This document shows positions 1-64,000 of a DNA stretch of 64,000 nt, piece after piece; the first letter of the stretch is position 1, and each line of letters begins with the position of its first letter. Below the pieces are notes generated by a model that saw only the letters and a list, made by a program, of their open reading frames with translations, made no database searches and had not been told where the DNA came from. The translations under genes were made by a program, and so were the position numbers. Location: assembly GCF_030549525.1 (NCBI RefSeq), contig NZ_CP130831.1, positions 2,443,501 to 2,507,500 of the forward strand. Direction: 5' to 3'. The stretch is from Stenotrophomonas sp. 704A1. GTDB lineage: Bacteria > Pseudomonadota > Gammaproteobacteria > Xanthomonadales > Xanthomonadaceae.

Positions 1-153
1 GGCCGCCTGGGGCTGCTCCGTTACTTCGACGGGCAACTGGAATCGGCCATGGCATTCGATACCGACGGCAGCCGGATCATCGAAGTGCTGGTGCAACGCA
101 ACCCCCACAAGCTCTCGCGCATCGTGGGCAATACGCCCGCGCAGCTCTGCTAG
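1..153 (+). CDS. ECF sigma factor, C-terminal fragment (SigJ/ECF41-type)
   Basis: The frame is open from base 1 to a TAG at 151-153, so only the last 50 residues are present and the gene begins left of the window. The tail reads as a SnoaL-like fold with the segment VQRNPHKLSRI near its end; ECF41/SigJ-type sigma factors carry a C-terminal SnoaL domain ending in a very similar RNPxKL motif that modulates sigma activity. No promoter-binding regions 2 or 4 are visible here, so the call rests on the tail alone. It converges with the bestrophin-like gene 40 bp downstream. Another SnoaL-fold protein is the alternative. Confidence 0.6.
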   Translation, partial: GRLGLLRYFDGQLESAMAFDTDGSRIIEVLVQRNPHKLSRIVGNTPAQLC

Positions 154-192
154 CGGCCACGCCGGCGGCCCTGCAGCGGCATCGGCCCGGCA

Positions 193-1149
193 TCACGCAT
201 GCCCGCCGGCCCTGCGCAGTTCCCTCTCGGCCAATGCGATGACCGAAGTGCCGGGATCCGCGTTGTCGGCGTGATGCATCCGCGTCCGGTCAAGCTTCGC
301 CGCATTGGCAAGTACGAGATAGAGCCAGACCAGCACGGTGGAGAGGGGGACGATGGCCCAGCAGGCGATCGCGCGGATGGGATGGTCGTCGAACAGGACC
401 AGCGGCCCCATGGCATCGATCAGGCCGAACGGCATCAGCAGGATCAGGACAACCAGCAGCAGTGCCTCGGCCCTGGCGGCAACACAGGGGGCCAGCGGTT
501 GCATGCGCTCTTCGGCCGCCTCCAGCCGCTGGAGTTCATGCAGCAGGCGGTGAAGCTCCAGGAAGATGGAGGGCGAGATGACATCCTTGCCCAGAAGCGC
601 TCGCAACGACTCGCACTGCAGCGTCAGGATCTCCTGCGAGGGCCTGGCCGCCGCCAGGATCCGCTCGCGTTCGCAGGGACCCACGTAGGACCCCAGCTTG
701 CGCTCAAGACGCAGCCGCTCCCGCTGCAGCATTGCCCTCGCTGCGGGAAGGCCGCGCGATGGCTGGCCGGCATGTGCATGGGCCTGCCGCCGTTGATATC
801 CCAGCGCGGCAAGCCAGGCCAGGTGGCGTTCGGCCAACGCGTCAGCGGGATCCATCGCCTGCGACGAATGCCGCGCGAGCAGCATCCAGCTGCGACTGGT
901 GGCCATGACCGACGCCCCGTGGCTGCGCGCCTGCAGGGATCGCGCGTGCCCTCGGATGAGCCTGGCAGCAAGGACGATGGCCAGGGTCAGCGCGATCGTG
1001 GCCACCACATCCCACGGCATGCGGATCCACAGCGATTCGGTGCCCATGTACAGCGCCACCACCGCTGCGGCATGCAGCAGCGGCAGCAGAAGCACATGAT
1101 GTGTCCGCCATCTCATCGGAAAGCGCTCCGCCATTGCTGCGACTGCCAT
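193..1149 (-). CDS. bestrophin-like membrane protein
   Basis: 318 residues. Two hydrophobic N-terminal segments (about residues 13-33 and 39-60) and two near the C-terminus (about 228-250 and 265-285) bracket a long helical charged region. The stretch PSQEILTLQCESLRALL, the helix ending in EERMQPLAP and the following LLMPFGLIDAMG match the layout of bacterial bestrophin (UPF0187) anion channels, in which a conserved helical dimer region precedes a P-F-x-L-x-(D/E)-x-x-G helix. The start at 1149 is chosen because GGGAGG lies about 7 bases upstream; the frame stays open to 1257 without a better site. Ion selectivity cannot be read from sequence. Divergence from typical bestrophins makes this a family-level inference. 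Confidence 0.55.
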   Translation of the reverse strand: MAVAAMAERFPMRWRTHHVLLLPLLHAAAVVALYMGTESLWIRMPWDVVATIALTLAIVLAARLIRGHARSLQARSHGASVMATSRSWMLLARHSSQAMDPADALAERHLAWLAALGYQRRQAHAHAGQPSRGLPAARAMLQRERLRLERKLGSYVGPCERERILAAARPSQEILTLQCESLRALLGKDVISPSIFLELHRLLHELQRLEAAEERMQPLAPCVAARAEALLLVVLILLMPFGLIDAMGPLVLFDDHPIRAIACWAIVPLSTVLVWLYLVLANAAKLDRTRMHHADNADPGTSVIALAERELRRAGGHA

Positions 1150-1275
1150 TTCCCACCTCCCTGGGCCGTGCCAGGCGCACGCGGCGTTGCTGGCACGACC
1201 GACCTCACTCGGATTGGCGTGGTCCGCAGGACGGTGCCCCGCGCTGCTGCAGGGCATCCAGTCCCATGGACGTTC

Positions 1276-2196
1276 CTAGAAGCTCCAGAAAACCGGCACC
1301 CACTCGAATGCTTCGCCCGATGCCGACACCCGGCCCACGGACGGGAATGGAAGGTGCGTGGCCACCAGCAGTTCGCCGGTATCGGCCAGGTCACTCAGCA
1401 GGCGCATCCGCACCCGCGCCGACTCTTCCGGGTCATGCTCGAAGCCGTTGAACCAGTTCGGCTTCTCGAACCCTACGGCGAATACCGCATCCCCTGCGAA
1501 GGTCAGCGCGTCGCCCTTCGAAGAGAGCCGCACCACGCAGTGGCCGGGGGTGTGCCCGCCGGTCCGGTGCGCAACCACGCCGGGCGCCACTTCGACCGTT
1601 TCATCGAAGGTACGGATGCACTGCCTGTACGTGTTCCAGAACTGGGTGGCCGTGGCCCGCAGTGCATCCGGAAAGCCGTCCGGCATGCTCGTCCGGGAGA
1701 AATCGGGGGACTGCCAGAACGCCACTTCCGCAGCGGCCACATGGATCTGGACATCGGGGCGGAGGCGCTCCTTGACACCGTCCACCAGCAATCCACCAAT
1801 GTGATCCATGTGCATGTGCGTGATGATCACATCGGTGACCGAACCGAGGTCGATTCCGGCCGCATCAAGGCGCCTGATCAGCTGCCCGGCGCGTGGCAGC
1901 TGAAGTTCGGGATCCATGCCCAGGCCTGCATCGATGAGGATGGTCCTGCCGGCACTGCGAACGACCATCACATTGAGTGCCCATTCGAATACATCGTGCG
2001 GCAGGTACATCTCGTCCAGCCACTCCGAACGTTCCGGTGCCGATACGTTGTGACCCAGCATCTGCGTGGGCAGCGGCAGGACACCGTCGCTGACCACCAG
2101 GACATCGATTTCTCCGACTTTCAGCGCATAGCGCGAGGGAACCAGCTCTTCGACAGGGCAACTGGTCACGACAGTGGCTTCTTGCAGACTGGACAT
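1276..2196 (-). CDS. MBL-fold metallo-hydrolase
   Basis: 306 residues of the metallo-beta-lactamase superfamily. The zinc ligand motif HMHMDH is at residues 127-132; a second histidine lies in GGHTPGHC, a metal-bridging aspartate in FAGDAVF, and a last histidine in VATHLPFP near the C-terminus. No signal peptide is visible, so it is probably cytoplasmic. The start at 2196 is preceded by TGGAGG at normal spacing; upstream in-frame sequence is low-complexity Pro/Arg/Ser-rich and not credible as protein. Stand-alone MBL hydrolases of this size include quorum-quenching lactonases and glyoxalase II-like enzymes; the substrate here is not identifiable. No operon partner: it is divergent from the lipase gene across a 388-bp gap. 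Confidence 0.85.
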   Translation of the reverse strand: MSSLQEATVVTSCPVEELVPSRYALKVGEIDVLVVSDGVLPLPTQMLGHNVSAPERSEWLDEMYLPHDVFEWALNVMVVRSAGRTILIDAGLGMDPELQLPRAGQLIRRLDAAGIDLGSVTDVIITHMHMDHIGGLLVDGVKERLRPDVQIHVAAAEVAFWQSPDFSRTSMPDGFPDALRATATQFWNTYRQCIRTFDETVEVAPGVVAHRTGGHTPGHCVVRLSSKGDALTFAGDAVFAVGFEKPNWFNGFEHDPEESARVRMRLLSDLADTGELLVATHLPFPSVGRVSASGEAFEWVPVFWSF

Positions 2197-2584
2197 GGAA
2201 AACCTCCACAGGTGGCTGGATGGACCCTGGGGTCCGTGGCTGATGCTCGTCCGGCAGCGCGGTGCCCGTGGGCGGGCACACGATCGGCACTGTGAAGGCG
2301 GCGCCGCGCTCTGCCGGGAAAACATGGGAGCGTCGCCACGCTAGGCCGAATCCGCGGGCCCCACTAGTGATCCGTGCGGCCACAGTGTGTTGAGTGCAAG
2401 GCAGCAGCAGGCAGCGCAGGCCTGCCAGTCGGCTGCCACGCAGCGCGGCTTCAGGTGGTTCCATGAAGGAACCGCTGCAGTGACCTGCAGGTGACTTCCC
2501 TGCGCGAACCCCAACGCAATAATCGGCGCGTCGGCAGCATTCCGGCAGAACACGCAAGGAACCTGCACAGGTTGGGAGCTGCAT
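2197..2584. other. intergenic region between divergent MBL hydrolase and lipase genes
   Basis: 388 bp without a gene I can support. It must hold the promoters of both flanking divergent genes. Shine-Dalgarno-like sequences occur at each end (GGAGG before the MBL start, GGGAG before the lipase start). I see no strong inverted repeat, small ORF with a ribosome site, or RNA motif inside. Confidence 0.5.
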
Positions 2585-4357
2585 ATGTCCATCACATCGC
2601 TAGCCGTGCTGCCCCTGCTCCTGATGCTGTGCGCGTGCAGCACGCTGGCTGCGCCAGGCCAGGCCGCGTCGACGCTGGAGGGCTGCACCGCACGGGCCGC
2701 GTGCGACCCACTGCCGGGCGTGCAACGGGATGCGGGACCGTTGCACGAGGTGCCGGCCGCTGCCGCTCCGCGCCAGGCACGGAAGTGGCTCGACTGTGCG
2801 GCCACGTCATACACGGCGATGGTGTCCGGGGGCGATCCTTCAACGCACCGTGTCGGCACCTGGACCCGGTGCAGCGACCAGTTCCTGTCGCTGGCGCTGA
2901 CCGGCCGTGCGCCCTGGCAGCCGGGAAGGCGCCAGGTGCTGGGCATCGACATCGATGTGCAGTTCCGCGGCCTGTCGCGCAACCTGCAGCCGCCGCTCCG
3001 CGTCGTGCGGTCGGCGCAGGTGCCGATCCGGATCCCGGGCGGGCGGCCGGGCACGGTTGCAGGGTATGGCGTTCCCCTCGTCGTATGGTCGCGGCGCTGC
3101 GTCGACCGCCCGGAATGCAGCCTGTTTCCACCCGAAGGCATCGCCAGGCCGGCTACCGGCTGGATCGAGACCGATCAGGCCGGGCATCCCACGCTGGTGA
3201 TTGCCGGGCCGGACGCCGCCGTCGCGCCGGGCATTCCCGGCACGCCCGCCGTGGACAGCACGGCCGCCTATGCCTGGCTGGCGAGGACCTCGTCGCTGGG
3301 ACGGCTGGGTGTATGGGGGCTGCTCGGCGGCAAGGCGCTCGGGCGCCGCTCGGGCCTCTACCTGCTTGAGGACTACGATCCCGGCAAGCGCCCCATCGTC
3401 ATGATCCACGGGCTTGGCAGCAACCCACTGATCTGGGCGAGGTTGTCCAGCGCGATCTGGGCCGACCCGGAGCTGAGCAGGAGATACCAGGTCTGGCACA
3501 TGGTCTACCAGACCAATGCGCCGCAGCTGACCGCGCGCTACCGCGCACAGAACTATCTGAACGCGGTGCTCGATGTTCTGGATAGCGAAGGGGATGATCC
3601 CGCCCGCAGCGGAATCGTGCTGATCGGCCACAGCATGGGGGGCGTGGTCGCGCGCCTGCTGTGCGCCGACGCCTCGCCAGCGCTGTGGGACTCGGCATTC
3701 ACCGTCGCCCCCGAAGACCTGGTGGGTGCGGACCGTGACCTCCAGGTCATCGGCGATACGTTCCGCTTCCGCCACTTCCCCGGCGTCACCCGGGCGATCT
3801 TCCTGGCCACCCCGCATCACGGCAGCCCGACGGCCGATGGCTGGATCGGCAAGCTGGTGGCGCACCTCGTCCGCGGGCGGCCTGCCGAGCTGGATGCGCT
3901 GAGGCGGATCGCCGCCGATCAGCCCGAGGCGATCCGCAAGGAGCTGAGGGACAGCATCTTCAGGTTCCGCATCAACAGCATCGCCACCCTGCGGGTGTCT
4001 CACCCGGTTCGGGTCGCCAGCCAGTCATTGATGCCGGTGCCGACCATCGCATACGACACGATCGCCGGGCGCCGGCGCGGCTCGGATCCGCCCGGTGACG
4101 GCGTCGTTCCCCTGCAGAGTGCCCTGCTCGACGGGGCCGAGACGACCACGATCCTGGATGCCAACCACTACGTGTACGAGCACCCCGAAGCGATCGCCAC
4201 GGTCCTGCGGATCCTCCGCCAGGACGCGCCGGTGCGGCGCGACGTGGACAGCGCAGGCAGTACCCGCGCGATGCCGTCAGCGTTTGCCGAAGGCGCGCAT
4301 GAATGTGGAAACGGCCTGGGCCGTCCACTGGTCGATCTGCGCGTCCGACGGTGCTGA
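2585..4357 (+). CDS. exported lipase-like alpha/beta hydrolase, probable lipoprotein
   Basis: 590 residues. The N-terminus is a lipoprotein-type signal (hydrophobic LAVLPLLLMLCAC, lipidation cysteine likely residue 18), so the product should be anchored in the envelope. A long N-terminal half of unknown fold is followed by a lipase domain: the oxyanion-loop motif IVMIHGLGSNP near residue 270 and the nucleophile elbow GHSMGG near residue 347, as in PGAP1-like and triacylglycerol lipases. The catalytic His is plausibly in DANHYVYEHPE, about 60 residues from the end. GGGAG precedes the ATG. The last 27 codons run antisense through the 3' end of the TetR gene and look low in complexity, suggesting a late extension of the reading frame. 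Confidence 0.8.
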   Translation: MSITSLAVLPLLLMLCACSTLAAPGQAASTLEGCTARAACDPLPGVQRDAGPLHEVPAAAAPRQARKWLDCAATSYTAMVSGGDPSTHRVGTWTRCSDQFLSLALTGRAPWQPGRRQVLGIDIDVQFRGLSRNLQPPLRVVRSAQVPIRIPGGRPGTVAGYGVPLVVWSRRCVDRPECSLFPPEGIARPATGWIETDQAGHPTLVIAGPDAAVAPGIPGTPAVDSTAAYAWLARTSSLGRLGVWGLLGGKALGRRSGLYLLEDYDPGKRPIVMIHGLGSNPLIWARLSSAIWADPELSRRYQVWHMVYQTNAPQLTARYRAQNYLNAVLDVLDSEGDDPARSGIVLIGHSMGGVVARLLCADASPALWDSAFTVAPEDLVGADRDLQVIGDTFRFRHFPGVTRAIFLATPHHGSPTADGWIGKLVAHLVRGRPAELDALRRIAADQPEAIRKELRDSIFRFRINSIATLRVSHPVRVASQSLMPVPTIAYDTIAGRRRGSDPPGDGVVPLQSALLDGAETTTILDANHYVYEHPEAIATVLRILRQDAPVRRDVDSAGSTRAMPSAFAEGAHECGNGLGRPLVDLRVRRC

Positions 4358-4939
4358 GTCCGGATGCAACAGGGATTCAAGTTGCCCCTCCCCCCGAACG
4401 AGGTTGACGAAATGGCTCGCTGCCGCATGGGAACCGATGTCGTCCAGCTCAAGCTCGCCTTCCGCGGCGGCCTGGCTCAGCTGCGCCGCCACCAGTTCGG
4501 TCACCGTCCGGGGGCCGGCGAGGTAGAGCGTTCTGGCCAGGTGGGGAAATCGCTGCGCTTCACCCACCACGGCGCGGAACATGGCCAGGCCGGCGGGCGA
4601 AAGCACGATCTCCAGATAGGCGCGCGCCAGTTCCGAAAGGGTCTCGCGCAGGCGGCCCCGGTCGAACTGGATCTCCCTGATGGTGCGGGTGAACGCTGCG
4701 CACTCGGCCTCTATCACCGCCGAGAACAGCGCCTCCTTGTTGGGAAAGTGGGCATAGACCGTTGCTTTGGAAACGCCCGCCTCCCTCTGGATCATGTCGG
4801 TGGTTGCCGCACTGAAGCCGTTGGCCAGGAACACGCCCCTGGCGGCCTCGAGGACGACCTGGGCCTTCGCGGGCAGCGCCTTGGGCGCAGGTGCGGCGGC
4901 GGCATGGAGGGCACGGGGCGCGGGCGGGTGGCGTTCCAT
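4277..4939 (-). CDS. TetR/AcrR-family repressor of the adjacent efflux operon
   Basis: 220 residues. Residues about 25-70 form the TetR helix-turn-helix (AARGVFLANGFSAATTDMIQ then VSKATVYAHFPNKEALF, the classic recognition helix). The C-terminal ligand domain resembles the AefR-like TetR_C group. It is divergent from a six-gene efflux/glycosyltransferase operon, and the 198-bp spacer holds two near-identical palindromes (4988-5001 and 5082-5095), so it most likely represses both itself and the operon until a toxic ligand binds. Its 3' end overlaps the convergent lipase gene by 81 bp, unusually long. Confidence 0.88.
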   Translation of the reverse strand: MERHPPAPRALHAAAAPAPKALPAKAQVVLEAARGVFLANGFSAATTDMIQREAGVSKATVYAHFPNKEALFSAVIEAECAAFTRTIREIQFDRGRLRETLSELARAYLEIVLSPAGLAMFRAVVGEAQRFPHLARTLYLAGPRTVTELVAAQLSQAAAEGELELDDIGSHAAASHFVNLVRGEGQLESLLHPDSAPSDAQIDQWTAQAVSTFMRAFGKR

Positions 4940-4987
4940 TTGCGGGTCTCCGGCTTGCCGTGCAAGGGCGCGGGCAAGTGCAAAACT

Positions 4988-5001
4988 GTACCGAGGGGTA
5001 C
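4988..5001. promoter_or_regulatory. palindromic operator 1, probable TetR site
   Basis: The 14-mer GTACCGAGGGGTAC is an inverted repeat (GTACC/GGTAC arms). It lies 49 bp upstream of the TetR start and is nearly identical to the 14-mer at 5082-5095. Paired copies in a divergent regulator/efflux spacer are the usual picture for autoregulated TetR repressors. A single GGTAC half-site also sits at 5016-5020. Confidence 0.65.
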
Positions 5002-5081
5002 TGCAAGACTACGCAGGTACAGACGCCTGCGCAACAGGGGCTTGCAATCTTCGGCCCATCCGATAAGAATCTGACCGCATC

Positions 5082-5095
5082 GTACCGAGCGGTAC
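5082..5095. promoter_or_regulatory. palindromic operator 2, probable TetR site
   Basis: The 14-mer GTACCGAGCGGTAC is a perfect inverted repeat and differs from the copy at 4988-5001 by one base. It lies 42 bp upstream of the outer-membrane-factor start codon, where it could block RNA polymerase on the efflux promoter. Confidence 0.7.
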
Positions 5096-5137
5096 AGTAC
5101 AGCCCTCCTTTCTTGACTCGCCCGCGCAGGCACCGCC

Positions 5138-6652
5138 ATGGCATACCGAATCTCACCTTCAACGCTGCTGGGCCGATTGCCCTGCCTCCTCCTGGTGGCG
5201 TCGGCGACCGGCTGCACGGTCGGCCCCGACTTCGTCAGGCCCGACGATGGCCTGGCCCAGGTCCAGCTCAGCGCACGCGACACCTACGAAATCGAGGACC
5301 GCACGACATCGGCGTCGACGCCGGTCCGCTGGTGGGACCTGTTCAACGACCCGGTGCTCACCGGCCTGCAGACCGACGCCGAGGCGGCCAACCTGGACCT
5401 GCTGCTGGCGACCGAGCGCATCCAGGAAAGCCGCGCACAGCTGGGCATCGCGTCCGCGGACCTTCTGCCCAGCGTCGGCGCGTCGGCTGCCTATGCGCGC
5501 GAGGCGAACAGCGCGAACGGCAAGTTCGCCGCGCTGGGGGCGCCGACCACGGCCAATGACTTCTGGCAGACCGGCCTGGACGCCAGCTGGGAAATCGATC
5601 TCTGGGGTCGCGCGCGGCGTGCCCGCGAAGGTGCGGCGGCGGCGCTGGAAGCCTCCGTCTATGGGCGCGAAGTCGCGCGCGCAGCGCTGGCTGCGGAAGT
5701 GGCCCGCAACTACCTGCTGCTGCGCGGCGTCCAGGCGCAGCTGGACGTCACCCGGCAGAACCTGGAAGTCGCCGACCGTGCGCTGGGGATCGCGGAGAAC
5801 CGGCAGCACAACGGCGTCGGCACGACGTTCGAGACCGCGTCGGCGCGCGCCCAGCTTGCCACCACCCGGTCGCTGGTGCCTGAGCTGACCCAGCGTCGCA
5901 ACGCACTGGTCAGCGCGCTGGCCCTGCTGCTCGGCGAAGAGCCGCGTGCGCTGGATGCCCGGCTGATGATGGCCATGCCGTTGCCGGCGCTTCCCTCCAA
6001 CATCCCCGTCGGCATCCCCTCGGAACTGGCCCGCCGTCGCCCGGACATTCGACGGGCCGAGGCACAGCTGCACGCTGCGACGGCAGCGATCGGCGTGGCA
6101 AAGGCAGACTTCTACCCGCGCATCGGGCTCCGCGGCAGGATCGGCGTGGAGGCGTTCGAAGGCAGCGATCTCGGCAGCTGGGACTCGCGGACGTTCTCGG
6201 TCGGGCCCACCGTGTACCTGCCCATCTTCCAGGGCGGGCGCCTCAAGCAGCGGCTGGCGCTCAATGAGTCCCGCCAGCGGAGCGCGGCCATTGCGTACCG
6301 GCAGACGGTGCTCAATGCCTGGCACGAAGTGGACGGCGCCCTGGATGCGTGGAGCGCGCAGCGTTCCCATCACCAGGACGCAGAGATCGCCTACGAGGAG
6401 AATCGGCTGGCACTGCGCGCAGCCGAACGCGGCTACCGCGAAGGCGCCTCGGACTATCTCAGCGTGCTCACCGCGCAGCGCGGCCTGCTGGCAAGCCAGT
6501 CGGCGCTCAATGCCAGCGCCACCAACTCTGCCCTCGCCGTCGTCGGCCTGTTCAAGTCGCTCGGCGGCGGATGGGACAGTACCGCCTTCTCCCACGCCGA
6601 TGACGCGGAGGCACATGCCGCCGGGCCGCGCCTGGGGGGGAGCGGGCCATGA
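5138..6652 (+). CDS. outer-membrane efflux factor, NodT/OprM family lipoprotein
   Basis: 504 residues. A signal peptide ends in the lipobox-like SATGC (Cys26) followed by TVGPDFVRP, the hallmark start of NodT-type outer membrane factors. Two OEP repeats follow, with the typical WEIDLWGRARR and PDIRRAEAQLHAATAAIGVAKADFYPRI motifs. It would form the trimeric TolC-like tunnel of a tripartite pump with the next two gene products. First gene of the operon; its stop overlaps the MFS start (ATGA). The C-terminal dozen residues are Gly/Pro-rich and likely disordered. Confidence 0.93.
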   Translation: MAYRISPSTLLGRLPCLLLVASATGCTVGPDFVRPDDGLAQVQLSARDTYEIEDRTTSASTPVRWWDLFNDPVLTGLQTDAEAANLDLLLATERIQESRAQLGIASADLLPSVGASAAYAREANSANGKFAALGAPTTANDFWQTGLDASWEIDLWGRARRAREGAAAALEASVYGREVARAALAAEVARNYLLLRGVQAQLDVTRQNLEVADRALGIAENRQHNGVGTTFETASARAQLATTRSLVPELTQRRNALVSALALLLGEEPRALDARLMMAMPLPALPSNIPVGIPSELARRRPDIRRAEAQLHAATAAIGVAKADFYPRIGLRGRIGVEAFEGSDLGSWDSRTFSVGPTVYLPIFQGGRLKQRLALNESRQRSAAIAYRQTVLNAWHEVDGALDAWSAQRSHHQDAEIAYEENRLALRAAERGYREGASDYLSVLTAQRGLLASQSALNASATNSALAVVGLFKSLGGGWDSTAFSHADDAEAHAAGPRLGGSGP

Positions 6653-8202
6653 CCGAGGCCACCCTTCCTGCCGCGCTGCCGGCCGGTGCAGGCGCCCATT
6701 CCCCGCAGCGGGCCATGCTGGGCCTGGCCGGCATCTTCCTGGCCGCCATGCTGGCCGGCCTCAACAACCGCGTGGGCGCCATTGCCCTGCCGGACGTGCG
6801 CGGTGCGCTCGGCTTCGGCCTCGACGATGCGTCCTGGCTCACCACCGTGTACAGCGTCGGTGAGCTGATCGCCATGCCGTTCTCGGCCTGGTTCGCCATC
6901 ACCTTCTCCGTGCGCAGGTTCGAGCTGTGCATGATCGCGGTGTGCACGCTGCTCGCGCTGCTTGCACCGTTCGTGCGGAACCTTGAACTGCTGCTGGCGC
7001 TCCGCTTCGTGCAGGGCGTGGCCAGTGGAACGATGATCCCGGTGCTGATGATGGCAGCGCTGAAGTTCCTGCCGCCCAACATCCGCCTGCACGGTCTGGC
7101 GCTGTATGCGCTGACCGCCACGTTCGCGCCCAACGTGTCGATCTGGCTGGCCGGGTACTGGTCAGACGGGCTGTCCGATTGGCGGTGGATCTATTGGCAG
7201 GTGATCCCGCTGGCCGCCCTCGCGGCGTGGCTGGTGGCCATCGGCCTGCCCAGCGAACCAGTGCAGCGGGACCGCTTCGCGCAGGCCAACTGGCCCGGGA
7301 TGCTGTGCGGCGTGCCCGGGTTCGCGTTGCTGGCCATCACGCTGGACCAGGGCATCCGCCTGGACTGGTTCAACTCGCCGCTGATCGTCACCACCGGCGT
7401 CGCCGGGCTTGCGCTGCTGGCGCTGTACCTGCTCACCGAGTGGTACCACCCGGCGCCGTTCATCAAGCTGCAGATCCTGGGCAGGAGAAATCTCGGCCTT
7501 GGGTTTTCCCTCTTCGTCGTTCTGCTGGTCGTCATGACCTCGGGCACCCTGCTGCCGATGAACTACCTGGCCGCGATCCAGGGATACCGGCCCGCGCAGA
7601 TGGCGCAGATCGGCCTGTCCATCGCACTGCCGCAGCTGGTGCTGGGCTCGCTGGTCGCGGTGCTGCTCTACCGGAGATGGGTGGATGCGCGCCTGGTGTT
7701 TGCAGGCGGCCTGCTGTTGATCGCGACGGCATGCTTCCTCGGGGCACACCTGGACGCCAGCTGGAACCGCGATCAGTTCGTGCTGCAGCAGGCGCTCCAG
7801 GCCCTCGGCCAGCCAATGGCGGTGGTCGCCATGCTGTTCCTCTGCACCAGTGTCGTGCAGCCGCACGAGGGGCCTTTCGTCTCCGGCAACATCAACACGC
7901 TGCGCGCCGTGGGCTCGCTGCTGGGTGGCGCGGTCGTGGGCCAGCTCATCGTGGTCCGCCAGCGGTTCCATTCGGACATGCTGCTGGACCAGGCGGGCCT
8001 GAGCGCGGGAACCCATCCGCTGGCGTTCGATCCCACCCAGCTGATGGCCTACACCGGCGCGCAGAGCCTGGTGCTGTCGGTGGCAGACGCCTACCGCGTA
8101 CTCGGGGCGCTGGCCCTCCTCATGGTCCCGTTCGTACTGAGCATGACCTTCATCCCTGCCCCTGATCTCTCCGGGAAGAAAGCCGCCGGAAGCGGCGCGT
8201 AA
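6649..8202 (+). CDS. MFS multidrug transporter, DHA2 (EmrB-type, 14 TM)
   Basis: 517 residues with about 14 predicted membrane helices, the size and topology of DHA2 drug:H+ antiporters. The N-terminal part has the LNNRVGAIALPDVRGALGF segment of EmrB-like pumps (motif D1 region) and VQGVASGTMIPVLM resembles the motif C region. It is the inner-membrane pump of the tripartite system. It overlaps the upstream gene by 4 bp and is followed after 19 bp by the HlyD adaptor. Unlike the common emrAB order, the outer-membrane factor comes first and the adaptor last. Confidence 0.93.
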   Translation: MTEATLPAALPAGAGAHSPQRAMLGLAGIFLAAMLAGLNNRVGAIALPDVRGALGFGLDDASWLTTVYSVGELIAMPFSAWFAITFSVRRFELCMIAVCTLLALLAPFVRNLELLLALRFVQGVASGTMIPVLMMAALKFLPPNIRLHGLALYALTATFAPNVSIWLAGYWSDGLSDWRWIYWQVIPLAALAAWLVAIGLPSEPVQRDRFAQANWPGMLCGVPGFALLAITLDQGIRLDWFNSPLIVTTGVAGLALLALYLLTEWYHPAPFIKLQILGRRNLGLGFSLFVVLLVVMTSGTLLPMNYLAAIQGYRPAQMAQIGLSIALPQLVLGSLVAVLLYRRWVDARLVFAGGLLLIATACFLGAHLDASWNRDQFVLQQALQALGQPMAVVAMLFLCTSVVQPHEGPFVSGNINTLRAVGSLLGGAVVGQLIVVRQRFHSDMLLDQAGLSAGTHPLAFDPTQLMAYTGAQSLVLSVADAYRVLGALALLMVPFVLSMTFIPAPDLSGKKAAGSGA

Positions 8203-8221
8203 TCACCAGGACATCACACTC

Positions 8222-9256
8222 ATGACCATGCCTCCCAAAACCAAGCTCATCGCCGTATCGCTGGCGGCGACCGCCATCCTCCTTGCCATCGCCTACTTCA
8301 ACCGCGACGAGGCCAGCGCGTCCACCCAGAGCACCGACGATGCCTACGTGCAGGCGGATTTCACCGTCGTGTCGCCACAGGTCTCCGGCCTCATCAGCAA
8401 GGTCCTTGTCGAAGAGAACCAGAAGGTGCGTGCCGGCGACCTGCTGGTCAGCATCGACGACCGCGACTTCCAGGTTGCGGTCAGCGCCGCTGCCGCGGAC
8501 GTCAAGGCAGCAGAGGCCACGGTGGCCAGCCTGGCCGGACGGATCCAGCAGCAGGACGCGCTGGTGCGCCAGTCGAGAGCGGCGATAGCCTCGGATTCGG
8601 CCGAGGTCGTCCTCGCGCAGGCCAACCAGCGCCGCTATCGCAACCTCGCTGCGGATGGTTCCGGCTCGATCCAGGCCCGGCAGCAGGCCGATGCCTCGCT
8701 CGCGGTTCGCGTGGCCGGGCGTGACAGGAATCGCGCTGGGCTGGATGCCGCACTCGAGCAGACAACGATCCTGAGAGCCGAACTGCAGAAGTCCGAGGCC
8801 GCCCTGGCCAAGGCCACCGCCGCCTGGGAGGCCGCGAAACTGGCGCTTTCCTACACAAGGATCACGTCTCCGATCGATGGCGTGGTCGGCCAACGCTCGG
8901 TGCGGCTCGGTGCCCATGTGGGCGTGGGAAAGCCATTGCTGGCCGTGGTTCCGCTCGATGAGGTCTATGTCGCGGCCAACTTCCGCGAGACACAGCTGGC
9001 GCGGGTTCGTGTCGGCCAGAACGTCGCCATCACCGTCGATGGCCTGCCGGGGGTGAAGCTCAAGGGCAGCGTCGAGAGCCTGGGGCCCGCCAGCGGCGTG
9101 AGCTACTCCCCCGTTGCCCCGCACAACGCGACCGGCAACTTCACCAAGATCGTGCAGCGCCTGCCGGTACGCATCCGCATCGCACCGGGCCAGAAGGAGG
9201 CGAGCGGCCTGCGCGTCGGTATGTCGGTCACTCCGCGGATCACGATCAGCGAGTAG
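8222..9256 (+). CDS. HlyD/EmrA-family periplasmic adaptor
   Basis: 344 residues. One N-terminal membrane anchor (about residues 7-23), then DDAYVQADFTVVSPQVSG (first half of the lipoyl domain), a short coiled-coil hairpin rich in Ala/Glu/Gln (about 85-200), and the second lipoyl half RITSPIDGVVGQRSVRLGAHV, ending with the beta-barrel region. This is the standard EmrA/HlyD plan. It bridges the MFS pump and the NodT factor encoded just upstream. The start ATG at 8222 follows the MFS stop by 19 bp. Confidence 0.93.
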   Translation: MTMPPKTKLIAVSLAATAILLAIAYFNRDEASASTQSTDDAYVQADFTVVSPQVSGLISKVLVEENQKVRAGDLLVSIDDRDFQVAVSAAAADVKAAEATVASLAGRIQQQDALVRQSRAAIASDSAEVVLAQANQRRYRNLAADGSGSIQARQQADASLAVRVAGRDRNRAGLDAALEQTTILRAELQKSEAALAKATAAWEAAKLALSYTRITSPIDGVVGQRSVRLGAHVGVGKPLLAVVPLDEVYVAANFRETQLARVRVGQNVAITVDGLPGVKLKGSVESLGPASGVSYSPVAPHNATGNFTKIVQRLPVRIRIAPGQKEASGLRVGMSVTPRITISE

Positions 9257-9304
9257 CGCCATGACCTCCCCCATTGCCCGCACCCCTGCGCCCCTGCCGG
9301 AAGC

Positions 9305-10513
9305 ATGCCGATGAGCCACATCGCCTTCATCAACATCGGCATGCACGGCTACATCAACCCGACACTTCCGGTCGTGGCCGAGCTGGTGCGCCGCGGCCAC
9401 AGTGTGACCTATCACACCTCGCCAGCGTTCGCCGGGAAGATCGAAGCCACCGGCGCACGGGTCTGCCTGTACGCGGGAACCGATCTTGCCGTGCCCGAGC
9501 CGCCGATCCCTCTGGCGATGATGGCGGGGCTGGGCCGTACAGCGGTGGCCCTGCTGCCCGGCGTCCTGGCCGACCTGCGCGCTGCGCGCCCCGACCTGGT
9601 CGTGCACGGCGCGGCCTGCCCCTGGGGCGCGGTGGCAGCGCGGGAACTCGGGGTGCCGGCCGCCGCCACCTTCACCACGTTTGCGTTCAATGCCCGCACC
9701 CCCAGCCCGACGCGTCTCTCATGGCCGCTGCTGCAGGCAGCGGCCCGCTACCCCGCACTGGCCCTGGATTACCTGCGGGCACGGATGACGCTGCAGCGCA
9801 CCTATCACGCCGACACCCTGCCGCTGCTGGACCTGATGAACGCACGCGGGGGACTGAACCTGGTCTTCACCACCCCGGACTTCCAGCCCGACGGTGCCGG
9901 CTTTGATGCCTCCTATCGATTCGTCGGCGCCAGTGTCGGCGCGCGGCCCGTGGATGTTCCGTTCGATGTGCAGGTGCATGAGTCGCCGCTGGTCTACGTC
10001 TCGCTGGGAACCGTCTTCGATGCCGGCCCGGCACTGCTGCGGACGCTCGCCGAGGCGCTTTCGCCGCTGGCCGGCACCGTGGTCGTTGCAACGGGGCAGG
10101 TCGATCCGGACGCGCTCGCCGCGGCGGGCGCGAACGTGATCGTGCGCAGGTCGGTGCCGCAACTGCAGGTGCTGCGGCATGCCGCGCTGTTTGTGACCCA
10201 TGGCGGGATGAACAGCGTCAACGAGGCCATGGCTGCGGGCGTGCCGGTGCTGGTGATCCCTCAGGGGGCCGATCAGCCGATGGTCGCGCGCCGGGTCTGC
10301 GACGTGGGCGCAGGCTTGGCGCTGGGCAAGGAGGAGGTGGACGTCGCGACCGTGCAGCGGCTGGCACGCCGGATCCTGGCCGATCCGCGCTTCAGGGAGG
10401 CTGCGGACGCACAACGCGGCTCCCATCTGTCGGCAGGCGGTGCAGCGCGGGCAGCAGATGAAATCGAAACGTTTGTTTCCCGAGGCGTGCCTCGGCCGAC
10501 CAGGAACGATTAG
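9305..10513 (+). CDS. macrolide-type (MGT/YjiC) glycosyltransferase
   Basis: 402 residues, GT1 family, GT-B fold. The N-terminal domain starts with a GxHGYINPTLPVVAELVRRGH segment typical of MGT enzymes; the C-terminal donor site has FVTHGGMNSVNEAMAAGVPVLVIPQGADQ (near residue 297), the UDP-sugar signature of the family. Members glycosylate hydrophobic acceptors such as macrolides, flavonoids or carotenoids. GGAAG precedes the ATG at 9305; an ATG two codons later is also possible. Location directly after a complete tripartite pump suggests the sugar-modified product or a toxin is then exported. The acceptor is unknown. Confidence 0.85.
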   Translation: MPMSHIAFINIGMHGYINPTLPVVAELVRRGHSVTYHTSPAFAGKIEATGARVCLYAGTDLAVPEPPIPLAMMAGLGRTAVALLPGVLADLRAARPDLVVHGAACPWGAVAARELGVPAAATFTTFAFNARTPSPTRLSWPLLQAAARYPALALDYLRARMTLQRTYHADTLPLLDLMNARGGLNLVFTTPDFQPDGAGFDASYRFVGASVGARPVDVPFDVQVHESPLVYVSLGTVFDAGPALLRTLAEALSPLAGTVVVATGQVDPDALAAAGANVIVRRSVPQLQVLRHAALFVTHGGMNSVNEAMAAGVPVLVIPQGADQPMVARRVCDVGAGLALGKEEVDVATVQRLARRILADPRFREAADAQRGSHLSAGGAARAADEIETFVSRGVPRPTRND

Positions 10514-10516
10514 CGC

Positions 10517-11029
10517 ATGCCGTGGGATGTTGCCCTTCTGCTGGCACTTGCAGGCATCTCCGCGAGTGTGGGGCGGGCGCTTCCGCTGCTCGCGCGCCGC
10601 AATGCACTGTCGCTGGGCTTCCTGCTGGCGCTGATGCTGGCCGGCGCCCTGGTGGAAGCGGCCGTGTTCGCGCTGTGGCCGCTGATGGCCTGGGTCGTGG
10701 CGGACCTGGCGCAGCCGTTGATTGCCCCGGAGATCCCCGCCTTGTCGTCCACCCTCGGCTTCGCATGGACGCCTTCGCTGCTGGCGCCGCTGCTGCTGGC
10801 GGCGATCCTGGCCTTCCCGCTGCTCGGCCATGCCCTGCACGCGCTGGTGCTGCTGCTGGTCGGCGTGCGCATGGTCGCCCCGCTGGCGTCGGCCTCCGGC
10901 CTCGGCTGGTGGGATGCTGCACTGTGCCTGGCCGTGGCGGTCGTGTGGCTGGAGCTGATCGTTGAACTGCTGCGCCGTGGCATTGCGCGTGCGGTTGCCG
11001 GTACGCGCATGCCGGGGCCGGTCGCATGA
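10517..11029 (+). CDS. hypothetical multi-spanning membrane protein
   Basis: 170 residues, mostly hydrophobic, with about four or five predicted membrane helices and almost no charged residues outside loops. I recognise no family. It starts 3 bp after the glycosyltransferase stop and its own stop overlaps the next start (ATGA), so it is translationally tied to the glycosyltransferase and the hydrolase-like protein. The position suggests a membrane partner for handling the glycosylated molecule, but that is inference from context only. Confidence 0.7.
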   Translation: MPWDVALLLALAGISASVGRALPLLARRNALSLGFLLALMLAGALVEAAVFALWPLMAWVVADLAQPLIAPEIPALSSTLGFAWTPSLLAPLLLAAILAFPLLGHALHALVLLLVGVRMVAPLASASGLGWWDAALCLAVAVVWLELIVELLRRGIARAVAGTRMPGPVA

Positions 11030-12024
11030 GTGAGTCCCTGCTCCTGCTTGCGTTGCTGCTGCTCGGGCCGCTGCTGCTGGCCGAAGGCCTGCTCGCCCGC
11101 TATGAGCTGCTTGCCTTCTCGGTCGGCCTGCGCGCGCCGGCATGGCGGCTGCCGGCCGGTGTTCCCTATGCCAGGGGCGCCGCCGCCGACGCGGCTCCTG
11201 CAGCGTACCTGGTGTATCTGGACGGGATCGGAAAGCGCCGCTTCACGGACACACGCGATGGCGGCAAGCTGGTGAGCGCGATCATCGCCGCGGCGCCGCA
11301 GCTGCGAGTGCTCAGCCAGATCCAGCCCTACTCGCCCCTGGCACGTCCGCTCACCGGGCGACCGGTCTGGGATTGGCTGCGGCGCCGGGTGGGCATCACC
11401 CTGTTCCTGCACAACGTGATGCAGACCTTCGTTGCCGCAGACCCCCGCTACCGGCCGCTGTACAACCAGGCGGTCGGCCTGCAGATCGCTGCCCACCTGA
11501 GGCTCGCAGGCTATACGCCCGGAAGCGGCGTGCCGATCGTCCTGCTTGGCTACAGTGGTGGTGCCCAGGCGGCCACAGGCGCGCTCGGGGCGCTGTCAGA
11601 ACAGTTCCGTGCGCCATTGCACGTGATCACCCTTGGCGGCTTCCACAGTGGCGCCAACGATCTCTCCGCAGCCAGGCACCTGTACTGCCTGACCAGCGCA
11701 CAGGACTGGATCGAGAAGCTGGGAACGCGGATCTACCCCCATCGCTGGCGGCTGTTCCGGCGAAGTGCGTGGAACCGTGCCGTGCGCGCGGGAAAGGTCA
11801 GCGTGCAGCGGCTGGAACCTGCAACCCACGTCGGCCCGCAGAGTTACATCAGCCCGAGCGCCCACCTGGAGGACGGACGCAGCCACCTGTGCCGGACGAC
11901 GGAGACGGTGATCGACATCATCCGGTGCATCTGCGGCGGCCCAGCGCAGGCCACCGGCGACGCCGCTGCCCAGGCGCTTCACGGCCGGTGTCGACAGACG
12001 CGCTTGCGACGGAACGCCCCGTGA
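11026..12024 (+). CDS. membrane-anchored alpha/beta-hydrolase-like protein
   Basis: 332 residues. One N-terminal membrane helix (about residues 3-22). The central region contains a strand-elbow motif VLLGYSGGAQAATGAL (about residues 173-188), matching the G-x-S-x-G nucleophile elbow of alpha/beta hydrolases, and a later THVGPQSYIS that could supply the histidine. No assigned family that I can name. Last gene of the efflux/glycosyltransferase operon, ATGA-coupled to the membrane protein before it. The stop lies in the first arm of a long hairpin shared with the convergent receptor gene. Substrate unknown. Confidence 0.7.
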   Translation: MSESLLLLALLLLGPLLLAEGLLARYELLAFSVGLRAPAWRLPAGVPYARGAAADAAPAAYLVYLDGIGKRRFTDTRDGGKLVSAIIAAAPQLRVLSQIQPYSPLARPLTGRPVWDWLRRRVGITLFLHNVMQTFVAADPRYRPLYNQAVGLQIAAHLRLAGYTPGSGVPIVLLGYSGGAQAATGALGALSEQFRAPLHVITLGGFHSGANDLSAARHLYCLTSAQDWIEKLGTRIYPHRWRLFRRSAWNRAVRAGKVSVQRLEPATHVGPQSYISPSAHLEDGRSHLCRTTETVIDIIRCICGGPAQATGDAAAQALHGRCRQTRLRRNAP

Positions 12025-12047
12025 CCTGCCGGGCAGGCCACGGGGCG
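12015..12047. terminator. bidirectional hairpin between convergent genes
   Basis: The arms CGCCCCGTG (12015-12023) and CACGGGGCG (12039-12047) are perfect complements, with a second internal stem CCTGC/GCAGG in the loop. The structure spans the stop codon of the upstream operon and ends 6 bp before the receptor stop codon. There is no clear U-tract, so strength as an intrinsic terminator is uncertain. Confidence 0.55.
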
Positions 12048-12053
12048 GCAGCA

Positions 12054-14282
12054 TCACCAGGTGAACCGGGCGCTGGCCGTCACGGTGCGGCCGGTGCCGA
12101 AGAAGCACGACGACACGCCGCTGCAGGTGGTCACGAAACGCTTGTCGGTCAGGTTGCTGACGTTGAGTGAGAACTGCGTGCCCACACTTCCGATGGCACC
12201 GACGTCATACCGGATAGCTGCATCCCACATCGTGTAGGACGGAATCAGGTAGAGGTTGGCGCTGTCGCCGTAGCTCTCGCCGTTGTAGCGGACGCCTGCG
12301 GCAAGACTCAGGCCTGCGAGTGCCCCGCCCTGGAAGGTGTAGTCGCCCCACAGCGCGGCGGTCCAGTCCGGAACCATCGCCAACTGCCTGCCCTGATAGC
12401 CGTTGTTGCTCCTGGTGACTTCCGAGTCCATCCACGATGCAGCGCCGATCACGCTGAAGCCATCAAGGGGGGTGATGCGGCCTTCCAGTTCCACGCCACG
12501 CACGCGGCCTTCGCCATCCTGCACCTGGCACTGGCTGGACCCGGTCGTGCCGCAGGTGTTGTGGCTGGGATCGGGGTCGTTGGTGAGGATGTTCTGCTGG
12601 CGCAGATCGTAGGCCGAGAGCGTGATCAGGCCATCGAATCCAGACGGCTGATACTTCACGCCCACTTCCCACTGCGTGCCGGTGATCGGGTCGAACGGGG
12701 CCCGCTCGAAGGACTGGGTCGCGGTGCTGCCTGCGGGCTGGAACGATTCGGCATAGCTCAGATACGGCGTCAGGCCATTGTCCGCCACGAACAGGATGCC
12801 GGCATTGCCGCTGAACGCCTCGTTCTTGATGCGGCTCGGCGCGCGTGCGCCATAGCGATTCGTAGCCACGGTGTACGCCTGCGTCCAGGTATCGTCCTTG
12901 GTCCAGTCGTAACGGCCGCCCACGGTGAAGCGCCACTTGTCCAGCGCGATCTGATCCTGCAGGTAGGCTCCGGTCTGGCGGTTGACGCCTCCGGAATAGC
13001 TGATGCTGTTGGTCACCGGCACGTAGCCGGTGTAGACCGGATTGAAGATGTCGATCGGCGACGGATCTCGCATCGCGCCGCGTGCCGCATCCCAATCGGC
13101 CTTCTGCCAGTCCACGCCCACCAGCAGCGTGTGTTCGGCCGGGCCGGTGTGGAACCTGCCGGTCACGCGGGTGTCGATGGTGTCGCCCTGCGAGTCCCCC
13201 TCGCCCCAGGTGGCGCGTCGCTTCTGCGTGCGCCCATCTGCGTTCAGGCCACCATTGGTCACCACGGTGCGGAAGGTCGATTCGACGTTGGTGCGGCGGG
13301 CACCCTGGCTCAGGGTCCAGTTCTCGTTGAAGGCATGTTCGAACAGCCAGCCAGCCGTCCAGATCGTGCGGTCGTAGGTGTTCCAGTTCGGCTCGCCAAT
13401 GAAGGTCGTGTTCTTCATGCGCCCATAGGGGGTGGCCTTGAGCGTGCCGTCCATCGGCAGGAACTGGTAGGTCGAGCCGCCGTCGTCGCGCTGGTAAAGG
13501 CCCAGCACCGTCAGGCGCGTGCGCTCGGCCATCTGGAAGGTATAGCTGGGCGCCAGGAACCAGTGCTCCTGCCGGGTGTGCTTGATCTGCGTGTCACCGT
13601 CGCGATACAAGCCCACCAGGCGCCCGAGGTGCCGCCTGTCGTCCGATGCTGCGCCCAGGTCGAACGCGCCGCTGTACTGCCCGTTGCCATCCAGGCCAAC
13701 CTGCAACACCTGATGCTGGTCAGGCGTCGGGGTCTTGCTGACCTGGTTGACCATGCCGCCCGGCGCCACCTGGCCATACATGACGGCCGCGGGACCTTTC
13801 AGGACCTCGACACGGTCCAGGTTCCAGCTGTCCACCATGGTCCGGTTCCACTGGCCGCCCTGTGGCGCACGCATGCCGTCGATGGTGACGTTGTTGCTCC
13901 AGCTGCCGGCATCGAAGCCACGGATGCGGAAGTCGTCGACGCGATTGTCGATGCCGCCGCTCTCCAGAACGACGCCCGCCACGTAGCGCATCGCCTCGTT
14001 GAGGTTCTGCACACCACGCGCGTCAAGCTCCTCGCGGGCGATGACCGAGACCGACCTGGCCATCTCCGCAACCGGGGTGTCGGTCTTGGTAGCGCCGGAG
14101 GTGTGGGTGGTGGTGCGATAGGCGTTGACGCGCACTGCATCGAGCGTGGTGGCGCTGCTTTCGGGGGCGTCTGGCGAGGCCACCTCGGCGTGCCCCACCC
14201 GCGGCAGGGCCAGCATCAGCACAACGGCGGTGGACAACAGGGTGCGCACGGGAGCGCGGTCAGTAAGGACGATCTTGGACAT
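12054..14282 (-). CDS. TonB-dependent siderophore receptor
   Basis: 742 residues. A signal peptide (about 1-33) is followed by the TonB-box/plug region. SVSVIAREELDARGVQNLNEAMRYVAGV and VEVLKGPAAVMYGQVAPGGMVNQVSK are plug signatures of the FhuA/ferric-siderophore subgroup; the barrel ends in the C-terminal aromatic ASARFTW. No STN domain, so it is an uptake receptor rather than a transducer. A Fur-box-like palindrome lies about 75 bp upstream (14356-14374), predicting iron repression independent of the FecI cassette. The siderophore is not identifiable from sequence. Confidence 0.92.
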   Translation of the reverse strand: MSKIVLTDRAPVRTLLSTAVVLMLALPRVGHAEVASPDAPESSATTLDAVRVNAYRTTTHTSGATKTDTPVAEMARSVSVIAREELDARGVQNLNEAMRYVAGVVLESGGIDNRVDDFRIRGFDAGSWSNNVTIDGMRAPQGGQWNRTMVDSWNLDRVEVLKGPAAVMYGQVAPGGMVNQVSKTPTPDQHQVLQVGLDGNGQYSGAFDLGAASDDRRHLGRLVGLYRDGDTQIKHTRQEHWFLAPSYTFQMAERTRLTVLGLYQRDDGGSTYQFLPMDGTLKATPYGRMKNTTFIGEPNWNTYDRTIWTAGWLFEHAFNENWTLSQGARRTNVESTFRTVVTNGGLNADGRTQKRRATWGEGDSQGDTIDTRVTGRFHTGPAEHTLLVGVDWQKADWDAARGAMRDPSPIDIFNPVYTGYVPVTNSISYSGGVNRQTGAYLQDQIALDKWRFTVGGRYDWTKDDTWTQAYTVATNRYGARAPSRIKNEAFSGNAGILFVADNGLTPYLSYAESFQPAGSTATQSFERAPFDPITGTQWEVGVKYQPSGFDGLITLSAYDLRQQNILTNDPDPSHNTCGTTGSSQCQVQDGEGRVRGVELEGRITPLDGFSVIGAASWMDSEVTRSNNGYQGRQLAMVPDWTAALWGDYTFQGGALAGLSLAAGVRYNGESYGDSANLYLIPSYTMWDAAIRYDVGAIGSVGTQFSLNVSNLTDKRFVTTCSGVSSCFFGTGRTVTASARFTW

Positions 14283-14355
14283 GGGAGGGCCTATGGTAGG
14301 AAGTGCGCCCTGGGCGGCAGCTGCGGCGGCGTTAATTTCGCGTTAAATAATACCA

Positions 14356-14374
14356 AATGCGAATCATTCGCACT
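14356..14374. promoter_or_regulatory. Fur-box-like palindrome
   Basis: TGCGAATCATTCGCA (14358-14372) is a 7-1-7 inverted repeat with only the centre unpaired, in an AT-rich pocket of an otherwise GC-rich spacer. It resembles Fur boxes of gamma-proteobacteria (alternating GAAT/ATTC half-sites). It lies between the PepSY gene's 3' end and the receptor start, so it should control the downstream siderophore receptor. Confidence 0.7.
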
Positions 14375-14413
14375 AGCATCGACCACCCCTGCCCTGCTGC
14401 AGCGCCACCTCCC

Positions 14414-16297
14414 TCATCCCGGCCGCAGCACGGCCACCCACACCCCCATCAGGGCACTTCCCGCCATGAGGCTCAGCCACACCTTCCCGACGCTGCGGGC
14501 GCTGAAGACACCCACCGCAACAGCGATCAACAGCACGAACCCCAGCAGTGAACTGGCCAGGACCGAAACGGACGTGCGGACACCGATCAGTGCGGGCATC
14601 AACAGCGCCAGTGCGGTGGCGGTGACGGCGGCGAACACGTAGCCGCCCAGCGACGCCGCCAGTACGCGGTTTGCCACCTGCCAGCGATAGCCCGCGCCCT
14701 GCCCGGCAGGCGGCTTCGCAGTGCGCGCAGCGTCCTGCACCCGTGGCCACCGACGCTGCAGCATCAGGGCCATGCGTGCCAGCATCAGCCCGAATGCCAG
14801 TGCGCCCAGCTCCACGCCCGCCTGCTGCCATGCGCCCCGCTGCAGGTACATCAGCAGCTGCTGCCCGGTGCTTGCCAGGTTCACCAGCGGCAGCGCCAGG
14901 CACAATGCGGCGGCCAGCCACAACTGCTCGATCCAGGCCCGGCGCGGCGGCCGCCACAGCGCGTGCACCACCGAGGCGGCGCAGGTCAAAAGGAAAATGC
15001 GGATTTCCCACGCACTGCGATCCCCCATGTGCAGGGGCAGCAGCCGATTGCCGTACAGGTAGGCGATGCTCGCCAGTGCCACCCCGGCCAGCGATGCCAC
15101 GTTGAAGGCTTCCACGCAGCGGTAGATGCCCGCCGTAGCAGCACCGAACTCATGTTCGCTGCGCTTGCGCCGCTTGAGAGAGAACAGCAGCGTGCCGATG
15201 GCGATCATCGCCGTGCCCAGCAGCCCGCTGAAGAAGTACAGCCACTTCATCGGCCAGCCACCGAAGTCCGCCTTGTGCAGCGCTTCGATGGTTTCGTGCA
15301 CCTGGACGGCACCGATCTGCTCCGGGTGTGCCGCGTGCTGCTGCAGCAGTCTGCCGCTGGCCGCATCGAACGTCACCCGGCTGGCCTCACCCAGCAGGTG
15401 CCGCTCAGTGCCTCCCTGCGGCTTGCGGCCGACCACGTCCACCACGGTGTGTACGGTGGCGGGCGCCTGGATGGTCACCTGTGCCGGTGGCTGCCCGCTG
15501 ATCGCCTGTGCCCGCGCCATCAGATCGGGCAGATCGGGCAGCCGCGCCGCAGTGATCAGGATGACGGGGGGAAGCGGACGCGCAGGCGCCAGTTCGGCTT
15601 CATAGCGTGCATGGGCGTCATCCGCGTCGCCATACGCCGCCTGCACCGGCCACGGCAGGTAACTGCTGTAGAAGAACGCCAGCCCGGTGTAGCCGATCAT
15701 GAACAGGAACGGCAGGGTCAGCACGGCGCTGAGGTTGTGCGCGTCCAGCCAGCTGCGCTGGCCCTTGCCCGGGCGAAAGGTGAAGAAGTCCTTGAAGATG
15801 CGCTTGTGCACCACCACGCCGGATACCAGCGCCAGCAGCATGCCGGCGGTGATCCAGCCGACCAGCCAGTAGCCGGCCATGCCGCCGTGCAGCGTGTAGT
15901 GGAAGGACATGAAGTGGCGCCCGCCTTCGGTCTCCCGCAGCCGGGGCGCGGGCTGGGCGGCACCTGTGGCGGCGTCCACCCATCGTTGGTGATCGCCGCC
16001 GCTGCGGTCCTGCCAGGTCAGCTGCAGCGGCCAGCCGGGTTGCGCCGGCCACTGGATCTGCCATGCCTGTGCATCCGCCGCGTGCGCGGCCAGCCACTGC
16101 TGCGCGCGCGCCGCCTGCGTGCCCGCATCCGCTGCAGGCGCAGTGGCCGGCACGGGACCGGCCTCCATCCATCGGGTGATCGGCTCACGGAACACGCTGA
16201 GCGTGCCGGTCAGGAAGATCGCACACAGCAGCCATCCACAGGTGAGGCCACACCAGGTGTGCAGCCACGACATGCTCTGCCGGAAACCTGCCTTCAT
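14414..16297 (-). CDS. PepSY-domain membrane protein, iron-uptake associated
   Basis: 627 residues. The N-terminus SMSWLHTWCGLTCGWLLCAIFLTGTLSVF is the typical first helix of PepSY_TM (PiuB-like) proteins; further paired helices occur at about 145-165 and 190-215, around 345-365, and a C-terminal cluster of about six. Large periplasmic PepSY-type segments lie between. Proteins of this kind accompany TonB siderophore receptors and some reduce ferric-siderophores at the inner membrane. It starts 47 bp after the STN-type receptor gene, so it is probably the fourth gene of the fecI-fecR-receptor operon. Confidence 0.88.
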   Translation of the reverse strand: MKAGFRQSMSWLHTWCGLTCGWLLCAIFLTGTLSVFREPITRWMEAGPVPATAPAADAGTQAARAQQWLAAHAADAQAWQIQWPAQPGWPLQLTWQDRSGGDHQRWVDAATGAAQPAPRLRETEGGRHFMSFHYTLHGGMAGYWLVGWITAGMLLALVSGVVVHKRIFKDFFTFRPGKGQRSWLDAHNLSAVLTLPFLFMIGYTGLAFFYSSYLPWPVQAAYGDADDAHARYEAELAPARPLPPVILITAARLPDLPDLMARAQAISGQPPAQVTIQAPATVHTVVDVVGRKPQGGTERHLLGEASRVTFDAASGRLLQQHAAHPEQIGAVQVHETIEALHKADFGGWPMKWLYFFSGLLGTAMIAIGTLLFSLKRRKRSEHEFGAATAGIYRCVEAFNVASLAGVALASIAYLYGNRLLPLHMGDRSAWEIRIFLLTCAASVVHALWRPPRRAWIEQLWLAAALCLALPLVNLASTGQQLLMYLQRGAWQQAGVELGALAFGLMLARMALMLQRRWPRVQDAARTAKPPAGQGAGYRWQVANRVLAASLGGYVFAAVTATALALLMPALIGVRTSVSVLASSLLGFVLLIAVAVGVFSARSVGKVWLSLMAGSALMGVWVAVLRPG

Positions 16298-16343
16298 GCC
16301 ACGCCCGTGACGGCGCCGCCGCAGGCCGGCCGGTTGCGGGCGA

Positions 16344-18809
16344 TCACAACGCGCCGCGCAACGTCAGCATCACATTGCGCGGCTCGCCGAAGTAGTTGCC
16401 GCGGCGGATCTGGCTGAGCATGGCGTAGTAGCGGGTGTCGAACAGATTGGCCACGTTGACGCCGACGCTCCAGCGCGGATTGATCCGGTAGCCGGCACGC
16501 AGGTCCCAGACCGCGCGGCCGGCTGCGCCCATGCGCCAGTCCGGATCATCGTAGGCCGGGTAGGAATAGCTGCTCTGCGCCGACACGCCCCCTCCCACGG
16601 AAAACGCCTCCCACCTGCCGGGCAGCTGGTAGGACGTCGACAACCGCAGCAGGTGGCGGGGCGTTTCGGCGCTGATGGTGGCACCTTCGTCGTCACGGCT
16701 GGTGACGTGGGTGTAGCCGGCCATCAACTGCCAGCCGGGCGCCAGCTCGCCGCTGGCTTCCAGTTCGAAGCCCTTGCTGCGCAGCGTGCCGCCATTGCGG
16801 TAGCAGTCGGACGAGGCCAGCGAGCCGCGGCAGCTGCCCGGATCGGAGTCGTCCACCACGGCGTTGCCGGTCTTGCGGATGGAAAACACCGCGGCGGAGA
16901 GGTTCAGGCGGCCGTCGTTCAATTCACCTTTCACACCCAGCTCGTAGTTGGCCCCGATGGCCGGGTCCAGCACCGAGCCGGACGCGGTGACGTACGAACT
17001 CTGCGGCTGGAAGGTGTCGGCGTAGCTGGCGTAGACCGACCATTGCGGCCCCAGGTCGTAGACAAGGCCGGCGTACGGGGTGAATTCGTGCTTCTGTTCG
17101 TAGTCGCGGCTCCTGGCGCCGGTGAAGCCATCGCTGGACTGGTACTTCACCCAGCTCAGCCGGCCGCCCAGCGTGAGGTGCAGCGGCGCTGCCAGCTGCA
17201 GGCGCAGGTTGCTGTACACGCCACTCTGCTGGGCGCGGGCGTGCTCGGCCCAGTCCCAGTCCGGCTGGGCCGGACGCGCGATTGCGCTGTGGTCCGGTGC
17301 GTAGACATCGATCGGCACGTCGATGGCCAGGTCCGCCGAGCTCTGCCGGGTGCGCTGGCGCGACCACATCGCGCCCAGCAGCAGCTGGTGGCTGCGGCCG
17401 AAGGCCTCGAAGCTGCCGGTGGTGTGCAGATCGATACCGTCGCTGCGTACGCGGGAACGGTTGAAGTAGATGTCATAGAAGCGCGAACCGCTGCCGGTGG
17501 CGCGGTCCACGCCGCCCAGGGGCACGGCCACCCGCTGATCCAGGTCCGACTCGGTGCGGTTCACCGACAGGCGTGCCTTCCAGCGTTCATTGAAGCGGTG
17601 CTCGGCCTGTGCGAAGGCTTCGTCGACGGATCCCTCCTGCCGGTTCCAGTCCTGGATCAGCGAGGTGGAGCGCTTGATGTCCAGCGCACCGCCATCGGTG
17701 TAGCGCGGCAGGCCGAACAGCCAGTAGCCGTCGGTGTCACTGGCCTGATGGCGCAGGCCGAAGGTCAGCGTGGTGTCCTGACCCACATCGGCATCGATCA
17801 CCCCATAGGCCACCGGCGTCTTCGATGAGGTGCCCCGCTGGAAGTAGTCGCGGTCCTGGTAGGCGGCCACCAGTCGGCCGCGCACGCTGCCGGCGGCATT
17901 GAGCGGGCCACCGCCATCAACCTCGACGCGGTAGTTGTCCCAGGAGCCCACGGACGCCGCCAGATCCAGATGGGCCTGGTCGCGCGGGCGCTTGCGCACC
18001 ATGTTGATCGCCCCGCTGGGGTCGGCCGCGCCCAGCATCATGCCACCGGCACCGCGCAGGACTTCAACCCGTTCCAGTACCGCGGTGTCGATGGGCAGCC
18101 AGCCCACGGGGGCATAGACGATGCCGGCCACGCCATCGACCAGATAGTTGCTGTCGTCCACGGTGAAGCTGCGGATCGAGAACTTGTGGTTGCCGAAGTT
18201 GCGGGCGGTCTTGGTCACGCCCGTGGTCTGCGCCAGCGCCTCGTCCAACGTGGTGAGGTTGCGGTCATCCAGTTGCTGCCGGGTGATCACGCTGACCGAT
18301 TGCGGGGTCTGGCGGATGCTCTGCCCCAGCTTGCCCAGGCTGAGTTCGCGCGCGGTATAGGAGCCATCGCCTGGCGCACTGGCGGTCACGTTCACCGTCT
18401 GCAGGGTGGTCTGGGCATCTTTGCCGCGCGCAGGTGACGCCGCTTCCTGCGCCAGCGTGAACACGCCCGGACGCGTGGCGTTGACCCGGACCCCGCTCCC
18501 TTCGAGCAGGCGCGCCAGCGCTTCCTGCGGCGTGTAACTGCCGGTCAGGGCCGGGGCGCGACGGCCCGCCACCGCTGACTCGCTGAACAGCACCTGCTGC
18601 CGGGACTGCTCGGAGAAGCTGCGCAATGCAGCGTCCAGCGCCTGAGCGGGGATATTGAACGGCATGCGCGCGGCCGGCTGGGCCTGGGCGATGGCCGGCG
18701 CTGCCAGCGCGCTGGAAATGCACAGTGCCAGCAGCGGGAGTCGCTTGGACTGCACGCCCGTGGAAAACGCGCGGGCAGCGAGTGCGCGCTTGATCTTCAT
18801 GTACCCCAT
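16344..18809 (-). CDS. TonB-dependent transducer/receptor with STN domain (FpvA/FecA-type)
   Basis: About 821 residues from the chosen start. After a signal peptide (cleavage near QAQA), the STN signalling domain runs from PFNIPAQALDAALRSFSEQ to GVFTL. The plug has SVSVITRQQLDDRNLTTLDEAL and VEVLRGAGGMMLGAADPSGAINMVRKRP; the barrel ends with RNVMLTLRGAL. An STN domain plus adjacent FecR and FecI means that ligand binding should signal transcription through the sigma factor. ATG at 18809 has GGAG at normal spacing; a methionine three codons later is an alternative. The frame is open further upstream to 18893 without a ribosome site. Confidence 0.92.
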   Translation of the reverse strand: MGYMKIKRALAARAFSTGVQSKRLPLLALCISSALAAPAIAQAQPAARMPFNIPAQALDAALRSFSEQSRQQVLFSESAVAGRRAPALTGSYTPQEALARLLEGSGVRVNATRPGVFTLAQEAASPARGKDAQTTLQTVNVTASAPGDGSYTARELSLGKLGQSIRQTPQSVSVITRQQLDDRNLTTLDEALAQTTGVTKTARNFGNHKFSIRSFTVDDSNYLVDGVAGIVYAPVGWLPIDTAVLERVEVLRGAGGMMLGAADPSGAINMVRKRPRDQAHLDLAASVGSWDNYRVEVDGGGPLNAAGSVRGRLVAAYQDRDYFQRGTSSKTPVAYGVIDADVGQDTTLTFGLRHQASDTDGYWLFGLPRYTDGGALDIKRSTSLIQDWNRQEGSVDEAFAQAEHRFNERWKARLSVNRTESDLDQRVAVPLGGVDRATGSGSRFYDIYFNRSRVRSDGIDLHTTGSFEAFGRSHQLLLGAMWSRQRTRQSSADLAIDVPIDVYAPDHSAIARPAQPDWDWAEHARAQQSGVYSNLRLQLAAPLHLTLGGRLSWVKYQSSDGFTGARSRDYEQKHEFTPYAGLVYDLGPQWSVYASYADTFQPQSSYVTASGSVLDPAIGANYELGVKGELNDGRLNLSAAVFSIRKTGNAVVDDSDPGSCRGSLASSDCYRNGGTLRSKGFELEASGELAPGWQLMAGYTHVTSRDDEGATISAETPRHLLRLSTSYQLPGRWEAFSVGGGVSAQSSYSYPAYDDPDWRMGAAGRAVWDLRAGYRINPRWSVGVNVANLFDTRYYAMLSQIRRGNYFGEPRNVMLTLRGAL

Positions 18810-18908
18810 TACCGCTCCATCATGCCTGGCCGCTACTGGCCTCACCGGGGTAAACGGAAAATGGCGGTGGGGTGGGAACCCGGGCCGCAGCAAATTTTTC
18901 TTCCCGCG

Positions 18909-19931
18909 TCAGCGCGGCACAGGCCGTTCGTCGATGCGATAGCCGCCCTGGGCGGTGCGGGTCACCTGCACCGGCAGCAGATCCGGCAGCGCTTCCAGGA
19001 ACGTGGCCGGGGCATCGGTGGCTGCGTAGCCGGAAACGGGCAGGAACTTCAGCCCTGGCTGGCCCAGCGTGACGGGGTGGCCCAGATACTGCGCGACCTC
19101 CTGCGCCACTTCGTCCAGCGGGGTGCGCCGGAACACCAGGCGCCCGCTGCGCCAACCGCCGATGCTGTCCGCGTTTGCGGCAATGGCGTGATAAGCGGCG
19201 GTGCGCGTGGTGACGGCGAGGCCCTGCTCGGCGTGCAGGCTGACCGGAGAGGCCTCTTCGGTGCGATCCGGCTGCACCCGCACGTGCCCATGCAGCACCT
19301 TGACCACGACGTCGCCCGGCCCATTGCGCACATTGAAGGCCGTGCCGACCACGGTCACCCGGCTGCGTTGGGCATCCACGGTGAAGGGACGGTCGGCCGC
19401 CGGGGCGACCTCGAAGAACGCCTCGCCCTGGCTGAGCACCACTTCACGACGGGATCGATAGAAATGCACCGACAGCGTGCTGCGTGCATTGAGCGAAATC
19501 CGTGAGCCGTCCGGCAAGGGGATATCACGGATCTCGCCGGTACCGGTGGCCACGTCCTGCACGTAGCTGGGCGCGGTGTACCACCCGTAGCCGGCATATC
19601 CCAAGGCCAGCATCGCCACGGCCGCAGCGGCCGCAACGCGCGGCAGCCGCCGCGCACGCCGCAGCGCCCTGCCCGGCCGCAGAGCGGCAGGGGCGATCAC
19701 CGCACGCGTGTCCGAGGCCAGCGCGGGGCGCGGCAGCTGCCCCAGGTCGTGCCAGGTCGTGGTCACGTCGGCGAACGCCCGCTGGTGTGCTTCACTCTCG
19801 GCCAGCCATTGCTGCAGGGCCGCCTCATCGTCCGGTTGCCAGCCCGCATCCTGCCGCCGCACCAGCCACGCGGCAGCCGCCTCATGCAGGGCAAGCGGGT
19901 CGACACCGGAAGCAGAAGAAAGGTCGGTCAT
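18909..19931 (-). CDS. FecR-family anti-sigma/sigma-regulator protein
   Basis: 340 residues in the FecR plan: a cytoplasmic DUF4880 segment (about 10-60, with AAAAWLVRRQDAGWQPDDEA), one membrane helix (about 100-118), the periplasmic FecR domain (VATGTGEIRDIPLPDGSRI through VVGTAFNVRN, about 130-220), and a C-terminal STN-contacting region (about 260-340). It conveys the occupied state of the STN receptor to the sigma factor. Its start overlaps the sigma gene's stop by 4 bp, and the receptor gene follows about 100 bp later. Confidence 0.93.
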   Translation of the reverse strand: MTDLSSASGVDPLALHEAAAAWLVRRQDAGWQPDDEAALQQWLAESEAHQRAFADVTTTWHDLGQLPRPALASDTRAVIAPAALRPGRALRRARRLPRVAAAAAVAMLALGYAGYGWYTAPSYVQDVATGTGEIRDIPLPDGSRISLNARSTLSVHFYRSRREVVLSQGEAFFEVAPAADRPFTVDAQRSRVTVVGTAFNVRNGPGDVVVKVLHGHVRVQPDRTEEASPVSLHAEQGLAVTTRTAAYHAIAANADSIGGWRSGRLVFRRTPLDEVAQEVAQYLGHPVTLGQPGLKFLPVSGYAATDAPATFLEALPDLLPVQVTRTAQGGYRIDERPVPR

Positions 19932-20608
19932 CGGCAGGGAAGATCAGCATCGATGGCAGGCGCCAACGCCTCGCCCGCCGTGCCAGGGCGATGCAGTTCC
20001 TGCATCTGTGCCAGAGAGGCATAGCGTACCCGGACTTCGCAGTATGCGAGTGCGCGGGAAAGGTGCTTGACCACCATGCGCCGTGAAATCTGCATGCGCA
20101 CCGCCACCTCCTCCTGGGTCAGTCCGTCGAAACGGCAGAGCACGAAGGCTTCGCGCTGGCGCTCCGGCAGTTCGGCCAGCGCCTCTCCCAGGCGTTGCAG
20201 GCGCTGCCGCTGCGCCGCCACCTGCAGCGGACACAGCGACTCATCGCCGGGCATGGGGTGGCCGGCGTGCTCGGCGTCGGCCAGCGGCAGCGTCTGCAGC
20301 CGACGGCCCTCGCGACGCTCCCGGTACTCGTCGGCCACGGTGTTCAGCACCGTGCGGCGCAGGTAGGCACCTTGCTGGTCACAGGAATCGAGCGCCGGGT
20401 TTGCTGCAATCCATTTGACTGCGCCGTCGTGCAGGGCATCCTCGACGTCACTGCCGCTGGCACGTCCGAGGCTGCGCAGGATGGGACCCCGCCAGCGCGC
20501 ATAGGCCTTCGCAAGCAGGCCTGCAGCCGCCGGCGGGCTGTCGCTGCCCGGACCGGCCTGTGCGGATGCTGCTGGGTCCGCGCTCGTGCCCCGGCCTACG
20601 GTGGACAC
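19928..20608 (-). CDS. FecI-type ECF sigma factor
   Basis: Sigma-70 region 2 is at LLAKAYARWRGPILRSLG...DVEDALHDG and region 4 at LGEALAELPERQREAFVLCRFDGLTQEEVAVRMQIS, as in FecI-type factors. The frame extends to a TTG at 20740 and an ATG at 20734, but that ATG is part of a Fur-box-like sequence (about 20721-20738), so the promoter probably lies there. I prefer the GTG at 20608, with GAGGG a few bases upstream, which gives 226 residues and removes a non-conserved leader. The next genes are fecR, the STN receptor and PepSY, all its likely targets. Confidence 0.8.
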   Translation of the reverse strand: MSTVGRGTSADPAASAQAGPGSDSPPAAAGLLAKAYARWRGPILRSLGRASGSDVEDALHDGAVKWIAANPALDSCDQQGAYLRRTVLNTVADEYRERREGRRLQTLPLADAEHAGHPMPGDESLCPLQVAAQRQRLQRLGEALAELPERQREAFVLCRFDGLTQEEVAVRMQISRRMVVKHLSRALAYCEVRVRYASLAQMQELHRPGTAGEALAPAIDADLPCR

Positions 20609-20720
20609 ATCGCCCTCGAAACAGATGCCTGCGGTCTGCACAGGAGGGGCGGGGAATTCACGTTGATCGCCGGAGGATGGGCCGCAGCGGGCGGCGAAGG
20701 GGAAGGAATCGACGCCAAGT

Positions 20721-20738
20721 GTAGTGAGAGTCATTTGC
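20721..20738. promoter_or_regulatory. Fur-box-like site at the sigma-factor promoter
   Basis: On the minus strand the sequence reads GCAAATGACTCTCACTAC. It matches AATGATTCTCATT-type Fur boxes at 11 of 13 central positions. It overlaps the most upstream possible ATG of the sigma gene, which argues that translation starts downstream. Iron repression of fecI-like sigma genes by Fur is the established arrangement. Confidence 0.55.
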
Positions 20739-20877
20739 AATTGAAACTCCCCTGCCCCGCTGCTGCACGCTGGCCCTGGCCTGGGCGGGTGGAGACGCCG
20801 CCGCCTGCGGCGCTGTGCAGAGAGCGATCAGCGTGACGCGTCACGCCGCCACGGCGCCGTGTCCCGCTGTACGCGGC

Positions 20878-21405
20878 TCAGCCTGCGGCCGCCAGCCCGT
20901 CGCCTGCCGCAACACGCCGCAACGAGGCCAGATAGCGGCAGTACTTGCCGGCGAAGATGCCGGTGAACGCACCCGACAGCAGCAGGTACACCGCACTGAA
21001 ACCGGCATGCGCAGCGAGCGCCGGCGACACCGCCAGTGCGGTTTCAAACCCATACTTCACCAGGAACGTGACCAGCAGCAGCGGCAGCAGGCTGTAGTCC
21101 GCGCCACGCCGGAGGCGGCCGCTGGCAGCGTCCATGGTCAGCCGCGCGCGCCGCAGCAGCACCCAGCCCAGCGCCGCACCCGCAGCGACGCCGGCCAGCC
21201 ATTCGCCCCAGGCGCTGAACGACGCCCCATAGCGGTGGCTGATCGACCACGCGCCCCACGCAGCGAACAGGACGGGGACGACCGCCAGCTTCTGCAGCGA
21301 TGTCTCCCCCGGCTTCATGGCGGCAATGCCGCGCGTGACCAGGAAGGCCAGAAGCAGCCAGACCCAGAGCGGTGTCTGCGAGACGAGGAGCTGCAGCATG
21401 TTCAC
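20878..21405 (-). CDS. hypothetical membrane protein, DUF6622-like
   Basis: 175 residues with about five membrane helices: a first helix in TPLWVWLLLAFLVTRGIAAM, then helices around 42-56, 68-85, 105-122 and 130-150. The opening VSQTPLWVWLLLAFLVTRGI followed by a KPGETSLQKLAVVPVLFAAWG segment fits the DUF6622 group of small Xanthomonadaceae/Pseudomonas membrane proteins; function unknown. The start is a GTG at 21405 with AAGGA eight bases upstream; an ATG two codons later is an alternative. It stands alone on its strand. Confidence 0.65.
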   Translation of the reverse strand: MNMLQLLVSQTPLWVWLLLAFLVTRGIAAMKPGETSLQKLAVVPVLFAAWGAWSISHRYGASFSAWGEWLAGVAAGAALGWVLLRRARLTMDAASGRLRRGADYSLLPLLLVTFLVKYGFETALAVSPALAAHAGFSAVYLLLSGAFTGIFAGKYCRYLASLRRVAAGDGLAAAG

Positions 21406-21630
21406 GATGGTTTCCTTGGTGAGTGGTGGCGGCGCTCGCCGCCTTGGCGCCCACTATTCGCGTTGCCGCGCACGGCAGCCAGTGACAGCTGTCAGCCATC
21501 GCGGATTACGCCGGAAGCGCAACCCCGCGACGTTGCGGCGCAGGGTTGCGGATGACGCCTTCACGCGACGTTGGTACTGCGTTGAGCTGCGGCGGTCCAA
21601 CATGCGGGTTCCCGACCCCTGGAGGTCTGC

Positions 21631-21909
21631 ATGCATCCCGACGTCCTTGGCTGGGCCGCGACGGCGGTACTGATGGCCACCCTGATCCGGCAGATGGTGA
21701 AGCAGTGGCAGTCCCCCCATCCGGAGACCGTATCGAAGTGGCTGTTCGTGGGTCAGATGACCGCGTCCACGTTGTTCACCGTCTACAGCGCCCTGCTCGG
21801 CGCCACGGTCTTCGTGGTGACCAATGCGCTGCTGCTGGTCACCGCGGTGATCGGCCAGCTGACGGCCTGGCAGCGACGGCGGCGAGGCGCGGCACCGCCG
21901 CCGTGCTGA
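21631..21909 (+). CDS. SemiSWEET/PQ-loop-type small transporter
   Basis: 92 residues with three membrane helices (about 5-22, 38-57, 60-78), the minimal SemiSWEET half-unit that dimerises to move sugars. The first helix ends in LIRQMVKQW, where SemiSWEETs have a P-Q-hxxxW motif: glutamine and tryptophan are kept but proline is replaced by arginine. SKWLF and the asparagine in TNALLLV also align with the family. GGAGG lies upstream of the ATG. Sugar transport is a family-level inference, and the PQ substitution makes the substrate uncertain. Confidence 0.65.
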   Translation: MHPDVLGWAATAVLMATLIRQMVKQWQSPHPETVSKWLFVGQMTASTLFTVYSALLGATVFVVTNALLLVTAVIGQLTAWQRRRRGAAPPPC

Positions 21910-21994
21910 ACGGCGCCGGCTGCGCGCGACGACGAACCGTTAACGGCCCCGCACTATGCTGCAGGCCCCAATGGCTATCTGCGAGGTGCTCCCC

Positions 21995-22273
21995 GTGACC
22001 CGACTGCACACCCTGATGCTTGCCGGCTGCCTGCTTGCACTGAGCCCGCTGGCATCGGCCGAGACCGTGAACCTGACCAACAGCGCCGAGGGCGCCAATC
22101 GCGATGCGGGCATCACGGCGGTGAAGAAGAAGCTGCAGGACGCCTGCACCGATCGCAAGGGAACCGCGGATGCGGCGTCGTTCGAAGTGGTCTTCGAGAA
22201 GACCAGCGACAACCCGAACGTGCCCAAGCCGTACTACGTGGACGGCAAGATGAAGTGCGAGCTGCCGGGCTGA
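21995..22273 (+). CDS. small secreted protein of unknown function
   Basis: 92 residues. A clean signal peptide (LMLAGCLLALSPLASA, cleavage before ETV, about residue 22) precedes a 70-residue mature part with two cysteines (DACTDR and MKCELPG) that may form one disulfide, and FEVVFEK/PYYVDGK beta-like segments. The GTG start at 21995 has GAGG eight bases upstream; the frame stays open to an ATG at 21956 but that would hide the signal peptide. Not recognised; periplasmic location is the only firm inference. Confidence 0.65.
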   Translation: MTRLHTLMLAGCLLALSPLASAETVNLTNSAEGANRDAGITAVKKKLQDACTDRKGTADAASFEVVFEKTSDNPNVPKPYYVDGKMKCELPG

Positions 22274-22318
22274 GCGCGCGCGGCGGGCGTGCCTGCGGGT
22301 AGGCGCGCGCACGCCGGT

Positions 22319-22687
22319 TCAGGCCTCCGGCGCGGTGACCACGCACACGCTGCCGGCGATCACGCGCCATCCGTCCCCGTGCTGCCTCCAGGTGCGCAGA
22401 TAGCGGAACCGGCCCGAGAACGGCTCGCCCATGATCGCGCCGGACAGCGCTGCGGTCACCACGGCAATACAGGTCGTACCGTGCCAACGCAGCTCGACCG
22501 CCTGCCACTCGGCCTGCGAGAGCCGCTGCGCGCCGGACCGATGCAGCTGCAGGTCATCGGCCTTGGTATGGATGCCGCCGCCAGGCCCGATGAACAACAG
22601 GCCTTCGTCAATCAGGGAATCCAGCGCTTCGACATCGCTGTGCAGCATGGCAACGCGAAGCCGCTCTTCGTACTCCAGAACCTGCAT
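22319..22687 (-). CDS. SnoaL/DUF4440-like NTF2-fold protein
   Basis: 122 residues, single NTF2-like domain: an initial helix (EERLRVAMLHSDVEALDSLIDEGLLFIGPGG) followed by beta-strands with RYLRTWRQHGDGWRVIAGSVCVV, the standard DUF4440 ending. Members act as small-molecule-binding or isomerase/hydrolase-like proteins; no catalytic assignment is possible. GGAG precedes the ATG. It lies 75 bp downstream of the ClC gene on the same strand but probably has its own promoter. Confidence 0.75.
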   Translation of the reverse strand: MQVLEYEERLRVAMLHSDVEALDSLIDEGLLFIGPGGGIHTKADDLQLHRSGAQRLSQAEWQAVELRWHGTTCIAVVTAALSGAIMGEPFSGRFRYLRTWRQHGDGWRVIAGSVCVVTAPEA

Positions 22688-22761
22688 GCCCGTCTCTCCT
22701 GCCAGGCCCAGCGGCCCGTTTCGTTGTCAGCCGACTCTACCGCGGGCGCGGCCGCGGCGGA

Positions 22762-24087
22762 TCAGCTGCCACCCGCATTGACGTGCGGGCCCTTGGGCAG
22801 CAGCTGTTCGGCCAGCCCGCGATAGATCGGCACCGGGCAGACCAGCCCGGACACGCCACGGGCGATCAGCACCGTGGCCAGGATCGGCAACAGCAGGTCG
22901 CCGCTGTCGGTCAGTTCCAGCGAGATGACCGCAGACGTCAGCGGCGCCTGGGTGACGCCGGTGAGATAGGCGCACATGCCCAGCAGCACGAACGCCCGCG
23001 GGTCGACGGCGGGCATCAGCACCGCCAGGTTGTGGCCGATGCCGGCCCCCACGGCCAGCGCCGGCGAGAACAGACCGCCCGGAATGCCGGCGATGTAAGA
23101 GGCCAGGTTGGCCAGCAGCTTCATCAGCCCGAATTCGTGCCCCACCAGCGCCTGGCCCTGCACCAGGCTGCGCGCCTGCTCATAACCGGTGCCATAGGCC
23201 CCCGTGCCGAACGCGGCCGCCAGCCCCACCACCACCAGCCCGCAGCCGGCGGCAAGCAGCACCGGGTGCCGCTGCCGCAGCGTGCCAAGCCAACGCGGGC
23301 GGCCGGCGACGCTGGCCAGCACCGTGCGCGAGAACACTCCGCCCAGCAGGCCCGCCACCACGCCGCACAGCAGGATGGCCAGCCAGGCCTGGCCCAGCGG
23401 CAGGCGCGCGGCAACATGGCCGAAATAGGTGTAATTGCCCAGCAGCCCCAGCGAGACCACGCCACCGACGATCACCGCCGTCAGCAGCGTGCCGGAAAAA
23501 CGATGCTCGAAGCGCCCGCTGAGCTCTTCAATGGCAAACACGATGCCTGCCAGCGGCGTGTTGAAGGCGGCGGCAATGCCGGCCGCGCCGCCGGCCAGCA
23601 GGAAATGCGAAAGCTCGCGGGGATCCTTGAACCCGAACCAGCGGCCGAACAGGTACATCAGGCTGGCACCGACGTGCACGGTCGGCCCCTCGCGCCCGAC
23701 CGACGCGCCGCCCAGCAGCGACAGCGACGTCAGCAGCAGCTTGCCGGCCGAGACAGCGGGCGAGAGATTGACCTGGCGGAACGTCTCATCGGGCTTTTCC
23801 AGCGCCGCGATGACCTGTGGAATGCCACTGCCGCGGGTGGGGCGCAGCGCGCCACCGGTCAGCCAGGCGAGCAGCGCGAAGATGCCCGGGGTGAGCAGCA
23901 GCGCCCACCACGGCGAGTGGCTGATGGCGCGCTGGAACAGCCCGAAGGCAAGATCGCTGGCCTTGGCGAACAGGATGGCGACCAGCGCCACCGCGACGGC
24001 ACCGATCCACAGCGCAGCACGGCGGCGCCACGCCTCGCTGCGCAGCTGGCCGAACACGTGCGACGGGATCCGGTGGAAAGGCTTCAT
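22762..24087 (-). CDS. ClC-family chloride channel/transporter
   Basis: 441 residues, the size of bacterial ClC proteins, with about ten or more membrane helices. The three selectivity motifs are present: GSGIPQV (86-92), GREGP (131-135, with gating glutamate 133) and GIPGGLFSPALAVGAGIGH near residue 330. AFNTPLAGIVFAIEEL is also conserved. The region aligning with the internal proton glutamate of E. coli ClcA reads LGNYTYFGHVAARL and shows no acid, so it may be a channel or an uncoupled exchanger; this needs alignment. The start at 24087 is preferred over an upstream in-frame extension. Confidence 0.92.
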   Translation of the reverse strand: MKPFHRIPSHVFGQLRSEAWRRRAALWIGAVAVALVAILFAKASDLAFGLFQRAISHSPWWALLLTPGIFALLAWLTGGALRPTRGSGIPQVIAALEKPDETFRQVNLSPAVSAGKLLLTSLSLLGGASVGREGPTVHVGASLMYLFGRWFGFKDPRELSHFLLAGGAAGIAAAFNTPLAGIVFAIEELSGRFEHRFSGTLLTAVIVGGVVSLGLLGNYTYFGHVAARLPLGQAWLAILLCGVVAGLLGGVFSRTVLASVAGRPRWLGTLRQRHPVLLAAGCGLVVVGLAAAFGTGAYGTGYEQARSLVQGQALVGHEFGLMKLLANLASYIAGIPGGLFSPALAVGAGIGHNLAVLMPAVDPRAFVLLGMCAYLTGVTQAPLTSAVISLELTDSGDLLLPILATVLIARGVSGLVCPVPIYRGLAEQLLPKGPHVNAGGS

Positions 24088-24192
24088 CGGCACCAGTATG
24101 GCCAGTCCGGCCGCCGCGCGACAGCCGCCACCGGGGTGGTTGACCTTGCCGCATCCGGCGAATGGGGCCACTCCGCCGCATCAGCGGCGGCG

Positions 24193-25578
24193 TCAGGCTG
24201 TTGCCGGCACCTCGAGCGGCGTTGCAGCGCCCTGCAGTGGACGCCCCTGCAGCCAGTGCGCCAACTCGGCCTGGGCCATCGGCCGTGCGAACAGGTAGCC
24301 CTGGAAGTGGCTGCAGCCCAGGCGCAGCAGCAGCTCGCACTGCGCGTTGGTTTCCACGCCTTCGGCCAGCGCGCTCATGCCCATGACCTGCGAGATCTCC
24401 ACGATCTTGCCGAGCAGCCGCTGCGCACGCTCATGGCTGGTGGCTTCGTGGACGAAATTGCGGTCGATCTTCAACGCGCGCACCGGCAGCATGCGCAGCG
24501 TGGACAGCGCGGAGAAGCCGGTGCCGAAATCGTCCAGCACCCAGGTGATGCCCATCGCCTCGATCGCTTTCATCTTGGCGATGATGTCGGCGGTTTCCGC
24601 GGACAGCGCCGATTCGGTCAGTTCCAGCTCGAGCAGCGCGGGGTTGACCCGCGTCTCACGGATGACCGCGCCGACCGAGGCCACGAAGCCCTCGTCGAGC
24701 AGCTGCACGGGACTGATGTTCACCGCTACGCGCAGCCCGCGCGTTTCGGGCCGCTCGGCCCAGTGCGCAAGCTGCCCGCAGGCCTGCCGCAGCACCTCCA
24801 GCCCGATGTCGCGGATCAGGCCACTCTCTTCCGCCTGCGCGATGAACAGCGCCGGCTGCTGCAGCTTGCCCGACGCACGCCGCCACCGCACCAGCGCTTC
24901 CACGCCGGTGACCACACCGTTGCCACGCACCTGCGGCTGGTAGTGGACCTCGATCTGGCCGCTGCGCACCGCACGCCCCAGCTCGCGCTCCATCCGCAGG
25001 CGATTGCCGATATCCACCCGGTAGATCGCGAAGATGGCGGCCAGCAGCACCATCGACAGCGCGGTGTTGGAGCGCGCACCCCAGGCACGCACCTCCAGCG
25101 GTGGCGACGTGGCCGGCGCCAGGAAGTCCAGCGCGCCCATGGCAAAGGCCACGAAGGTCGCCAGGCAGGCCAGTGGGAACACCAGCGAGCCGTAGCGCTC
25201 GCGCGCATCGAACGTGAAAGCCGCGCCGGCGGCCAGCGGCAGCAGGAACAGGTGGCCGGACCGTGGCACCCAGGCGATGGGCGCATCGATGACCGCGACC
25301 GCGCAGACCGAAGCGAAGACCCCGTGGGCGACGATCAGCAATGAGGTGCCATCGGCACGCCGGCTGCGGAAGAGTGCCAGCACACCCACGGCCATCACAC
25401 CGACAAAGGGCGCGGCCAGCTCGGCACGGCCGACGTACAGATAGCACAGGGTCCAGGCCAGGCCGAGGACACTGCAGGCGACGCCTGCCAGCCGCAGGAT
25501 GGTGCGGATCTTTCCGTGGCGCGGCGCCTCCTGGAATCTGGGCAGGCCCTGCCATTGCCGTGCTGCTTTGTCTGGCAT
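24193..25578 (-). CDS. membrane-bound EAL-domain c-di-GMP phosphodiesterase
   Basis: 461 residues. Residues about 27-190 form five or six membrane helices (a sensor of unknown type, no GGDEF). The EAL domain follows with GVEALVRW (EAL signature), NISPVQ, LELTES, VLDDFGTGFS, LKIDRNFV, ALAEGVET and FQGYLFARP. All metal and catalytic residues I can place (E of EAL, N, E of LELTE, DD, K, E of AEGVE) are there, so it should hydrolyse c-di-GMP. Start ATG at 25578. It is followed after about 105 bp by the ClC gene. Confidence 0.92.
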   Translation of the reverse strand: MPDKAARQWQGLPRFQEAPRHGKIRTILRLAGVACSVLGLAWTLCYLYVGRAELAAPFVGVMAVGVLALFRSRRADGTSLLIVAHGVFASVCAVAVIDAPIAWVPRSGHLFLLPLAAGAAFTFDARERYGSLVFPLACLATFVAFAMGALDFLAPATSPPLEVRAWGARSNTALSMVLLAAIFAIYRVDIGNRLRMERELGRAVRSGQIEVHYQPQVRGNGVVTGVEALVRWRRASGKLQQPALFIAQAEESGLIRDIGLEVLRQACGQLAHWAERPETRGLRVAVNISPVQLLDEGFVASVGAVIRETRVNPALLELELTESALSAETADIIAKMKAIEAMGITWVLDDFGTGFSALSTLRMLPVRALKIDRNFVHEATSHERAQRLLGKIVEISQVMGMSALAEGVETNAQCELLLRLGCSHFQGYLFARPMAQAELAHWLQGRPLQGAATPLEVPATA

Positions 25579-25730
25579 CTGCCTGAGCGATCCGTTGATC
25601 AAGCGGTGCCCGGATCGGCACCCCGCGCGAAGAGTAGCAAAGCCACCGCTGCCACCCCACTGCGCCAAGTCGCCGCCGCCAGCGCGTCGGTTTTCCGCCA
25701 CGCACGCAGCCGGTCGCGCGCGGTGACAAC

Positions 25731-25787
25731 GGGCCGGGCACGGCCGTGCCCGGCCCCTCATGGCGCCGGCACGGACCGTGCCGGTGC
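25731..25787. terminator. tandem perfect palindromes downstream of the PHB depolymerase
   Basis: A 26-bp perfect palindrome at 25731-25756 (GGGCCGGGCACGG and its complement) is followed six bases later by a second, 12-bp-armed one at 25763-25787 with a single-base centre and one G-T mismatch. They share the GGCACGG core. They lie 30 bp past the depolymerase stop and may end that operon. Two linked GC palindromes also resemble REP-type intergenic repeats, but the GTAG tag of Stenotrophomonas SMAG repeats is absent. Confidence 0.5.
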
Positions 25788-25816
25788 AGCGCGAACGCAG
25801 CAGGCACGCGCTGCGC

Positions 25817-26821
25817 TCAGCGCTGCTGATCCCTCAGGAACAACCAGGTGATCAGCGTGGCATCGGGGCCCTTCGGGTCGGTGAACGGCAATCCGGACTG
25901 GCTGCCGCTCCACGCATGCCCCATCCCCTGCACCACGTAGTGCTGCACCAGCGTGCGGCCACCGTAGGCGTAGGTATCGATGGTATAGGCGCGCCCGCCC
26001 GGCACCTGCGCGTGGACGGTAGCGGTCGGCACCGGCTTCACCGAGTCGTTGTCCAGGCCGTCGTCGGCCAGGTCGTTGGTCTGCAGGAACTGGCGCACCG
26101 CCTGCTGCCCGTTCACCGGATTGACCGTGGCATCTGCGCTGCCATGGAACACCAGCACCGGCAGCGGGCGTGGCGATGGCGATCCTGCACATTGCCAGGC
26201 CAGTCGCCCGTTGCTGTCCGGCGAATAGATGCTGCCGGCCAACAGTGCATAGGCACTGCCGGAGATCGTGGTGGCGCCCTTGTACATGCCGCCGGAATGG
26301 ATGGCGCCGGCGGCGAACACATCCGAATAACAGGCCAGCATGATCGCGGTCATCGCACCACCGGCGGAAATGCCGGTGACGTAGACGCGCTGCGGATCGA
26401 TACGGTAACCGGCTTTCACCTTGTCCACGATGCCGGCCAGCAGGGACGGCTCGCCGCTGTCGCGCGCCTGGTTGATCGGCAGCTGCCAGTTCCAGCAGCG
26501 TGCCGGGTTGGAGGTGACGTTCTGCCGTGGGTAGACCACGATGACACCTTCGCTGTCGGCCACCTCGTTGAAGCCCGAGGCCTCACCCATCAGGTTCGGC
26601 CCGGTCACGCAGCCGTGCAGCACCAGCAGCAGTGGCAGCGGCTGCGACCCGTCGTAGCCGGCCGGCACCCACACCTGGTACTCGCGGGCACCGGACAGAT
26701 TGCCGTACAGGCCGATGTCCCAATGCCCCGCAGGCCCGGCAGCCATTGCGCTGCCCGCCGCCGCCAGCCAGCCACACAGCGCCAGCCGCACCCCCTTGAA
26801 CGAATCGATTGCAGATGTCAT
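25817..26821 (-). CDS. exported PHB depolymerase-type esterase
   Basis: 334 residues. Signal peptide VRLALCGWLAAAGSAMAAG (cleavage near residue 28), then an alpha/beta-hydrolase catalytic domain of the esterase_phb/LpqC type: oxyanion segment LLLVLHGC, the lipase box GISAGGAM with nucleophile Ser152, an aspartate in FHGSADATVN and the histidine in GMGHAWSGS. There is no C-terminal substrate-binding domain, so it may act on oligomers or amorphous polymer. It lies 87 bp downstream of the 3-hydroxybutyrate permease and probably shares its promoter, fitting extracellular release of 3-hydroxybutyrate. Confidence 0.85.
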   Translation of the reverse strand: MTSAIDSFKGVRLALCGWLAAAGSAMAAGPAGHWDIGLYGNLSGAREYQVWVPAGYDGSQPLPLLLVLHGCVTGPNLMGEASGFNEVADSEGVIVVYPRQNVTSNPARCWNWQLPINQARDSGEPSLLAGIVDKVKAGYRIDPQRVYVTGISAGGAMTAIMLACYSDVFAAGAIHSGGMYKGATTISGSAYALLAGSIYSPDSNGRLAWQCAGSPSPRPLPVLVFHGSADATVNPVNGQQAVRQFLQTNDLADDGLDNDSVKPVPTATVHAQVPGGRAYTIDTYAYGGRTLVQHYVVQGMGHAWSGSQSGLPFTDPKGPDATLITWLFLRDQQR

Positions 26822-26908
26822 GACCCGATCCTCATGCATGGTTCGTGGATGAAGGAATTCCGGAACGCCTCGTGGACCCGCCGTCCCGAGGGTGCTGCGA
26901 CGCCGCCG

Positions 26909-28312
26909 TCAGACCCAGCCGGTGGCGTAGTACAGGCCGATCACCACGAACACCGCGGCGGTCTTGATGAGCGTGACCGCGAAGATGTCCTTGTAGGCCT
27001 GGCGGTGGGTGAGACCGGTCACCATCAGCAGGGTGATGACGGCGCCGTTGTGCGGCAGGCTGTCCATGCCGCCGGAGGCCATCGCCGCGACACGATGCAG
27101 CACCTCCATCGGAATGCCGGCGGCCTGCGCGTTGGCGATGAAGGTATCCGACATCGCGGCCAGGGCAATGCTCATGCCGCCGGACGCCGAGCCGGTCACC
27201 CCGGCCAGGCCGGTGACGGTGATCGCTTCATGCAGCAGCGGGTCCTCGATGGCACCCAGCGCGTTGGCCACCACCATGAAGCCCGGCAGGGCGGCGATGA
27301 CCGCACCGAAGCCGTACTCGGATGCGGTGTTCATCGCCGCCAGTACCGCTCCGTTGATGGCGCTGCGGGTGCCGTCGGCAAACTGGCTGAGCACCGGCCG
27401 CCAGGCCAGCACCAGCACGGAGAGGATGCCGACCAGCAGCGCACCGACCACGGCCCAGATGGCGCCGATCTTCGACACCTCCTGCACCACCGGCGCGGCA
27501 CCGCCCAGCACCGAGGGCACGAAGCTGTGGGCGCTGCCGTACCAGTGCGGCATGCCCAGGGTGAACAGCTTGTTGCAGGCGAACACCAGCAGCAACGGCA
27601 GCACCGCAATGCCGGCAGGCGCCACCCGCGCCCCGGTGAACGGCAACGGCTCGTTGACCAGCGTGGCCGGATCACCGTAGCCCTCGCCGCTGCGCACGGC
27701 CACGCGGCGGCGCCATTCCAGGTAGGCCATGCCCACGGCCAGCACGAAGACGCTGCCCAGCGTGCCCAGCACCGGTGCCGCCCAGGTATCGGTGCCGAAG
27801 AAGGCGGTGGGGATGATGTTCTGGATCTGCGGCGTGCCGGGCAAGGCATCCATGGTGAAGCTGAAGCCCCCTACCCCCAGCGTGGCCGGGATCAGGCGCT
27901 TGGGGATGTTGCTCTGGCGGAACATTTCGGCCGCGAACGGATACACCGCGAACACCACCACGAACAGCGAGACGCCGCCATAGGTGAGCAGGCCGGAGAC
28001 CAGCACGATCGACAGCATGGCCCGCTGTGGCCCGAACAGCCGGATGGCCGCACCGACGATGGAGCGCGAGAACCCGGACAGTTCGATCAGCTTGCCGAAC
28101 ACCGCGCCCAGCAGGAACACCGGGAAATAGAGCTTGAGGAAGCCCACCATGCGGTCCATGAACACCCCGGTGAACATCGGCGCCACCAGCGACGGATCGG
28201 TCAGCAGCACCGCGCCGAGCGCGGCGACGGGCGCGAACAGGATCACGCTGTAGCCCCGGTAGGCCACCAGGATGAGGAAGCCCAGCGCTGCGAGCACGAT
28301 CAGTAACGACAT
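26909..28312 (-). CDS. GntP-type permease, probable D-3-hydroxybutyrate transporter
   Basis: 467 residues from ATG 28312 (GGGAAG upstream), about 12-14 membrane helices. The GntP/Gnt-permease signatures include SGLLTYGGVSLFVVVFAVYPFA, a re-entrant ALPGTPQIQNIIPTAFFGT, VTGSASGGMSIAL and MASGGMDSLPHNGAVITLL. This subgroup is found next to 3-hydroxybutyrate catabolic genes (for example the permease beside bdhA in Pseudomonas), and here it is flanked by a PHB depolymerase and a 3-hydroxybutyrate oligomer hydrolase locus. Divergent from a TonB receptor, with a shared ACCTAGGT site at 28373-28380. Confidence 0.85.
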   Translation of the reverse strand: MSLLIVLAALGFLILVAYRGYSVILFAPVAALGAVLLTDPSLVAPMFTGVFMDRMVGFLKLYFPVFLLGAVFGKLIELSGFSRSIVGAAIRLFGPQRAMLSIVLVSGLLTYGGVSLFVVVFAVYPFAAEMFRQSNIPKRLIPATLGVGGFSFTMDALPGTPQIQNIIPTAFFGTDTWAAPVLGTLGSVFVLAVGMAYLEWRRRVAVRSGEGYGDPATLVNEPLPFTGARVAPAGIAVLPLLLVFACNKLFTLGMPHWYGSAHSFVPSVLGGAAPVVQEVSKIGAIWAVVGALLVGILSVLVLAWRPVLSQFADGTRSAINGAVLAAMNTASEYGFGAVIAALPGFMVVANALGAIEDPLLHEAITVTGLAGVTGSASGGMSIALAAMSDTFIANAQAAGIPMEVLHRVAAMASGGMDSLPHNGAVITLLMVTGLTHRQAYKDIFAVTLIKTAAVFVVIGLYYATGWV

Positions 28313-28370
28313 GGGGCGCTTCCCGGTGAGGACGCGGCCCAGTATCCGGATCTGGCCGTCGCTGCCGACT

Positions 28371-28382
28371 GGACCTAGGTCC
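28371..28382. promoter_or_regulatory. GGACCTAGGTCC palindrome, proposed CrbR-type activator site (copy 1)
   Basis: A perfect 12-bp palindrome lies in the permease/TonB-receptor divergent spacer. Counting from the ACCTAGGT core, TAGCCT follows on the plus strand at offset 36-41 and GATACT on the minus strand at offset 35-40; both could serve as -10 hexamers, and neither direction has a good -35. This centres the palindrome near -42 for both promoters, as for class II activators. A related site is at 36173-36184. Confidence 0.6.
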
Positions 28383-28470
28383 ACTCGCCGCTGTGGCGAC
28401 GCGCCGCTAGCCTAGGCTGCAGGGGTGGCAAAGGGCCATCTGCAACGGACATGCCCTGGGGGACGAGCGG

Positions 28471-30657
28471 ATGAAACGGAATGGCTTGAGTCTGATGATC
28501 GGCGCGCTGCTGGCTGCCGCGCCGGCACTGGCGCAGGATGCGCCGGCAGCGGGCAAGGCGGCCGCGGCCACCAACCTGGACAGCATCACGGTGACCGCGC
28601 GCAAGCGCGAGGAAACCCTGCAGGAAGTACCGGTAGCGGTGACCGCGTTCACCGCTGAGGCACTGGACAGGATGAACGTGCAGGACATCGGCGACCTGGA
28701 CGGCCAGGTACCGAACCTGACCATCTACGCGGCGCGCGGCGCCAGCAGTACGGTCACCGCCTACCTGCGCGGCATCGGCCAGTCCGACCCGACCTGGGGC
28801 GCCGACCCGGGCGTGGGCATCTACCTGGATGATGTCTACATCGCGCGGCCGCAGGGCGCACTGCTGGACGTGTTCGATGTCTCGCGCATCGAGGTGCTGC
28901 GGGGCCCGCAGGGCACGCTGTATGGCAAGAACACCATCGGCGGCGCCATCAAGTACATCTCACGCGGCCTGCCCACCCGGACCGAAGGTTTCGCCCAGAT
29001 CACCGTGGGCAACTACAACCAGCGGGACGCGAAGGCCGCCATCGGCGGACCGCTCGGCGGTGCCGACAGCGGGCTGCGCGCGCGGGTGGCGGTGGCCAGC
29101 ATGAATCGTGACGGCTTCGGTGAGAACACCTTCAACGGCCAGCCGGTCAGCGACAAGCAGATCAATGCAGCACGCCTGAACCTGGGTGCCTACGCGGGCG
29201 ACGATCTCGATGTGCAGTTCGCACTGGACTGGACCGATGACCAGTCCGGCATGCGCGGCTCGAAGATGCTGGCGCCCAACCCGTTCCTGCGTGCCTACCC
29301 GCCGATGGACAGCCGCTACGACATCCGCTCGGGCATGCGCAATCTCAACAACGTGGAGACCAAGGGGGCCTCGGCGACGGTGAACTGGCGTCCGAACGAG
29401 GATGTGGCCGTGAAGTACGTGCTGGCCAAGCGCGAGTCGGACAGCGAGGCGAACATCGACTTCGACACCACGCCGGTGAAGCTGGCCGATGTGGGCGGCA
29501 CCTATACCGACAACCAGGTGAGCAACGAGCTGCAGCTGAACTACGATGCGGGCGGCCGCGCCCGCGGCGTGGTCGGGCTCTACCACTTCAGTGGCGAGGC
29601 CGGCGGGCAGATCCAGAACAACTACTTCAGCGCGCAGTTCGCCGACAACCAGGGCAAGGTGCTGACCGACAGCGTAGCGCTGTATGCCGACTGGACCTTC
29701 GATCTGACCAGCAGGCTGAAGCTGGACGTGGGCGCGCGCTACACCGACGAGGACAAGCGCGCGATCGTGCTCAACCGGCTGTACGCCGACCCGGGGTTCA
29801 GCCGGCCGGTGGCGGTCACTGCGGACTTCGACAAGAAGACCCGTTTCCGCAACGTCTCGCCCAAGGTGTCGCTGGACTACCAGATCACCCCGGACATCAT
29901 GGTGTACGGGCTGGCCACGCGCGGCTTCAAGTCCGGCGGCTACAACATCCGCGCCAATGCGGTGGCCGTGCCGCGCTCGGCCGAACCGTTCGACGACGAG
30001 ACCGTGGACAGCTTCGAGATCGGCAGCAAGATGGCCTTCCTGGACCAGCGCCTGTTCCTGAACCTGTCGGCCTTCCACAACAAGTACAAGGACATCCAGC
30101 TGTCGGTGTTCACCGGCATCGACAGCAACGGGGATGGCGTGGATGATGCCTTCTTCGGTGACTTCACCAATGCTGGCGCCGGCACCATCAACGGCCTGGA
30201 AGTCGAGTACCAGTACCTGCCGACCCGGCACTGGCTGATTTCCGGCAACCTGGCCTGGCTGGATGCCACGTATGACGAGTACATGGACCGCGGCATCAAC
30301 GTCGCCGACCAGATGAAGTTCACCAACGCGCCGGATTTTTCCGGCGCCCTGAACGTGGAGTACCGTACCGACCTGGGCAACGGCGGCAACCTGTCGGCAC
30401 GGGTCGGCTACAGTTACCAGAGCGAAGTGTGGCCGACCACCGACCTGAGCCCGGTGATCCGCCAGGCCGGCTATGGCCTGGTCAATGCGGGCGTGATCTG
30501 GCGGCTGGATGAGGCCTGGACGTTCTCGCTGCAGGGCACCAACCTGGCCGACAAGGAATACCGCACCACCGGCTACAACATCCCGGCCGTCGGCACGCTG
30601 ATCGGCTTCTATGGCCCGCCGCGCCAGTACAGCCTCAGCGTCCGTTACGATTTCTAG
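28471..30657 (+). CDS. TonB-dependent receptor of the 3-hydroxybutyrate locus
   Basis: 728 residues. Signal peptide (about 1-22, ending ALAQD), then TonB box-like SITVTARKREETLQEVPVAV, the plug with VDVFDVSR-type IEVLRGPQGTLYGKNTIGGAIKYISRG, and a 22-strand barrel ending in the canonical LSVRYDF. It belongs to the large TonB receptor group with an EETLQ(E/D)VPV start that often imports carbohydrates or other nutrients rather than siderophores. It starts a co-directional series (hydrolase, MaoC, sensor kinase) and is divergent from the permease, so it may import oligomeric 3-hydroxybutyrate or other esters. GGGGGA lies upstream of the ATG. Confidence 0.9.
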   Translation: MKRNGLSLMIGALLAAAPALAQDAPAAGKAAAATNLDSITVTARKREETLQEVPVAVTAFTAEALDRMNVQDIGDLDGQVPNLTIYAARGASSTVTAYLRGIGQSDPTWGADPGVGIYLDDVYIARPQGALLDVFDVSRIEVLRGPQGTLYGKNTIGGAIKYISRGLPTRTEGFAQITVGNYNQRDAKAAIGGPLGGADSGLRARVAVASMNRDGFGENTFNGQPVSDKQINAARLNLGAYAGDDLDVQFALDWTDDQSGMRGSKMLAPNPFLRAYPPMDSRYDIRSGMRNLNNVETKGASATVNWRPNEDVAVKYVLAKRESDSEANIDFDTTPVKLADVGGTYTDNQVSNELQLNYDAGGRARGVVGLYHFSGEAGGQIQNNYFSAQFADNQGKVLTDSVALYADWTFDLTSRLKLDVGARYTDEDKRAIVLNRLYADPGFSRPVAVTADFDKKTRFRNVSPKVSLDYQITPDIMVYGLATRGFKSGGYNIRANAVAVPRSAEPFDDETVDSFEIGSKMAFLDQRLFLNLSAFHNKYKDIQLSVFTGIDSNGDGVDDAFFGDFTNAGAGTINGLEVEYQYLPTRHWLISGNLAWLDATYDEYMDRGINVADQMKFTNAPDFSGALNVEYRTDLGNGGNLSARVGYSYQSEVWPTTDLSPVIRQAGYGLVNAGVIWRLDEAWTFSLQGTNLADKEYRTTGYNIPAVGTLIGFYGPPRQYSLSVRYDF

Positions 30658-30689
30658 CGCGCCCGTCACGATTTCCAGGAAGCCTGTGC

Positions 30690-31568
30690 ATGACCGCGTC
30701 CTACCAAGATCTGTACTGGAACAGCAGCGATGGCCTGCGCCTGCACGCGCGGGATCATGCGCCGGCGGCCGCGGCGCCGGCGCGCGGCACCGTGGTCTGC
30801 ATTCCCGGGCTGACCCGCAACGGGGCCGACTTCGACGCCCTGGCCGGATCACTGACCGCGGCCGGCTGGCGGGTGATCGCGGTGGACCTGCGCGGACGCG
30901 CAGGCTCGGAACGTGCGCCGGATCCGTCCAGCTACAACCCGCGCACCTACGCCGACGACATGGTGGCGCTGCTGCGCTCGCAGCACATCGACAGTGCGGT
31001 GTTCATCGGCACATCGCTGGGCGTGCTGGTGATCATCACCCTCGCCTCGCGTGCCCCCTCACGGATTGCCGCCGCGGTGCTCAACGATGCCGGCCCCAAG
31101 GTGCCACGCCAGGCCCTGGCGCGCATCGGCAAGTACGCCGGCAAGCCGGTGCCGCCGATGGATATGGCGCAGGCCACGGCCTATGTGGCGGCGATCGGCA
31201 AGGCAGCGTTTCCGCGCTTCAGCAGCGACGACTGGCGGGAGATGGCGGCACGGTCCTTCCGCCGGCGCAGCGACGGCCTGCTGGAACTGGACTACGACCC
31301 GGCGGTCATCCGCACCACCCGGCCCTGGCTGCTGTGGCTGCTGCGCCCGCTGCTGTGGCGCGCAGTGCGGGGACTGACCGCGCGGGTCCCGGTGCTGGTG
31401 GTGCGCGGCGCGCTGTCGGACATCCTGCCGGCCGACGTCGCACGGCAGATGGCCGCGACATCGGACAGGGCCCGCCTGGTGGAAGTGCCGGACGTGGGCC
31501 ACGCGCCGATGCTGTCCGAACCCGAGGCGCGCGACGCGATCCTGTCGCTGCTGGAAGCGGCGCGATGA
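30690..31568 (+). CDS. alpha/beta hydrolase
   Basis: 292 residues, alpha/beta-hydrolase fold, no signal peptide. Oxyanion region VVCIPGLTRNGADF (about 32-45), nucleophile elbow FIGTSLGVLV (Ser near residue 109), acid in VVRGALSDIL and the histidine in DVGHAPML. It starts 32 bp after the TonB receptor and ends in an ATGA overlap with the MaoC gene. In this operon it is a good candidate for cytoplasmic or periplasmic-entry cleavage of 3-hydroxybutyrate oligomers or thioesters, but the family (haloperoxidase/proline-iminopeptidase-like) is broad and gives no substrate. Confidence 0.8.
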   Translation: MTASYQDLYWNSSDGLRLHARDHAPAAAAPARGTVVCIPGLTRNGADFDALAGSLTAAGWRVIAVDLRGRAGSERAPDPSSYNPRTYADDMVALLRSQHIDSAVFIGTSLGVLVIITLASRAPSRIAAAVLNDAGPKVPRQALARIGKYAGKPVPPMDMAQATAYVAAIGKAAFPRFSSDDWREMAARSFRRRSDGLLELDYDPAVIRTTRPWLLWLLRPLLWRAVRGLTARVPVLVVRGALSDILPADVARQMAATSDRARLVEVPDVGHAPMLSEPEARDAILSLLEAAR

Positions 31569-32050
31569 GCGCTGACGCATCGACCGCCCGGCTTCCGGCA
31601 GCGCTGCAGGCGCTGCAGCACTGGGCGGCCCGCGAGCGGCTGGGCCGGCACATACCGGTCACCCAATCGCGTATCGACCGGTTCGCCGATGCCACCGGCG
31701 ACCACAACTGGATCCACGTTGATCCGGCCCGTGCCCGCGCGGCACTACCGGGCGGGCAGACCATCGCGCACGGATTCCTGCTGCTGTCGCTCACCGTGGA
31801 AGACGATGTGGCCGCCCTGGCCGGGTTCCCCGGCATCGCCCACGTATTGAACTACGGCTTGAACAAGGTGCGCTTCCTGGCGCCGGTGCCGAGCGGTTCG
31901 GTGGTGCAGGTGCGCTCGCAGCTGCTGTCGCTGCAGCCGCGCCAGCCCGGACACTGGCTGCTGACCCAGCACAAGACCGTGCAGCGGGTGCCCGGCGGCG
32001 AGGCGGCACTGGTGGCCGAACAGCTGTCGCTGATCGTGATCGCCGGCTGA
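31565..32050 (+). CDS. MaoC-like (R)-specific enoyl-CoA hydratase family protein
   Basis: 161 residues, single hot-dog domain. The hydratase-2 motif D-(x)4-H is in FADATGDHNWIHVDPARA, followed by GQTIAHGFLLLSL, the standard MaoC signature; the whole sequence resembles the NodN/MaoC group. Members add water to trans-2-enoyl-CoA to give (R)-3-hydroxyacyl-CoA. Translationally coupled to the hydrolase (4-bp overlap). In a 3-hydroxybutyrate locus it could interconvert crotonyl-CoA and (R)-3-hydroxybutyryl-CoA. Confidence 0.85.
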   Translation: MSADASTARLPAALQALQHWAARERLGRHIPVTQSRIDRFADATGDHNWIHVDPARARAALPGGQTIAHGFLLLSLTVEDDVAALAGFPGIAHVLNYGLNKVRFLAPVPSGSVVQVRSQLLSLQPRQPGHWLLTQHKTVQRVPGGEAALVAEQLSLIVIAG

Positions 32051-32117
32051 CGCCCGGGTCTGGCGGCACCTGCCCGCGCTGCTGCACGCCACGCCGGGTT
32101 CTCTCTACACTGGAGCG

Positions 32118-35100
32118 ATGTTGACGCCTTCCATCGTCCTGTTCGCCTGCATTGCGTGGACCGTTCTGCTGTTTGGCGTGGCCCTGTGGGGGGAGCGCCA
32201 GGGGCACCGGCTGGCGCGGCCGTGGCCGGCCATCTACGCGCTGTCGCTGGGCGTGCACTGCACGGCCTGGACCTATTACGGGGCTGCCTCGCAGGGCGTG
32301 CAATGGGGCTTCCCGATTCCGCCGACACTGATCGGCATGGCACTGATCTTCGCCTTCGGCCTGCCCTTCCTGGCCCGGCTGGGGCGGCTGGCCAAGCAGC
32401 ACAACAGCGCCACCATCGCCGACCTGGTGGTGGCACGGCTGCGTACCGACCAGGGGCTGGGCATCACCATCACCCTGGTGGCCCTGTTCGGCATCGTTCC
32501 CTACATCGCACTGCAGCTCAAGGCAGTGAGCCAGGGGCTGGGCGCGCTGCTGGGTGATCAGTTCGCAGCAGCCGGCTGGCAGCTGGACATGTCGTTCTGG
32601 TTCGCGCTGACGATGGCGGCGTTCACCCTGCTGTTTGGTGCGCGCAAGGCGTCGGCCACCGAGCACAACCGCGGCATCGTGGTCGCGCTGGGCCTGGAGT
32701 CGGTCCTGAAGCTGGTGGCACTGCTGGCGATCGGGCTGTACGCCGCGCTGTCGGTGCAGCAGGCGGGCACGCCGCTGCTGCAGAAGATGACCCAGCTGCC
32801 GCCGCCAGCGGTCGTTCCGGACTACCTGACGATGGTCGCGCTGGGAGCGATCGCCGCCTTCACCCTGCCGCACCAGTTCCACGTGGGCGTGGTCGAACTG
32901 CGCCAGCCTTCGGACCTGAAGACGGCGCGCTGGCTGTTTCCGCTGTACCTGCTGCTGATCGGCCTGCCGTCGGTGCCGATGGCGCTGTACGGGGCGGCAC
33001 AGCTGCCGCCGGCGGTGTCGCCCGACCTGTACGTACTGGCCCTGCCGCAGGCCGGCGGCCACCATCTGCTGGCGCTGGTGGCCTACCTGGGCAGCCTGAG
33101 CGCGGCGACCGGCATGATGATCCTGTCCGGGCTGACCCTGTCGATCATGCTCGGCAACCACGGCTTCGGTTCGCGCCTTCTCGGCGGCATCGAGAGCGGA
33201 CGTCCCGGGGCCGACCTGCGCCCCCGCGTGCTGGCGTTCCGGCGTGCCGGCATCGTTGCGGTGTTCCTGATGTCATGGCTGTACAGCCGTGCGATGAGTG
33301 GCACCGAAGCACTCAGCGATTTCGGCCTGATGTCGTTCACCGCGCTCTCGCAGCTGGCGCCGGCCGTGCTGTTTGCCGTGTACCGGCCACGCACGCCGTC
33401 GCCGGCGATCATCGCCGGCATCGTGCTGGGATCGCTGGTGTGGCTGTGGCTGGTGCTGCTGCCGATGGTGGTGCCTGCGCCGCCGCTGTCGGCACACCCT
33501 GATCGGCTGCACTGGCTGGCGATGGTCTCGCTGCGCCCGCAGCCGGGCCATATCGCCATCAGCATGGGCGCCAGCCTGGCGGTGAATCTGGCCACCGTGC
33601 TGCTGGTGGCGCGTGCGGTGCGCCCGTCGCTGCCGCGGCAGCGCGATGCGGTGGCCGCCGCATCGCTGCGCAAGACCGCCGGCCGCTTCCTGGGCCCGGA
33701 ACGCGCGCGGCAGCTGATGGAGGGACATGCCGGGCAGCTGCTGGATGACGACCGGGTCACCGCCATCGAGCGTGAACTGACCGCGGTGGTCGGCGCCGGC
33801 ATGGCCCGGCTGCTGGTGGAAGCCGCCCGCGATGGCGGCGCCGCGCCGTTGGATGCGGTCACCCGCGCCGTCGGCGAGGCCACCCAGGTGCTGCGTTTCA
33901 ACCAGCGCCTGCTGGAAGCCGCACTGGAGAACATGAGCCAGGGCATCAGCGTGGTCGATGCGCAGCTGCAACTGGTGGCCTGGAACAGTCGTTACGCCGC
34001 GCTGTTCCGGTTTCCTCCGGAACTGCTGCAGGTCGGCCAGCCGGTCGCCCATCTCACCGCGTGGGCACTGGGCCAGCTGAAGATCGGCGACAGCCCGGGG
34101 GACAGTCCCGAGAAGGCCCTGCAGCGCCGCGTGGTGCACATGCGGCGCGGCAGCCCGCACCTGTCCGAGCGCATATTCCCGGACAACACCATCGTCGAGA
34201 TCCGCGGCAACCCGATGCCTGGCGGCGGCTACGTGGCGACCTTCACCGATGTCACCGCCTTCCGCCGCGCCGAGGATGCGCTCAAGCGCAGCAACGAGAC
34301 GCTGGAACGCCGCGTGCAGGACCGCACCGCACGGCTGGAACAGGCGGTGCAGGAAGCCGAGCGCGCCAACGTGGCCAAGACCCGCTTCCTGACCGCAGTC
34401 GGCCATGACCTGATCCAGCCGCTGCACGCCGCCCAGCTGCTGACCGACGCGATGTCGCAGCACATCGAATCGGACGTCCTGCACAGCTTCCTGCGCCAGA
34501 TCCGCGGTGCGCTGGATTCCACCGATGACCTGCTGTCAGGCCTGCTGGACATCTCGCGGCTGGAAGCCGGCGGACTGGTGGCCGACCCGCGCCCGTTCGC
34601 GCTGTCGAGCGTGCTGGAGCCGCTCGCGCAGGAGTTCGCGGTGCTGGCCGCCGCGCGTGGCCTGCGGTTCCGCTACGTGCGCACACAGGCGTGGGTGCAC
34701 AGCGATCCGCTGCTGCTGCGCCGGGTCCTGCAGAACTTCCTGGCCAATGCCATCCGCTACACCCGCCGGGGTGGCGTGCTGCTGGGCGTGCGCCGCTGCG
34801 GGCCGGCCCTGTCCATCGGCGTGCATGACAGCGGCCCGGGCATCGCCGCGGAACAGCAGGCGGTGGTGTTCGAGGAATTCCATCGCGGCGACCGCAGCAA
34901 TGGCCAGGGACTGGGGCTGGGCCTGGCCATCGCGCACCGCATCGCCGACCTGCTGCACGCACCGCTGCACCTGCGCAGCGCGCCGGACCGGGGCTCGACG
35001 TTCTCGATCCGCGTGGCCCGCGCGGCGCCACCGGCAACGCCGCGGCCGGAACCGGCCACGGCGGTCACCCGCGCCCTGCAGGGTACCCGGGTGCTGGTGG

Positions 35101-35453
35101 TCGACAACGATGCCGATGCACTGGCCGCCCTGCGCCAGCTGCTGCTGTCATGGGGCTGCGAGGTGACCGCGCTGCGCGATGCCGCCGCCCTCGATCCCTC
35201 GGCGCAGGCAGCCGCGTTATGGCTGTTCGACTATCACCTGGATGACGGCGATACCGGCGTCGCGCTGTGGACGCGGCTGGTGGCCCGGCATGGGCCGCGG
35301 CCGACGGTGATCCTCAGCGCCGACACCGGCGCCGGCACGCGCGAGGCGGTGCGCGCGGCCGGCCTGTCGTTGTTGAACAAGCCGTTCAAACCGCTGGCGC
35401 TGCGCTGGGCGATCAACCATCTGCTGGCCGCCTCGGGCACGGCCGCCCGGTGA
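32118..35453 (+). CDS. SSF-domain hybrid sensor histidine kinase, CrbS/MxtR-like
   Basis: 1111 residues. Residues about 1-500 are a 12-13-helix sodium:solute-symporter (SLC5-type) domain with FGARKASATEHNRGIVVALGLESVLKL. A STAC-like linker and a PAS domain follow (ENMSQGISVVDAQLQLVAWNSRY, about 610-720), then HisKA with the phospho-acceptor in VGHDLIQPLHAA (His763), HATPase boxes NFLANAIRYT, HDSGPGIA and GLGLGLAIAH, and a C-terminal receiver with the acceptor in FDYHLDDGD (Asp1038). This order is that of CrbS/MxtR, which senses acetate or short-chain-acid state and activates acs and PHB-related genes through CrbR/ErdR. It converges on the regulator gene 4 bp away. Confidence 0.88.
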   Translation: MLTPSIVLFACIAWTVLLFGVALWGERQGHRLARPWPAIYALSLGVHCTAWTYYGAASQGVQWGFPIPPTLIGMALIFAFGLPFLARLGRLAKQHNSATIADLVVARLRTDQGLGITITLVALFGIVPYIALQLKAVSQGLGALLGDQFAAAGWQLDMSFWFALTMAAFTLLFGARKASATEHNRGIVVALGLESVLKLVALLAIGLYAALSVQQAGTPLLQKMTQLPPPAVVPDYLTMVALGAIAAFTLPHQFHVGVVELRQPSDLKTARWLFPLYLLLIGLPSVPMALYGAAQLPPAVSPDLYVLALPQAGGHHLLALVAYLGSLSAATGMMILSGLTLSIMLGNHGFGSRLLGGIESGRPGADLRPRVLAFRRAGIVAVFLMSWLYSRAMSGTEALSDFGLMSFTALSQLAPAVLFAVYRPRTPSPAIIAGIVLGSLVWLWLVLLPMVVPAPPLSAHPDRLHWLAMVSLRPQPGHIAISMGASLAVNLATVLLVARAVRPSLPRQRDAVAAASLRKTAGRFLGPERARQLMEGHAGQLLDDDRVTAIERELTAVVGAGMARLLVEAARDGGAAPLDAVTRAVGEATQVLRFNQRLLEAALENMSQGISVVDAQLQLVAWNSRYAALFRFPPELLQVGQPVAHLTAWALGQLKIGDSPGDSPEKALQRRVVHMRRGSPHLSERIFPDNTIVEIRGNPMPGGGYVATFTDVTAFRRAEDALKRSNETLERRVQDRTARLEQAVQEAERANVAKTRFLTAVGHDLIQPLHAAQLLTDAMSQHIESDVLHSFLRQIRGALDSTDDLLSGLLDISRLEAGGLVADPRPFALSSVLEPLAQEFAVLAAARGLRFRYVRTQAWVHSDPLLLRRVLQNFLANAIRYTRRGGVLLGVRRCGPALSIGVHDSGPGIAAEQQAVVFEEFHRGDRSNGQGLGLGLAIAHRIADLLHAPLHLRSAPDRGSTFSIRVARAAPPATPRPEPATAVTRALQGTRVLVVDNDADALAALRQLLLSWGCEVTALRDAAALDPSAQAAALWLFDYHLDDGDTGVALWTRLVARHGPRPTVILSADTGAGTREAVRAAGLSLLNKPFKPLALRWAINHLLAASGTAAR

Positions 35454-35457
35454 GGGT

Positions 35458-36132
35458 TCAGGCGTCCTGCGCCGGTTCGATCTGCCGCGCAGGATCGGCC
35501 AGCCCCATCTCGTGCAGCACGCGGATGGCCTGCGCGCGGTTGCGCACGCCCAGCCGGCCCATGATGCGGGTCATGTGCGCTTTCACCGTCCGCAGCTGCA
35601 CACCCAGACGGTCGGCAATCTGCTTGTTGAGCAGGCCTTCGGCGACCAGGCTCAGCACCCGGTACTGGTGCGCGGACAGGCTGGCCAGGCGTGCGGCCAG
35701 ATCGGCATCCTTGCTGAAAGGCGCCACCCGTGCCACCGGTTCGCGCAGCAGCGCGGGAATCCAGCGTTCTCCCTCCAGCACGGTCTGCAATGCCGACTGC
35801 AGCTCGGCCAGCCCCGAACTCTTGGGCAGGTAGCCGGCCGCGCCGAGATCGATGGCGCGGCGGATCACCTGCGGCTCTTCATTGGCCGAGACGATGATGA
35901 TCGCCAGGCCTGGCTGCAGGGCGCGGATGGTGGCCAGCCCGGCCAACCCGTGGTTGCCCGGCATGTGCAGGTCCAGCAGCATCAGGTCGATCGGCTGGCG
36001 TTCCAGGGTTTCAAGCACGCTGTGCAGCGAATCGGCTTCGCTGATCTGCAGATCGGCCACCGCCTCTTCGGCCGCGCGATGCAGCGCGGCGCGGAACAAG
36101 GGGTGGTCATCGGCGATAAGCAGGGTTGACAT
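35458..36132 (-). CDS. LuxR/NarL-type response regulator, CrbR/ErdR-like
   Basis: 224 residues. The receiver domain begins TLLIADDHPLFR (acidic pair 8-9), with the phospho-acceptor in LMLLDLHMPG (Asp54), Ser/Thr in IIIVSANEE and Lys in YLPKSSG. A LuxR-type HTH (LSAHQYRVLSLVAEGLLNKQIADRLGVQLRTVKAHMTRIMGRLG) ends the protein. Next to the CrbS-like kinase it is the natural partner and the candidate binder of the ACCTAGGT sites. ATG at 36132 is preferred; a TTG two codons upstream is also in frame. Divergent from the oligomer hydrolase across 88 bp containing one such site. Confidence 0.88.
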   Translation of the reverse strand: MSTLLIADDHPLFRAALHRAAEEAVADLQISEADSLHSVLETLERQPIDLMLLDLHMPGNHGLAGLATIRALQPGLAIIIVSANEEPQVIRRAIDLGAAGYLPKSSGLAELQSALQTVLEGERWIPALLREPVARVAPFSKDADLAARLASLSAHQYRVLSLVAEGLLNKQIADRLGVQLRTVKAHMTRIMGRLGVRNRAQAIRVLHEMGLADPARQIEPAQDA

Positions 36133-36172
36133 GCGCAACCGAGATTAGCAAATCGCCGGCGCCCGGACAGGG

Positions 36173-36184
36173 GGACCTAGGTAC
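36173..36184. promoter_or_regulatory. GGACCTAGGTAC, proposed CrbR-type activator site (copy 2)
   Basis: Same ACCTAGGT core as at 28373-28380, here at 36175-36182, between the response regulator and the oligomer hydrolase. On the plus strand TAGGGT follows at offset 35-40 (36209-36214), which would put the transcription start at or near the ATG at 36221, a leaderless arrangement. On the minus strand TAATCT lies at offset 36-41, so the regulator could also be autoregulated. Confidence 0.6.
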
Positions 36185-36220
36185 GCTGGCGCGCCGCCGC
36201 GGGATGGCTAGGGTGGAGCC

Positions 36221-38074
36221 ATGAACAACCGTCCGCCGATGATCGTGCTGTCTGCCGCGTTGCCACTGCTGTGGGCCTGGGCGTCGAACGCCGATGCCGC
36301 CAGCGCCCTGCCCCGGCGCAGCGCCGACGCTGCCGTGTTCGAGCACTGGCGGGAAACCCGCCACGCCGGCAGCGATGATCTGCTCACCGCCGGCCTGGGC
36401 CTCGACGGCCTGCGCTCGAGCGCGGCGCCCGCCTTCGCCGACCCGGCCCGGCCGACGCCAGGCGAAGCCCGGCGGCGGGCGATCTGGAGCAGCTGGCGCG
36501 GCATTGCCGACCTGACCCCCGGCGGCGGTTTCGGCGATGTGTATGGCCATCTGCAGGCGGTCCCGGGCCGCGAGTACTCGGCGTATGCGTGGCTGCCGGG
36601 CGCGCGCCAACCGCATCGGGTGCTGGTGCAGGTACCCGACAGCTTCGATGCCGAGCGACGCTGCCTGGTCGTGGCCGCCGCGTCCGGATCGCGCGGGGTG
36701 TACGGCGCGATCGCGGTCGCCGGCAGCTGGGGCCTTGCCCGCGGCTGTGCCGTCGCCTACACCGACAAGGGGGCGGGCAGCGACTACTACGACCTGCACG
36801 CCAGGATCGGCGTCGGCGCCGACGGCACGCCTGCCGGCGACGGCGCCTTGGCGTTCATGCCCGAAGATGCGGCCGCCACGCAGGGCATCGCCTTCAAGCA
36901 CGCGCACTCGGGTGACAATCCCGAAGCCGACTGGGGCCGGCACCTGCAGCAGGCGCTGCAGTTCGGCCAGCAGGTGCTGGACCGCGCCTACCCTGCGGCC
37001 GGCCCGTTCACCGCAGCGCGCACGCGTGTACTGGGCGTGGGCGTGTCCAACGGCGGGGGTGCCGTGCTGCGCGCGGCGGAGATCGATGGCGACGGCTTCG
37101 ATGCGATGGTGGCCGGCGAACCCAACGTCTCGGTGCCCGGCGCGCCACCGCTGTACGACGCGGTGATCCTGGCCGCACTGCTGATGCCCTGTGCGCTGCT
37201 TGCGGTCGACGACCTGCCGCAACCGCCGCCGCAGACACAGGCCACGCCGGCCGGCGTGCAGCGCTGCGCCGCCCTGCATGCGGCCGGCCGGGTACAGGGG
37301 CAGGACACCACTGCACAGGCGCGCTCGGCGCGGCAGCAGCTGGTCGATGCCGGCTGGAGCGACCGCGTCCTCCGCGCCGGCGCGTTCGCGAGCGGGCTCG
37401 ACATGTGGCGCGCGATCGCGGTGACCTACGCCTCGGCCTATGGCCGCTATGGCGCGGGCCAGCACCCCTGCGGGTATCGCTTCGCAGCGGCGGCGGACCC
37501 CGCCGGTTCGGCCGGTTCGATGGCGCGCGCCCGCTGGTGGAGCGAAGGCAGCGGCATTCCACCCGGCCAGGACGTGTTGCTGGTGGAGGGCAGCAGCGCG
37601 TCCGCGCACGCGGATCCGCTGCGCGGCCTGGACTGCCTGCGCGCGCTCGGCGTGGCCGACAGCGCCGATGCACGGCGGGTCCGCGCCGGCATCGCCGAGG
37701 CGGCGGCACGGCCGCCCCGGCGCGGTCTGCCGATCGTGGTCATCCATGGCAGCGACGATGGGCTGGTGCCGATCCGCATGAGCAGCGACCGCTATGTGGC
37801 GCTGGCGCGCAACGCGGGCGCGCAGATCGCCTACTGGCGGGTGGACCATGCGCAGCATTTCGACGCGCTGCTGGCCTTCCCGGACTACCGCAGGCGCTAT
37901 GTACCGCTGCTGCCCTACCTGTTCGCAGCACTGGACCAGATCTGGGACCACCTTGAGGACCCGGCGCGTGCGCTGCCGCAGGACGCACTCATCCAGCCGA
38001 CGCCGCGTGCCGAGGCGCCACTGCGGCGCGGACAGCTTGCCCTTCCCGTGACCCCGGCCACGCCCGGCCGCTGA
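36221..38074 (+). CDS. exported D-3-hydroxybutyrate oligomer hydrolase
   Basis: 617 residues, within the size range of the 3HB-oligomer hydrolase family (about 600-700). Signal peptide IVLSAALPLLWAWASNADA (cleavage near residue 28). The family features seen are LLTAGLGLDGL near the N-terminus, VYTDKG-like VAYTDKGAGSDYYDL, and the nucleophile elbow GVSNGGGAVLRAAE with Ser276. Such enzymes cleave dimers and trimers released by PHB depolymerases to monomers. It is followed after 24 bp by the acyl-CoA ligase, and its promoter carries an ACCTAGGT site. The likely transcription start coincides with the ATG. Confidence 0.88.
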   Translation: MNNRPPMIVLSAALPLLWAWASNADAASALPRRSADAAVFEHWRETRHAGSDDLLTAGLGLDGLRSSAAPAFADPARPTPGEARRRAIWSSWRGIADLTPGGGFGDVYGHLQAVPGREYSAYAWLPGARQPHRVLVQVPDSFDAERRCLVVAAASGSRGVYGAIAVAGSWGLARGCAVAYTDKGAGSDYYDLHARIGVGADGTPAGDGALAFMPEDAAATQGIAFKHAHSGDNPEADWGRHLQQALQFGQQVLDRAYPAAGPFTAARTRVLGVGVSNGGGAVLRAAEIDGDGFDAMVAGEPNVSVPGAPPLYDAVILAALLMPCALLAVDDLPQPPPQTQATPAGVQRCAALHAAGRVQGQDTTAQARSARQQLVDAGWSDRVLRAGAFASGLDMWRAIAVTYASAYGRYGAGQHPCGYRFAAAADPAGSAGSMARARWWSEGSGIPPGQDVLLVEGSSASAHADPLRGLDCLRALGVADSADARRVRAGIAEAAARPPRRGLPIVVIHGSDDGLVPIRMSSDRYVALARNAGAQIAYWRVDHAQHFDALLAFPDYRRRYVPLLPYLFAALDQIWDHLEDPARALPQDALIQPTPRAEAPLRRGQLALPVTPATPGR

Positions 38075-38098
38075 CACACGCCCCACCAGGACCCCACG

Positions 38099-39754
38099 AT
38101 GACGCCCGACGCCGCCGCACACACTTCTTCTGCCGCCCCCTGCCCGCTGCTGATCAAGCAGCTGCTGCAGACCCCGATGGCGGTGCATCCGGACCAGCAG
38201 ATCGTCTGCGGTGACACGGTGCGCTTCGACTACCGCACGCTGCAGCAGCGCATTGGCCAACTCGCCGGCCTGCTGACCGCGCTCGGGGTCACGCACGGCG
38301 ACACCGTGGCGGTGATGGACTGGGACAGCAACCGCTATCTCGAGAGCTACTTCGCGGTGCCGATGATCGGTGCGGTGCTGATGATGGTGAACATCCGCCT
38401 GGCGCCGGAGCAGATCGCCTACACGCTGAACCACAGCGGGGCGCGGGTGGTGCTGGCCAACCGCGATTTCCTGCCGCTGCTGCAGGGCATCGACGAGCAG
38501 CTGCCGGACCTGTACACGCGCGTGCTGCTGGACGATGTGGGCGGCCCGCTGCCGGACGGTTTCGTCACCGAATACGAGACCGGCCTGCGGGGCGCCACCG
38601 CGATCCGGACGTTCCCCGACTTCGACGAGAACAGCCGCGCCACGGTGTTCTATACCACCGGCACCACCGGCCTGCCCAAGGGGGTCTACTTCAGTCATCG
38701 GCAGCTGGTGCTGCATTCGCTGGCTGCGATGGCCGCGCTGGGCAGCGCGCCGCAGCAGGGGCGGCTGCACCGCAACGACGTGTACATGCCGATCACCCCG
38801 ATGTTCCACGTGCATGCCTGGGGCGTGCCGTACGTGGCCACCCTGCTGGGCATCAAGCAGGTGTACCCGGGGCGCTATCTGCCCGCAAGCCTGCTGGGAT
38901 TGATCGCCCGCGAGAACGTGACCTTCTCGCACTGCGTGCCGACCCTCCTGCACATGCTGCTGGAGCACCCCGCCGCCGCGCAGACCGACCTGCGCGGCTG
39001 GAAGGTGATCATCGGCGGTGCGGCCCTGCCGCAGGCGCTGGCGCAGCGCGCACTGGCCCGCGGCATCGATATCTTCGGTGGCTACGGCATGTCCGAGACC
39101 TGCCCGCTGCTCACCCTGGCCCAGATCGACGCCGATGCCCTGGACGATCCGGACGAGGCCCTGGCGCTGCGCACCAAGGCCGGCCGCCCGGTGCCGCTGG
39201 TCGAGCTGCGCATCGTCGACGAGCACATGAACGATGTTGCCCATGATGGCGTCGCCACCGGCGAAGTAGTGGTGCGCGCACCGTGGCTCACCCCCGGCTA
39301 TCTGCACGACCCGGATGCATCGGCGGCGCTGTGGGCCGGCGGCTACCTGCATACCGGCGACATCGGCACGATCGACGCGCGTGGCTACCTGCGGGTGACA
39401 GACCGCATCAAGGATGTGATCAAGACCGGCGGCGAGTGGATCTCCTCGCTCGCGCTGGAAGACATCATCGCGCTGCATCCGGCGGTGAACGAGGTCGCGG
39501 TGATCGGCATCAGCGATGCGAAATGGGGCGAGCGGCCGCTGCCGCTGGTGGTGCTGCACGACGGCAGTGACGTGACCGAAGCCGAGATCATCGAGCTGGT
39601 GGCGGCCCGCAGCCGCAACGGCGACATCTCGCGCTACGCGATCCCCGAGCGCGTGCGCTTCGTGGCGTCGATCGAGCGCACCAGCGTGGGCAAGATCAAC
39701 AAGAAGAAGCTGCGCAGCCTGCATGACCGGGATACGGCCGCCGGCGTCCGCTGA
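38099..39754 (+). CDS. AlkK-like fatty acid-CoA ligase
   Basis: 551 residues, ANL adenylate-forming family. P-loop FYTTGTTGLPKGVYFSH (near residue 185), GGYGMSETCPL (A5), YLHTGDIGTIDARGYLRVTDRIKDVIKTGGEWIS (A7/A8 hinge) and the lysine motif GKINKKKLR at the C-terminus. Closest in style to medium-chain AlkK/long-chain fatty acyl-CoA ligases. Second gene after the oligomer hydrolase, so it probably activates the released 3-hydroxybutyrate (or other short/medium acids) to CoA thioesters for the MaoC hydratase and beta-oxidation. AGGA lies eight bases before the ATG. Confidence 0.9.
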   Translation: MTPDAAAHTSSAAPCPLLIKQLLQTPMAVHPDQQIVCGDTVRFDYRTLQQRIGQLAGLLTALGVTHGDTVAVMDWDSNRYLESYFAVPMIGAVLMMVNIRLAPEQIAYTLNHSGARVVLANRDFLPLLQGIDEQLPDLYTRVLLDDVGGPLPDGFVTEYETGLRGATAIRTFPDFDENSRATVFYTTGTTGLPKGVYFSHRQLVLHSLAAMAALGSAPQQGRLHRNDVYMPITPMFHVHAWGVPYVATLLGIKQVYPGRYLPASLLGLIARENVTFSHCVPTLLHMLLEHPAAAQTDLRGWKVIIGGAALPQALAQRALARGIDIFGGYGMSETCPLLTLAQIDADALDDPDEALALRTKAGRPVPLVELRIVDEHMNDVAHDGVATGEVVVRAPWLTPGYLHDPDASAALWAGGYLHTGDIGTIDARGYLRVTDRIKDVIKTGGEWISSLALEDIIALHPAVNEVAVIGISDAKWGERPLPLVVLHDGSDVTEAEIIELVAARSRNGDISRYAIPERVRFVASIERTSVGKINKKKLRSLHDRDTAAGVR

Positions 39755-39907
39755 CCGGCATGCGGTGCGCCGCGCGCCGCGGCCTGCATCGCCTTCCCCG
39801 GTCCGCCCGTGCGCGCCGCGTGAACGCGCTTTCTGAACGGGAACGGCCACGAATTTCGCCGATTTCACGCTGTATCCACGTCTTCCAACTGCAGCTGAAA
39901 GGCGATC

Positions 39908-39935
39908 ATGACTTGGGGCAAAAGACGGCTATATT
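39908..39935 (+). promoter_or_regulatory. predicted sigma-70 promoter of the Lpp-like gene
   Basis: ATGACT at 39908-39913 (compare TTGACA) and TATATT at 39930-39935 (compare TATAAT) are separated by 16 bp, in an AT-rich stretch 31 bp upstream of the lipoprotein start. A strong ribosome site GAAGGAGGGAG follows. Such a strong signal fits a gene for an abundant lipoprotein. Confidence 0.6.
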
Positions 39936-39965
39936 CCAGATTCCCCAGACGAAGGAGGGAGTGGA

Positions 39966-40235
39966 ATGTCACTGAACAAGCAGCATCTCAACTCGGCACG
40001 TGCACTTGCCGTTGCCATCATCGCCACCGTCAGCCTTGGCGCCTGTGCCACCTATAAAGACGAATTTGCAACGATCAACTCACGCCTCGACCAGCTCGAT
40101 GTGAAGGTACAGGGCGCGGCGCAGAGTGCCGAGTCCGCCAACCAGTCGGCGCAGCAGGCCAACCAGCGTCTGGATCAGATCGAAGGGCGTGTCCAGCAGC
40201 TTGAAAGGGCACCCCGCCGCACCCCGCGCGGCTGA
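39966..40235 (+). CDS. Lpp/OprI-type small outer-membrane lipoprotein
   Basis: 89 residues. Signal peptide with lipobox SLGAC (Cys at residue 27), then an alanine-zipper heptad region (INSRLDQLDVKVQGAAQSAESANQSAQQANQRLDQ) as in Lpp and OprI, which trimerise and can be attached to peptidoglycan. The C-terminus is RAPRRTPRG with no terminal lysine, so covalent murein linkage in the Lpp manner is not obvious. Strong promoter and ribosome site upstream and a terminator hairpin downstream fit a monocistronic, highly expressed gene. An L,D-transpeptidase gene follows. Confidence 0.85.
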   Translation: MSLNKQHLNSARALAVAIIATVSLGACATYKDEFATINSRLDQLDVKVQGAAQSAESANQSAQQANQRLDQIEGRVQQLERAPRRTPRG

Positions 40236-40272
40236 TCGCCCCCGCAGCACAGTATTGATGACCGTGTGAACC

Positions 40273-40306
40273 GGGCCCCGGTGGCATCCACCCGCCACCG
40301 GGGCCC
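40273..40306 (+). terminator. hairpin downstream of the Lpp-like gene
   Basis: Perfect 13-bp arms, GGGCCCCGGTGGC (40273-40285) and its complement (40294-40306), with an 8-base loop, 38 bp after the stop codon. No U-run follows, but the stem is very stable and the position is right for ending an abundant monocistronic message. Confidence 0.7.
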
Positions 40307-40347
40307 CAGGCCCAACGGCCTGCATTCGAAGGAGCCGTCCCATCCGC

Positions 40348-41070
40348 ATGCATCCCTTCCCTGCAACCCGTGCCCTCCAGGGCGTGCTGGCGGTGGCGCT
40401 GGCGCTGGCAAGTGCCGGCGCGGCCAACGCCAAGGACGATGTGGCGCCCCCTGCCGCCGCTGTCGATGAACTCCCGCCAGGCCAGGAAGTTTCCAGCAAC
40501 GTGATCGAGCTGGCAGGCTGGGTGGTCGCCAGCAAGGACAGCCAGGGCTATCCGTTCGCGATCATGGACAAGGCCGCCGCCCAGGTGCTGGTGTTCGGCG
40601 GCGATGGCAAGCTGCGCGGTGCCGCGCCGGCCCTGTTCGGATCGGCGGTCGGCGACCATTCGGCGCCTGGCGTCGCCGGCCTGGCCCTCCGCGAGATTCC
40701 CGGCCGCGACCGCACCACTCCCGCCGGTCGCTTCGTGGGCGGCTACGGCCCGTCCATCGATGCCGGACGCGTGCTGTGGGTGGACTACGACTCGGCGGTC
40801 TCGATCCACCCCACGCCCCCCGGCACCCCGGCCGAGAAGCGTGCCGAGCGACTGGCATCGCCGACGCCGGACGACAATCGCGTCACCCACGGCTGCATCA
40901 ACGTCTCACCCGCCTTCTACGAGCAGATCGTGCGCTCCACGTTCGAGCGCGGCGGGGTGTTCTACGTGCTGCCGGACAAGGCGACGATGGACGAGACCTT
41001 CCCCGAGTTCGCGCAGAGCCGCGCGGCCGGTCACGACGAACGCAGGAGCGCGCGCTCCGCGCGCAAGTAA
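40348..41070 (+). CDS. L,D-transpeptidase-family (YkuD) protein
   Basis: 240 residues. Signal peptide (about 1-28, ending ANAKD), then a YkuD domain whose active-site motif is VTHGCINVSPAFYE with Cys183, preceded by DRTTPAGRFVGGYGPS and VSIHPTP. The YkuD signature is HxxS/THGChN; this has HGCIN, so the nucleophile is intact. It may cross-link peptidoglycan or attach lipoproteins to it; an Lpp-like lipoprotein gene lies just upstream. GAAGGAG lies about 12 bases before the ATG, slightly far, so a downstream start is possible but would cut the signal peptide. Confidence 0.85.
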   Translation: MHPFPATRALQGVLAVALALASAGAANAKDDVAPPAAAVDELPPGQEVSSNVIELAGWVVASKDSQGYPFAIMDKAAAQVLVFGGDGKLRGAAPALFGSAVGDHSAPGVAGLALREIPGRDRTTPAGRFVGGYGPSIDAGRVLWVDYDSAVSIHPTPPGTPAEKRAERLASPTPDDNRVTHGCINVSPAFYEQIVRSTFERGGVFYVLPDKATMDETFPEFAQSRAAGHDERRSARSARK

Positions 41071-41080
41071 CCGCGGCCAA

Positions 41081-41102
41081 CGCCCGCTTCAACCGGCGGG
41101 CG
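41081..41102. terminator. bidirectional hairpin between convergent genes
   Basis: CGCCCGC (41081-41087) and GCGGGCG (41096-41102) pair around an 8-base loop. The hairpin lies 11 bp after the transpeptidase stop and includes the stop codon of the convergent glycosyltransferase, so it can serve both transcripts. Confidence 0.5.
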
Positions 41103-41772
41103 CGGCACATGGCAGGGACAGCGGTGCCGCCAGTGCCGCCAGGTGATCGGCGAAGCCACCTTGAGCCCGGCCGCGCAGGCGCATGCTGGTCAGCACCGCC
41201 GGCGCACCCGCCCATCGGATCCGCGCGCCGGCCGCATCGAGCCGCTGCACCAGGTCCACGTCTTCCCCGCACGGCAGATCACGAAACCCGCCCACCGCGT
41301 GATAGGCCCCGGCGCTGACCCCGAAGTTCGCACCGTGAACCCGGCCATGCCCATCGCCCCAGCGTTCGTTGCGGCGGAAGCGCTGCTGCAGCCGTGCGCC
41401 GGCACGATCCACCGCAGTGATATCGACGACGCCGCAGAAGGCATCGGCCCCGGCGCTGCGCTGCGCGGCAAGCCAGTGCGCGGGCACGATGCTGTCGGCG
41501 TCGGTGCTTGCCAGCCAGTGCGCTCCCTGTCCCAGCAGGTAGGCGGCAGCGGCGGCCCTGGCCGCGCCCACGCAGCGCGCATGCAGATGCAGGACATCTA
41601 CACCTCGGCGCGCACACAGCCGCGCGGTGTGGTCAGTGCAGGCATCCAGCGCCACCACGATCCGTACCGGCTCGCCCTGCAGCCGCGGGTGCGCCGCCGC
41701 CACCTGCAGCGATCGCAGGCAGGCGTCGATGGCCCCGGCTTCGTTGTGTGCCGGCACCAGGACGCCGATCAC
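41089..41772 (-). CDS. GT2-family glycosyltransferase
   Basis: 227 residues, small GT-A fold. The nucleotide-binding start IGVLVPAHNEAGAIDACLRSL, the VVALDACTDHTARLC segment and the metal motif in WLASTDADSIVPAHWL (DAD) identify a family 2 inverting transferase; there are no membrane helices. The GTG start at 41772 overlaps the methyltransferase stop (GTGA), so it is the last gene of a four-gene operon. It lacks the processive QxxRW region, so it probably adds a single sugar. Donor and acceptor are unknown. Confidence 0.85.
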   Translation of the reverse strand: MIGVLVPAHNEAGAIDACLRSLQVAAAHPRLQGEPVRIVVALDACTDHTARLCARRGVDVLHLHARCVGAARAAAAAYLLGQGAHWLASTDADSIVPAHWLAAQRSAGADAFCGVVDITAVDRAGARLQQRFRRNERWGDGHGRVHGANFGVSAGAYHAVGGFRDLPCGEDVDLVQRLDAAGARIRWAGAPAVLTSMRLRGRAQGGFADHLAALAAPLSLPCAAPAG

Positions 41773-42356
41773 CGCAGCCCCTCGCTGCGCGCCAGTGACA
41801 GTGGGCTGCGGCTCCAGCCCTGCAGGATGAAATCCGCATCGCGATAGCAGAACACCTCCTGCAGACCGCGGCCCATCCGTGCATGGATCTGTTCGCTGCT
41901 GCTGGCCCGGCCGTCGAAACAGGGCAGCCAATGGCAGGCCACCAGCAGCCCGTCCGGACGCAGCGCAGCGTGCAATCCGATGCACAGCGCCTGCACCGCA
42001 TCAGGGGCGAGGTAGTAGGCCATTTCGCTGCACACCACCAGATCGAACCGCCCCGGCGGCCACTGTTGCGGGTGGCTGGCGCAATGCACCTGTACATGCG
42101 GCAGGTGTGCCAGGTTGCGGCGGGCCAGGAAGGTGGCACGCGGGCTGAGGTCGGTGGCCAGCAGGCGCTCGCAGCGCGGGGCCAGGGCTTCAGTCAGCAC
42201 GCCGTTGGAACACCCCAGTTCCCAGCCACGCTGGAACTGGCGCCGGGTCAGGCTGGCCAGCAGCAGGTCGCGCTTGCGCGCCTCATACCAGCGGCTGCGA
42301 TAGCCGAACGGATCTTCGTGCTGGTGCAGATCATCGAAATACGGCTGCGCACTCAT
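41769..42356 (-). CDS. SAM-dependent methyltransferase, NodS-like
   Basis: 195 residues. Class I Rossmann methyltransferase: motif I WELGCSNGVLTEALAPRC, motif II ATDLSPRATFLARRNL, and the post-motif VVCSEMAYYLAPDA. The opening DPFGYRSRWYEARKRDLLLASL is the NodS-type start; NodS N-methylates the deacetylated end of the Nod-factor chitooligosaccharide. Overlaps the PIG-L deacetylase stop by 4 bp and the glycosyltransferase start by 4 bp. A role in methylating an amino sugar made by its operon partners is an inference. Confidence 0.85.
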   Translation of the reverse strand: MSAQPYFDDLHQHEDPFGYRSRWYEARKRDLLLASLTRRQFQRGWELGCSNGVLTEALAPRCERLLATDLSPRATFLARRNLAHLPHVQVHCASHPQQWPPGRFDLVVCSEMAYYLAPDAVQALCIGLHAALRPDGLLVACHWLPCFDGRASSSEQIHARMGRGLQEVFCYRDADFILQGWSRSPLSLARSEGLR

Positions 42357-43105
42357 GCGAGAAACACCTCGTGGGTCCGGTAGAAACGGGCAAGCACATG
42401 GGCCGGCAGGATCGGCGCCGCGCGCAGCCGGTCGACCGCGCCCAGCTGCGTACGGAAGCGGGCGATCGCCCGCCGCTTGCGGTCCACGGCATCGGAGATG
42501 TCCAGCAGACGCGGCGCTTTCCATGCCAGGTGGACGCTGGCGGGGTCCAGCCAGTGCCAGCCCCACACCGGGTACTCCAGCCGCATGCAGCCAACGGCGT
42601 CGGCGGCGCCCAGGGCTGCCCTGCCGGCCGCTTCGTGATCGGGATGGCCATCGAACCGCCACGGTGCCAGCACCAGATCGGTGCTGCGCAGGTTCTGCTG
42701 CAACCAGTCCTGCAGGCCGTGTTCGTGGTGGCTGACGCCGCCGTCGGCGATTCCAAGGTGACGGATCGCGTCGGCACCGATGGCCAGTTCGGCCAGCGCC
42801 TCGCGCAGCTCCTGCCGGCGTGCCTGGCGCAGCCGCGCCGGGGTCCACCACACTTCGTCCGGGTAGCAGGCTTCGCCGTCGGTCACCGCCACCACCTGCA
42901 CCTCCACACCGCGTTCAACGGCGGCATGCAGCAGGCCACCGCAACCGAGAATCTCGTCATCCGGATGCGGTGCGATCACAACGATGCGCGCTGCATCGCC
43001 GCACAGCCTCTGCACGCTGCAGGCCGGCTGCCGCCACAACCAGTCGCAGTGCTGCCAGGCCTGCTCCGCCGAGCCTTCGCCGTGAATGGTCGCTACAGCG
43101 TCCAT
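42353..43105 (-). CDS. PIG-L-family deacetylase (LmbE-like)
   Basis: 250 residues. The zinc motif APHPDDE (residues 45-51) and the second motif RFDGHPDHEA are the PIG-L/LmbE signatures for N-acetylglucosamine-type deacetylation. Overlaps the acyl-CoA dehydrogenase-like gene by 13 bp at its start and the methyltransferase by 4 bp at its end, so the four genes form one translational unit. Likely removes the acetyl from an N-acetylated sugar or similar, leaving an amine for the NodS-like methyltransferase. Confidence 0.88.
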   Translation of the reverse strand: MDAVATIHGEGSAEQAWQHCDWLWRQPACSVQRLCGDAARIVVIAPHPDDEILGCGGLLHAAVERGVEVQVVAVTDGEACYPDEVWWTPARLRQARRQELREALAELAIGADAIRHLGIADGGVSHHEHGLQDWLQQNLRSTDLVLAPWRFDGHPDHEAAGRAALGAADAVGCMRLEYPVWGWHWLDPASVHLAWKAPRLLDISDAVDRKRRAIARFRTQLGAVDRLRAAPILPAHVLARFYRTHEVFLA

Positions 43106-44034
43106 GCGTCTTCCTGTTCGGCCCGCTGCGCGCCCAGCCAGGCCCAATCCCGGTCGGCATGGCTCTGGCGCAGGAATACGGTCAGGTCGGCCCAGCGCTG
43201 GGCGTGTGCGGCGTCCATGCACATCGGCGCCGGCCCCAGCGCACGCCCGGCCAGGTCCAGGATCTGCGTGGCGGCGCGTTCCACCACGCTGCGGGCACGG
43301 ACCACGTCGGCGCGATGCGGCTGCCCGGGCGCGTTGTCGATGGCCGCTGCCAGTTCGCGCAGCAGGGCTGCGGCGGGCGCCAGCACGAGGTCGGCCCTGC
43401 CCAGCAGGCGCGCGCGCAGATCGTCCCCGGCAGCGGGCTGCATGCGCGTGGCCAGTGCCGCGGCCGCGCCCCACCACACAGCGGCAATGCCGGCGCCGCC
43501 GTGCCAGAACCCCGGCCGCTGCAGATAGGCGTCCTGCGCGCCGATCGGGGTGGCAGGCGATCGATTGAAGCGTGCCGTCGTGGACGGGATGCCTGCCATG
43601 CCGGTGGCGGCCCAGCTGCCCTCGTCCAGGGTCTGCCACGCGCTGGCATCGACCCGGTACAGCTGCACGCCGCCGGGCGTGCGTACCGTCACCAGCGCGA
43701 CATCGACGAAGGCGCTCCCCGAGCACCACGGCTTGTCACCGTGGAGCTGCCCGTTGGCGTCCAGGCGCAGGCTGCAGGCGGGCCCCTCGGCGGCCCATAC
43801 CGCCCACAGTTCGCCCTCTGCCGGCAGCGGGGCGCCCAGTTCGTGCAGGATGGCCGCCGCGTCGTGGTGCGCCTCCAGCACCTTGGCCAGACACAGATCC
43901 TCCGCGCCCAGCCGCGCCAGTGCCCGCCAGCGCTCAAGCGTCCTGCCGGTGCCGGGAGCGGGCAGTGGCGGATGCTGCAGCAGGTGCTGGCGGGCGCGGT
44001 TGGCAAGCGTGGCGGTGGGGACAGCGTCGAGCAT
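43093..44034 (-). CDS. acyl-CoA dehydrogenase-like protein
   Basis: 313 residues, shorter than ordinary acyl-CoA dehydrogenases (about 380). The middle beta-domain with LWAVWAAEGPACSLRLDANGQLHGDKPWCSGSAFVD (KxxCSG, FAD-binding strand) and a C-terminal helical bundle are present; the N-terminal helical domain is short. In some atypical family members the catalytic glutamate is missing, and I cannot place it here. First gene of the PIG-L/NodS/GT2 operon. An oxidative step on an acyl or aminoacyl group is one guess. ATG at 44034 chosen. Confidence 0.7.
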   Translation of the reverse strand: MLDAVPTATLANRARQHLLQHPPLPAPGTGRTLERWRALARLGAEDLCLAKVLEAHHDAAAILHELGAPLPAEGELWAVWAAEGPACSLRLDANGQLHGDKPWCSGSAFVDVALVTVRTPGGVQLYRVDASAWQTLDEGSWAATGMAGIPSTTARFNRSPATPIGAQDAYLQRPGFWHGGAGIAAVWWGAAAALATRMQPAAGDDLRARLLGRADLVLAPAAALLRELAAAIDNAPGQPHRADVVRARSVVERAATQILDLAGRALGPAPMCMDAAHAQRWADLTVFLRQSHADRDWAWLGAQRAEQEDAWTL

Positions 44035-44140
44035 GGCCGGGTCGTGGGAAGAGACAGCACCGACGTTAGTGCGGTGCCGATCACTTCCCTGTCTTCTGCG
44101 CGTGGCGGGCGCATGAAGCCGCACCCGTGCCGCCGGCACG

Positions 44141-45304
44141 CTACGGGGTCAGGACGATCTTGCGGCAGTCATCGTCCTTGGCATCGAACATCGCATAGCC
44201 CTGCGCAGCGTCGGCCAGGCGCAGGCGATGGGAAATGATGATGCCGGGGTCGAGCCTGCCCTCCAGGATGGCCGTCAGCAGTTCCGGCATCAGCCCCTGC
44301 ACATGGGTCTGCCCCATCTTGAAGGTCAGCCCCTTGTCGAAGGCATCGCCCAGCAGGAAGCCGTGCAGGAAGCCGGCGTACACGCCGGGAATGCTGACCA
44401 CTCCGCCACGGCGCGTCGCCGCGATGCACTGGCGGATGGCCACCCCGCTGCTGCCTTCCAGCTTCACCGCGGTCAACGCACTTTCCAGCGTGCTGCCCTC
44501 GGCCTCGAAGCCGACTGCCTCGATGCAGGCATCCACCCCACGGCCGCCGGTCTGGCTGACGATGTAGTCGGCAGGATCATCGATCCGGCTGAAGTCGATG
44601 GGGGTGACGCCGTAGGTGCGCTGTGCGAAGTCGAGACGATAGGCCAGCGGGTCGACCATGAAGATCGTTTCCGCGCCGAGCAGGCGGCAGCACGCGGCAC
44701 TCATCAGGCCGACCGGGCCGGCGCCGAAGATGGCCACGGTCGCGCCCGGCCCGATGCCCGCGTTCAACGCGGCCTGGTACCCCGTGGGCAGGATGTCGGA
44801 CAGGAACAGCACCTGCTCGTCCGCCAGCCCGTCAGGAATCTTCAGCGGGCCCACGTTGGCCTTGGGCACCCGCACCAGCTCGGCCTGCCCGCCCGCCACG
44901 CCACCGTACAGGTGGCTGTAGCCGAACAGCGCTGCCGGAGGCAGCAGGCCCTTGCGGTTCAACGCGGCGCCCTGCCCCGGGTTGGTGGTCTCGCAGGCAG
45001 CGTACTCGGCCAGGCGGCAGTGGAAGCACTCGCCACACGCAATCACGAACGGAATCACGACCCGGTCACCCGGACGAAGATCGGTCACACCGCGGCCCAC
45101 CTCCTCGACCACGCCCATGAATTCGTGACCTAGCACGTCGCCGCTGTGCAGTTCGGGAATCTTTCCGCGATAGAGATGCAGGTCCGAACCGCAGATGGCG
45201 GTGGCGGTCACCCGCAGGATCAGGTCATCGTCGGCCGCCAGCGCCGGATCCGGAACGGTTTCCACCCGCACATCCCTGCGCCCGTGATAGGTCAATGCCT
45301 GCAT
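44141..45304 (-). CDS. zinc-dependent alcohol dehydrogenase, formaldehyde-dehydrogenase-like
   Basis: 387 residues, medium-chain dehydrogenase. Catalytic zinc ligands in [12 protein letters not shown] and [12 protein letters not shown]; structural zinc cysteines in [15 protein letters not shown] (C-x2-C-x2-C-x7-C); NAD-binding FGAGPVGLM. The layout is that of the glutathione-independent formaldehyde dehydrogenase/threonine dehydrogenase group. GGAG lies seven bases before the ATG at 45304. It stands alone; the 3' side converges toward no gene but faces the four-gene operon upstream of its promoter. The true substrate is not determinable. Confidence 0.88.
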
Positions 45305-45424
45305 GGTGCTTCTCCGCTGCGTTGGGCCGACAGCATCGCCTGCCGGTGCATGCGATGCGGGTGACCCCGGGGTGTACGCGGTGTTCATTCGCTGTCGCCG
45401 CCGCGCTAACCCCGGCCCGCGCAT

Positions 45425-45438
45425 GGTGGGTACCCACC
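45425..45438. promoter_or_regulatory. perfect GGTGGGTACCCACC palindrome
   Basis: A perfect 14-bp palindrome lies 17 bp before the start codon of the small hydrophilic protein and about 120 bp upstream of the divergent alcohol dehydrogenase. It could be an operator for either; there is no repressor gene adjacent. Confidence 0.35.
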
Positions 45439-45455
45439 CGATGCGGAGCGCGGCA

Positions 45456-45650
45456 ATGACCGACAAACTGCCCTTCAACCCGACCACGCAGGTGGACGAC
45501 CAGGCCAAGGCGCATACCCCGGACAAACGGCGCAACGACCGTGCGGTCTGGAAGGAGCACGACATGCCCGACGACGGCGAGGGTCCCAAGGCGGTGCCGG
45601 AGGATTACGAACGTCCGGATCCGGACCCCACCGGGAAACGCCGGGCATGA
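45456..45650 (+). CDS. small hydrophilic protein of unknown function
   Basis: 64 residues, very rich in charged residues and proline ([36 protein letters not shown]), with no hydrophobic core, so likely intrinsically disordered. GGAG seven bases upstream of the ATG and codon use like its neighbours support expression. Such tiny acidic/basic mixed proteins are common beside stress genes in this family; no function can be assigned. The DUF6766-type pseudogene lies 93 bp downstream. Confidence 0.6.
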
Positions 45651-45743
45651 GCGCATCTCACCCGGCGCACGCCGCGGGGTCGCGGCGACGGCCCGCATGC
45701 ACGCGCCGGCCAGACCCGAGCGGACGGATCCGGAGGTAGCGAC

Positions 45744-46382
45744 ATGTGGAAACGCAATGGCCTGTCCCTGGTCCTGCTTGCGCTGGCGGTGCTGTTCCTG
45801 GCCGGCCAGGCGCTGACCGGGTGGCGGGTTCACAACGCGGACCTGCAGCAGCACGGCCGGCACGCGCTGGACCTGTAGCGCTACCTGCACAGCGGGCACT
45901 TCATCAGTGCCACGTTCGAGAACTGGGAGAGCGAGTTCCTGCAGATGGGCATGTACGTGCTGCTGACGGTGGTGCTGCGGCAGCGCGGTTCGGCGGAATC
46001 ACGGCCGCTGGATCCGTCCCATGAGCACGCGCGCGTGGAGGCGGGGCCAACGCCCTGGCCCATCGTGCGGGGCGGGCTGTGGAAGACCCTGTATGCGCAC
46101 TCGCTGGCGATCGCCTTCGGGCTGCTGTTCCTGGCCAGTTTCTGCCTGCACGCGCTGGGCAGCTGGCGCGCGGAGCGGCTGCAACAGACGCTGCAGGGCC
46201 TGCCGCCACCGACCCTGCTGCAGCACCTGGGCAGCAGCACGTTCTGGTTTGAATCCATGCAGAACTGGCAGAGCGAATTCCTGGCCGTGCTGGCGCTGGT
46301 GGTGCTGACCATCTTCCTGCGGCAGAAGGACTCCCCGCAGTCCAAGCCGCTGCAGGCACCGCACCGCCAGACCGGCGACTGA
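45744..46382 (+). pseudogene. DUF6766-family membrane protein gene interrupted by an in-frame TAG
   Basis: ATG at 45744 has GGAGG upstream and the frame runs to the stop at 46380-46382 (212 codons), apart from TAG at 45876-45878 (codon 45). On both sides of it the protein is a normal DUF6766 product: WKRNGLSLVLLALAVLFLAGQALTGWR before, then RYLHSGHFISATFENWESEFLQMGMYVLLTVVLRQRG after, then two more helices. The family usually has Glu, Gln or Gly where the TAG sits, so one base change could explain it. An internal ATG at 45945 has no good ribosome site, so rescue is doubtful. Sequencing error or readthrough remain possible. Confidence 0.8.
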
Positions 46383-46459
46383 CGCGGCACCTGGGCCCTG
46401 CAGGGGCACCGCATGCCGCGCACACGTGGGGGGTGGGCGGTGACGCCGCGGCTGTCGGC

Positions 46460-46909
46460 TCACTCGGTTGCAGCGTAGCGCTGCACGATCGCACGCAGCA
46501 GATCCATGGCCGTCGGCGCGGTGCTGCTTCCGGGCTGGCGCTGGATGAACCCGGTCCAGTCGGCGCGCGACAGGCTGCCCAGTTCGTCGGCTTCGACCGG
46601 CAACCAGCGCATCGGCCAGAACGGCAGGCGCCGTTGCCCCACCCGGCCCCGCTGCAGTTCGATCAGCCCGGCATGGCTGCGTGCGCCGAGCGCCCGCGAG
46701 TACGCCACCGCCAGCCCGTCTTCCGGTCCCTCCAGGTACTGCAGGAAACGCTGGCCATCGAACAGCAGCACCCCGGTGACGCCAGCATCGCGGTTGAAGC
46801 GGGCAGCGTCGTCGACCAGCGCGCAGAGGGTGCCGTCGGCCTGCCCCAGGCCGCCGGCGGTGATCGCGGCTGCAGCTTCGCTGGTGTAGACCACCGCTCT
46901 TATGGGCAC
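46460..46909 (-). CDS. BLUF-domain blue-light sensor protein
   Basis: 149 residues, a single BLUF domain plus a short helical tail. The flavin-pocket residues are in place: Tyr8 (RAVVYTS), Asn39 (ARFNRDAGVTGVLLF) and Gln57 (RFLQYLEGP), the Tyr-Gln pair that drives the photocycle. There is no EAL, GGDEF or HTH output domain, so it must signal by protein contact. The GTG at 46909 has GAGG six bases upstream and gives the normal BLUF N-terminus. Divergent from the DUF892 stress gene. Confidence 0.88.
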   Translation of the reverse strand: MPIRAVVYTSEAAAAITAGGLGQADGTLCALVDDAARFNRDAGVTGVLLFDGQRFLQYLEGPEDGLAVAYSRALGARSHAGLIELQRGRVGQRRLPFWPMRWLPVEADELGSLSRADWTGFIQRQPGSSTAPTAMDLLRAIVQRYAATE

Positions 46910-47132
46910 GACAGACCTCACCCTGACACTGGGCCGCACCATAACAGAGCGCCGCAACGCGCGCCGCTGTCCCCGTACCTGGGCCACAAGGGTTCAGGCA
47001 GGGGCGGCCACCGGTTGTGAAGCCGGCGCATGCCCTGCGTCCCCCGCTGCGCATGCGCTGTTCACCGCGCCTGCGCCGCGGGCAAACGGTGGCCGGGCTA
47101 GGTTGAGGCTCCCTTTCCCGCAGGAGCCGAGC

Positions 47133-47630
47133 ATGGCCATCAAGACCGCCGAAGACCTCTTCATCCACGAACTGTCCGATATCTACAGCGCGGAAAAGCA
47201 GCTGACCAAGGCCCTGCCCCGCTTGGCCAGGGCGGCGGAGAACCCGGCGCTGGCCACCGCCTTCGAAACCCATCTGGAAGAGACCCAGGGCCAGATCGAG
47301 CGCATCGACCAGGTCGTCGAACTGCTGGGCATCCGCCTCAAGCGCATCAAGTGCGCGGCGATGGAAGGCCTGGTGGAGGAAGGCAAGGAAGTAATCGACA
47401 GCATCGACAAGGGCCCGGTGCGCGATGCCGCGCTCATCGGTGGCGCGCAGAAGGTCGAGCACTACGAGATCGCGTCGTACGGCACCATCGCTGCGCTGGC
47501 CAAGCAGCTCGGCTACAAGGAGGCGCTGCCGCTGCTGCTGGAAACCCTGGACGAGGAAAAAGCCACCGATGAGAAACTGACCCTGCTGGCCAAGGGCGGT
47601 GGAAACGCCAAGGCCGCGCAGGCGGCTTGA
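47133..47630 (+). CDS. YciE/DUF892 ferritin-like stress protein
   Basis: 165 residues with the DUF892 helical bundle: DLFIHELSDIYSAEKQLTKALPRLARAA at the start, THLEETQGQIERIDQVVELLG, and YEIASYGTIAALAKQLG near the end. The conserved Glu/His residues for a di-iron site (E in ELSDIY, E in HLEET, E/H in VEHYEIASY) are visible. Such proteins are induced by stress or stationary phase. Ribosome site CAGGAG before the ATG; TAGGTT at about 47095-47105 may be the -10. Confidence 0.85.
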   Translation: MAIKTAEDLFIHELSDIYSAEKQLTKALPRLARAAENPALATAFETHLEETQGQIERIDQVVELLGIRLKRIKCAAMEGLVEEGKEVIDSIDKGPVRDAALIGGAQKVEHYEIASYGTIAALAKQLGYKEALPLLLETLDEEKATDEKLTLLAKGGGNAKAAQAA

Positions 47631-47732
47631 GCGCCGCGTTGAGGGAGTGCCGCCCGTCGGGGCGGCGCTTCATCAGGAGAATCCTGCGTGTACGCCGCCG
47701 GCTGCGGCACGCACCTGTCCCGGGAGCCCGCC

Positions 47733-48293
47733 ATGGAGCCAACGGCCGCCCTGCTTCTGATCGATCTGTTCAGCCTGTTCGATTTCCCGCAGGGCCGTCG
47801 GCTGGCCCCACTGGCCGTACGCGCGGCCGAACAGGCCGCACGGTTGCGGGAGGCGTTCGATGCGCGCCGTTTGCCCGTCATCTATGCCAACGACAATTTC
47901 GGTGACTGGCAGCGCGACTTCCCGCAACTGGTCGACGCCTGCAGGCAGCGCGGCGGCGCCTCCGCACGGATTGCCGCACAGCTGGCGCCCCGCCCGGGCG
48001 ACTACTTCATCCTGAAGCCCAAGCATTCCGCGTTCCTGGCCACGCCGCTGCCGGTGCTGCTGGCCAAGCTGGGCGTGCGCCGCCTGGTGCTGGCCGGCAT
48101 GGCGCTGGATGCCTGCGTGCTGGCCACGGCACTGGACGCAAATTCGCGCGAGTACGCCACGGTGGTCGCGGCGGATGCGAGCGCGGCGCTGCCTGGGCGG
48201 CGCGGGCCCGCGCTGCAGACCCTGCAGCGCTCGGGGGCTGCCCGCGTGCTGGGCAACCGGCAGATCGTCGCCTTGCTCTCCGCGTCGCGCTGA
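47733..48293 (+). CDS. isochorismatase-family cysteine hydrolase
   Basis: 186 residues. Catalytic triad candidates: Asp11 (LLLIDLF), Lys97 (ILKPKHSAF) and Cys128 (GMALDACVLATALDA), as in nicotinamidase/isochorismatase-like hydrolases. GGGAG precedes the ATG at 47733; upstream in-frame codons include a poor extension. No operon partner; it converges with the DUF72 gene over a strong hairpin. The family includes amide hydrolases of varied substrates. Confidence 0.88.
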   Translation: MEPTAALLLIDLFSLFDFPQGRRLAPLAVRAAEQAARLREAFDARRLPVIYANDNFGDWQRDFPQLVDACRQRGGASARIAAQLAPRPGDYFILKPKHSAFLATPLPVLLAKLGVRRLVLAGMALDACVLATALDANSREYATVVAADASAALPGRRGPALQTLQRSGAARVLGNRQIVALLSASR

Positions 48294-48298
48294 CCCGC

Positions 48299-48333
48299 GC
48301 GCGGATCGGCACAGGCCGCACGCCGATCCGCGC
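48299..48333. terminator. bidirectional terminator hairpin
   Basis: The arms GCGCGGATCGGC (48299-48310) and GCCGATCCGCGC (48322-48333) are perfect 12-bp complements with an 11-base loop. It starts 5 bp past the isochorismatase stop codon and 20 bp from the convergent DUF72 stop. Confidence 0.75.
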
Positions 48334-48353
48334 AGCAGAGGGATGAACGCCGC

Positions 48354-49079
48354 TCACGCGTGCGTCTGCGCCAGCATGTCCTGCAACTGCAGTGCGTTCG
48401 GCAGCGCGTGGCCCTGCGCCGTATTGTCGAGGATGATCCACGCTTCGCCGTGTCGCGCGGCCTGCCGCGCCGCCGCAGCCAGCCGATCCAGATCGGGCAG
48501 CGGGTAGGCGCTGTAGTACATGCGCGGCTGCCCGTGCCAGCGCCAGTAGCTCCAGTGCCGGGCGCCACCGGGCACGCCGGCCGCGGCGATGCGCGCGGGA
48601 TCGGCGGCGACCCGGGCGATCTCATGGTCGCGCAGCAGGGTGTCGGCCCGGTCCTCGAACCAGCTCGGATGGCGCGGCTCGCAGGCGACCGGCAGCGCGC
48701 TGCGGCGACGCAGTGCGCGGAAGAACGCCGAGGCCGTGCGGCCGTCATAGGCCAGGCTGGGCGGCAGCTGCAGCAGCAGCGCACCCAGCCGATCGCCCAA
48801 CTGCTGCACGGCATCCAGGAACGGGTCGAGCAAGGGTGCTGCGCCGCGCAGGCGGGCCAGGTGGGACACGCTCTGCGGCATCTTCACCGAGAAGCGGAAG
48901 CCCTCGGGCACGCTCGCCGCCCAGCGCGCATAGGTTGCGGGCCGGTGCGGCCGATAGAACGAGGAATTGATCTCCACGAGGGAGAAGCGCGAGGCGTACC
49001 GCTGCAACGCGCTGTCGCCCGGATCGAAGCAGGCCGCGAACTGCGCGGGCAGCGACCAGCCGGCGCAGCCCACGCGCAC
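48354..49079 (-). CDS. DUF72-family protein
   Basis: About 241 residues, TIM-barrel-like DUF72 (YecE type). Diagnostic motifs: VGCAGWSLP at the start, FSLVEINSSFYRPHRPATYARWAASVPEGFRFSVKMPQSVSH, LLLQLPPSL and YWRWHGQPRMYYSAYP. No enzymatic activity is firmly known for the family. No good ribosome site precedes the GTG at 49079; a GTG at 49142 is another option that would overlap the upstream gene's end by 14 bp. Probably co-transcribed with the 115-residue protein upstream. Confidence 0.85.
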   Translation of the reverse strand: MRVGCAGWSLPAQFAACFDPGDSALQRYASRFSLVEINSSFYRPHRPATYARWAASVPEGFRFSVKMPQSVSHLARLRGAAPLLDPFLDAVQQLGDRLGALLLQLPPSLAYDGRTASAFFRALRRRSALPVACEPRHPSWFEDRADTLLRDHEIARVAADPARIAAAGVPGGARHWSYWRWHGQPRMYYSAYPLPDLDRLAAAARQAARHGEAWIILDNTAQGHALPNALQLQDMLAQTHA

Positions 49080-49128
49080 GCACGGGCCCGGGCCGGCAGG
49101 AACACCGGGGTCACGCGGGGGCAGCCGC

Positions 49129-49476
49129 TCAGAGGCTCGCACTGGCCTGGCGGCTGCCCGGTTGCGGGGGTGGCGGCTGCGGGCTGCCGCTGCGCGGGGC
49201 GATGCGATCGTGGGTCGCGGCCAGCAGCTGGTTGACCTGCTGCACCACGCCACGGCTGCCCGGCTCGATGCCGATGACATAGACGAAGCGGCCGTCGCAG
49301 CGCGCCTGCGCCGATTCCAGCGCCTCCGTCTCGGCCAGCACACGCTTCAGCGCCTTCTCCCACGCCCGCCCCGGCGCGGTCGCCAGCTCGATCACCACAG
49401 CGGTTTCGCCACAGTCCAGCGGCATGACCTCCACGCGCAGGGTGCGCGGTGCTTTCTCAGTGGCAACAGTGCCCAT
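49129..49476 (-). CDS. hypothetical protein, small
   Basis: 115 residues. A compact alpha/beta region (EVMPLDCGETAVVIELATAPGRAWEKALKRVLAETEALESAQARCDGRFVYVIGIE) and a Pro/Gln-rich tail (SPQPPPPQPGS). GAGGAGG eight bases upstream of the ATG is a strong ribosome site, so expression is likely. Not recognised; overlaps or nearly abuts the DUF72 gene downstream. Confidence 0.65.
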   Translation of the reverse strand: MGTVATEKAPRTLRVEVMPLDCGETAVVIELATAPGRAWEKALKRVLAETEALESAQARCDGRFVYVIGIEPGSRGVVQQVNQLLAATHDRIAPRSGSPQPPPPQPGSRQASASL

Positions 49477-49661
49477 TGCGATCCTCCTCGGCAAACGACG
49501 GCGGCAGTATCCACGCCGCGCGCCAAGGCGCCGTCAAGACAACATGGCAGGTCCGTGCACGGCCGGCCCGCCTTCGCGTTGCGCATACAGCGGCCATCCA
49601 CGCCCTTGATGCGGCGCCGTGGAAACTCTGCATCCACCCGGTTTCGATAGATGTGTGATGT

Positions 49662-50060
49662 ATGCAGATGAATGGGAATGAGCATGGACGCGGCCGCGAG
49701 CTGCTGCTGGTCGAAGACGAGTTCGACCTGGCCGATCTGGTCGAACAGGCACTGGTGGACAGTGGCAACCGGGTCACGCATGCCTGCAGCGTGACCGAGG
49801 CGATGAGCCTGCTTCGCTGCGGGCAGTTCGACGGCGCGATCCTGGACGTGGAGTTGCGCGACGGCGTGGTGTTCCCGGTCGCCGACCGGCTGGCCGACCT
49901 GGGCATCCCCTACCTGTTCGCGTCGGCGGTGTATGCGCAGCTGGTGCCCAAGCGTCACCAGCGTGTGCCCTTCATCGCCAAGCCGTTCCATGTACAGGCG
50001 CTGCAGCAGGCGGTGCAGACCGTGATCGGTGCCGGCGGCATCACGCCGCCGCCGCAGTGA
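49662..50060 (+). CDS. single-domain response regulator
   Basis: 132 residues, receiver domain only. Acidic pair in LLLVEDEFDLADL, phospho-acceptor in GAILDVELRDG (Asp near residue 67), and a lysine in PFIAKPFHVQAL. The expected Thr/Ser is in LFASAVYA. No output domain, so it should act by binding a partner, as in CheY-type or stress-switch receivers. No histidine kinase is adjacent. The ribosome site is weak; a methionine two codons downstream is an alternative. Confidence 0.85.
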   Translation: MQMNGNEHGRGRELLLVEDEFDLADLVEQALVDSGNRVTHACSVTEAMSLLRCGQFDGAILDVELRDGVVFPVADRLADLGIPYLFASAVYAQLVPKRHQRVPFIAKPFHVQALQQAVQTVIGAGGITPPPQ

Positions 50061-50212
50061 AGGCCGCGAACCGTTCATCACCCTCCTGCAGGGTCACCTC
50101 CCCGGCCGGCGTGTCGTCGATCCCGCGGGTGTTGGCCCGGCTGTACCCGCTGATGCCCGGCAAGCGCTCATGCACGATCAGCAGACGGCGCGCGTAGCCG
50201 ATCACCGATGCG

Positions 50213-51787
50213 TCAGTGCAACGGCACCTTCAGGATCGACGGCGCCGATGCCGGTGAGCTGAAGGTCACCGCCCCGCCCAGCTGGCTGATGCCGGCGTAG
50301 CGCAGGTCCACGGTGTCCACCACCAGGGTCAGCCGGCTGCCGGCCGGCAGGTTCCAGCTGCTGGCTTCCAGGCGCAGGTCGATGGTGCGCGCCTGCCCTA
50401 CGCCCGCACCGCGCAGCGTGTAGGGGGCGTGGCTGATCAACTGGCCATTGCCCAGCATGTCCTCTGCATACAGGTAGGCATACAGCGTGGTGTCGGCGCG
50501 GCTGGGGGTCACCGTCAGCCGCACTTCCGGCGCACCGTCCAGGCGCCGCGCGCTCCAGTACACCGGTCCCTGCCAGACACCGGCGGCGTTGCGGCCGATG
50601 AACGGTACATAGGCACCGGGTGGCACGTTGATCATCTGCAGGGCGCCGGACACCAGCGCCACGCCGGAACTGGCGGCGGTGGCCAGGCCACTGCCGATCC
50701 GGTAGCTCCAGCCGGCGCCGGCGGCGTCGCCGGCCAGGCCGCCGGTCGGCTGCAGCAGGCCACGCGGGGCGGTCAGCGCATAGCGGGTTGCACCGTTCGC
50801 GGTTGCCTGCCAGTCCGGGTAGCGGTTCCAGCGGCCCTGCTGCGATTTCAGCTGCACGGCGGGCTGCTGGTCGATGCCGTTGGCGGCGCCCTTGAGGTAG
50901 TGGTCGAACCAGTCGCCGACCGTGGCATAGACCTCGTTGGGCACGCCCAGCGCACCCAGCGCCTCGTTCAGCGCATGGTCGCCGTGGCGCAGCTGCAGCT
51001 GCTTGGGGCCTTCCAGCGCGGTGAAGAAATCCACCAGCTGGCCCGGCGGAAACAGGCTGTCGTTGAACGCGTTGGCCAGGAAGATGGCGGGCCGGTTGGC
51101 ATTGAGCGCGTCGATGCCCGCGGCCGGGCTGCGGATCGCGGCGACCGGCAGCAGTGAGTCCACCGCACCCTGGTAATTGCCGGCCAGCACGTGGCGGTTG
51201 ATGGTGGCCAGCTCCGGTCCGGGCCGGCCGGTGGCCAGGCCCGCCGCCACCAGCAGGGCGATGCCCTGCGCACTGGGGGTGTGGTTGCTGTAGAGCGAGG
51301 ACGGCAGATCGGCCCAGCCACTGAGAGCGGCAACGGCCTTGATGCGGGGATCGCGCGCAGCGGCCAGCAGTCTGGTGCCGGCGCCGTAGGAAATGCCGGA
51401 AACGCCGATGCGCGCCGGGTCGGCCCGGGTGTTGTCCAGCGCCCAGTCGATCATGGCGCTGACATCCTCGACGGTGGCCGGTCCGGCGATATCGATGCCA
51501 CCGCCCGACTCCCAGAACCCGCGCGAGCTGTAACTGATGACCACGTAGCCACGCTGGGCCAGCGCCTGTGCAACGCCCACGTATTCCACCCCGGGCACCG
51601 CCCAGCTGCTGGGCATCACCAGCAGCGGGAAGCGGGCGTCGCCCTGGGCCTGCGGTTCGATGACGAACACCCCGAGCGGGGTGCCATCCCAGCTGGGAAG
51701 CGTCCGATGGGTCGTCTTGACCGCGGTGGCAAAGGCCACGGGGGTCAGCCCGGTCAGCAGGAACAACAGCAGCACCAGCTTGCGCAT
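50213..51787 (-). CDS. exported CocE/NonD (S15-type) alpha/beta hydrolase
   Basis: 524 residues. Signal peptide LVLLLFLLTGLTPVAFA (cleavage about residue 21). Catalytic core with the nucleophile elbow GVSGISYGAGTRL (Ser near residue 133), an acid in ANAFNDSLFP and histidine in LRHGDHALNEAL, then a C-terminal jelly-roll (VRLTVTPSRADTTLYAYLYAEDM through LTLVVDTVD) as in X-prolyl dipeptidyl peptidases and cocaine esterase. Probably a periplasmic or outer-surface esterase/peptidase. GGGGAG precedes the ATG. Divergent from the HAD gene. Confidence 0.85.
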   Translation of the reverse strand: MRKLVLLLFLLTGLTPVAFATAVKTTHRTLPSWDGTPLGVFVIEPQAQGDARFPLLVMPSSWAVPGVEYVGVAQALAQRGYVVISYSSRGFWESGGGIDIAGPATVEDVSAMIDWALDNTRADPARIGVSGISYGAGTRLLAAARDPRIKAVAALSGWADLPSSLYSNHTPSAQGIALLVAAGLATGRPGPELATINRHVLAGNYQGAVDSLLPVAAIRSPAAGIDALNANRPAIFLANAFNDSLFPPGQLVDFFTALEGPKQLQLRHGDHALNEALGALGVPNEVYATVGDWFDHYLKGAANGIDQQPAVQLKSQQGRWNRYPDWQATANGATRYALTAPRGLLQPTGGLAGDAAGAGWSYRIGSGLATAASSGVALVSGALQMINVPPGAYVPFIGRNAAGVWQGPVYWSARRLDGAPEVRLTVTPSRADTTLYAYLYAEDMLGNGQLISHAPYTLRGAGVGQARTIDLRLEASSWNLPAGSRLTLVVDTVDLRYAGISQLGGAVTFSSPASAPSILKVPLH

Positions 51788-51974
51788 CGTGGTGTCTCCC
51801 CGTCGGTGGTGGTGCAACGGCTGCGACCGTACCAGTGCGAATGGTGGCTCGCACCTTGCGACGCAACATGCCGGCAGCGGCCGGGCCACGGCGGGCGTGG
51901 GCGGGTGCCTGGCCGGTTGCGCTATGGGAAAATGGCCGGTGCCCTCCCCCACGGGCCGTGTCCAGGAGCCGTAG

Positions 51975-52670
51975 ATGTCCCGTTTTCCGTTTGATGCCGT
52001 GCTGTTCGACTGCGATGGTGTGCTGGTGGATTCCGAGCCGCTGGTGGCCCGCGTGCTGGCGGAGATGCTGACCGAGCGCGGCTGGCCGCTGACCCCGGCG
52101 CAGGCCGGCGAGGTGTTCCTTGGCAAGTCCGTGGCCGGGCTGGCCGGACTGATCGAAGAACGTACCGGCAAGCCGTTCACCGAGGCCTGGCTGGAAGCGT
52201 TCCGCCAGCAGCGCAACCAGGCGCTGGAACGTGACCTGGTGGCGATCGCGGGCGCACCGCAGGCGGTGCGCGCGATCCACGCCGCGACGGGCGGCCGCAT
52301 TGCCTGCGCTTCCGGCGCGGACCTGCACAAGGTCACGCTGCAGCTGCGCAAGGTCGGCCTGCTCGATGCCTTCGGCGACCACATCTTCAGCGGCCAGGAC
52401 ATGCCACGGACCAAGCCGCACCCGGACGTGTACCTGGCGGCAGCGGCGGCGCTGGGGGTGGACCCGAGGCGCTGCGCGGTGATCGAGGACACCGTGACCG
52501 GGGCCGCCGCCGGCGTGGCCGCCGGCGCCACCGTGTTCGGTTTCAGCGAGGGCGGCCCGCACCACAGCACGCCCGATGCCCTGCGTGCCGTGGGCGCGCA
52601 GGTGATCTTCCAGCGCATGGAGCAGCTGCCCGGGGTGCTGGCCGCCTACGCGGCCGATGCGATCGCCTGA
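51975..52670 (+). CDS. HAD-superfamily phosphatase (beta-PGM-like)
   Basis: 231 residues. HAD motif I VLFDCDGVLVDSEP with the nucleophile Asp13 region, a cap domain of helices (about 15-90), motif II CASGAD, motif III lysine in MPRTKPHPDVYLAAA and motif IV VIEDTVTG. This is the subfamily IA layout of sugar-phosphate and phosphoglycolate phosphatases (YfbT/GS1-like). AGGAG lies upstream of the ATG. The exact substrate is not determinable. Confidence 0.9.
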   Translation: MSRFPFDAVLFDCDGVLVDSEPLVARVLAEMLTERGWPLTPAQAGEVFLGKSVAGLAGLIEERTGKPFTEAWLEAFRQQRNQALERDLVAIAGAPQAVRAIHAATGGRIACASGADLHKVTLQLRKVGLLDAFGDHIFSGQDMPRTKPHPDVYLAAAAALGVDPRRCAVIEDTVTGAAAGVAAGATVFGFSEGGPHHSTPDALRAVGAQVIFQRMEQLPGVLAAYAADAIA

Positions 52671-52677
52671 TCCGGCA

Positions 52678-52908
52678 TCAACCTGCGGCCCCCGGCGCGC
52701 GGCTGCGGCGCTTGCCGGCGTAGTGCAGTGCGAACAGATACAGGCCGGTGAACAGCTGCAGGAACAGCGGCGGCAGCGGTGCATAGGTGATCCAAGCGGC
52801 AGGCTCGCCCTGCCCCAGCCCACGGGCGACGAAGTTGGCGATCACCGCCACGGTGAACACGATCGAGGTCCAGCGGTGCACCGGCCGCGCCCAGCCGCCG
52901 CGGCTCAT
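52678..52908 (-). CDS. small two-helix membrane protein
   Basis: 76 residues with two hydrophobic helices (about 13-30 and 38-58) and a basic tail. Its ATG overlaps the stop of the VOC gene (ATGA), so the two are translationally coupled. Sequence style (VHRWTSIVFTVAVIANFVA) resembles small uncharacterised membrane proteins. Function unknown. Confidence 0.6.
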   Translation of the reverse strand: MSRGGWARPVHRWTSIVFTVAVIANFVARGLGQGEPAAWITYAPLPPLFLQLFTGLYLFALHYAGKRRSRAPGAAG

Positions 52909-53330
52909 TGCTGGCGCCTTGCGGCGGAACGGGCTTCGATCATCTTCCAGCCGTTGCCGGAAGGATCACGGAAACCGGCATCCACCGCGCCGTAGCGCTC
53001 GATCGGCGCCTGGGTGAATTCCACGCCTTTGGCCTGCCACTCGGCGTAGCGCGCCTGGCAATCGTCCACCGCCAGCACCAGCGGTGGCATCGCGCCCTTG
53101 GCCACCAGCTGCTGCAATGCGCGGGCCGTGGCCGCGTCGTGGGTGGGTGGACCGGGCACGAACAGGCCCAGCTGGAAACCGTCCTGGCCCGGGCTGCGCA
53201 CGGTCAGCCAGCGATAGGCGCCATTGCGCACGTCGGTGTGCACCTCAAAGCCGAGCATGCCGACATAGAACGCCAGTGCTTCATCCTGGTCGCGCACATA
53301 CAGGCCGACGGTGTTTATCGTGTTCGTCAT
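52905..53330 (-). CDS. VOC-family glyoxalase-like protein
   Basis: 141 residues, two beta-alpha-beta-beta-beta modules: NTVGLYVRDQDEALAFYVGMLGFEVHTDV and later PPLVLAVDDCQARYAEWQAKGVEFTQAPIERYG with FRDPSGNGWKMIEA. Probable metal ligands in the first and last strands include the Glu of IEAR. GGGAGG precedes the ATG at 53330. It is followed by a small membrane protein, and an AraC regulator gene lies just upstream on the same strand, a common pairing. Confidence 0.88.
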   Translation of the reverse strand: MTNTINTVGLYVRDQDEALAFYVGMLGFEVHTDVRNGAYRWLTVRSPGQDGFQLGLFVPGPPTHDAATARALQQLVAKGAMPPLVLAVDDCQARYAEWQAKGVEFTQAPIERYGAVDAGFRDPSGNGWKMIEARSAARRQQ

Positions 53331-53414
53331 GGGACCTCCCTCAGGTGGCGTGCACGTTAGCAACTGCGCCGGGCGTGCCGCTTCTCCAAAACTGCGCAAT
53401 CCGGGCGGGCACGC

Positions 53415-53876
53415 TCAGCGCGGGGCGTTGCGGGCAACGGCGGCGCGGCGGCGTTTCTCCAGCACGGCGATGTCCAGGTCGGGACGCAGCGCCGCGCGCG
53501 CATGGCATTCCGGTACCGGCGCCGGCCCCGGCGCGTTGGCGCGCTCGCGGTCGCGGATCGCGCCCGGGCTGTCGCCGGTGATGTCACGGAAGATCCGTCC
53601 GAAGGTGCCCAGGCTGGTCCAGCCGGTCTGCAAGGCGATGTCGGTCACTGGCAGCTCGGTCTCGCGCAGCAGCGCCACTGCCCGTTCAATGCGCCGGCTG
53701 AGCAGGTAGCGGTGCGGGGGCAGGCCGAAGGCGTGCTTGAACGAGCGCGCGAAGTGCGCCGCCGAGACCGCGCTGACCTGGGCCAGCCGCGCCACCGGCC
53801 AGGCCTCATGGCTGGCGCGGTCCATGCTGTCTTTGGCGCGCAGCAAACGGCGCAGCAGGTCGGGACTCTGGTTCAT
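53415..53876 (-). CDS. AraC-family transcriptional regulator
   Basis: 153 residues, essentially the bare DNA-binding domain. Two helix-turn-helix units: WPVARLAQVSAVSAAHFARSFKHAFG (first) and LPVTDIALQTGWTSLGTFGRIFRDITGDSPGAIR (second). No recognisable N-terminal ligand domain, so it probably responds indirectly. It is upstream of the VOC/membrane-protein pair on the same strand (84-bp gap) and likely controls it. The frame is open upstream of 53876 but the ATG used gives the conserved domain start. Confidence 0.87.
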   Translation of the reverse strand: MNQSPDLLRRLLRAKDSMDRASHEAWPVARLAQVSAVSAAHFARSFKHAFGLPPHRYLLSRRIERAVALLRETELPVTDIALQTGWTSLGTFGRIFRDITGDSPGAIRDRERANAPGPAPVPECHARAALRPDLDIAVLEKRRRAAVARNAPR

Positions 53877-54012
53877 GGCGGACGGCCGGGGGGACGCCGG
53901 CAGCGTACCGCAGCCGGCGCACCGATTCCGCAACGGACGCGGGGGTGGGATACTGGCGCTGGCCGGTCGCTGCAGCGGCCGCCCATGGATTCCCGACCCC
54001 AAGGATGGACCG

Positions 54013-55023
54013 ATGCGCAGGAAGCATTTCATCGGCACGCTGTTGAGCGCTGCCTGTCTTTTCCCCGTCGCTGCCCACGCCGTGGAGGATGAAGCGTCGG
54101 AGGCCTTCTGCCAGGAGGTGGTGGCGCTGATGGCCAGCGACGACTTCGATGCACTCGATGCGCTGGCCGAGCAGCTGCGCAAGGGCGAGCGTGACGCGCA
54201 CGGGGAATCCCGGCTGGGGCGCTTCTATCTGTGCCTGTCACGCCGCATCGGCACCGAGCGGCAGGACGTGGAGCACTGGAACGACTGGACCGCCTGGGCC
54301 GCACGCTGGATCCGGCAGTCGCCCCGGTCGCCCTCCGCGCACCTGGTGGCCGCGCGCATCCCGCTCAATCTGGCCTGGAGCCATCGCGGCAGCGGCTATG
54401 CCAGCGGGGTCTCCGCGCAGGACTGGGCGCAGTTCCACGAGTACAACGCGGTGTCGGCGGCGTACCTGCAGGAACACAAGCGCATCGCCCAGCGCGATGC
54501 CTACTGGTATGACCTGGCCACCCAGCTGGCCGCGCGCCACAACCAGGATGACGAGGCGCTGCTGGCCATCGTCGACGAGGCCTCCAGCGCCTTCCCGGAC
54601 TACCTGCCCCTGCATCTGGTGGCGATGCAGCATTTCACCCCACGCTGGGGCGGCAGCACCGCCAAGATGGAAGCGTTCGCGCGCCGTTCGATGGCGACCC
54701 TGCCGGCCGGGGATCGCGCCGAGCGCTATGCGCGTCTGTACTGGGCAGCCACCGAGATGCCCCTGGATGACGCCCTGTTCCAGCAGTCACAGGTCGACTG
54801 GCCGTTGATGCGGCGCGGGCTGGAGGATCTGCTGGCGCGCTACCCGACACTGGAGAACCGGAACGGCGCGCAGCGCTTCGCCTGCCTCAGCGGCGATCTG
54901 GCCACGCTGGAGACGTGGCAGCGGCAGCTGGTGGCGCACATCGGAATGGACGAGCGGTTCACCACCGCGCTGGTCGAGCAGGGGCGCACCGTGTGTGCCG
55001 GCAACCGCCTCGGTACCTCGTGA
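54013..55023 (+). CDS. exported protein, DUF4034-like
   Basis: 336 residues. Signal peptide FIGTLLSAACLFPVAAHA (cleavage about residue 23), then an all-helical, TPR-like body with FAFPDYLPLH-type and QHFTPRWGGSTAKMEAFARRS segments; the PRWGGS turn is typical of DUF4034 proteins, which have unknown function. A GGAT-type ribosome site lies before the ATG at 54013. Divergent from the AraC gene, with the spacer of 136 bp. Not in an operon. Confidence 0.6.
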   Translation: MRRKHFIGTLLSAACLFPVAAHAVEDEASEAFCQEVVALMASDDFDALDALAEQLRKGERDAHGESRLGRFYLCLSRRIGTERQDVEHWNDWTAWAARWIRQSPRSPSAHLVAARIPLNLAWSHRGSGYASGVSAQDWAQFHEYNAVSAAYLQEHKRIAQRDAYWYDLATQLAARHNQDDEALLAIVDEASSAFPDYLPLHLVAMQHFTPRWGGSTAKMEAFARRSMATLPAGDRAERYARLYWAATEMPLDDALFQQSQVDWPLMRRGLEDLLARYPTLENRNGAQRFACLSGDLATLETWQRQLVAHIGMDERFTTALVEQGRTVCAGNRLGTS

Positions 55024-55058
55024 CGTCTACCCGGGGGCAGCTGCCTGCCGCCGCGCCA

Positions 55059-55988
55059 TCAGGGTGCCGCCACAGTGCGCAGCAAGCGGTGCGCGGCGCG
55101 CCGTGCCGCCTCGGCTTCGGCACACAGCCAGTCGCGGAACTGCACGACCTTCTGCGTGTTGCTGCGCGCGGCCGGACTGGCGAACCAGAAACTGCGCCCG
55201 TCGCTGGCTACGCCGGGGTGCGCCTGCACCAGCCGCCCGGCATCCAGTTCGTCCTTGAACAGGATCGGCGAACCGATCGCGATGCCCTGCCCGGCGATCG
55301 CGGCGGTGATGTCCAGATGTTCCAGCGCGAAGTGGGTCACGAAACTGGCTGCGTCCGGTGCGTCGGCCTGAGCGAAGGCGGCGAACCACAACGCCCACCA
55401 GTCCGGCCGCCCCAGCAACGGCACCGGCGGCAGTAGCGGCCCGCCCAGCGCCTGCGCTGCCGGCAGCAGGGCCGGCGCGCACAGCGGCGTGAACACGCTG
55501 GGAAACAGCGGGACCGCATGCAGCCCGGGCCAGTCACCGTGGCCATTGCGGATGGCAGCGTCGAAGCGGCCACCGGCCAGATCCTGCGGCTCGGCCGACA
55601 GCTCCAGTTCCAGTACCTGCTGCGGATGCAACGCACGGAAGCGTCCCAGCCGTGGCGTCAGCCAGCTGCTGCCCAGCGTGGGCAGCACGGTCAGCCGCAG
55701 CCGTGCCGCGTCCATGTCCGCGGCGCGCATGAAACTGGCCCGCAGTGCATCGAAGGCACGGGTTGCCTCCTGCGCCACGCTGGCACCGGCCTCGGTCAGT
55801 TCCACATGCTGGGCATGGCGCAGGAACAGGCGCGCCCCGGTCTGCGCTTCCAGGCGCCGGACGTGGTAGCTCACCGATGCCGCGGTGGTATCGAGCTCCT
55901 CGGCGGCGCGCGCGAAGCTGCCCAGCCGCGCCGCGGCTTCGAAGGCGCGGATCGCGATCAGCGATGGCAGGTGGCGGGGAGCGACCAT
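55059..55988 (-). CDS. LysR-family transcriptional regulator (GcvA-like)
   Basis: 309 residues. The N-terminal winged HTH starts HLPSLIAIRAFEAAARLGSFARAAEELDTTAASVSYHVRRLEAQTG, the GcvA-type arrangement, followed by the periplasmic-binding-protein-like effector domain. Divergent from the Tat-repeat/PD40 operon, which starts 90 bp away, so that is its likely target. LysR regulators of this group usually activate a divergent operon in response to a small ligand. Confidence 0.9.
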   Translation of the reverse strand: MVAPRHLPSLIAIRAFEAAARLGSFARAAEELDTTAASVSYHVRRLEAQTGARLFLRHAQHVELTEAGASVAQEATRAFDALRASFMRAADMDAARLRLTVLPTLGSSWLTPRLGRFRALHPQQVLELELSAEPQDLAGGRFDAAIRNGHGDWPGLHAVPLFPSVFTPLCAPALLPAAQALGGPLLPPVPLLGRPDWWALWFAAFAQADAPDAASFVTHFALEHLDITAAIAGQGIAIGSPILFKDELDAGRLVQAHPGVASDGRSFWFASPAARSNTQKVVQFRDWLCAEAEAARRAAHRLLRTVAAP

Positions 55989-56078
55989 AAGCAGGACTTA
56001 GCCTGAGCCCCGGCATGCCCGTGGTCAATCCCCCGCCACCCGGGAAACATGAGGGTCCAGACCGAAGGGGGAGCGCAC

Positions 56079-57143
56079 ATGCAGCGGAGAACATTCGTCG
56101 CCGGACTCGCCGCGTTGTGCGGCGCCGGCACACTGGGCGCGGGCGCCGCACGCGGCAGCGACCCGCAGGCTGCGCCGGACCCGCACGGCAACGACTGGCG
56201 CTGGCTGCAGGGCCGCTGGAACGTGCGCCACCGGCGCCTGAAGGAGCGGCTGGTCGGCGATACGCGCTGGGAGGACTTCATCGGCACCAGTGCGGTATGG
56301 CTGACCCTGGGTGGTCTCGGCACCGTCGATGACAACCTGATGCAGCTGCCCGGCGGCGCTTACCACGGCCTGGGCGTGCGCGCGTTCGATCCGGCGTCGG
56401 GGCGCTGGTCGATCTGGTGGCTGGACGGCCGCGACCCGACCCGCTTCGAGCCGCCCGTGCGCGGCGGCTTCAGCGGTGCCGGCGGCGTGTTCCAGGGCAC
56501 CGACCATCTCAACGGCGTGCCGATCCGGGTACGTTTCCGCTGGCATGACATCGACACGGCACAGCCCTGGTGGGAACAGGCGTTCTCGGCCGATGACGGC
56601 GCGCACTGGGAGGTGAACTGGCGCAACTGGTTCACCCGCAGCGCGGCCCTGCCCTCACCGCTGGCGCGGCGCGATGATGCCCCCCATGACTTCGATTTCC
56701 TGGTCGGGCGCTGGTCGGTACAGCACCAGCGCCTGCGCTCCCGGCTGACCGGCAGCGACGTCTGGGACCGCTTCGACGGCACGCTGCACAACTGGCCCGT
56801 GCTTGGCGGCTTCGGCAACGTCGGCGACAACGTGATGCATTTCCCGGGCGCGACGGTGCGCGGCATGGGCATCCGCGCGCGTGATCCTTCCAGCGGTGAA
56901 TGGCTGAGCTGGTGGCTGGACAGTCGTGCGCCGACCCGGATCGGCGCACCGGTGCGCGGTGGCTTCCGCGATGGCGTCGGCACCTTCTTCGGCAATGATC
57001 AACACGCAGGGACGCCGATCAGGACGCGGGTGATCTGGTCGCGCATCACCGCACGCCGTGCGCGCTGGGAACAGGCTGCGTCCGCCGACGGCGGCGCCAC
57101 CTGGGAAACCAACTGGATCAGCGATTTCGAGCGCCAGGCATGA
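56079..57143 (+). CDS. Tat-exported protein with two tandem DUF1579-like repeats
   Basis: 354 residues. The start MQRRTFVAGLAALCGAGTL contains the twin-arginine motif, and GGGGGAG precedes this ATG; an ATG at 56049 is in frame but has no ribosome site. The mature part consists of two homologous halves: about residues 45-190 and 202-350. Each starts with a WxxGRW strand (WLQGRWNVRHRRLKERL, then LVGRWSVQHQRLRSRL), has a GxG-VDDN/VGDN turn, WWLDxRxPTR and ends with W-E-x-NW. The layout is that of a duplicated DUF1579-like beta-barrel; ligand unknown. It overlaps the next gene by 4 bp. Confidence 0.75.
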   Translation: MQRRTFVAGLAALCGAGTLGAGAARGSDPQAAPDPHGNDWRWLQGRWNVRHRRLKERLVGDTRWEDFIGTSAVWLTLGGLGTVDDNLMQLPGGAYHGLGVRAFDPASGRWSIWWLDGRDPTRFEPPVRGGFSGAGGVFQGTDHLNGVPIRVRFRWHDIDTAQPWWEQAFSADDGAHWEVNWRNWFTRSAALPSPLARRDDAPHDFDFLVGRWSVQHQRLRSRLTGSDVWDRFDGTLHNWPVLGGFGNVGDNVMHFPGATVRGMGIRARDPSSGEWLSWWLDSRAPTRIGAPVRGGFRDGVGTFFGNDQHAGTPIRTRVIWSRITARRARWEQAASADGGATWETNWISDFERQA

Positions 57144-58060
57144 ACCTTCCCGCGATGATGGCCGCGTTCGCGCTGGCGGCGCTCACCGCCGCAGGCCAGC
57201 GCCCCTCGCCGGTGCAGATCCACGGCACGGCCGAGCGCTTCGCGCCGGGTGTGGTCTCGACCCGGTACAGCGAAATACGGCTGACGATCAGCCCCGATGG
57301 CCGCACTGCGCTGTGGTTCAGCCGGGACCGCCCGGGGGGCGCCGGTGGCTACGACATCTGGATGTCGCGCCGGCATGGCGCGCAATGGGGCGAGGCAGCA
57401 GCGGTCGCTTTCAACTCCGCGGGGCGCGATTTCGATCCGGCGTTCTCGGCCGACGGCCGCTTCGTCTACTTCTGTTCGGACCGTCCCGGCGGCCTCGGCG
57501 GTGACGACCTGTACCGGGTGCCGGTGCAGGACGATAGCTTCGGTACGGTGGAATCACTGGGGCCGGCCATCAACAGCAGCGCCGATGAGTTCGCGCCGAT
57601 GCTGGCCGCGGATGGCGACACGCTGCTGTTTTCCAGCGACCGTGCCGGCGGCGCCGGGGGCCATGACCTGTACCTGGCCCAGCTGGGCACGCCGGGCACG
57701 CTGCGGCCGCTGCCGGGCGCCGTCAACAGCGAAGCGCAGGAGTTCGATGCGACCTTCCTGGCCGATGGCCGCACGGTGGTGTTCGCGCGCGCGGCCGATT
57801 TCGGCACTGCGCAGGTGCTGCAGTTCGCAGCCCACCCCGGCCGCGCCGGCTACGACGCCGGCACGCTGCTGCCGGCACCGCTCAACGAGGGCGCACATGA
57901 CAGCTACGGCGCCATGCTCGACTGGTCCCGGCCGGGCACGCTTGCCTATTCGGCGCGGCGCGCCGACAGCCAGGGCCTGGATGTGTACCGGGTGGCCTAC
58001 CGCGTGCGGCCGGGCCTGGCGCCGCCCGTGCCGATGCCCACGGCACCGGTGGCGCGGTGA
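57140..58060 (+). CDS. exported PD40-type beta-propeller protein (TolB-like repeats)
   Basis: 306 residues with a signal peptide (LPAMMAAFALAALTAAG). Four or more repeats of the form xxSPDGRTxxFSRDRPGGxGGxDxW follow (ISPDGRTALWFSRD, FSADGRFVYFCSDRPGG, LAADGDTLLFSSDRAGG, FLADGRTVVFARAA), the PD40/WD40-like beta-propeller seen in TolB. ATGA-coupled to the Tat-repeat gene. Likely periplasmic; possibly a binding partner for it. Downstream is the T4SS effector on the other strand. Confidence 0.85.
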   Translation: MNLPAMMAAFALAALTAAGQRPSPVQIHGTAERFAPGVVSTRYSEIRLTISPDGRTALWFSRDRPGGAGGYDIWMSRRHGAQWGEAAAVAFNSAGRDFDPAFSADGRFVYFCSDRPGGLGGDDLYRVPVQDDSFGTVESLGPAINSSADEFAPMLAADGDTLLFSSDRAGGAGGHDLYLAQLGTPGTLRPLPGAVNSEAQEFDATFLADGRTVVFARAADFGTAQVLQFAAHPGRAGYDAGTLLPAPLNEGAHDSYGAMLDWSRPGTLAYSARRADSQGLDVYRVAYRVRPGLAPPVPMPTAPVAR

Positions 58061-58102
58061 GCGGCACCGGCTGCAGGCATCCTCCGCATCCGCGCGGAAG
58101 GC

Positions 58103-59971
58103 TCAGCGCGTCTGCGCGCGCAGTAGCGGCTCCTGCTCCTGCACCGGCCGCTCCTGCACCAGCGGTTCCTGCTGCTGCACCGGCGACGACGCCGCGGCCG
58201 CCCGCGTCTGCACCTGCTCCAGCGCCCGCAGCTGCACATCGACCGGCGTGGCGATCGCCTGCGCGGTATCGGTACGCGCGATCCGGCGGTCGGCCGCGTG
58301 CGGTTCGCCCTGCACCGCGAACGCATAGCGGCCGTCATCGCTGAGCACTGCCTGGTCGATCCGCTGCAGGCCCCGGTCCTGCGCGGCGATCAGCAGCGCC
58401 ATGCCCAGCCGCTCGCTCAGTCCGTCGTGCTGGCGACCCATCGCCTGGTCCAGGCTGCGCACCGCCCCCTGGCTCTGCAGCCACATGCCGTGGTGGGGGC
58501 TGGCGGACTGCCGCGGATCCTGGTCCGGGCGCAGCGGTGACGGCGGTGCCAGCGCCTTCAGATGCTCGCCCTGCACCTCCGCTTCGATACGCTGCAGGTC
58601 CCTGCCGCCGGCTGCAGCGATGTGGAACAGCCGCTCGGCCATGCCATGGGCGGACTGGCCCTGGTTGCGCGCAAGCGCGGTGGCGAAGGCATCGACGTCC
58701 TGCAGCGGCCGGCCGCTGCCATCCTCGGCCAGCGCGTGCCAGGCCGGTCCCAGGCCCGGGCTGTCGCGCAGCATGCCCTGGGTACGCTCCATCAGCGTGC
58801 GCATCTGCGCCTCGCTGAACGTGAGCGTGTTCACCGCACCGGCGCTGACCGGGCCGTGCCCGCCGGCGGCATCACCGGACAGCGCAGCGTTGAGCATGCC
58901 GGCCACCTGCGCGCCGTGTTCGTGCTCGCGCAGATCGAAGGTGAAGGCATAGCGGCGCTGCGCCAGGTCTTCGGCACCATCGGCGCCATACGCGCTCTGC
59001 CGCGAAGCCGGCACATTGCCGTCGTACTGCACCGTGCGCAGCTCGGTCTGGCTGCCGTCGTCGCGTCGGATGCGCACCACATCGCCGCTGTTGCGCGCAC
59101 CGGCCAGGTCGACGCCGAAGCGGTCGCCGTGCCCCAGCTTCAGCCGGGTCTGCGAGCTCATGCCCAGGCGCTCGACCGTGGCCAGGTCCTGCACACCGGG
59201 CGTGCGCGCATCCAGCGTGCCGTGGTCGATGAACTGCTGGTAGGCCCGGCGGCCATCGGCCTGCTCAAGGTCGAAGGTGGCGGTACGCACGGCGGAGTGC
59301 CCGAGCGCGTCCTGGCGGCCGGCCAGCGCGGTAACACCGCCGACCTTGAAGCCGAGACCATTGAACGCTTCCAGTGCTTCATTGGGCCCGGTACTGACCC
59401 GCACCCGCCCATCCTGCAGGCGATCGACCCGGTAGCTGGCCCCGCTCGCCTCGGTGTGCTGGCTCTGCAGCACGATCGTGCGGAAGCTGGCTTCGAGCAC
59501 GGTGCCGGTGAAGTGCTGGCCATCCAGGGTGACGCTGGCTCCGCGCGGGATGCTGCCCGGGTCGAACGGATTGACCCGGGTCGGATCAACATCGACCGCG
59601 TCCGCCGGCAGGCTGACCTTGTAGCGGCCGCGCACCCCGCTGCTGGCGGAGTGCTGGACGCCACCGCGCTGGCCACCGGCACCGAGCAGCGACTCCATCG
59701 TCAGTAGATGCTCGCGCCCTCCATCAGCGGTCGGCGTGCTCGCCACGTTCAGCGAGGTCGCCTGGAACGGCGTGGCGAAGCGGGAGGCCGGGCCCTTCTG
59801 CTCGGCTGCGACCTTCACCGCGCCATCGCCTGGGTTCACGGTGATGGCGTGGCCGGCGGCCGCGGCGCGGAGTTCGCCGTGGGCCGAGGTGTGGGTCGGA
59901 TCGAACGCGACGCTGGCGGCATCCTGCAGCGCTTCCGGGGCTGCGCCGGGAGTTCGGGTCGGGGCAGTCAT
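58103..59971 (-). CDS. XVIPCD-containing T4SS effector (X-Tfe), toxin domain unidentified
   Basis: 622 residues. The C-terminal third carries the XVIPCD recruited by the VirD4 coupling protein of Xanthomonadales killing T4SSs: PHHGMWLQSQGAVRSLDQAMGR, LSERLGMALLIAAQDRGLQ, RIDQAVLSDDGRYAFAVQGEPH and AIATPVDVQLRALEQVQ, followed by a Gln/Glu/Pro-rich tail (VQQQEPLVQERPVQEQEPL). The preceding 480 residues match no toxin I know; they contain a beta-rich segment (RYKVSLPADAVDVDPTRVN) and AYQQFIDHGTLDARTPGVQDLATVERLG. AAAGGAGGT before the ATG is a strong ribosome site. No lipoprotein-type immunity gene is next to it. Confidence 0.9.
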   Translation of the reverse strand: MTAPTRTPGAAPEALQDAASVAFDPTHTSAHGELRAAAAGHAITVNPGDGAVKVAAEQKGPASRFATPFQATSLNVASTPTADGGREHLLTMESLLGAGGQRGGVQHSASSGVRGRYKVSLPADAVDVDPTRVNPFDPGSIPRGASVTLDGQHFTGTVLEASFRTIVLQSQHTEASGASYRVDRLQDGRVRVSTGPNEALEAFNGLGFKVGGVTALAGRQDALGHSAVRTATFDLEQADGRRAYQQFIDHGTLDARTPGVQDLATVERLGMSSQTRLKLGHGDRFGVDLAGARNSGDVVRIRRDDGSQTELRTVQYDGNVPASRQSAYGADGAEDLAQRRYAFTFDLREHEHGAQVAGMLNAALSGDAAGGHGPVSAGAVNTLTFSEAQMRTLMERTQGMLRDSPGLGPAWHALAEDGSGRPLQDVDAFATALARNQGQSAHGMAERLFHIAAAGGRDLQRIEAEVQGEHLKALAPPSPLRPDQDPRQSASPHHGMWLQSQGAVRSLDQAMGRQHDGLSERLGMALLIAAQDRGLQRIDQAVLSDDGRYAFAVQGEPHAADRRIARTDTAQAIATPVDVQLRALEQVQTRAAAASSPVQQQEPLVQERPVQEQEPLLRAQTR

Positions 59972-60096
59972 GCCGGGACCTCCTTTCAACAAGCAACATG
60001 GACGCCGGAGTATAGGGTGGCGTCGCCGCGCAGCGTTCACATGGTGCCGCTACGCGATCCGCGATAGTGATCGTCATCCCATTGGTAACCGCGCTC

Positions 60097-62286
60097 ATGT
60101 CGTATCCCTCCGCGCGGCGCTGGCGTGCGCGCTGCCGCAGGCTGCTGCCCTACCTGCTTGGCCTGTATGCGCTCTACCTGATCGCCGGCAACGTCTTCCT
60201 CAACACCCCGCTGTTCGACCAGGTCACCAACCGCAAGCCGCACAAGTTCGTGATGTCCACCGGGCCGGCCATCACCCTGCTGCCCGGCCACGTCATTGCC
60301 TGGAATGTGCAGATGCGCGGCCACGTCAACCACACCGTGTATGTGCTGCGGGCCGACCGCGCCAGTGCACGGCTGGCGGTGCTGCCGCTGTTCCGGCGCG
60401 AGGTACGCATTCCCTCGCTGCAGGCGAGCGGCGTCGCCGCCGAGATCGCGCGCGTGGACGATGCCGTGCCTTCGCCGCCGCGCAGTGACCGCGGCTGGAC
60501 GCTGCGCTTCGACGCGATCCACAGCGAGACCATCCGCAGCTTCCGGGTCGGTTCACTGCTGATCATCGGCCAGGGTCGCGGCACGGTGGGGTTCGTCAAG
60601 CAGCTGCGCGGTGGGCCATCGGAACTGCTGCCGTCGCAGGTGGAATTCAGCGGCGCCGACGTGAGCGTTGCCGGAACCCAGCTGCTGGATGACATGCACC
60701 TGAAGTCCGCGTTCTCCTATCCCCGCCATTACCGCGACCAGGCACCGGGGCTGGCGAAGCTGGGCCTGCTGCACGCGGTGCTGGAGGTGCAGGCACGCAG
60801 CCAGGGGTTGCGGCTGGATACCGACAGCCCGCAGCCGTCCATTGCCAGCGCGGCAGTACCCGGGCAGCTGCAGGCGTCGATCGTGCTGGACCGTGGCGCC
60901 CTGCAACCGGGCAGCCACGCGGTGTGGCGCGTGCCCTTGCTGCTGGGCGCCGGCGCACCCGACCGCGGAACGCTGGCGGTCCAGCTCGATGCCGCGCGCG
61001 ACATCCGCCTGCAGGCACGCCTTCCCGCGCGCGACGGCACCGGCAGCGCGGTGCAGGCCGACCTGCACGTTGCCGGGCGGCACGTGCCGTTCACCGATCC
61101 TGGGCAGGTACTGGGCCGGCTGTCGGGCACGGTCAAGGGCGAATGGACCTTCACCTCACTCAACTGGATACCCGCGCTGTTCGTGCAGAAACCCTGGTTC
61201 CGCTTGCAGGGCGGCGGACTGCTGCGTGCCGATCTGCGCCTGCAGGGAGGAGAGCTGGCCGCAGGCAGCAGCGTTGACATCCCCGCCGCCGAAGCGGTGG
61301 CCGAGGTCGCGGGCGTCCGCATGCAGGGCACGGCGCGGGCACATGGGCAGCTGCAGGCGGGCACGCCCTCGCGCGCGGTGCTGGCAGTCACGCTGCCGAC
61401 ATTCAAGGCGCGCGCTGGCGATGGCAATGCGGACACCCTGTTCGATGGCCGCGACCTGGCGCTCACGCTCACCGGCGACGGCCGGCTGCGCGAACTGCGC
61501 CGGGGCGTACGCGCTCGCCTGCAGTTCAGCGATGCCACCGTGCCCGACCTGAGCGCCTACAACCGCTATCTCGGCCAGGGCCAGCTGCGGCTGCTGGGCG
61601 GCAGTGGCCAGGTCAGCGGTGACGTGCACCTGGACACCCAGGGCCGGATCGGCAACGGCCGCGCGCGCCTGCGCATTCCACGCGCACGCCTGAGCATGGC
61701 CGGGCTGGAACTGCAGGGCGATGCCCGTGCCGACGCACGACTGCAGCGCGGCGATTTCGCAGCGCGCCGTTTCGATCTGGCCGGCAGCGTGGTGGAACTG
61801 CGCGACGTGGCGGTGAGCGGCCAGAAGCGGACGCAGCCGTGGTGGGGCCGGCTCAGCATCGCCCGCGGTGACATCGATGCGCAGTCGCCGTTCCAGGTTG
61901 ACGGGCGCGCCGACCTCAGCCTGCGCGATGCCGGTCCCCTGCTCGCCGTCTTTGCCGAGCGCGGCGACTATCCGCGCTGGGCGCTGTCGCTGCTGGATTC
62001 AGGCCAGCTGGACGCGCATACCCGGTTGCGCTGGCGCCCCGGCCACCTGGTGCTGGATGGCCTGGAGGCAGAGAACGAGCGGCTTTCGCTGCGGGCGCGG
62101 CTGGACCTGATGGACAAGCACAAGCGCGGCGATCTGTACCTGCGCTGGGGCGTGCTCGGCGCGGGGATCGAACTGGACGACCAGCGTCGGCAGTGGCACC
62201 TGGCCGGTGCGCGCGAATGGTTCGACAGCCGGCCGGCGCTGTTGTCCGGCGCATCGGCGCAGGCCGTCGGCGGCAGCGCGGACTGA
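60097..62286 (+). CDS. AsmA-like/TamB-like envelope protein
   Basis: 729 residues. One N-terminal membrane helix (LLPYLLGLYALYLIAGNVFL) then a long beta-rich repetitive periplasmic part (STGPAITLLPGHVIAWNVQM, RIPSLQASGVAAEIARVDD, LRGGPSELLPSQVEFSGADVSV). Such AsmA/YdbH-like repeat groove proteins move phospholipids between membranes; here the match is one of architecture. Start ATG at 60097; a GTG at 60067 is also in frame. Stand-alone gene, divergent from the T4SS effector. Length compares with YdbH-class proteins (about 700-880). Confidence 0.7.
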   Translation: MSYPSARRWRARCRRLLPYLLGLYALYLIAGNVFLNTPLFDQVTNRKPHKFVMSTGPAITLLPGHVIAWNVQMRGHVNHTVYVLRADRASARLAVLPLFRREVRIPSLQASGVAAEIARVDDAVPSPPRSDRGWTLRFDAIHSETIRSFRVGSLLIIGQGRGTVGFVKQLRGGPSELLPSQVEFSGADVSVAGTQLLDDMHLKSAFSYPRHYRDQAPGLAKLGLLHAVLEVQARSQGLRLDTDSPQPSIASAAVPGQLQASIVLDRGALQPGSHAVWRVPLLLGAGAPDRGTLAVQLDAARDIRLQARLPARDGTGSAVQADLHVAGRHVPFTDPGQVLGRLSGTVKGEWTFTSLNWIPALFVQKPWFRLQGGGLLRADLRLQGGELAAGSSVDIPAAEAVAEVAGVRMQGTARAHGQLQAGTPSRAVLAVTLPTFKARAGDGNADTLFDGRDLALTLTGDGRLRELRRGVRARLQFSDATVPDLSAYNRYLGQGQLRLLGGSGQVSGDVHLDTQGRIGNGRARLRIPRARLSMAGLELQGDARADARLQRGDFAARRFDLAGSVVELRDVAVSGQKRTQPWWGRLSIARGDIDAQSPFQVDGRADLSLRDAGPLLAVFAERGDYPRWALSLLDSGQLDAHTRLRWRPGHLVLDGLEAENERLSLRARLDLMDKHKRGDLYLRWGVLGAGIELDDQRRQWHLAGAREWFDSRPALLSGASAQAVGGSAD

Positions 62287-62346
62287 GCAGGCGTGCACGC
62301 CCGCGGCGCACACCGCCACGGGCCGCAGCGCATCGCCGCGAGCGGG

Positions 62347-62661
62347 TTACTGGGCGGTGACCGCCTGCAGGTGCCAGTGGCGCAACGCGCTGCCGCGGAA
62401 GGCCTGCTCGCCGCATCCGGTCGGACACCGCAGCACACGTGCCGCCGACGTACTGACCAGCCCTTCCCCCTCCTGCGCCTTGAAGATCGCCTCGCATGAC
62501 AGGCAGCGCGCCACCAGCGCGTAGAGGTGCACGATGCGGCCACTGCAGGGGTCGTGCAGGGCATCGACGTCCAGCAGTTCGAACCGGGAACGAGGCGACC
62601 GCGTGGTCGTATCCGCGGAGGGAGAGGCCAGGGAAGGAGAAGCGGAAGGCTGCAGGTTCAC
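62347..62661 (-). CDS. small CxxC-type protein of unknown function
   Basis: 104 residues. Cysteines in ARCLSCEAIF and LRCPTGCGEQAF form a CxxC...CxxxC arrangement that could bind zinc, after a Ser/Pro-rich N-terminal stretch. The GTG at 62661 is the best available start, though no clear ribosome site precedes it and the frame is open to 62775 with a poor extension. Function unknown; a compact zinc-ribbon is the main inference. Confidence 0.5.
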   Translation of the reverse strand: MNLQPSASPSLASPSADTTTRSPRSRFELLDVDALHDPCSGRIVHLYALVARCLSCEAIFKAQEGEGLVSTSAARVLRCPTGCGEQAFRGSALRHWHLQAVTAQ

Positions 62662-62734
62662 GTTGCGCTGTCTATGTCGGGGACAGCGCTGGACTGTAGA
62701 GCGCGGGCTGTGCAGCGCATGTGCAATCCCGCGG

Positions 62735-63418
62735 TCAGTGCGCGCGGCCAGCGCCCCAGCGGTTGATCTGCGCACACTCCAGCACCGGCGGCGGATCGCT
62801 GGCCAGGGCCAGCGCGATCATCGCCCGTCCAATCGTCTCGTTGCTGGTGACCAGTGCGGGCAACGCCCGGCCAGCGAGTGACATCAGCGGCCCGCCGACG
62901 CGGTACAGCGGCTGCAGCAGCACGTGCCGGCTGCCGGTTCCCGCCACCGGCCGTACCCCCGCCGGCCGCAGCATCACGCTGCGAACGGGAAGCTGCACCA
63001 GCGCGGCCTCGACCTCGCCCTTGACCCGCAGCGGCATGATGCGGCTGCGCGGATCCGCATGTGCGCCGGAGACATACAGGAAGCGCCCCTGTGGGTTGTG
63101 CACGGCCCACGCCGCGGCCACGGCCACGGTGGCATCGACGGTCACCTGCCGATACAGGGCCTCGGCCGTGCCCAGCGGTGGAGCACCCGCGCAGTAGAAG
63201 CACGCGTCGAAGCCGGCCAGCTGCGTCGCCAACGTGGCAGCCTGGCGGAAGTCGGCCAGCACGAGCCGGTCGATACGCGCATCCAGCGCGCCGTCGCTGC
63301 GGACCAGCGCCACCGTGCGCGCGACGTGCGGCGAGGCCAGGCAGGCGCGGGCAACCCCCTGCCCGACCAGGCCGGTCGCGCCGGTCAGCAGGATCTTCAG
63401 TGGGGCGGAGTCAGCCAT
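62735..63418 (-). CDS. NAD(P)-binding Rossmann-fold protein (atypical SDR)
   Basis: 227 residues. The N-terminus LLTGATGLVGQGVARACLAS is the GxxGxxG dinucleotide motif of atypical short-chain dehydrogenases (NAD(P)H-binding/epimerase-like, YwnB/HSCARG type); CAGAPPLGTAEALYRQVTVD and RFLYVSGAHAD follow. A Y-x3-K pair is not seen, so it may sense rather than catalyse. Start ATG at 63418 with GCAGG upstream. It is 19 bp downstream of the ChrR-like gene and probably in the same operon with sigma-type genes beyond the window. Confidence 0.8.
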   Translation of the reverse strand: MADSAPLKILLTGATGLVGQGVARACLASPHVARTVALVRSDGALDARIDRLVLADFRQAATLATQLAGFDACFYCAGAPPLGTAEALYRQVTVDATVAVAAAWAVHNPQGRFLYVSGAHADPRSRIMPLRVKGEVEAALVQLPVRSVMLRPAGVRPVAGTGSRHVLLQPLYRVGGPLMSLAGRALPALVTSNETIGRAMIALALASDPPPVLECAQINRWGAGRAH

Positions 63419-63437
63419 GCGCACACCTGCGGGGCAG

Positions 63438-64000
63438 CTAGAGTTTCACGAAACGCTGGATCCGGCGCGCCAGCCAGCCGCTGAACACCAGCGGTGCATC
63501 CAGCGCCGAAACGCAGATGCACGGCACGCCCGGCGCGGTCACCGGCTGATGCTCGACCGCTTCGTCCAGATCGGCCACGTCACCCGGCGCGAACAGTCCC
63601 AGCGCGTCATTGTAGGCACCGCGCAGGATCTGCGTCAGTTCGCTGCGGCCATGGCTGTGCATCGGCAGGCACTTGCCCGGTGCGATCCGCAGCATGATCA
63701 GCGACTCCATCTGTTCGGCGCGGATGCAGTGCACCCCCGGCGCGATCCAGCGCCAGCGCAGGCGGCGCAGCGAGTCGCCGAAGAACGGGTGCAGCGCGGC
63801 CGGCAGCGCATCGGGGTCGGCACCCGGCCGCTCCGCGACGCGCGGCTGAGGAGCGGGCGGCCGGACGCCATCCGGCTGATCATCCAGCTGCGCCAGCATG
63901 GCCTGCCTGAGCGTGGCCTGGCGTGCCTCTGCAGCCGCAGGTTGGGTCTGCTCCAGCAGCACCGAACCGATCGCCTCGGCATCGCGCAGGCGCTGCCGGC
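63438..64000 (-). CDS. ChrR-type cupin anti-sigma factor, N-terminus off-window
   Basis: Visible part about 187 residues. The C-terminal cupin has the ChrR signature: WRWIAPGVHCIRAEQ, RIAPGKCLPMHSHGRSELTQILRGAYND, a histidine in AVEHQPV and SALDAPLVFSGWLARRIQRFVKL. The N-terminal zinc-binding anti-sigma domain should lie beyond the right edge, since the frame continues upstream with RLRDAEAIGSVLLEQ, which matches the linker of that family. ChrR binds an ECF sigma (often RpoE/SigK-like) and releases it on singlet oxygen or similar stress. The sigma gene is expected just outside. Confidence 0.85.
   Translation of the reverse strand, partial: RQRLRDAEAIGSVLLEQTQPAAAEARQATLRQAMLAQLDDQPDGVRPPAPQPRVAERPGADPDALPAALHPFFGDSLRRLRWRWIAPGVHCIRAEQMESLIMLRIAPGKCLPMHSHGRSELTQILRGAYNDALGLFAPGDVADLDEAVEHQPVTAPGVPCICVSALDAPLVFSGWLARRIQRFVKL

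Follow-up and report, generated by a model that had tools for sequence, protein, structure and literature searches.

The window, a 64,000-nucleotide stretch of Stenotrophomonas sp. 704A1 (contig NZ_CP130831.1, positions 2,443,501 to 2,507,500), holds at 25817..39754 a run of nine intact genes, all with open frames, identified by open reading frame and family searches. The set comprises functions for the degradation of poly-3-hydroxybutyrate (PHB) and 3-hydroxybutyrate (3HB) oligomers, for uptake and activation, and for regulation:

25817..26839, minus strand: secreted type-1 short-chain-length PHA depolymerase (PhaZ; NF050058, PDB 8daj_A; signal peptide by eye)
26909..28312, minus strand: inner-membrane permease (relatives' alignment and NCBI name)
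28471..30657, plus strand: TonB-dependent outer-membrane receptor (PF00593, PF07715)
30690..31568, plus strand: alpha/beta hydrolase with GTSLG (PF00561; PDB 3bwx_A, 8.4e-53)
31565..32050, plus strand: MaoC-type (R)-enoyl-CoA hydratase-like protein (PF01575; PDB 2c2i_A, Rv0130, 3.3e-26)
32118..35453, plus strand: SLC5 transceptor hybrid histidine kinase (SLC5, linker/STAC region, PAS, HisKA, HATPase, REC)
35458..36132, minus strand: LuxR/NarL-type response regulator, ErdR-like (PF00072, PF00196)
36221..38074, plus strand: exported 3HB-oligomer hydrolase with GVSNG (PF10605, 4.5e-124; signal peptide by eye)
38099..39754, plus strand: acyl-CoA ligase, PRK06187-type (PF00501; NF004837; PDB 8hsy_A)

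Pfam matches were obtained for the TonB receptor, the alpha/beta hydrolase, the MaoC protein, the AMP-binding ligase, the kinase (PAS-HisKA-HATPase) and the regulator (REC-GerE). The depolymerase belongs to the type-1 extracellular short-chain-length PHA depolymerases, with 283.8 bits against the NCBIfam model NF050058 (cut-off 150), a GISAG lipase box (lipase-box serine, Ser158) and 8daj_A as PDB match (5.4e-76); no separate substrate-binding domain was found in it. The oligomer hydrolase matched PF10605 over nearly its full length (415.7 bits, cut-off 27; profile 28-654 of 688), and a PDB search with it returned no match. Both enzymes had been described as exported, for which the basis is signal peptides judged by eye. 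The ligase begins 24 bp behind the oligomer hydrolase and is of the long-chain acyl type, as classed by NF004837 (622 bits, cut-off 476) and by its PDB match, 8hsy_A (5e-189). The MaoC domain possesses the Asp/His stretch of Rv0130 (dhnwihvdp versus dhqwihvdp in the alignment), the Asp and His residues of which we take to be catalytic, and the alpha/beta hydrolase is probably cytoplasmic.

With its start corrected to the ATG at 28312, the permease has 467 residues and is 68–92% identical to 27 aligned relatives. The name ‘GntP-type permease’ agrees with that given by NCBI to homologues (‘GntP family permease’), but neither a GntP model nor another family model matched it; searches of Pfam, NCBIfam and PDB sequences gave no meaningful match, and the single match listed by Pfam up to E = 10 was a phage domain (E = 0.2). 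The permease adjoins a 3HB dehydrogenase in three relatives' loci (L180, L127 and L133) and probably has a role in 3HB uptake.

The kinase had been read as an SSF-domain sensor kinase. A Pfam SSF search of its membrane part gave no match, but its SLC5 homology is apparent from the CbrA SLC5-STAC structure 10ED (4e-52 with the single sequence, 9.7e-87 with a profile), the profile alignment reaching residue 549 of 10ED, approximately 30 residues into STAC by the published numbering in the available text. The C-terminal REC is weak in Pfam (27.3 bits, cut-off 30.2), and His763 and Asp1038 were assigned by motif. The regulator, which probably starts at ATG 36132 rather than TTG 36138, has RR_TF_ErdR as its best NCBIfam model at 186.9 bits, under the cut-off of 390, as is the acs-linked regulator of the same genome (243.7 bits). 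A PAS-HisKA-HATPase-REC hybrid with a LuxR-type partner is the layout of CrbS/CrbR, but the pair is a paralogue, with a second pair located near acs in the same genome (kinases 37–38% identical, regulators 42%). The tree places the locus kinases in a clade apart from the acs-linked kinase, and identity of the locus pair with CrbS/CrbR itself was rejected on these two grounds. A chance location of the acetate system itself next to PHB genes would fit the shared domain layout, the ErdR-like regulator and the convergent gene order, but is largely refuted and extremely improbable given the diverged second pair, the separate clade, the conservation of this placement across the family and an acs promoter that scores only 1.2 bits with the locus motif described below. 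The statement that CrbSR controls some PHB genes found no support, ‘hydroxybutyr’ occurring 0 times in the available text of PMC5715377 and PMC9927547. Within the SLC5 part, CbrA K196 (a lysine in the Na2 site) aligns with K198 of the locus kinase and is kept in 67/67 aligned kinases, while the CbrA pocket residues Y51, F71, Y75 and F248 align, by a reading of the alignment, with H47, I67, L71 and G243. On this comparative argument the CrbS paralogue of the locus would have an altered pocket, and 3HB or a close relative would be a candidate ligand.

Each of the two divergent promoters contains one palindrome, GGACCTAGGTCC and GGACCTAGGTAC. A scan of 4.69 Mb finds the pattern in these two promoters and nowhere else, though two matches per genome are no excess in themselves, since the reversed pattern, as a control, matched 2 to 6 times in each genome. 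The predicted elements are:

28341..28346, minus strand: GATACT, a weak consensus match, as predicted -10 box for the permease, at a distance of 30 bp from the centre of operator 1
28369..28384, no strand: predicted operator 1, CTGGACCTAGGTCCAC, in the permease/TonB-receptor intergenic region
28408..28413, plus strand: TAGCCT, predicted -10 box for the TonB receptor
36142..36147, minus strand: TAATCT, predicted -10 box for the regulator
36171..36186, no strand: predicted operator 2, GGGGACCTAGGTACGC, in the regulator/oligomer-hydrolase intergenic region
36209..36214, plus strand: TAGGGT, predicted -10 box for the oligomer hydrolase

Operator 1 is identical in 7/7 Stenotrophomonas-type rows (window counted in), and relatives keep a corresponding palindrome with a -10 box 30–32 bp from its centre. 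TAnnnT is found at an offset of 31–32 in 93% of 79 rows on the TonB-receptor side and of 30–31 in 98% of 51 rows on the oligomer-hydrolase side (window counted in for both); toward the permease the -10 match is weak (GA-ACT), and toward the regulator it is present in about half of the rows. From the predicted box, the oligomer-hydrolase transcript would be leaderless or nearly so. The predicted palindromes in both promoters of this locus are new here; the sequence-only reading had mentioned no operator.

The synteny on which the sequence-only reading had staked its proposal is conserved in relatives. The permease, TonB receptor, kinase, regulator and oligomer hydrolase are found together repeatedly in the Lysobacteraceae and Rhodanobacter, often with a 3HB dehydrogenase among them. 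Of 106 fetched loci with the permease, a set that counts loci at contig ends and genomes occurring more than once, 73 also have the kinase and TonB receptor, and among 297 genomes the oligomer hydrolase and permease were both present in 204, both missing in 76 and present singly in 17. Gene content and synteny support an integrated poly/oligo-3HB locus built around an SLC5-type two-component system. Four Stenotrophomonas genomes (G071, G124, G179 and G277) are without the permease and oligomer hydrolase and keep, in order, depolymerase, TonB receptor, hydrolase, MaoC, kinase, regulator and ligase, together with both operators; because these two genes are missing and the rest kept, the substrate may differ in these four. 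The same regulon logic could serve a broader substrate in Stenotrophomonas, namely fatty-acyl esters or other (R)-3-hydroxyalkanoate esters. Once released outside the cell, these would enter through the TonB receptor and be cleaved by the hydrolase in the cytoplasm, with the ligase then activating the product and MaoC dehydrating it. Such a route is in keeping with the persistence of seven genes and both operators in the four genomes, with the long-chain acyl type of the ligase and with the other AMP-ligase that two loci (L189 and L190) have behind its own operator. We nevertheless regard it as unlikely, as the lineage of the window has the permease and oligomer hydrolase beside the same operators and, in other genera, the locus consists mainly of 3HB-specific genes.

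The Stenotrophomonas operator GACCTAGGTC was rejected as a family-wide form, its matches outside the genus being near the shuffled level, and the family motif was found de novo after this form had failed elsewhere; the family matrices in turn do not pick up the permease/TonB site of this genus (0.7 bits). When permease/TonB promoters were scanned for a strict AC-N4-GT palindrome, 35 of 80 rows had no candidate. The palindromic motif reached log-likelihoods of 716 (shuffled, 27–28; 72 promoters) and 498 (shuffled, 29–33; 47 promoters), and compared with the next-best motif stood at 1100 versus 409 and 775 versus 303. Across 2.23 Mb of loci, 121 positions scoring 18 bits or more fell in the divergent promoters of locus genes and 5 elsewhere, with matrices trained on the same promoters in which the sites were counted; each of those 5 is close to where a TonB, permease, regulator or dehydrogenase gene begins. 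Low scores were limited to 3 of 48 oligomer-hydrolase promoters, and across the tested Stenotrophomonas genomes 12/13 operator-pattern places fall at the two locus promoters.

Thirty-three fetched permease loci were without a kinase of at least 40% identity, of which 25 had neither the site nor a TonB neighbour and 8 carried the site (5 of the 8 ending at a nearby contig end). A clean rule of ‘no kinase, no site’ was dropped on account of these 8, and across the loci the predicted site follows the permease/TonB pair rather than strictly the kinase. Binding of the palindrome by some other regulator, with the two-component pair controlling other genes, would suit three loci (L108, L115 and L125) that have the site and no kinase in the fetched stretch, which extends 6–7.5 kb beyond TonB, and palindromes suit many regulators. 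This is improbable, considering that neither of the 2 Stenotrophomonas genomes tested that lack the locus kinase has the site, that its core and spacing match the CrbR site in the available text of PMC5715377 and that it co-diverges with the recognition helix of the locus regulator. Operator type tracks this helix and not the kinase. The co-change of operator and regulator represents one evolutionary event.

As the sequence-only reading had noted, no 3HB dehydrogenase lies in the window (0/29 genome matches to the PHB_DH model fall inside). Absence from the genome was rejected; one dehydrogenase above the PHB_DH cut-off is encoded at C1:2075351-2076115, ~0.37 Mb from the locus and outside the two places matching the strict operator pattern. 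The deduction that, for lack of a dehydrogenase, the route may run through the CoA ligase does not follow, because a dehydrogenase is encoded elsewhere. Among relatives, a dehydrogenase adjoins the oligomer hydrolase in 25/56 oligomer-hydrolase promoter rows, and all five tested match 3HB-dehydrogenase models best (three over the PHB_DH cut-off, the other two over that of NF009093). A ligase/MaoC route is plausible in Stenotrophomonas, since the ligase and MaoC, unlike the dehydrogenase, sit in operator-bearing units. A PhaC-domain search of the genome found no match, so the polymer is probably of foreign origin.

Overall, the locus is likely a self-contained regulon for scavenging PHB and its oligomers from other organisms, run by a dedicated SLC5 transceptor. 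The sequences themselves show the gene content, synteny, paralogy, palindromes, -10 spacing and co-divergence of operator and regulator. We infer a scheme for ligand, binding, activation, flux direction, transcription units and the ligase/MaoC step, in which the depolymerase would cut the polymer outside the cell, the TonB receptor would import oligomers to the periplasm, the exported oligomer hydrolase would yield 3HB and the permease would move it inward. The transceptor kinase would sense 3HB or a close relative and phosphorylate its LuxR-type partner, which would bind one palindrome per divergent promoter, at about -43, and activate four units (permease-depolymerase; TonB-hydrolase-MaoC-kinase; regulator; oligomer hydrolase-ligase). 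Inside, (R)-3HB would be oxidised by a dehydrogenase, located in the locus in many relatives and elsewhere here; in Stenotrophomonas the ligase may instead activate it, with MaoC then forming crotonyl-CoA by dehydration. Tentatively, and at close to even chances, a further specificity class among SLC5 transceptor kinases, sensing 3HB (or a 3HB oligomer), may have arisen by CrbS duplication in the Lysobacterales and, with a private operator, formed a closed, self-amplifying regulon, whose sensor and operators would later have been redirected to another ester in one Stenotrophomonas lineage once the permease and oligomer hydrolase had been lost.

PHB is both a storage polymer and a bioplastic, and the searchable literature seems to have given little attention to how bacteria sense it outside the cell; no title or abstract on this locus, its regulator or operator was found among the matches listed, most subscription papers being outside the coverage of the search. 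The locus offers a defined candidate sensor, regulator and operator common to many soil and water bacteria, and natural variation, with operators of two types and some loci lacking two of the genes, allows direct tests of ligand, binding and route. The available text of PMC5715377, PMC9100948, PMC9927547 and PMC13022988 names acetate, histidine (glucose in Azotobacter) and pyruvate as substrates of SLC5 transceptors, to which 3HB would be added if the proposal is true.

The extracellular PHB degradation pathway (depolymerase, 3HB-oligomer hydrolase and 3HB dehydrogenase) employs the same enzymes, whereas the locus adds a TonB receptor, permease, dedicated kinase/regulator and shared palindromes. 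CbrA/CbrB of Pseudomonas resembles the pair in its SLC5 transceptor, though CbrA senses histidine and CbrB is of a different regulator class. CrbS/CrbR (MxtR/ErdR), the acetate system of Pseudomonas, Vibrio and Sinorhizobium, likewise joins an SLC5-fused PAS hybrid kinase to a LuxR-type regulator, and the convergent gene order is common to the locus pair and S. fredii CrbS/R (PMC9100948, available text). In the available text of PMC5715377, the CrbR inverted-repeat site at acs of P. fluorescens lies at -52 to -36, just upstream of the promoter, a geometry and core matched at the locus, with CTAG at the operator centre here versus CATG at the acs promoter, TTCGACCATGGTCTAA. The locus pair differs from CrbS/CrbR in its position inside a 3HB-polymer locus, in the separate acs-linked pair of its own genome and in operator-pattern matches nearly confined to the locus. 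RpuS/RpuR of Sinorhizobium fredii (pyruvate) is an SLC5/STAC two-component system linked, as is proposed here for the SLC5 pair, to the transporter of the sensed substrate; its site, in the available text of PMC9100948, is an imperfect direct repeat and its transporter the pyruvate permease MctP, with polymer-degradation genes unmentioned there, whereas the locus has palindromes and polymer-degradation genes.

The locus spans 25817–39754 of the window, on a genome assembled as a single 4.69 Mb contig, and consists of nine genes and two predicted operators:

Within 25817–39754, minus strand: PHB depolymerase and permease
28369–28384, divergent intergenic region: predicted operator 1, a palindrome identical to operator 2
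Within 25817–39754, plus strand: TonB receptor, hydrolase, MaoC and SLC5 kinase (gaps 32, −4 and 67 bp)
Within 25817–39754, minus strand: LuxR-type regulator, convergent with the kinase
36171–36186, divergent intergenic region: predicted operator 2, a palindrome identical to operator 1
Within 25817–39754, plus strand: 3HB-oligomer hydrolase and acyl-CoA ligase (gap 24 bp)

The left flank (22762–25761) encodes a ClC-type chloride channel and an EAL-domain protein, and the right flank (41089–44139, minus strand) a glycosyltransferase, a methyltransferase, a PIG-L deacetylase and a 348-residue protein without a Pfam match. No family model fit the permease in family-model and PDB sequence searches; its homologues bear the name GntP family permease, and it shares 92% identity with the S. 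rhizophila GN_RF2.1 protein. The kinase membrane part had no match to Pfam SSF and matched structure 10ED, deposited as CbrA SLC5-STAC (available part of PMC13022988).

The sequence-only reading had proposed a PHB/3HB scavenging unit, and synteny across the family supports this: the same order recurs. The locus stands as a genuine, conserved unit, with more organisation than that reading described. Three parts were searched in the same 297 family genomes, with the oligomer hydrolase in 213, the permease in 212 (189 strong) and the kinase membrane part in 274, in roughly two tiers (the strong tier, among hits with listed coordinates, mostly next to a permease or oligomer hydrolase; the other at ~1e-70 to 1e-90). 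Oligomer hydrolase and permease were both present in 204 genomes, both absent in 76 and found singly in 17 (182, 77 and 38 for strong permeases only); the genomes are mutually related, and the Fisher value for co-occurrence is given no weight. Among 80 named loci and 37 stretches from other genomes, the commonest order was permease (−), TonB (+), kinase (+), regulator (−), often dehydrogenase (−), and oligomer hydrolase (+); genomes G221 and G233 carry the regulator/dehydrogenase/hydrolase block apart from the permease/TonB/kinase block. Kinase (at least 40% identity) and TonB receptor were both present in 73 of the 106 fetched permease loci, some of which end at contig edges and a few of which double a genome (e.g. 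L105/L185, L150/L212).

Some genera carry a type-2 PHA depolymerase gene between those for TonB and the kinase (301 bits in L121, NF050059 cut-off 280); the probe matched 17 loci, though in L102 and L103 it aligned only to a short segment of the type-1 enzyme. Betaproteobacterial and other distant permeases mostly lacked such a kinase in the fetched flanks. This highly conserved transporter without a Pfam model match is ~68–74% identical in Zoogloea, Cupriavidus, Collimonas, Thiolinea and one Helicobacter (L156–L180), adjoining a dehydrogenase in the Helicobacter record (L180). The kinase of L160, a locus labelled as from a Chitinophagaceae MAG, sits on a short branch among those of Rhodanobacter, and the contig is probably misbinned; so, probably, is P0056, labelled Streptomyces, which contains the Stenotrophomonas kinase.

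Five named Stenotrophomonas loci (L101–L105) share the window's order from depolymerase to oligomer hydrolase, the ligase position falling past the fetched edge; the ligase is visible in L185. Four further genomes (G071, G124, G179, G277; L181–L184) keep this order minus permease and oligomer hydrolase, neither of which matched anywhere in these genomes. The neighbouring genes and both operators are retained there, a natural double loss.

Two one-mismatch matches to the palindrome were not rare in the shuffled 64 kb window (17 of 100 shuffles), and the search was therefore extended to the whole genome, where GGACCTAGGTMC occurred at two places, precisely operators 1 and 2 (reversed control, 0). 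The looser KKACCTAGGTMM marked both locus promoters in all six tested Stenotrophomonas genomes with the locus kinase, with one additional place in G277, and was absent from the whole genomes of both tested Stenotrophomonas without it. This third GTACCTAGGTAC (G277:C1:3158326-3158337, L236), seen in G277 alone of eight genomes searched, lies ~18 bp upstream of an apparent MerR-type regulator gene (named by eye).

De novo motif search in relatives, with Stenotrophomonas-type promoters left out, recovered a palindrome from 72 permease/TonB promoters (log-likelihood 716 vs 27–28 shuffled) and from 47 regulator- or dehydrogenase/oligomer hydrolase promoters (498 vs 29–33), reading ATTGTCCGAAGGTACAAT and GTGGTACCAAAGTACGAT, which we take as one motif; after masking, the next-best motif was far weaker. 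With matrices trained on the very promoters they scored, and L130 excluded for unknown bases, 73 of 73 permease/TonB promoters of other genera reached at least 17.4 bits and 45 of 48 oligomer-hydrolase promoters at least 22.9 bits (the rest: L145, 12.7; L158, 11.0; L161, 4.4). The Stenotrophomonas form scored 0.7 bits with the permease/TonB matrix and is therefore tied to the family motif by place, core and spacing, not score. Only five sites lay beyond recognised promoters in 2.23 Mb of loci, all of them close to where a locus gene begins. A strict pattern, run on ten further genomes, matched 16 times, 14 of them at locus promoters as placed by the oligomer-hydrolase and permease coordinates, out of 20 promoters expected.

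The 73 kinase-bearing loci comprised 66 with the site, six with the Stenotrophomonas form and L106, with its site upstream of TonB instead. Among the 33 loci without such a kinase, 25 had neither TonB neighbour nor site and eight had the site, seven of them beside TonB (four cut within 400 bp of it) and the eighth, L118, cut ~95 bp from its permease. As far as the fetched DNA shows, the genuine exceptions are L108, L115 and L125, which have a permease/TonB pair, an operator and no locus kinase in the 6–7.5 kb fetched beyond TonB. The site thus tracks the permease/TonB pair.

Counting the window, a TAnnnT box started 30–31 bp from the operator centre towards the oligomer hydrolase (98% of 51 promoters), 31–32 bp towards TonB (93% of 79) and 30–31 bp towards the regulator/dehydrogenase (about half of 51), with a GA-ACT box at about the same distance on the permease side; other offsets held TAnnnT in at most 6% on the oligomer-hydrolase and TonB sides. 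This spacing of the −10 box places the predicted operator centre at about −43/−44. In the window, the predicted oligomer-hydrolase −10 box (36209–36221 region) ends 6 bp before the ATG, which suggests a leaderless transcript.

By three lines of comparison, the predicted operator is probably bound by the regulator encoded beside it. Stenotrophomonas-type regulators carry the recognition helix VQLRTVKAHMTRIM vs the standard VQERTVKAHLSAIF, and their operator is altered too; L189 and L190 have Stenotrophomonas-clade kinases yet standard operators, and the regulators found beside the oligomer hydrolases of those genomes are standard; and in G029, with a Stenotrophomonas-type and a standard locus ~30 kb apart, each has the regulator and operator of its own type.

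No match to the PHA synthase N-domain was found in the genome, so the cell probably consumes PHB made by other organisms. The earlier argument for a route through the CoA ligase, from the lack of a dehydrogenase in the window, does not hold as put, though the route itself remains plausible. One SDR above the PHB_DH cut-off is encoded outside the window, at C1:2075351, with no further PHB genes recognised by eye among the ORFs listed there, and the genome encodes a CoA-transferase gene pair. An AMP-ligase 29–31% identical to the window's is divergent to hydrolase-MaoC-kinase in L189 and L190, with an operator-like site between, and the window ligase is likewise encoded in a unit behind an operator, so that ligase and MaoC look like true locus members. 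As the seven Stenotrophomonas-type loci with an oligomer hydrolase all lack an adjoining dehydrogenase, a ligase/MaoC route of presumed activity is likely in them, in parallel with the unlinked dehydrogenase.

The label 'CrbS/CrbR-type' fits the pairing of an SLC5-type kinase with a LuxR-type regulator, but the genome has a second such kinase (37% identity) near a LuxR-type regulator and acs. In a quick, midpoint-rooted tree of 67 kinases (long branches flagged), the acs-linked kinase and one from G158 stood apart from the 65 locus kinases, within which those of Stenotrophomonas, L189 and L190 formed a single clade. With CbrA pocket residues from the available part of PMC13022988 and positions mapped by our reading of the alignment, K198 (aligned with CbrA K196) was retained in 67 of 67, and locus kinases differed from the two outgroup kinases at positions 243 and 67 (65/65 each) and 71 (63/65), with Tyr replacing H47 in 13 of 65. 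The acs promoter of the same genome reaches just 1.2 bits against the locus motif; it contains TTCGACCATGGTCTAA, which resembles the CrbR sites printed in PMC5715377. There the CrbR site at acs lies at −52 to −36, a position similar to that of the locus operator. The locus is a new form of SLC5 transceptor regulation, for which we infer both ligand and binding.
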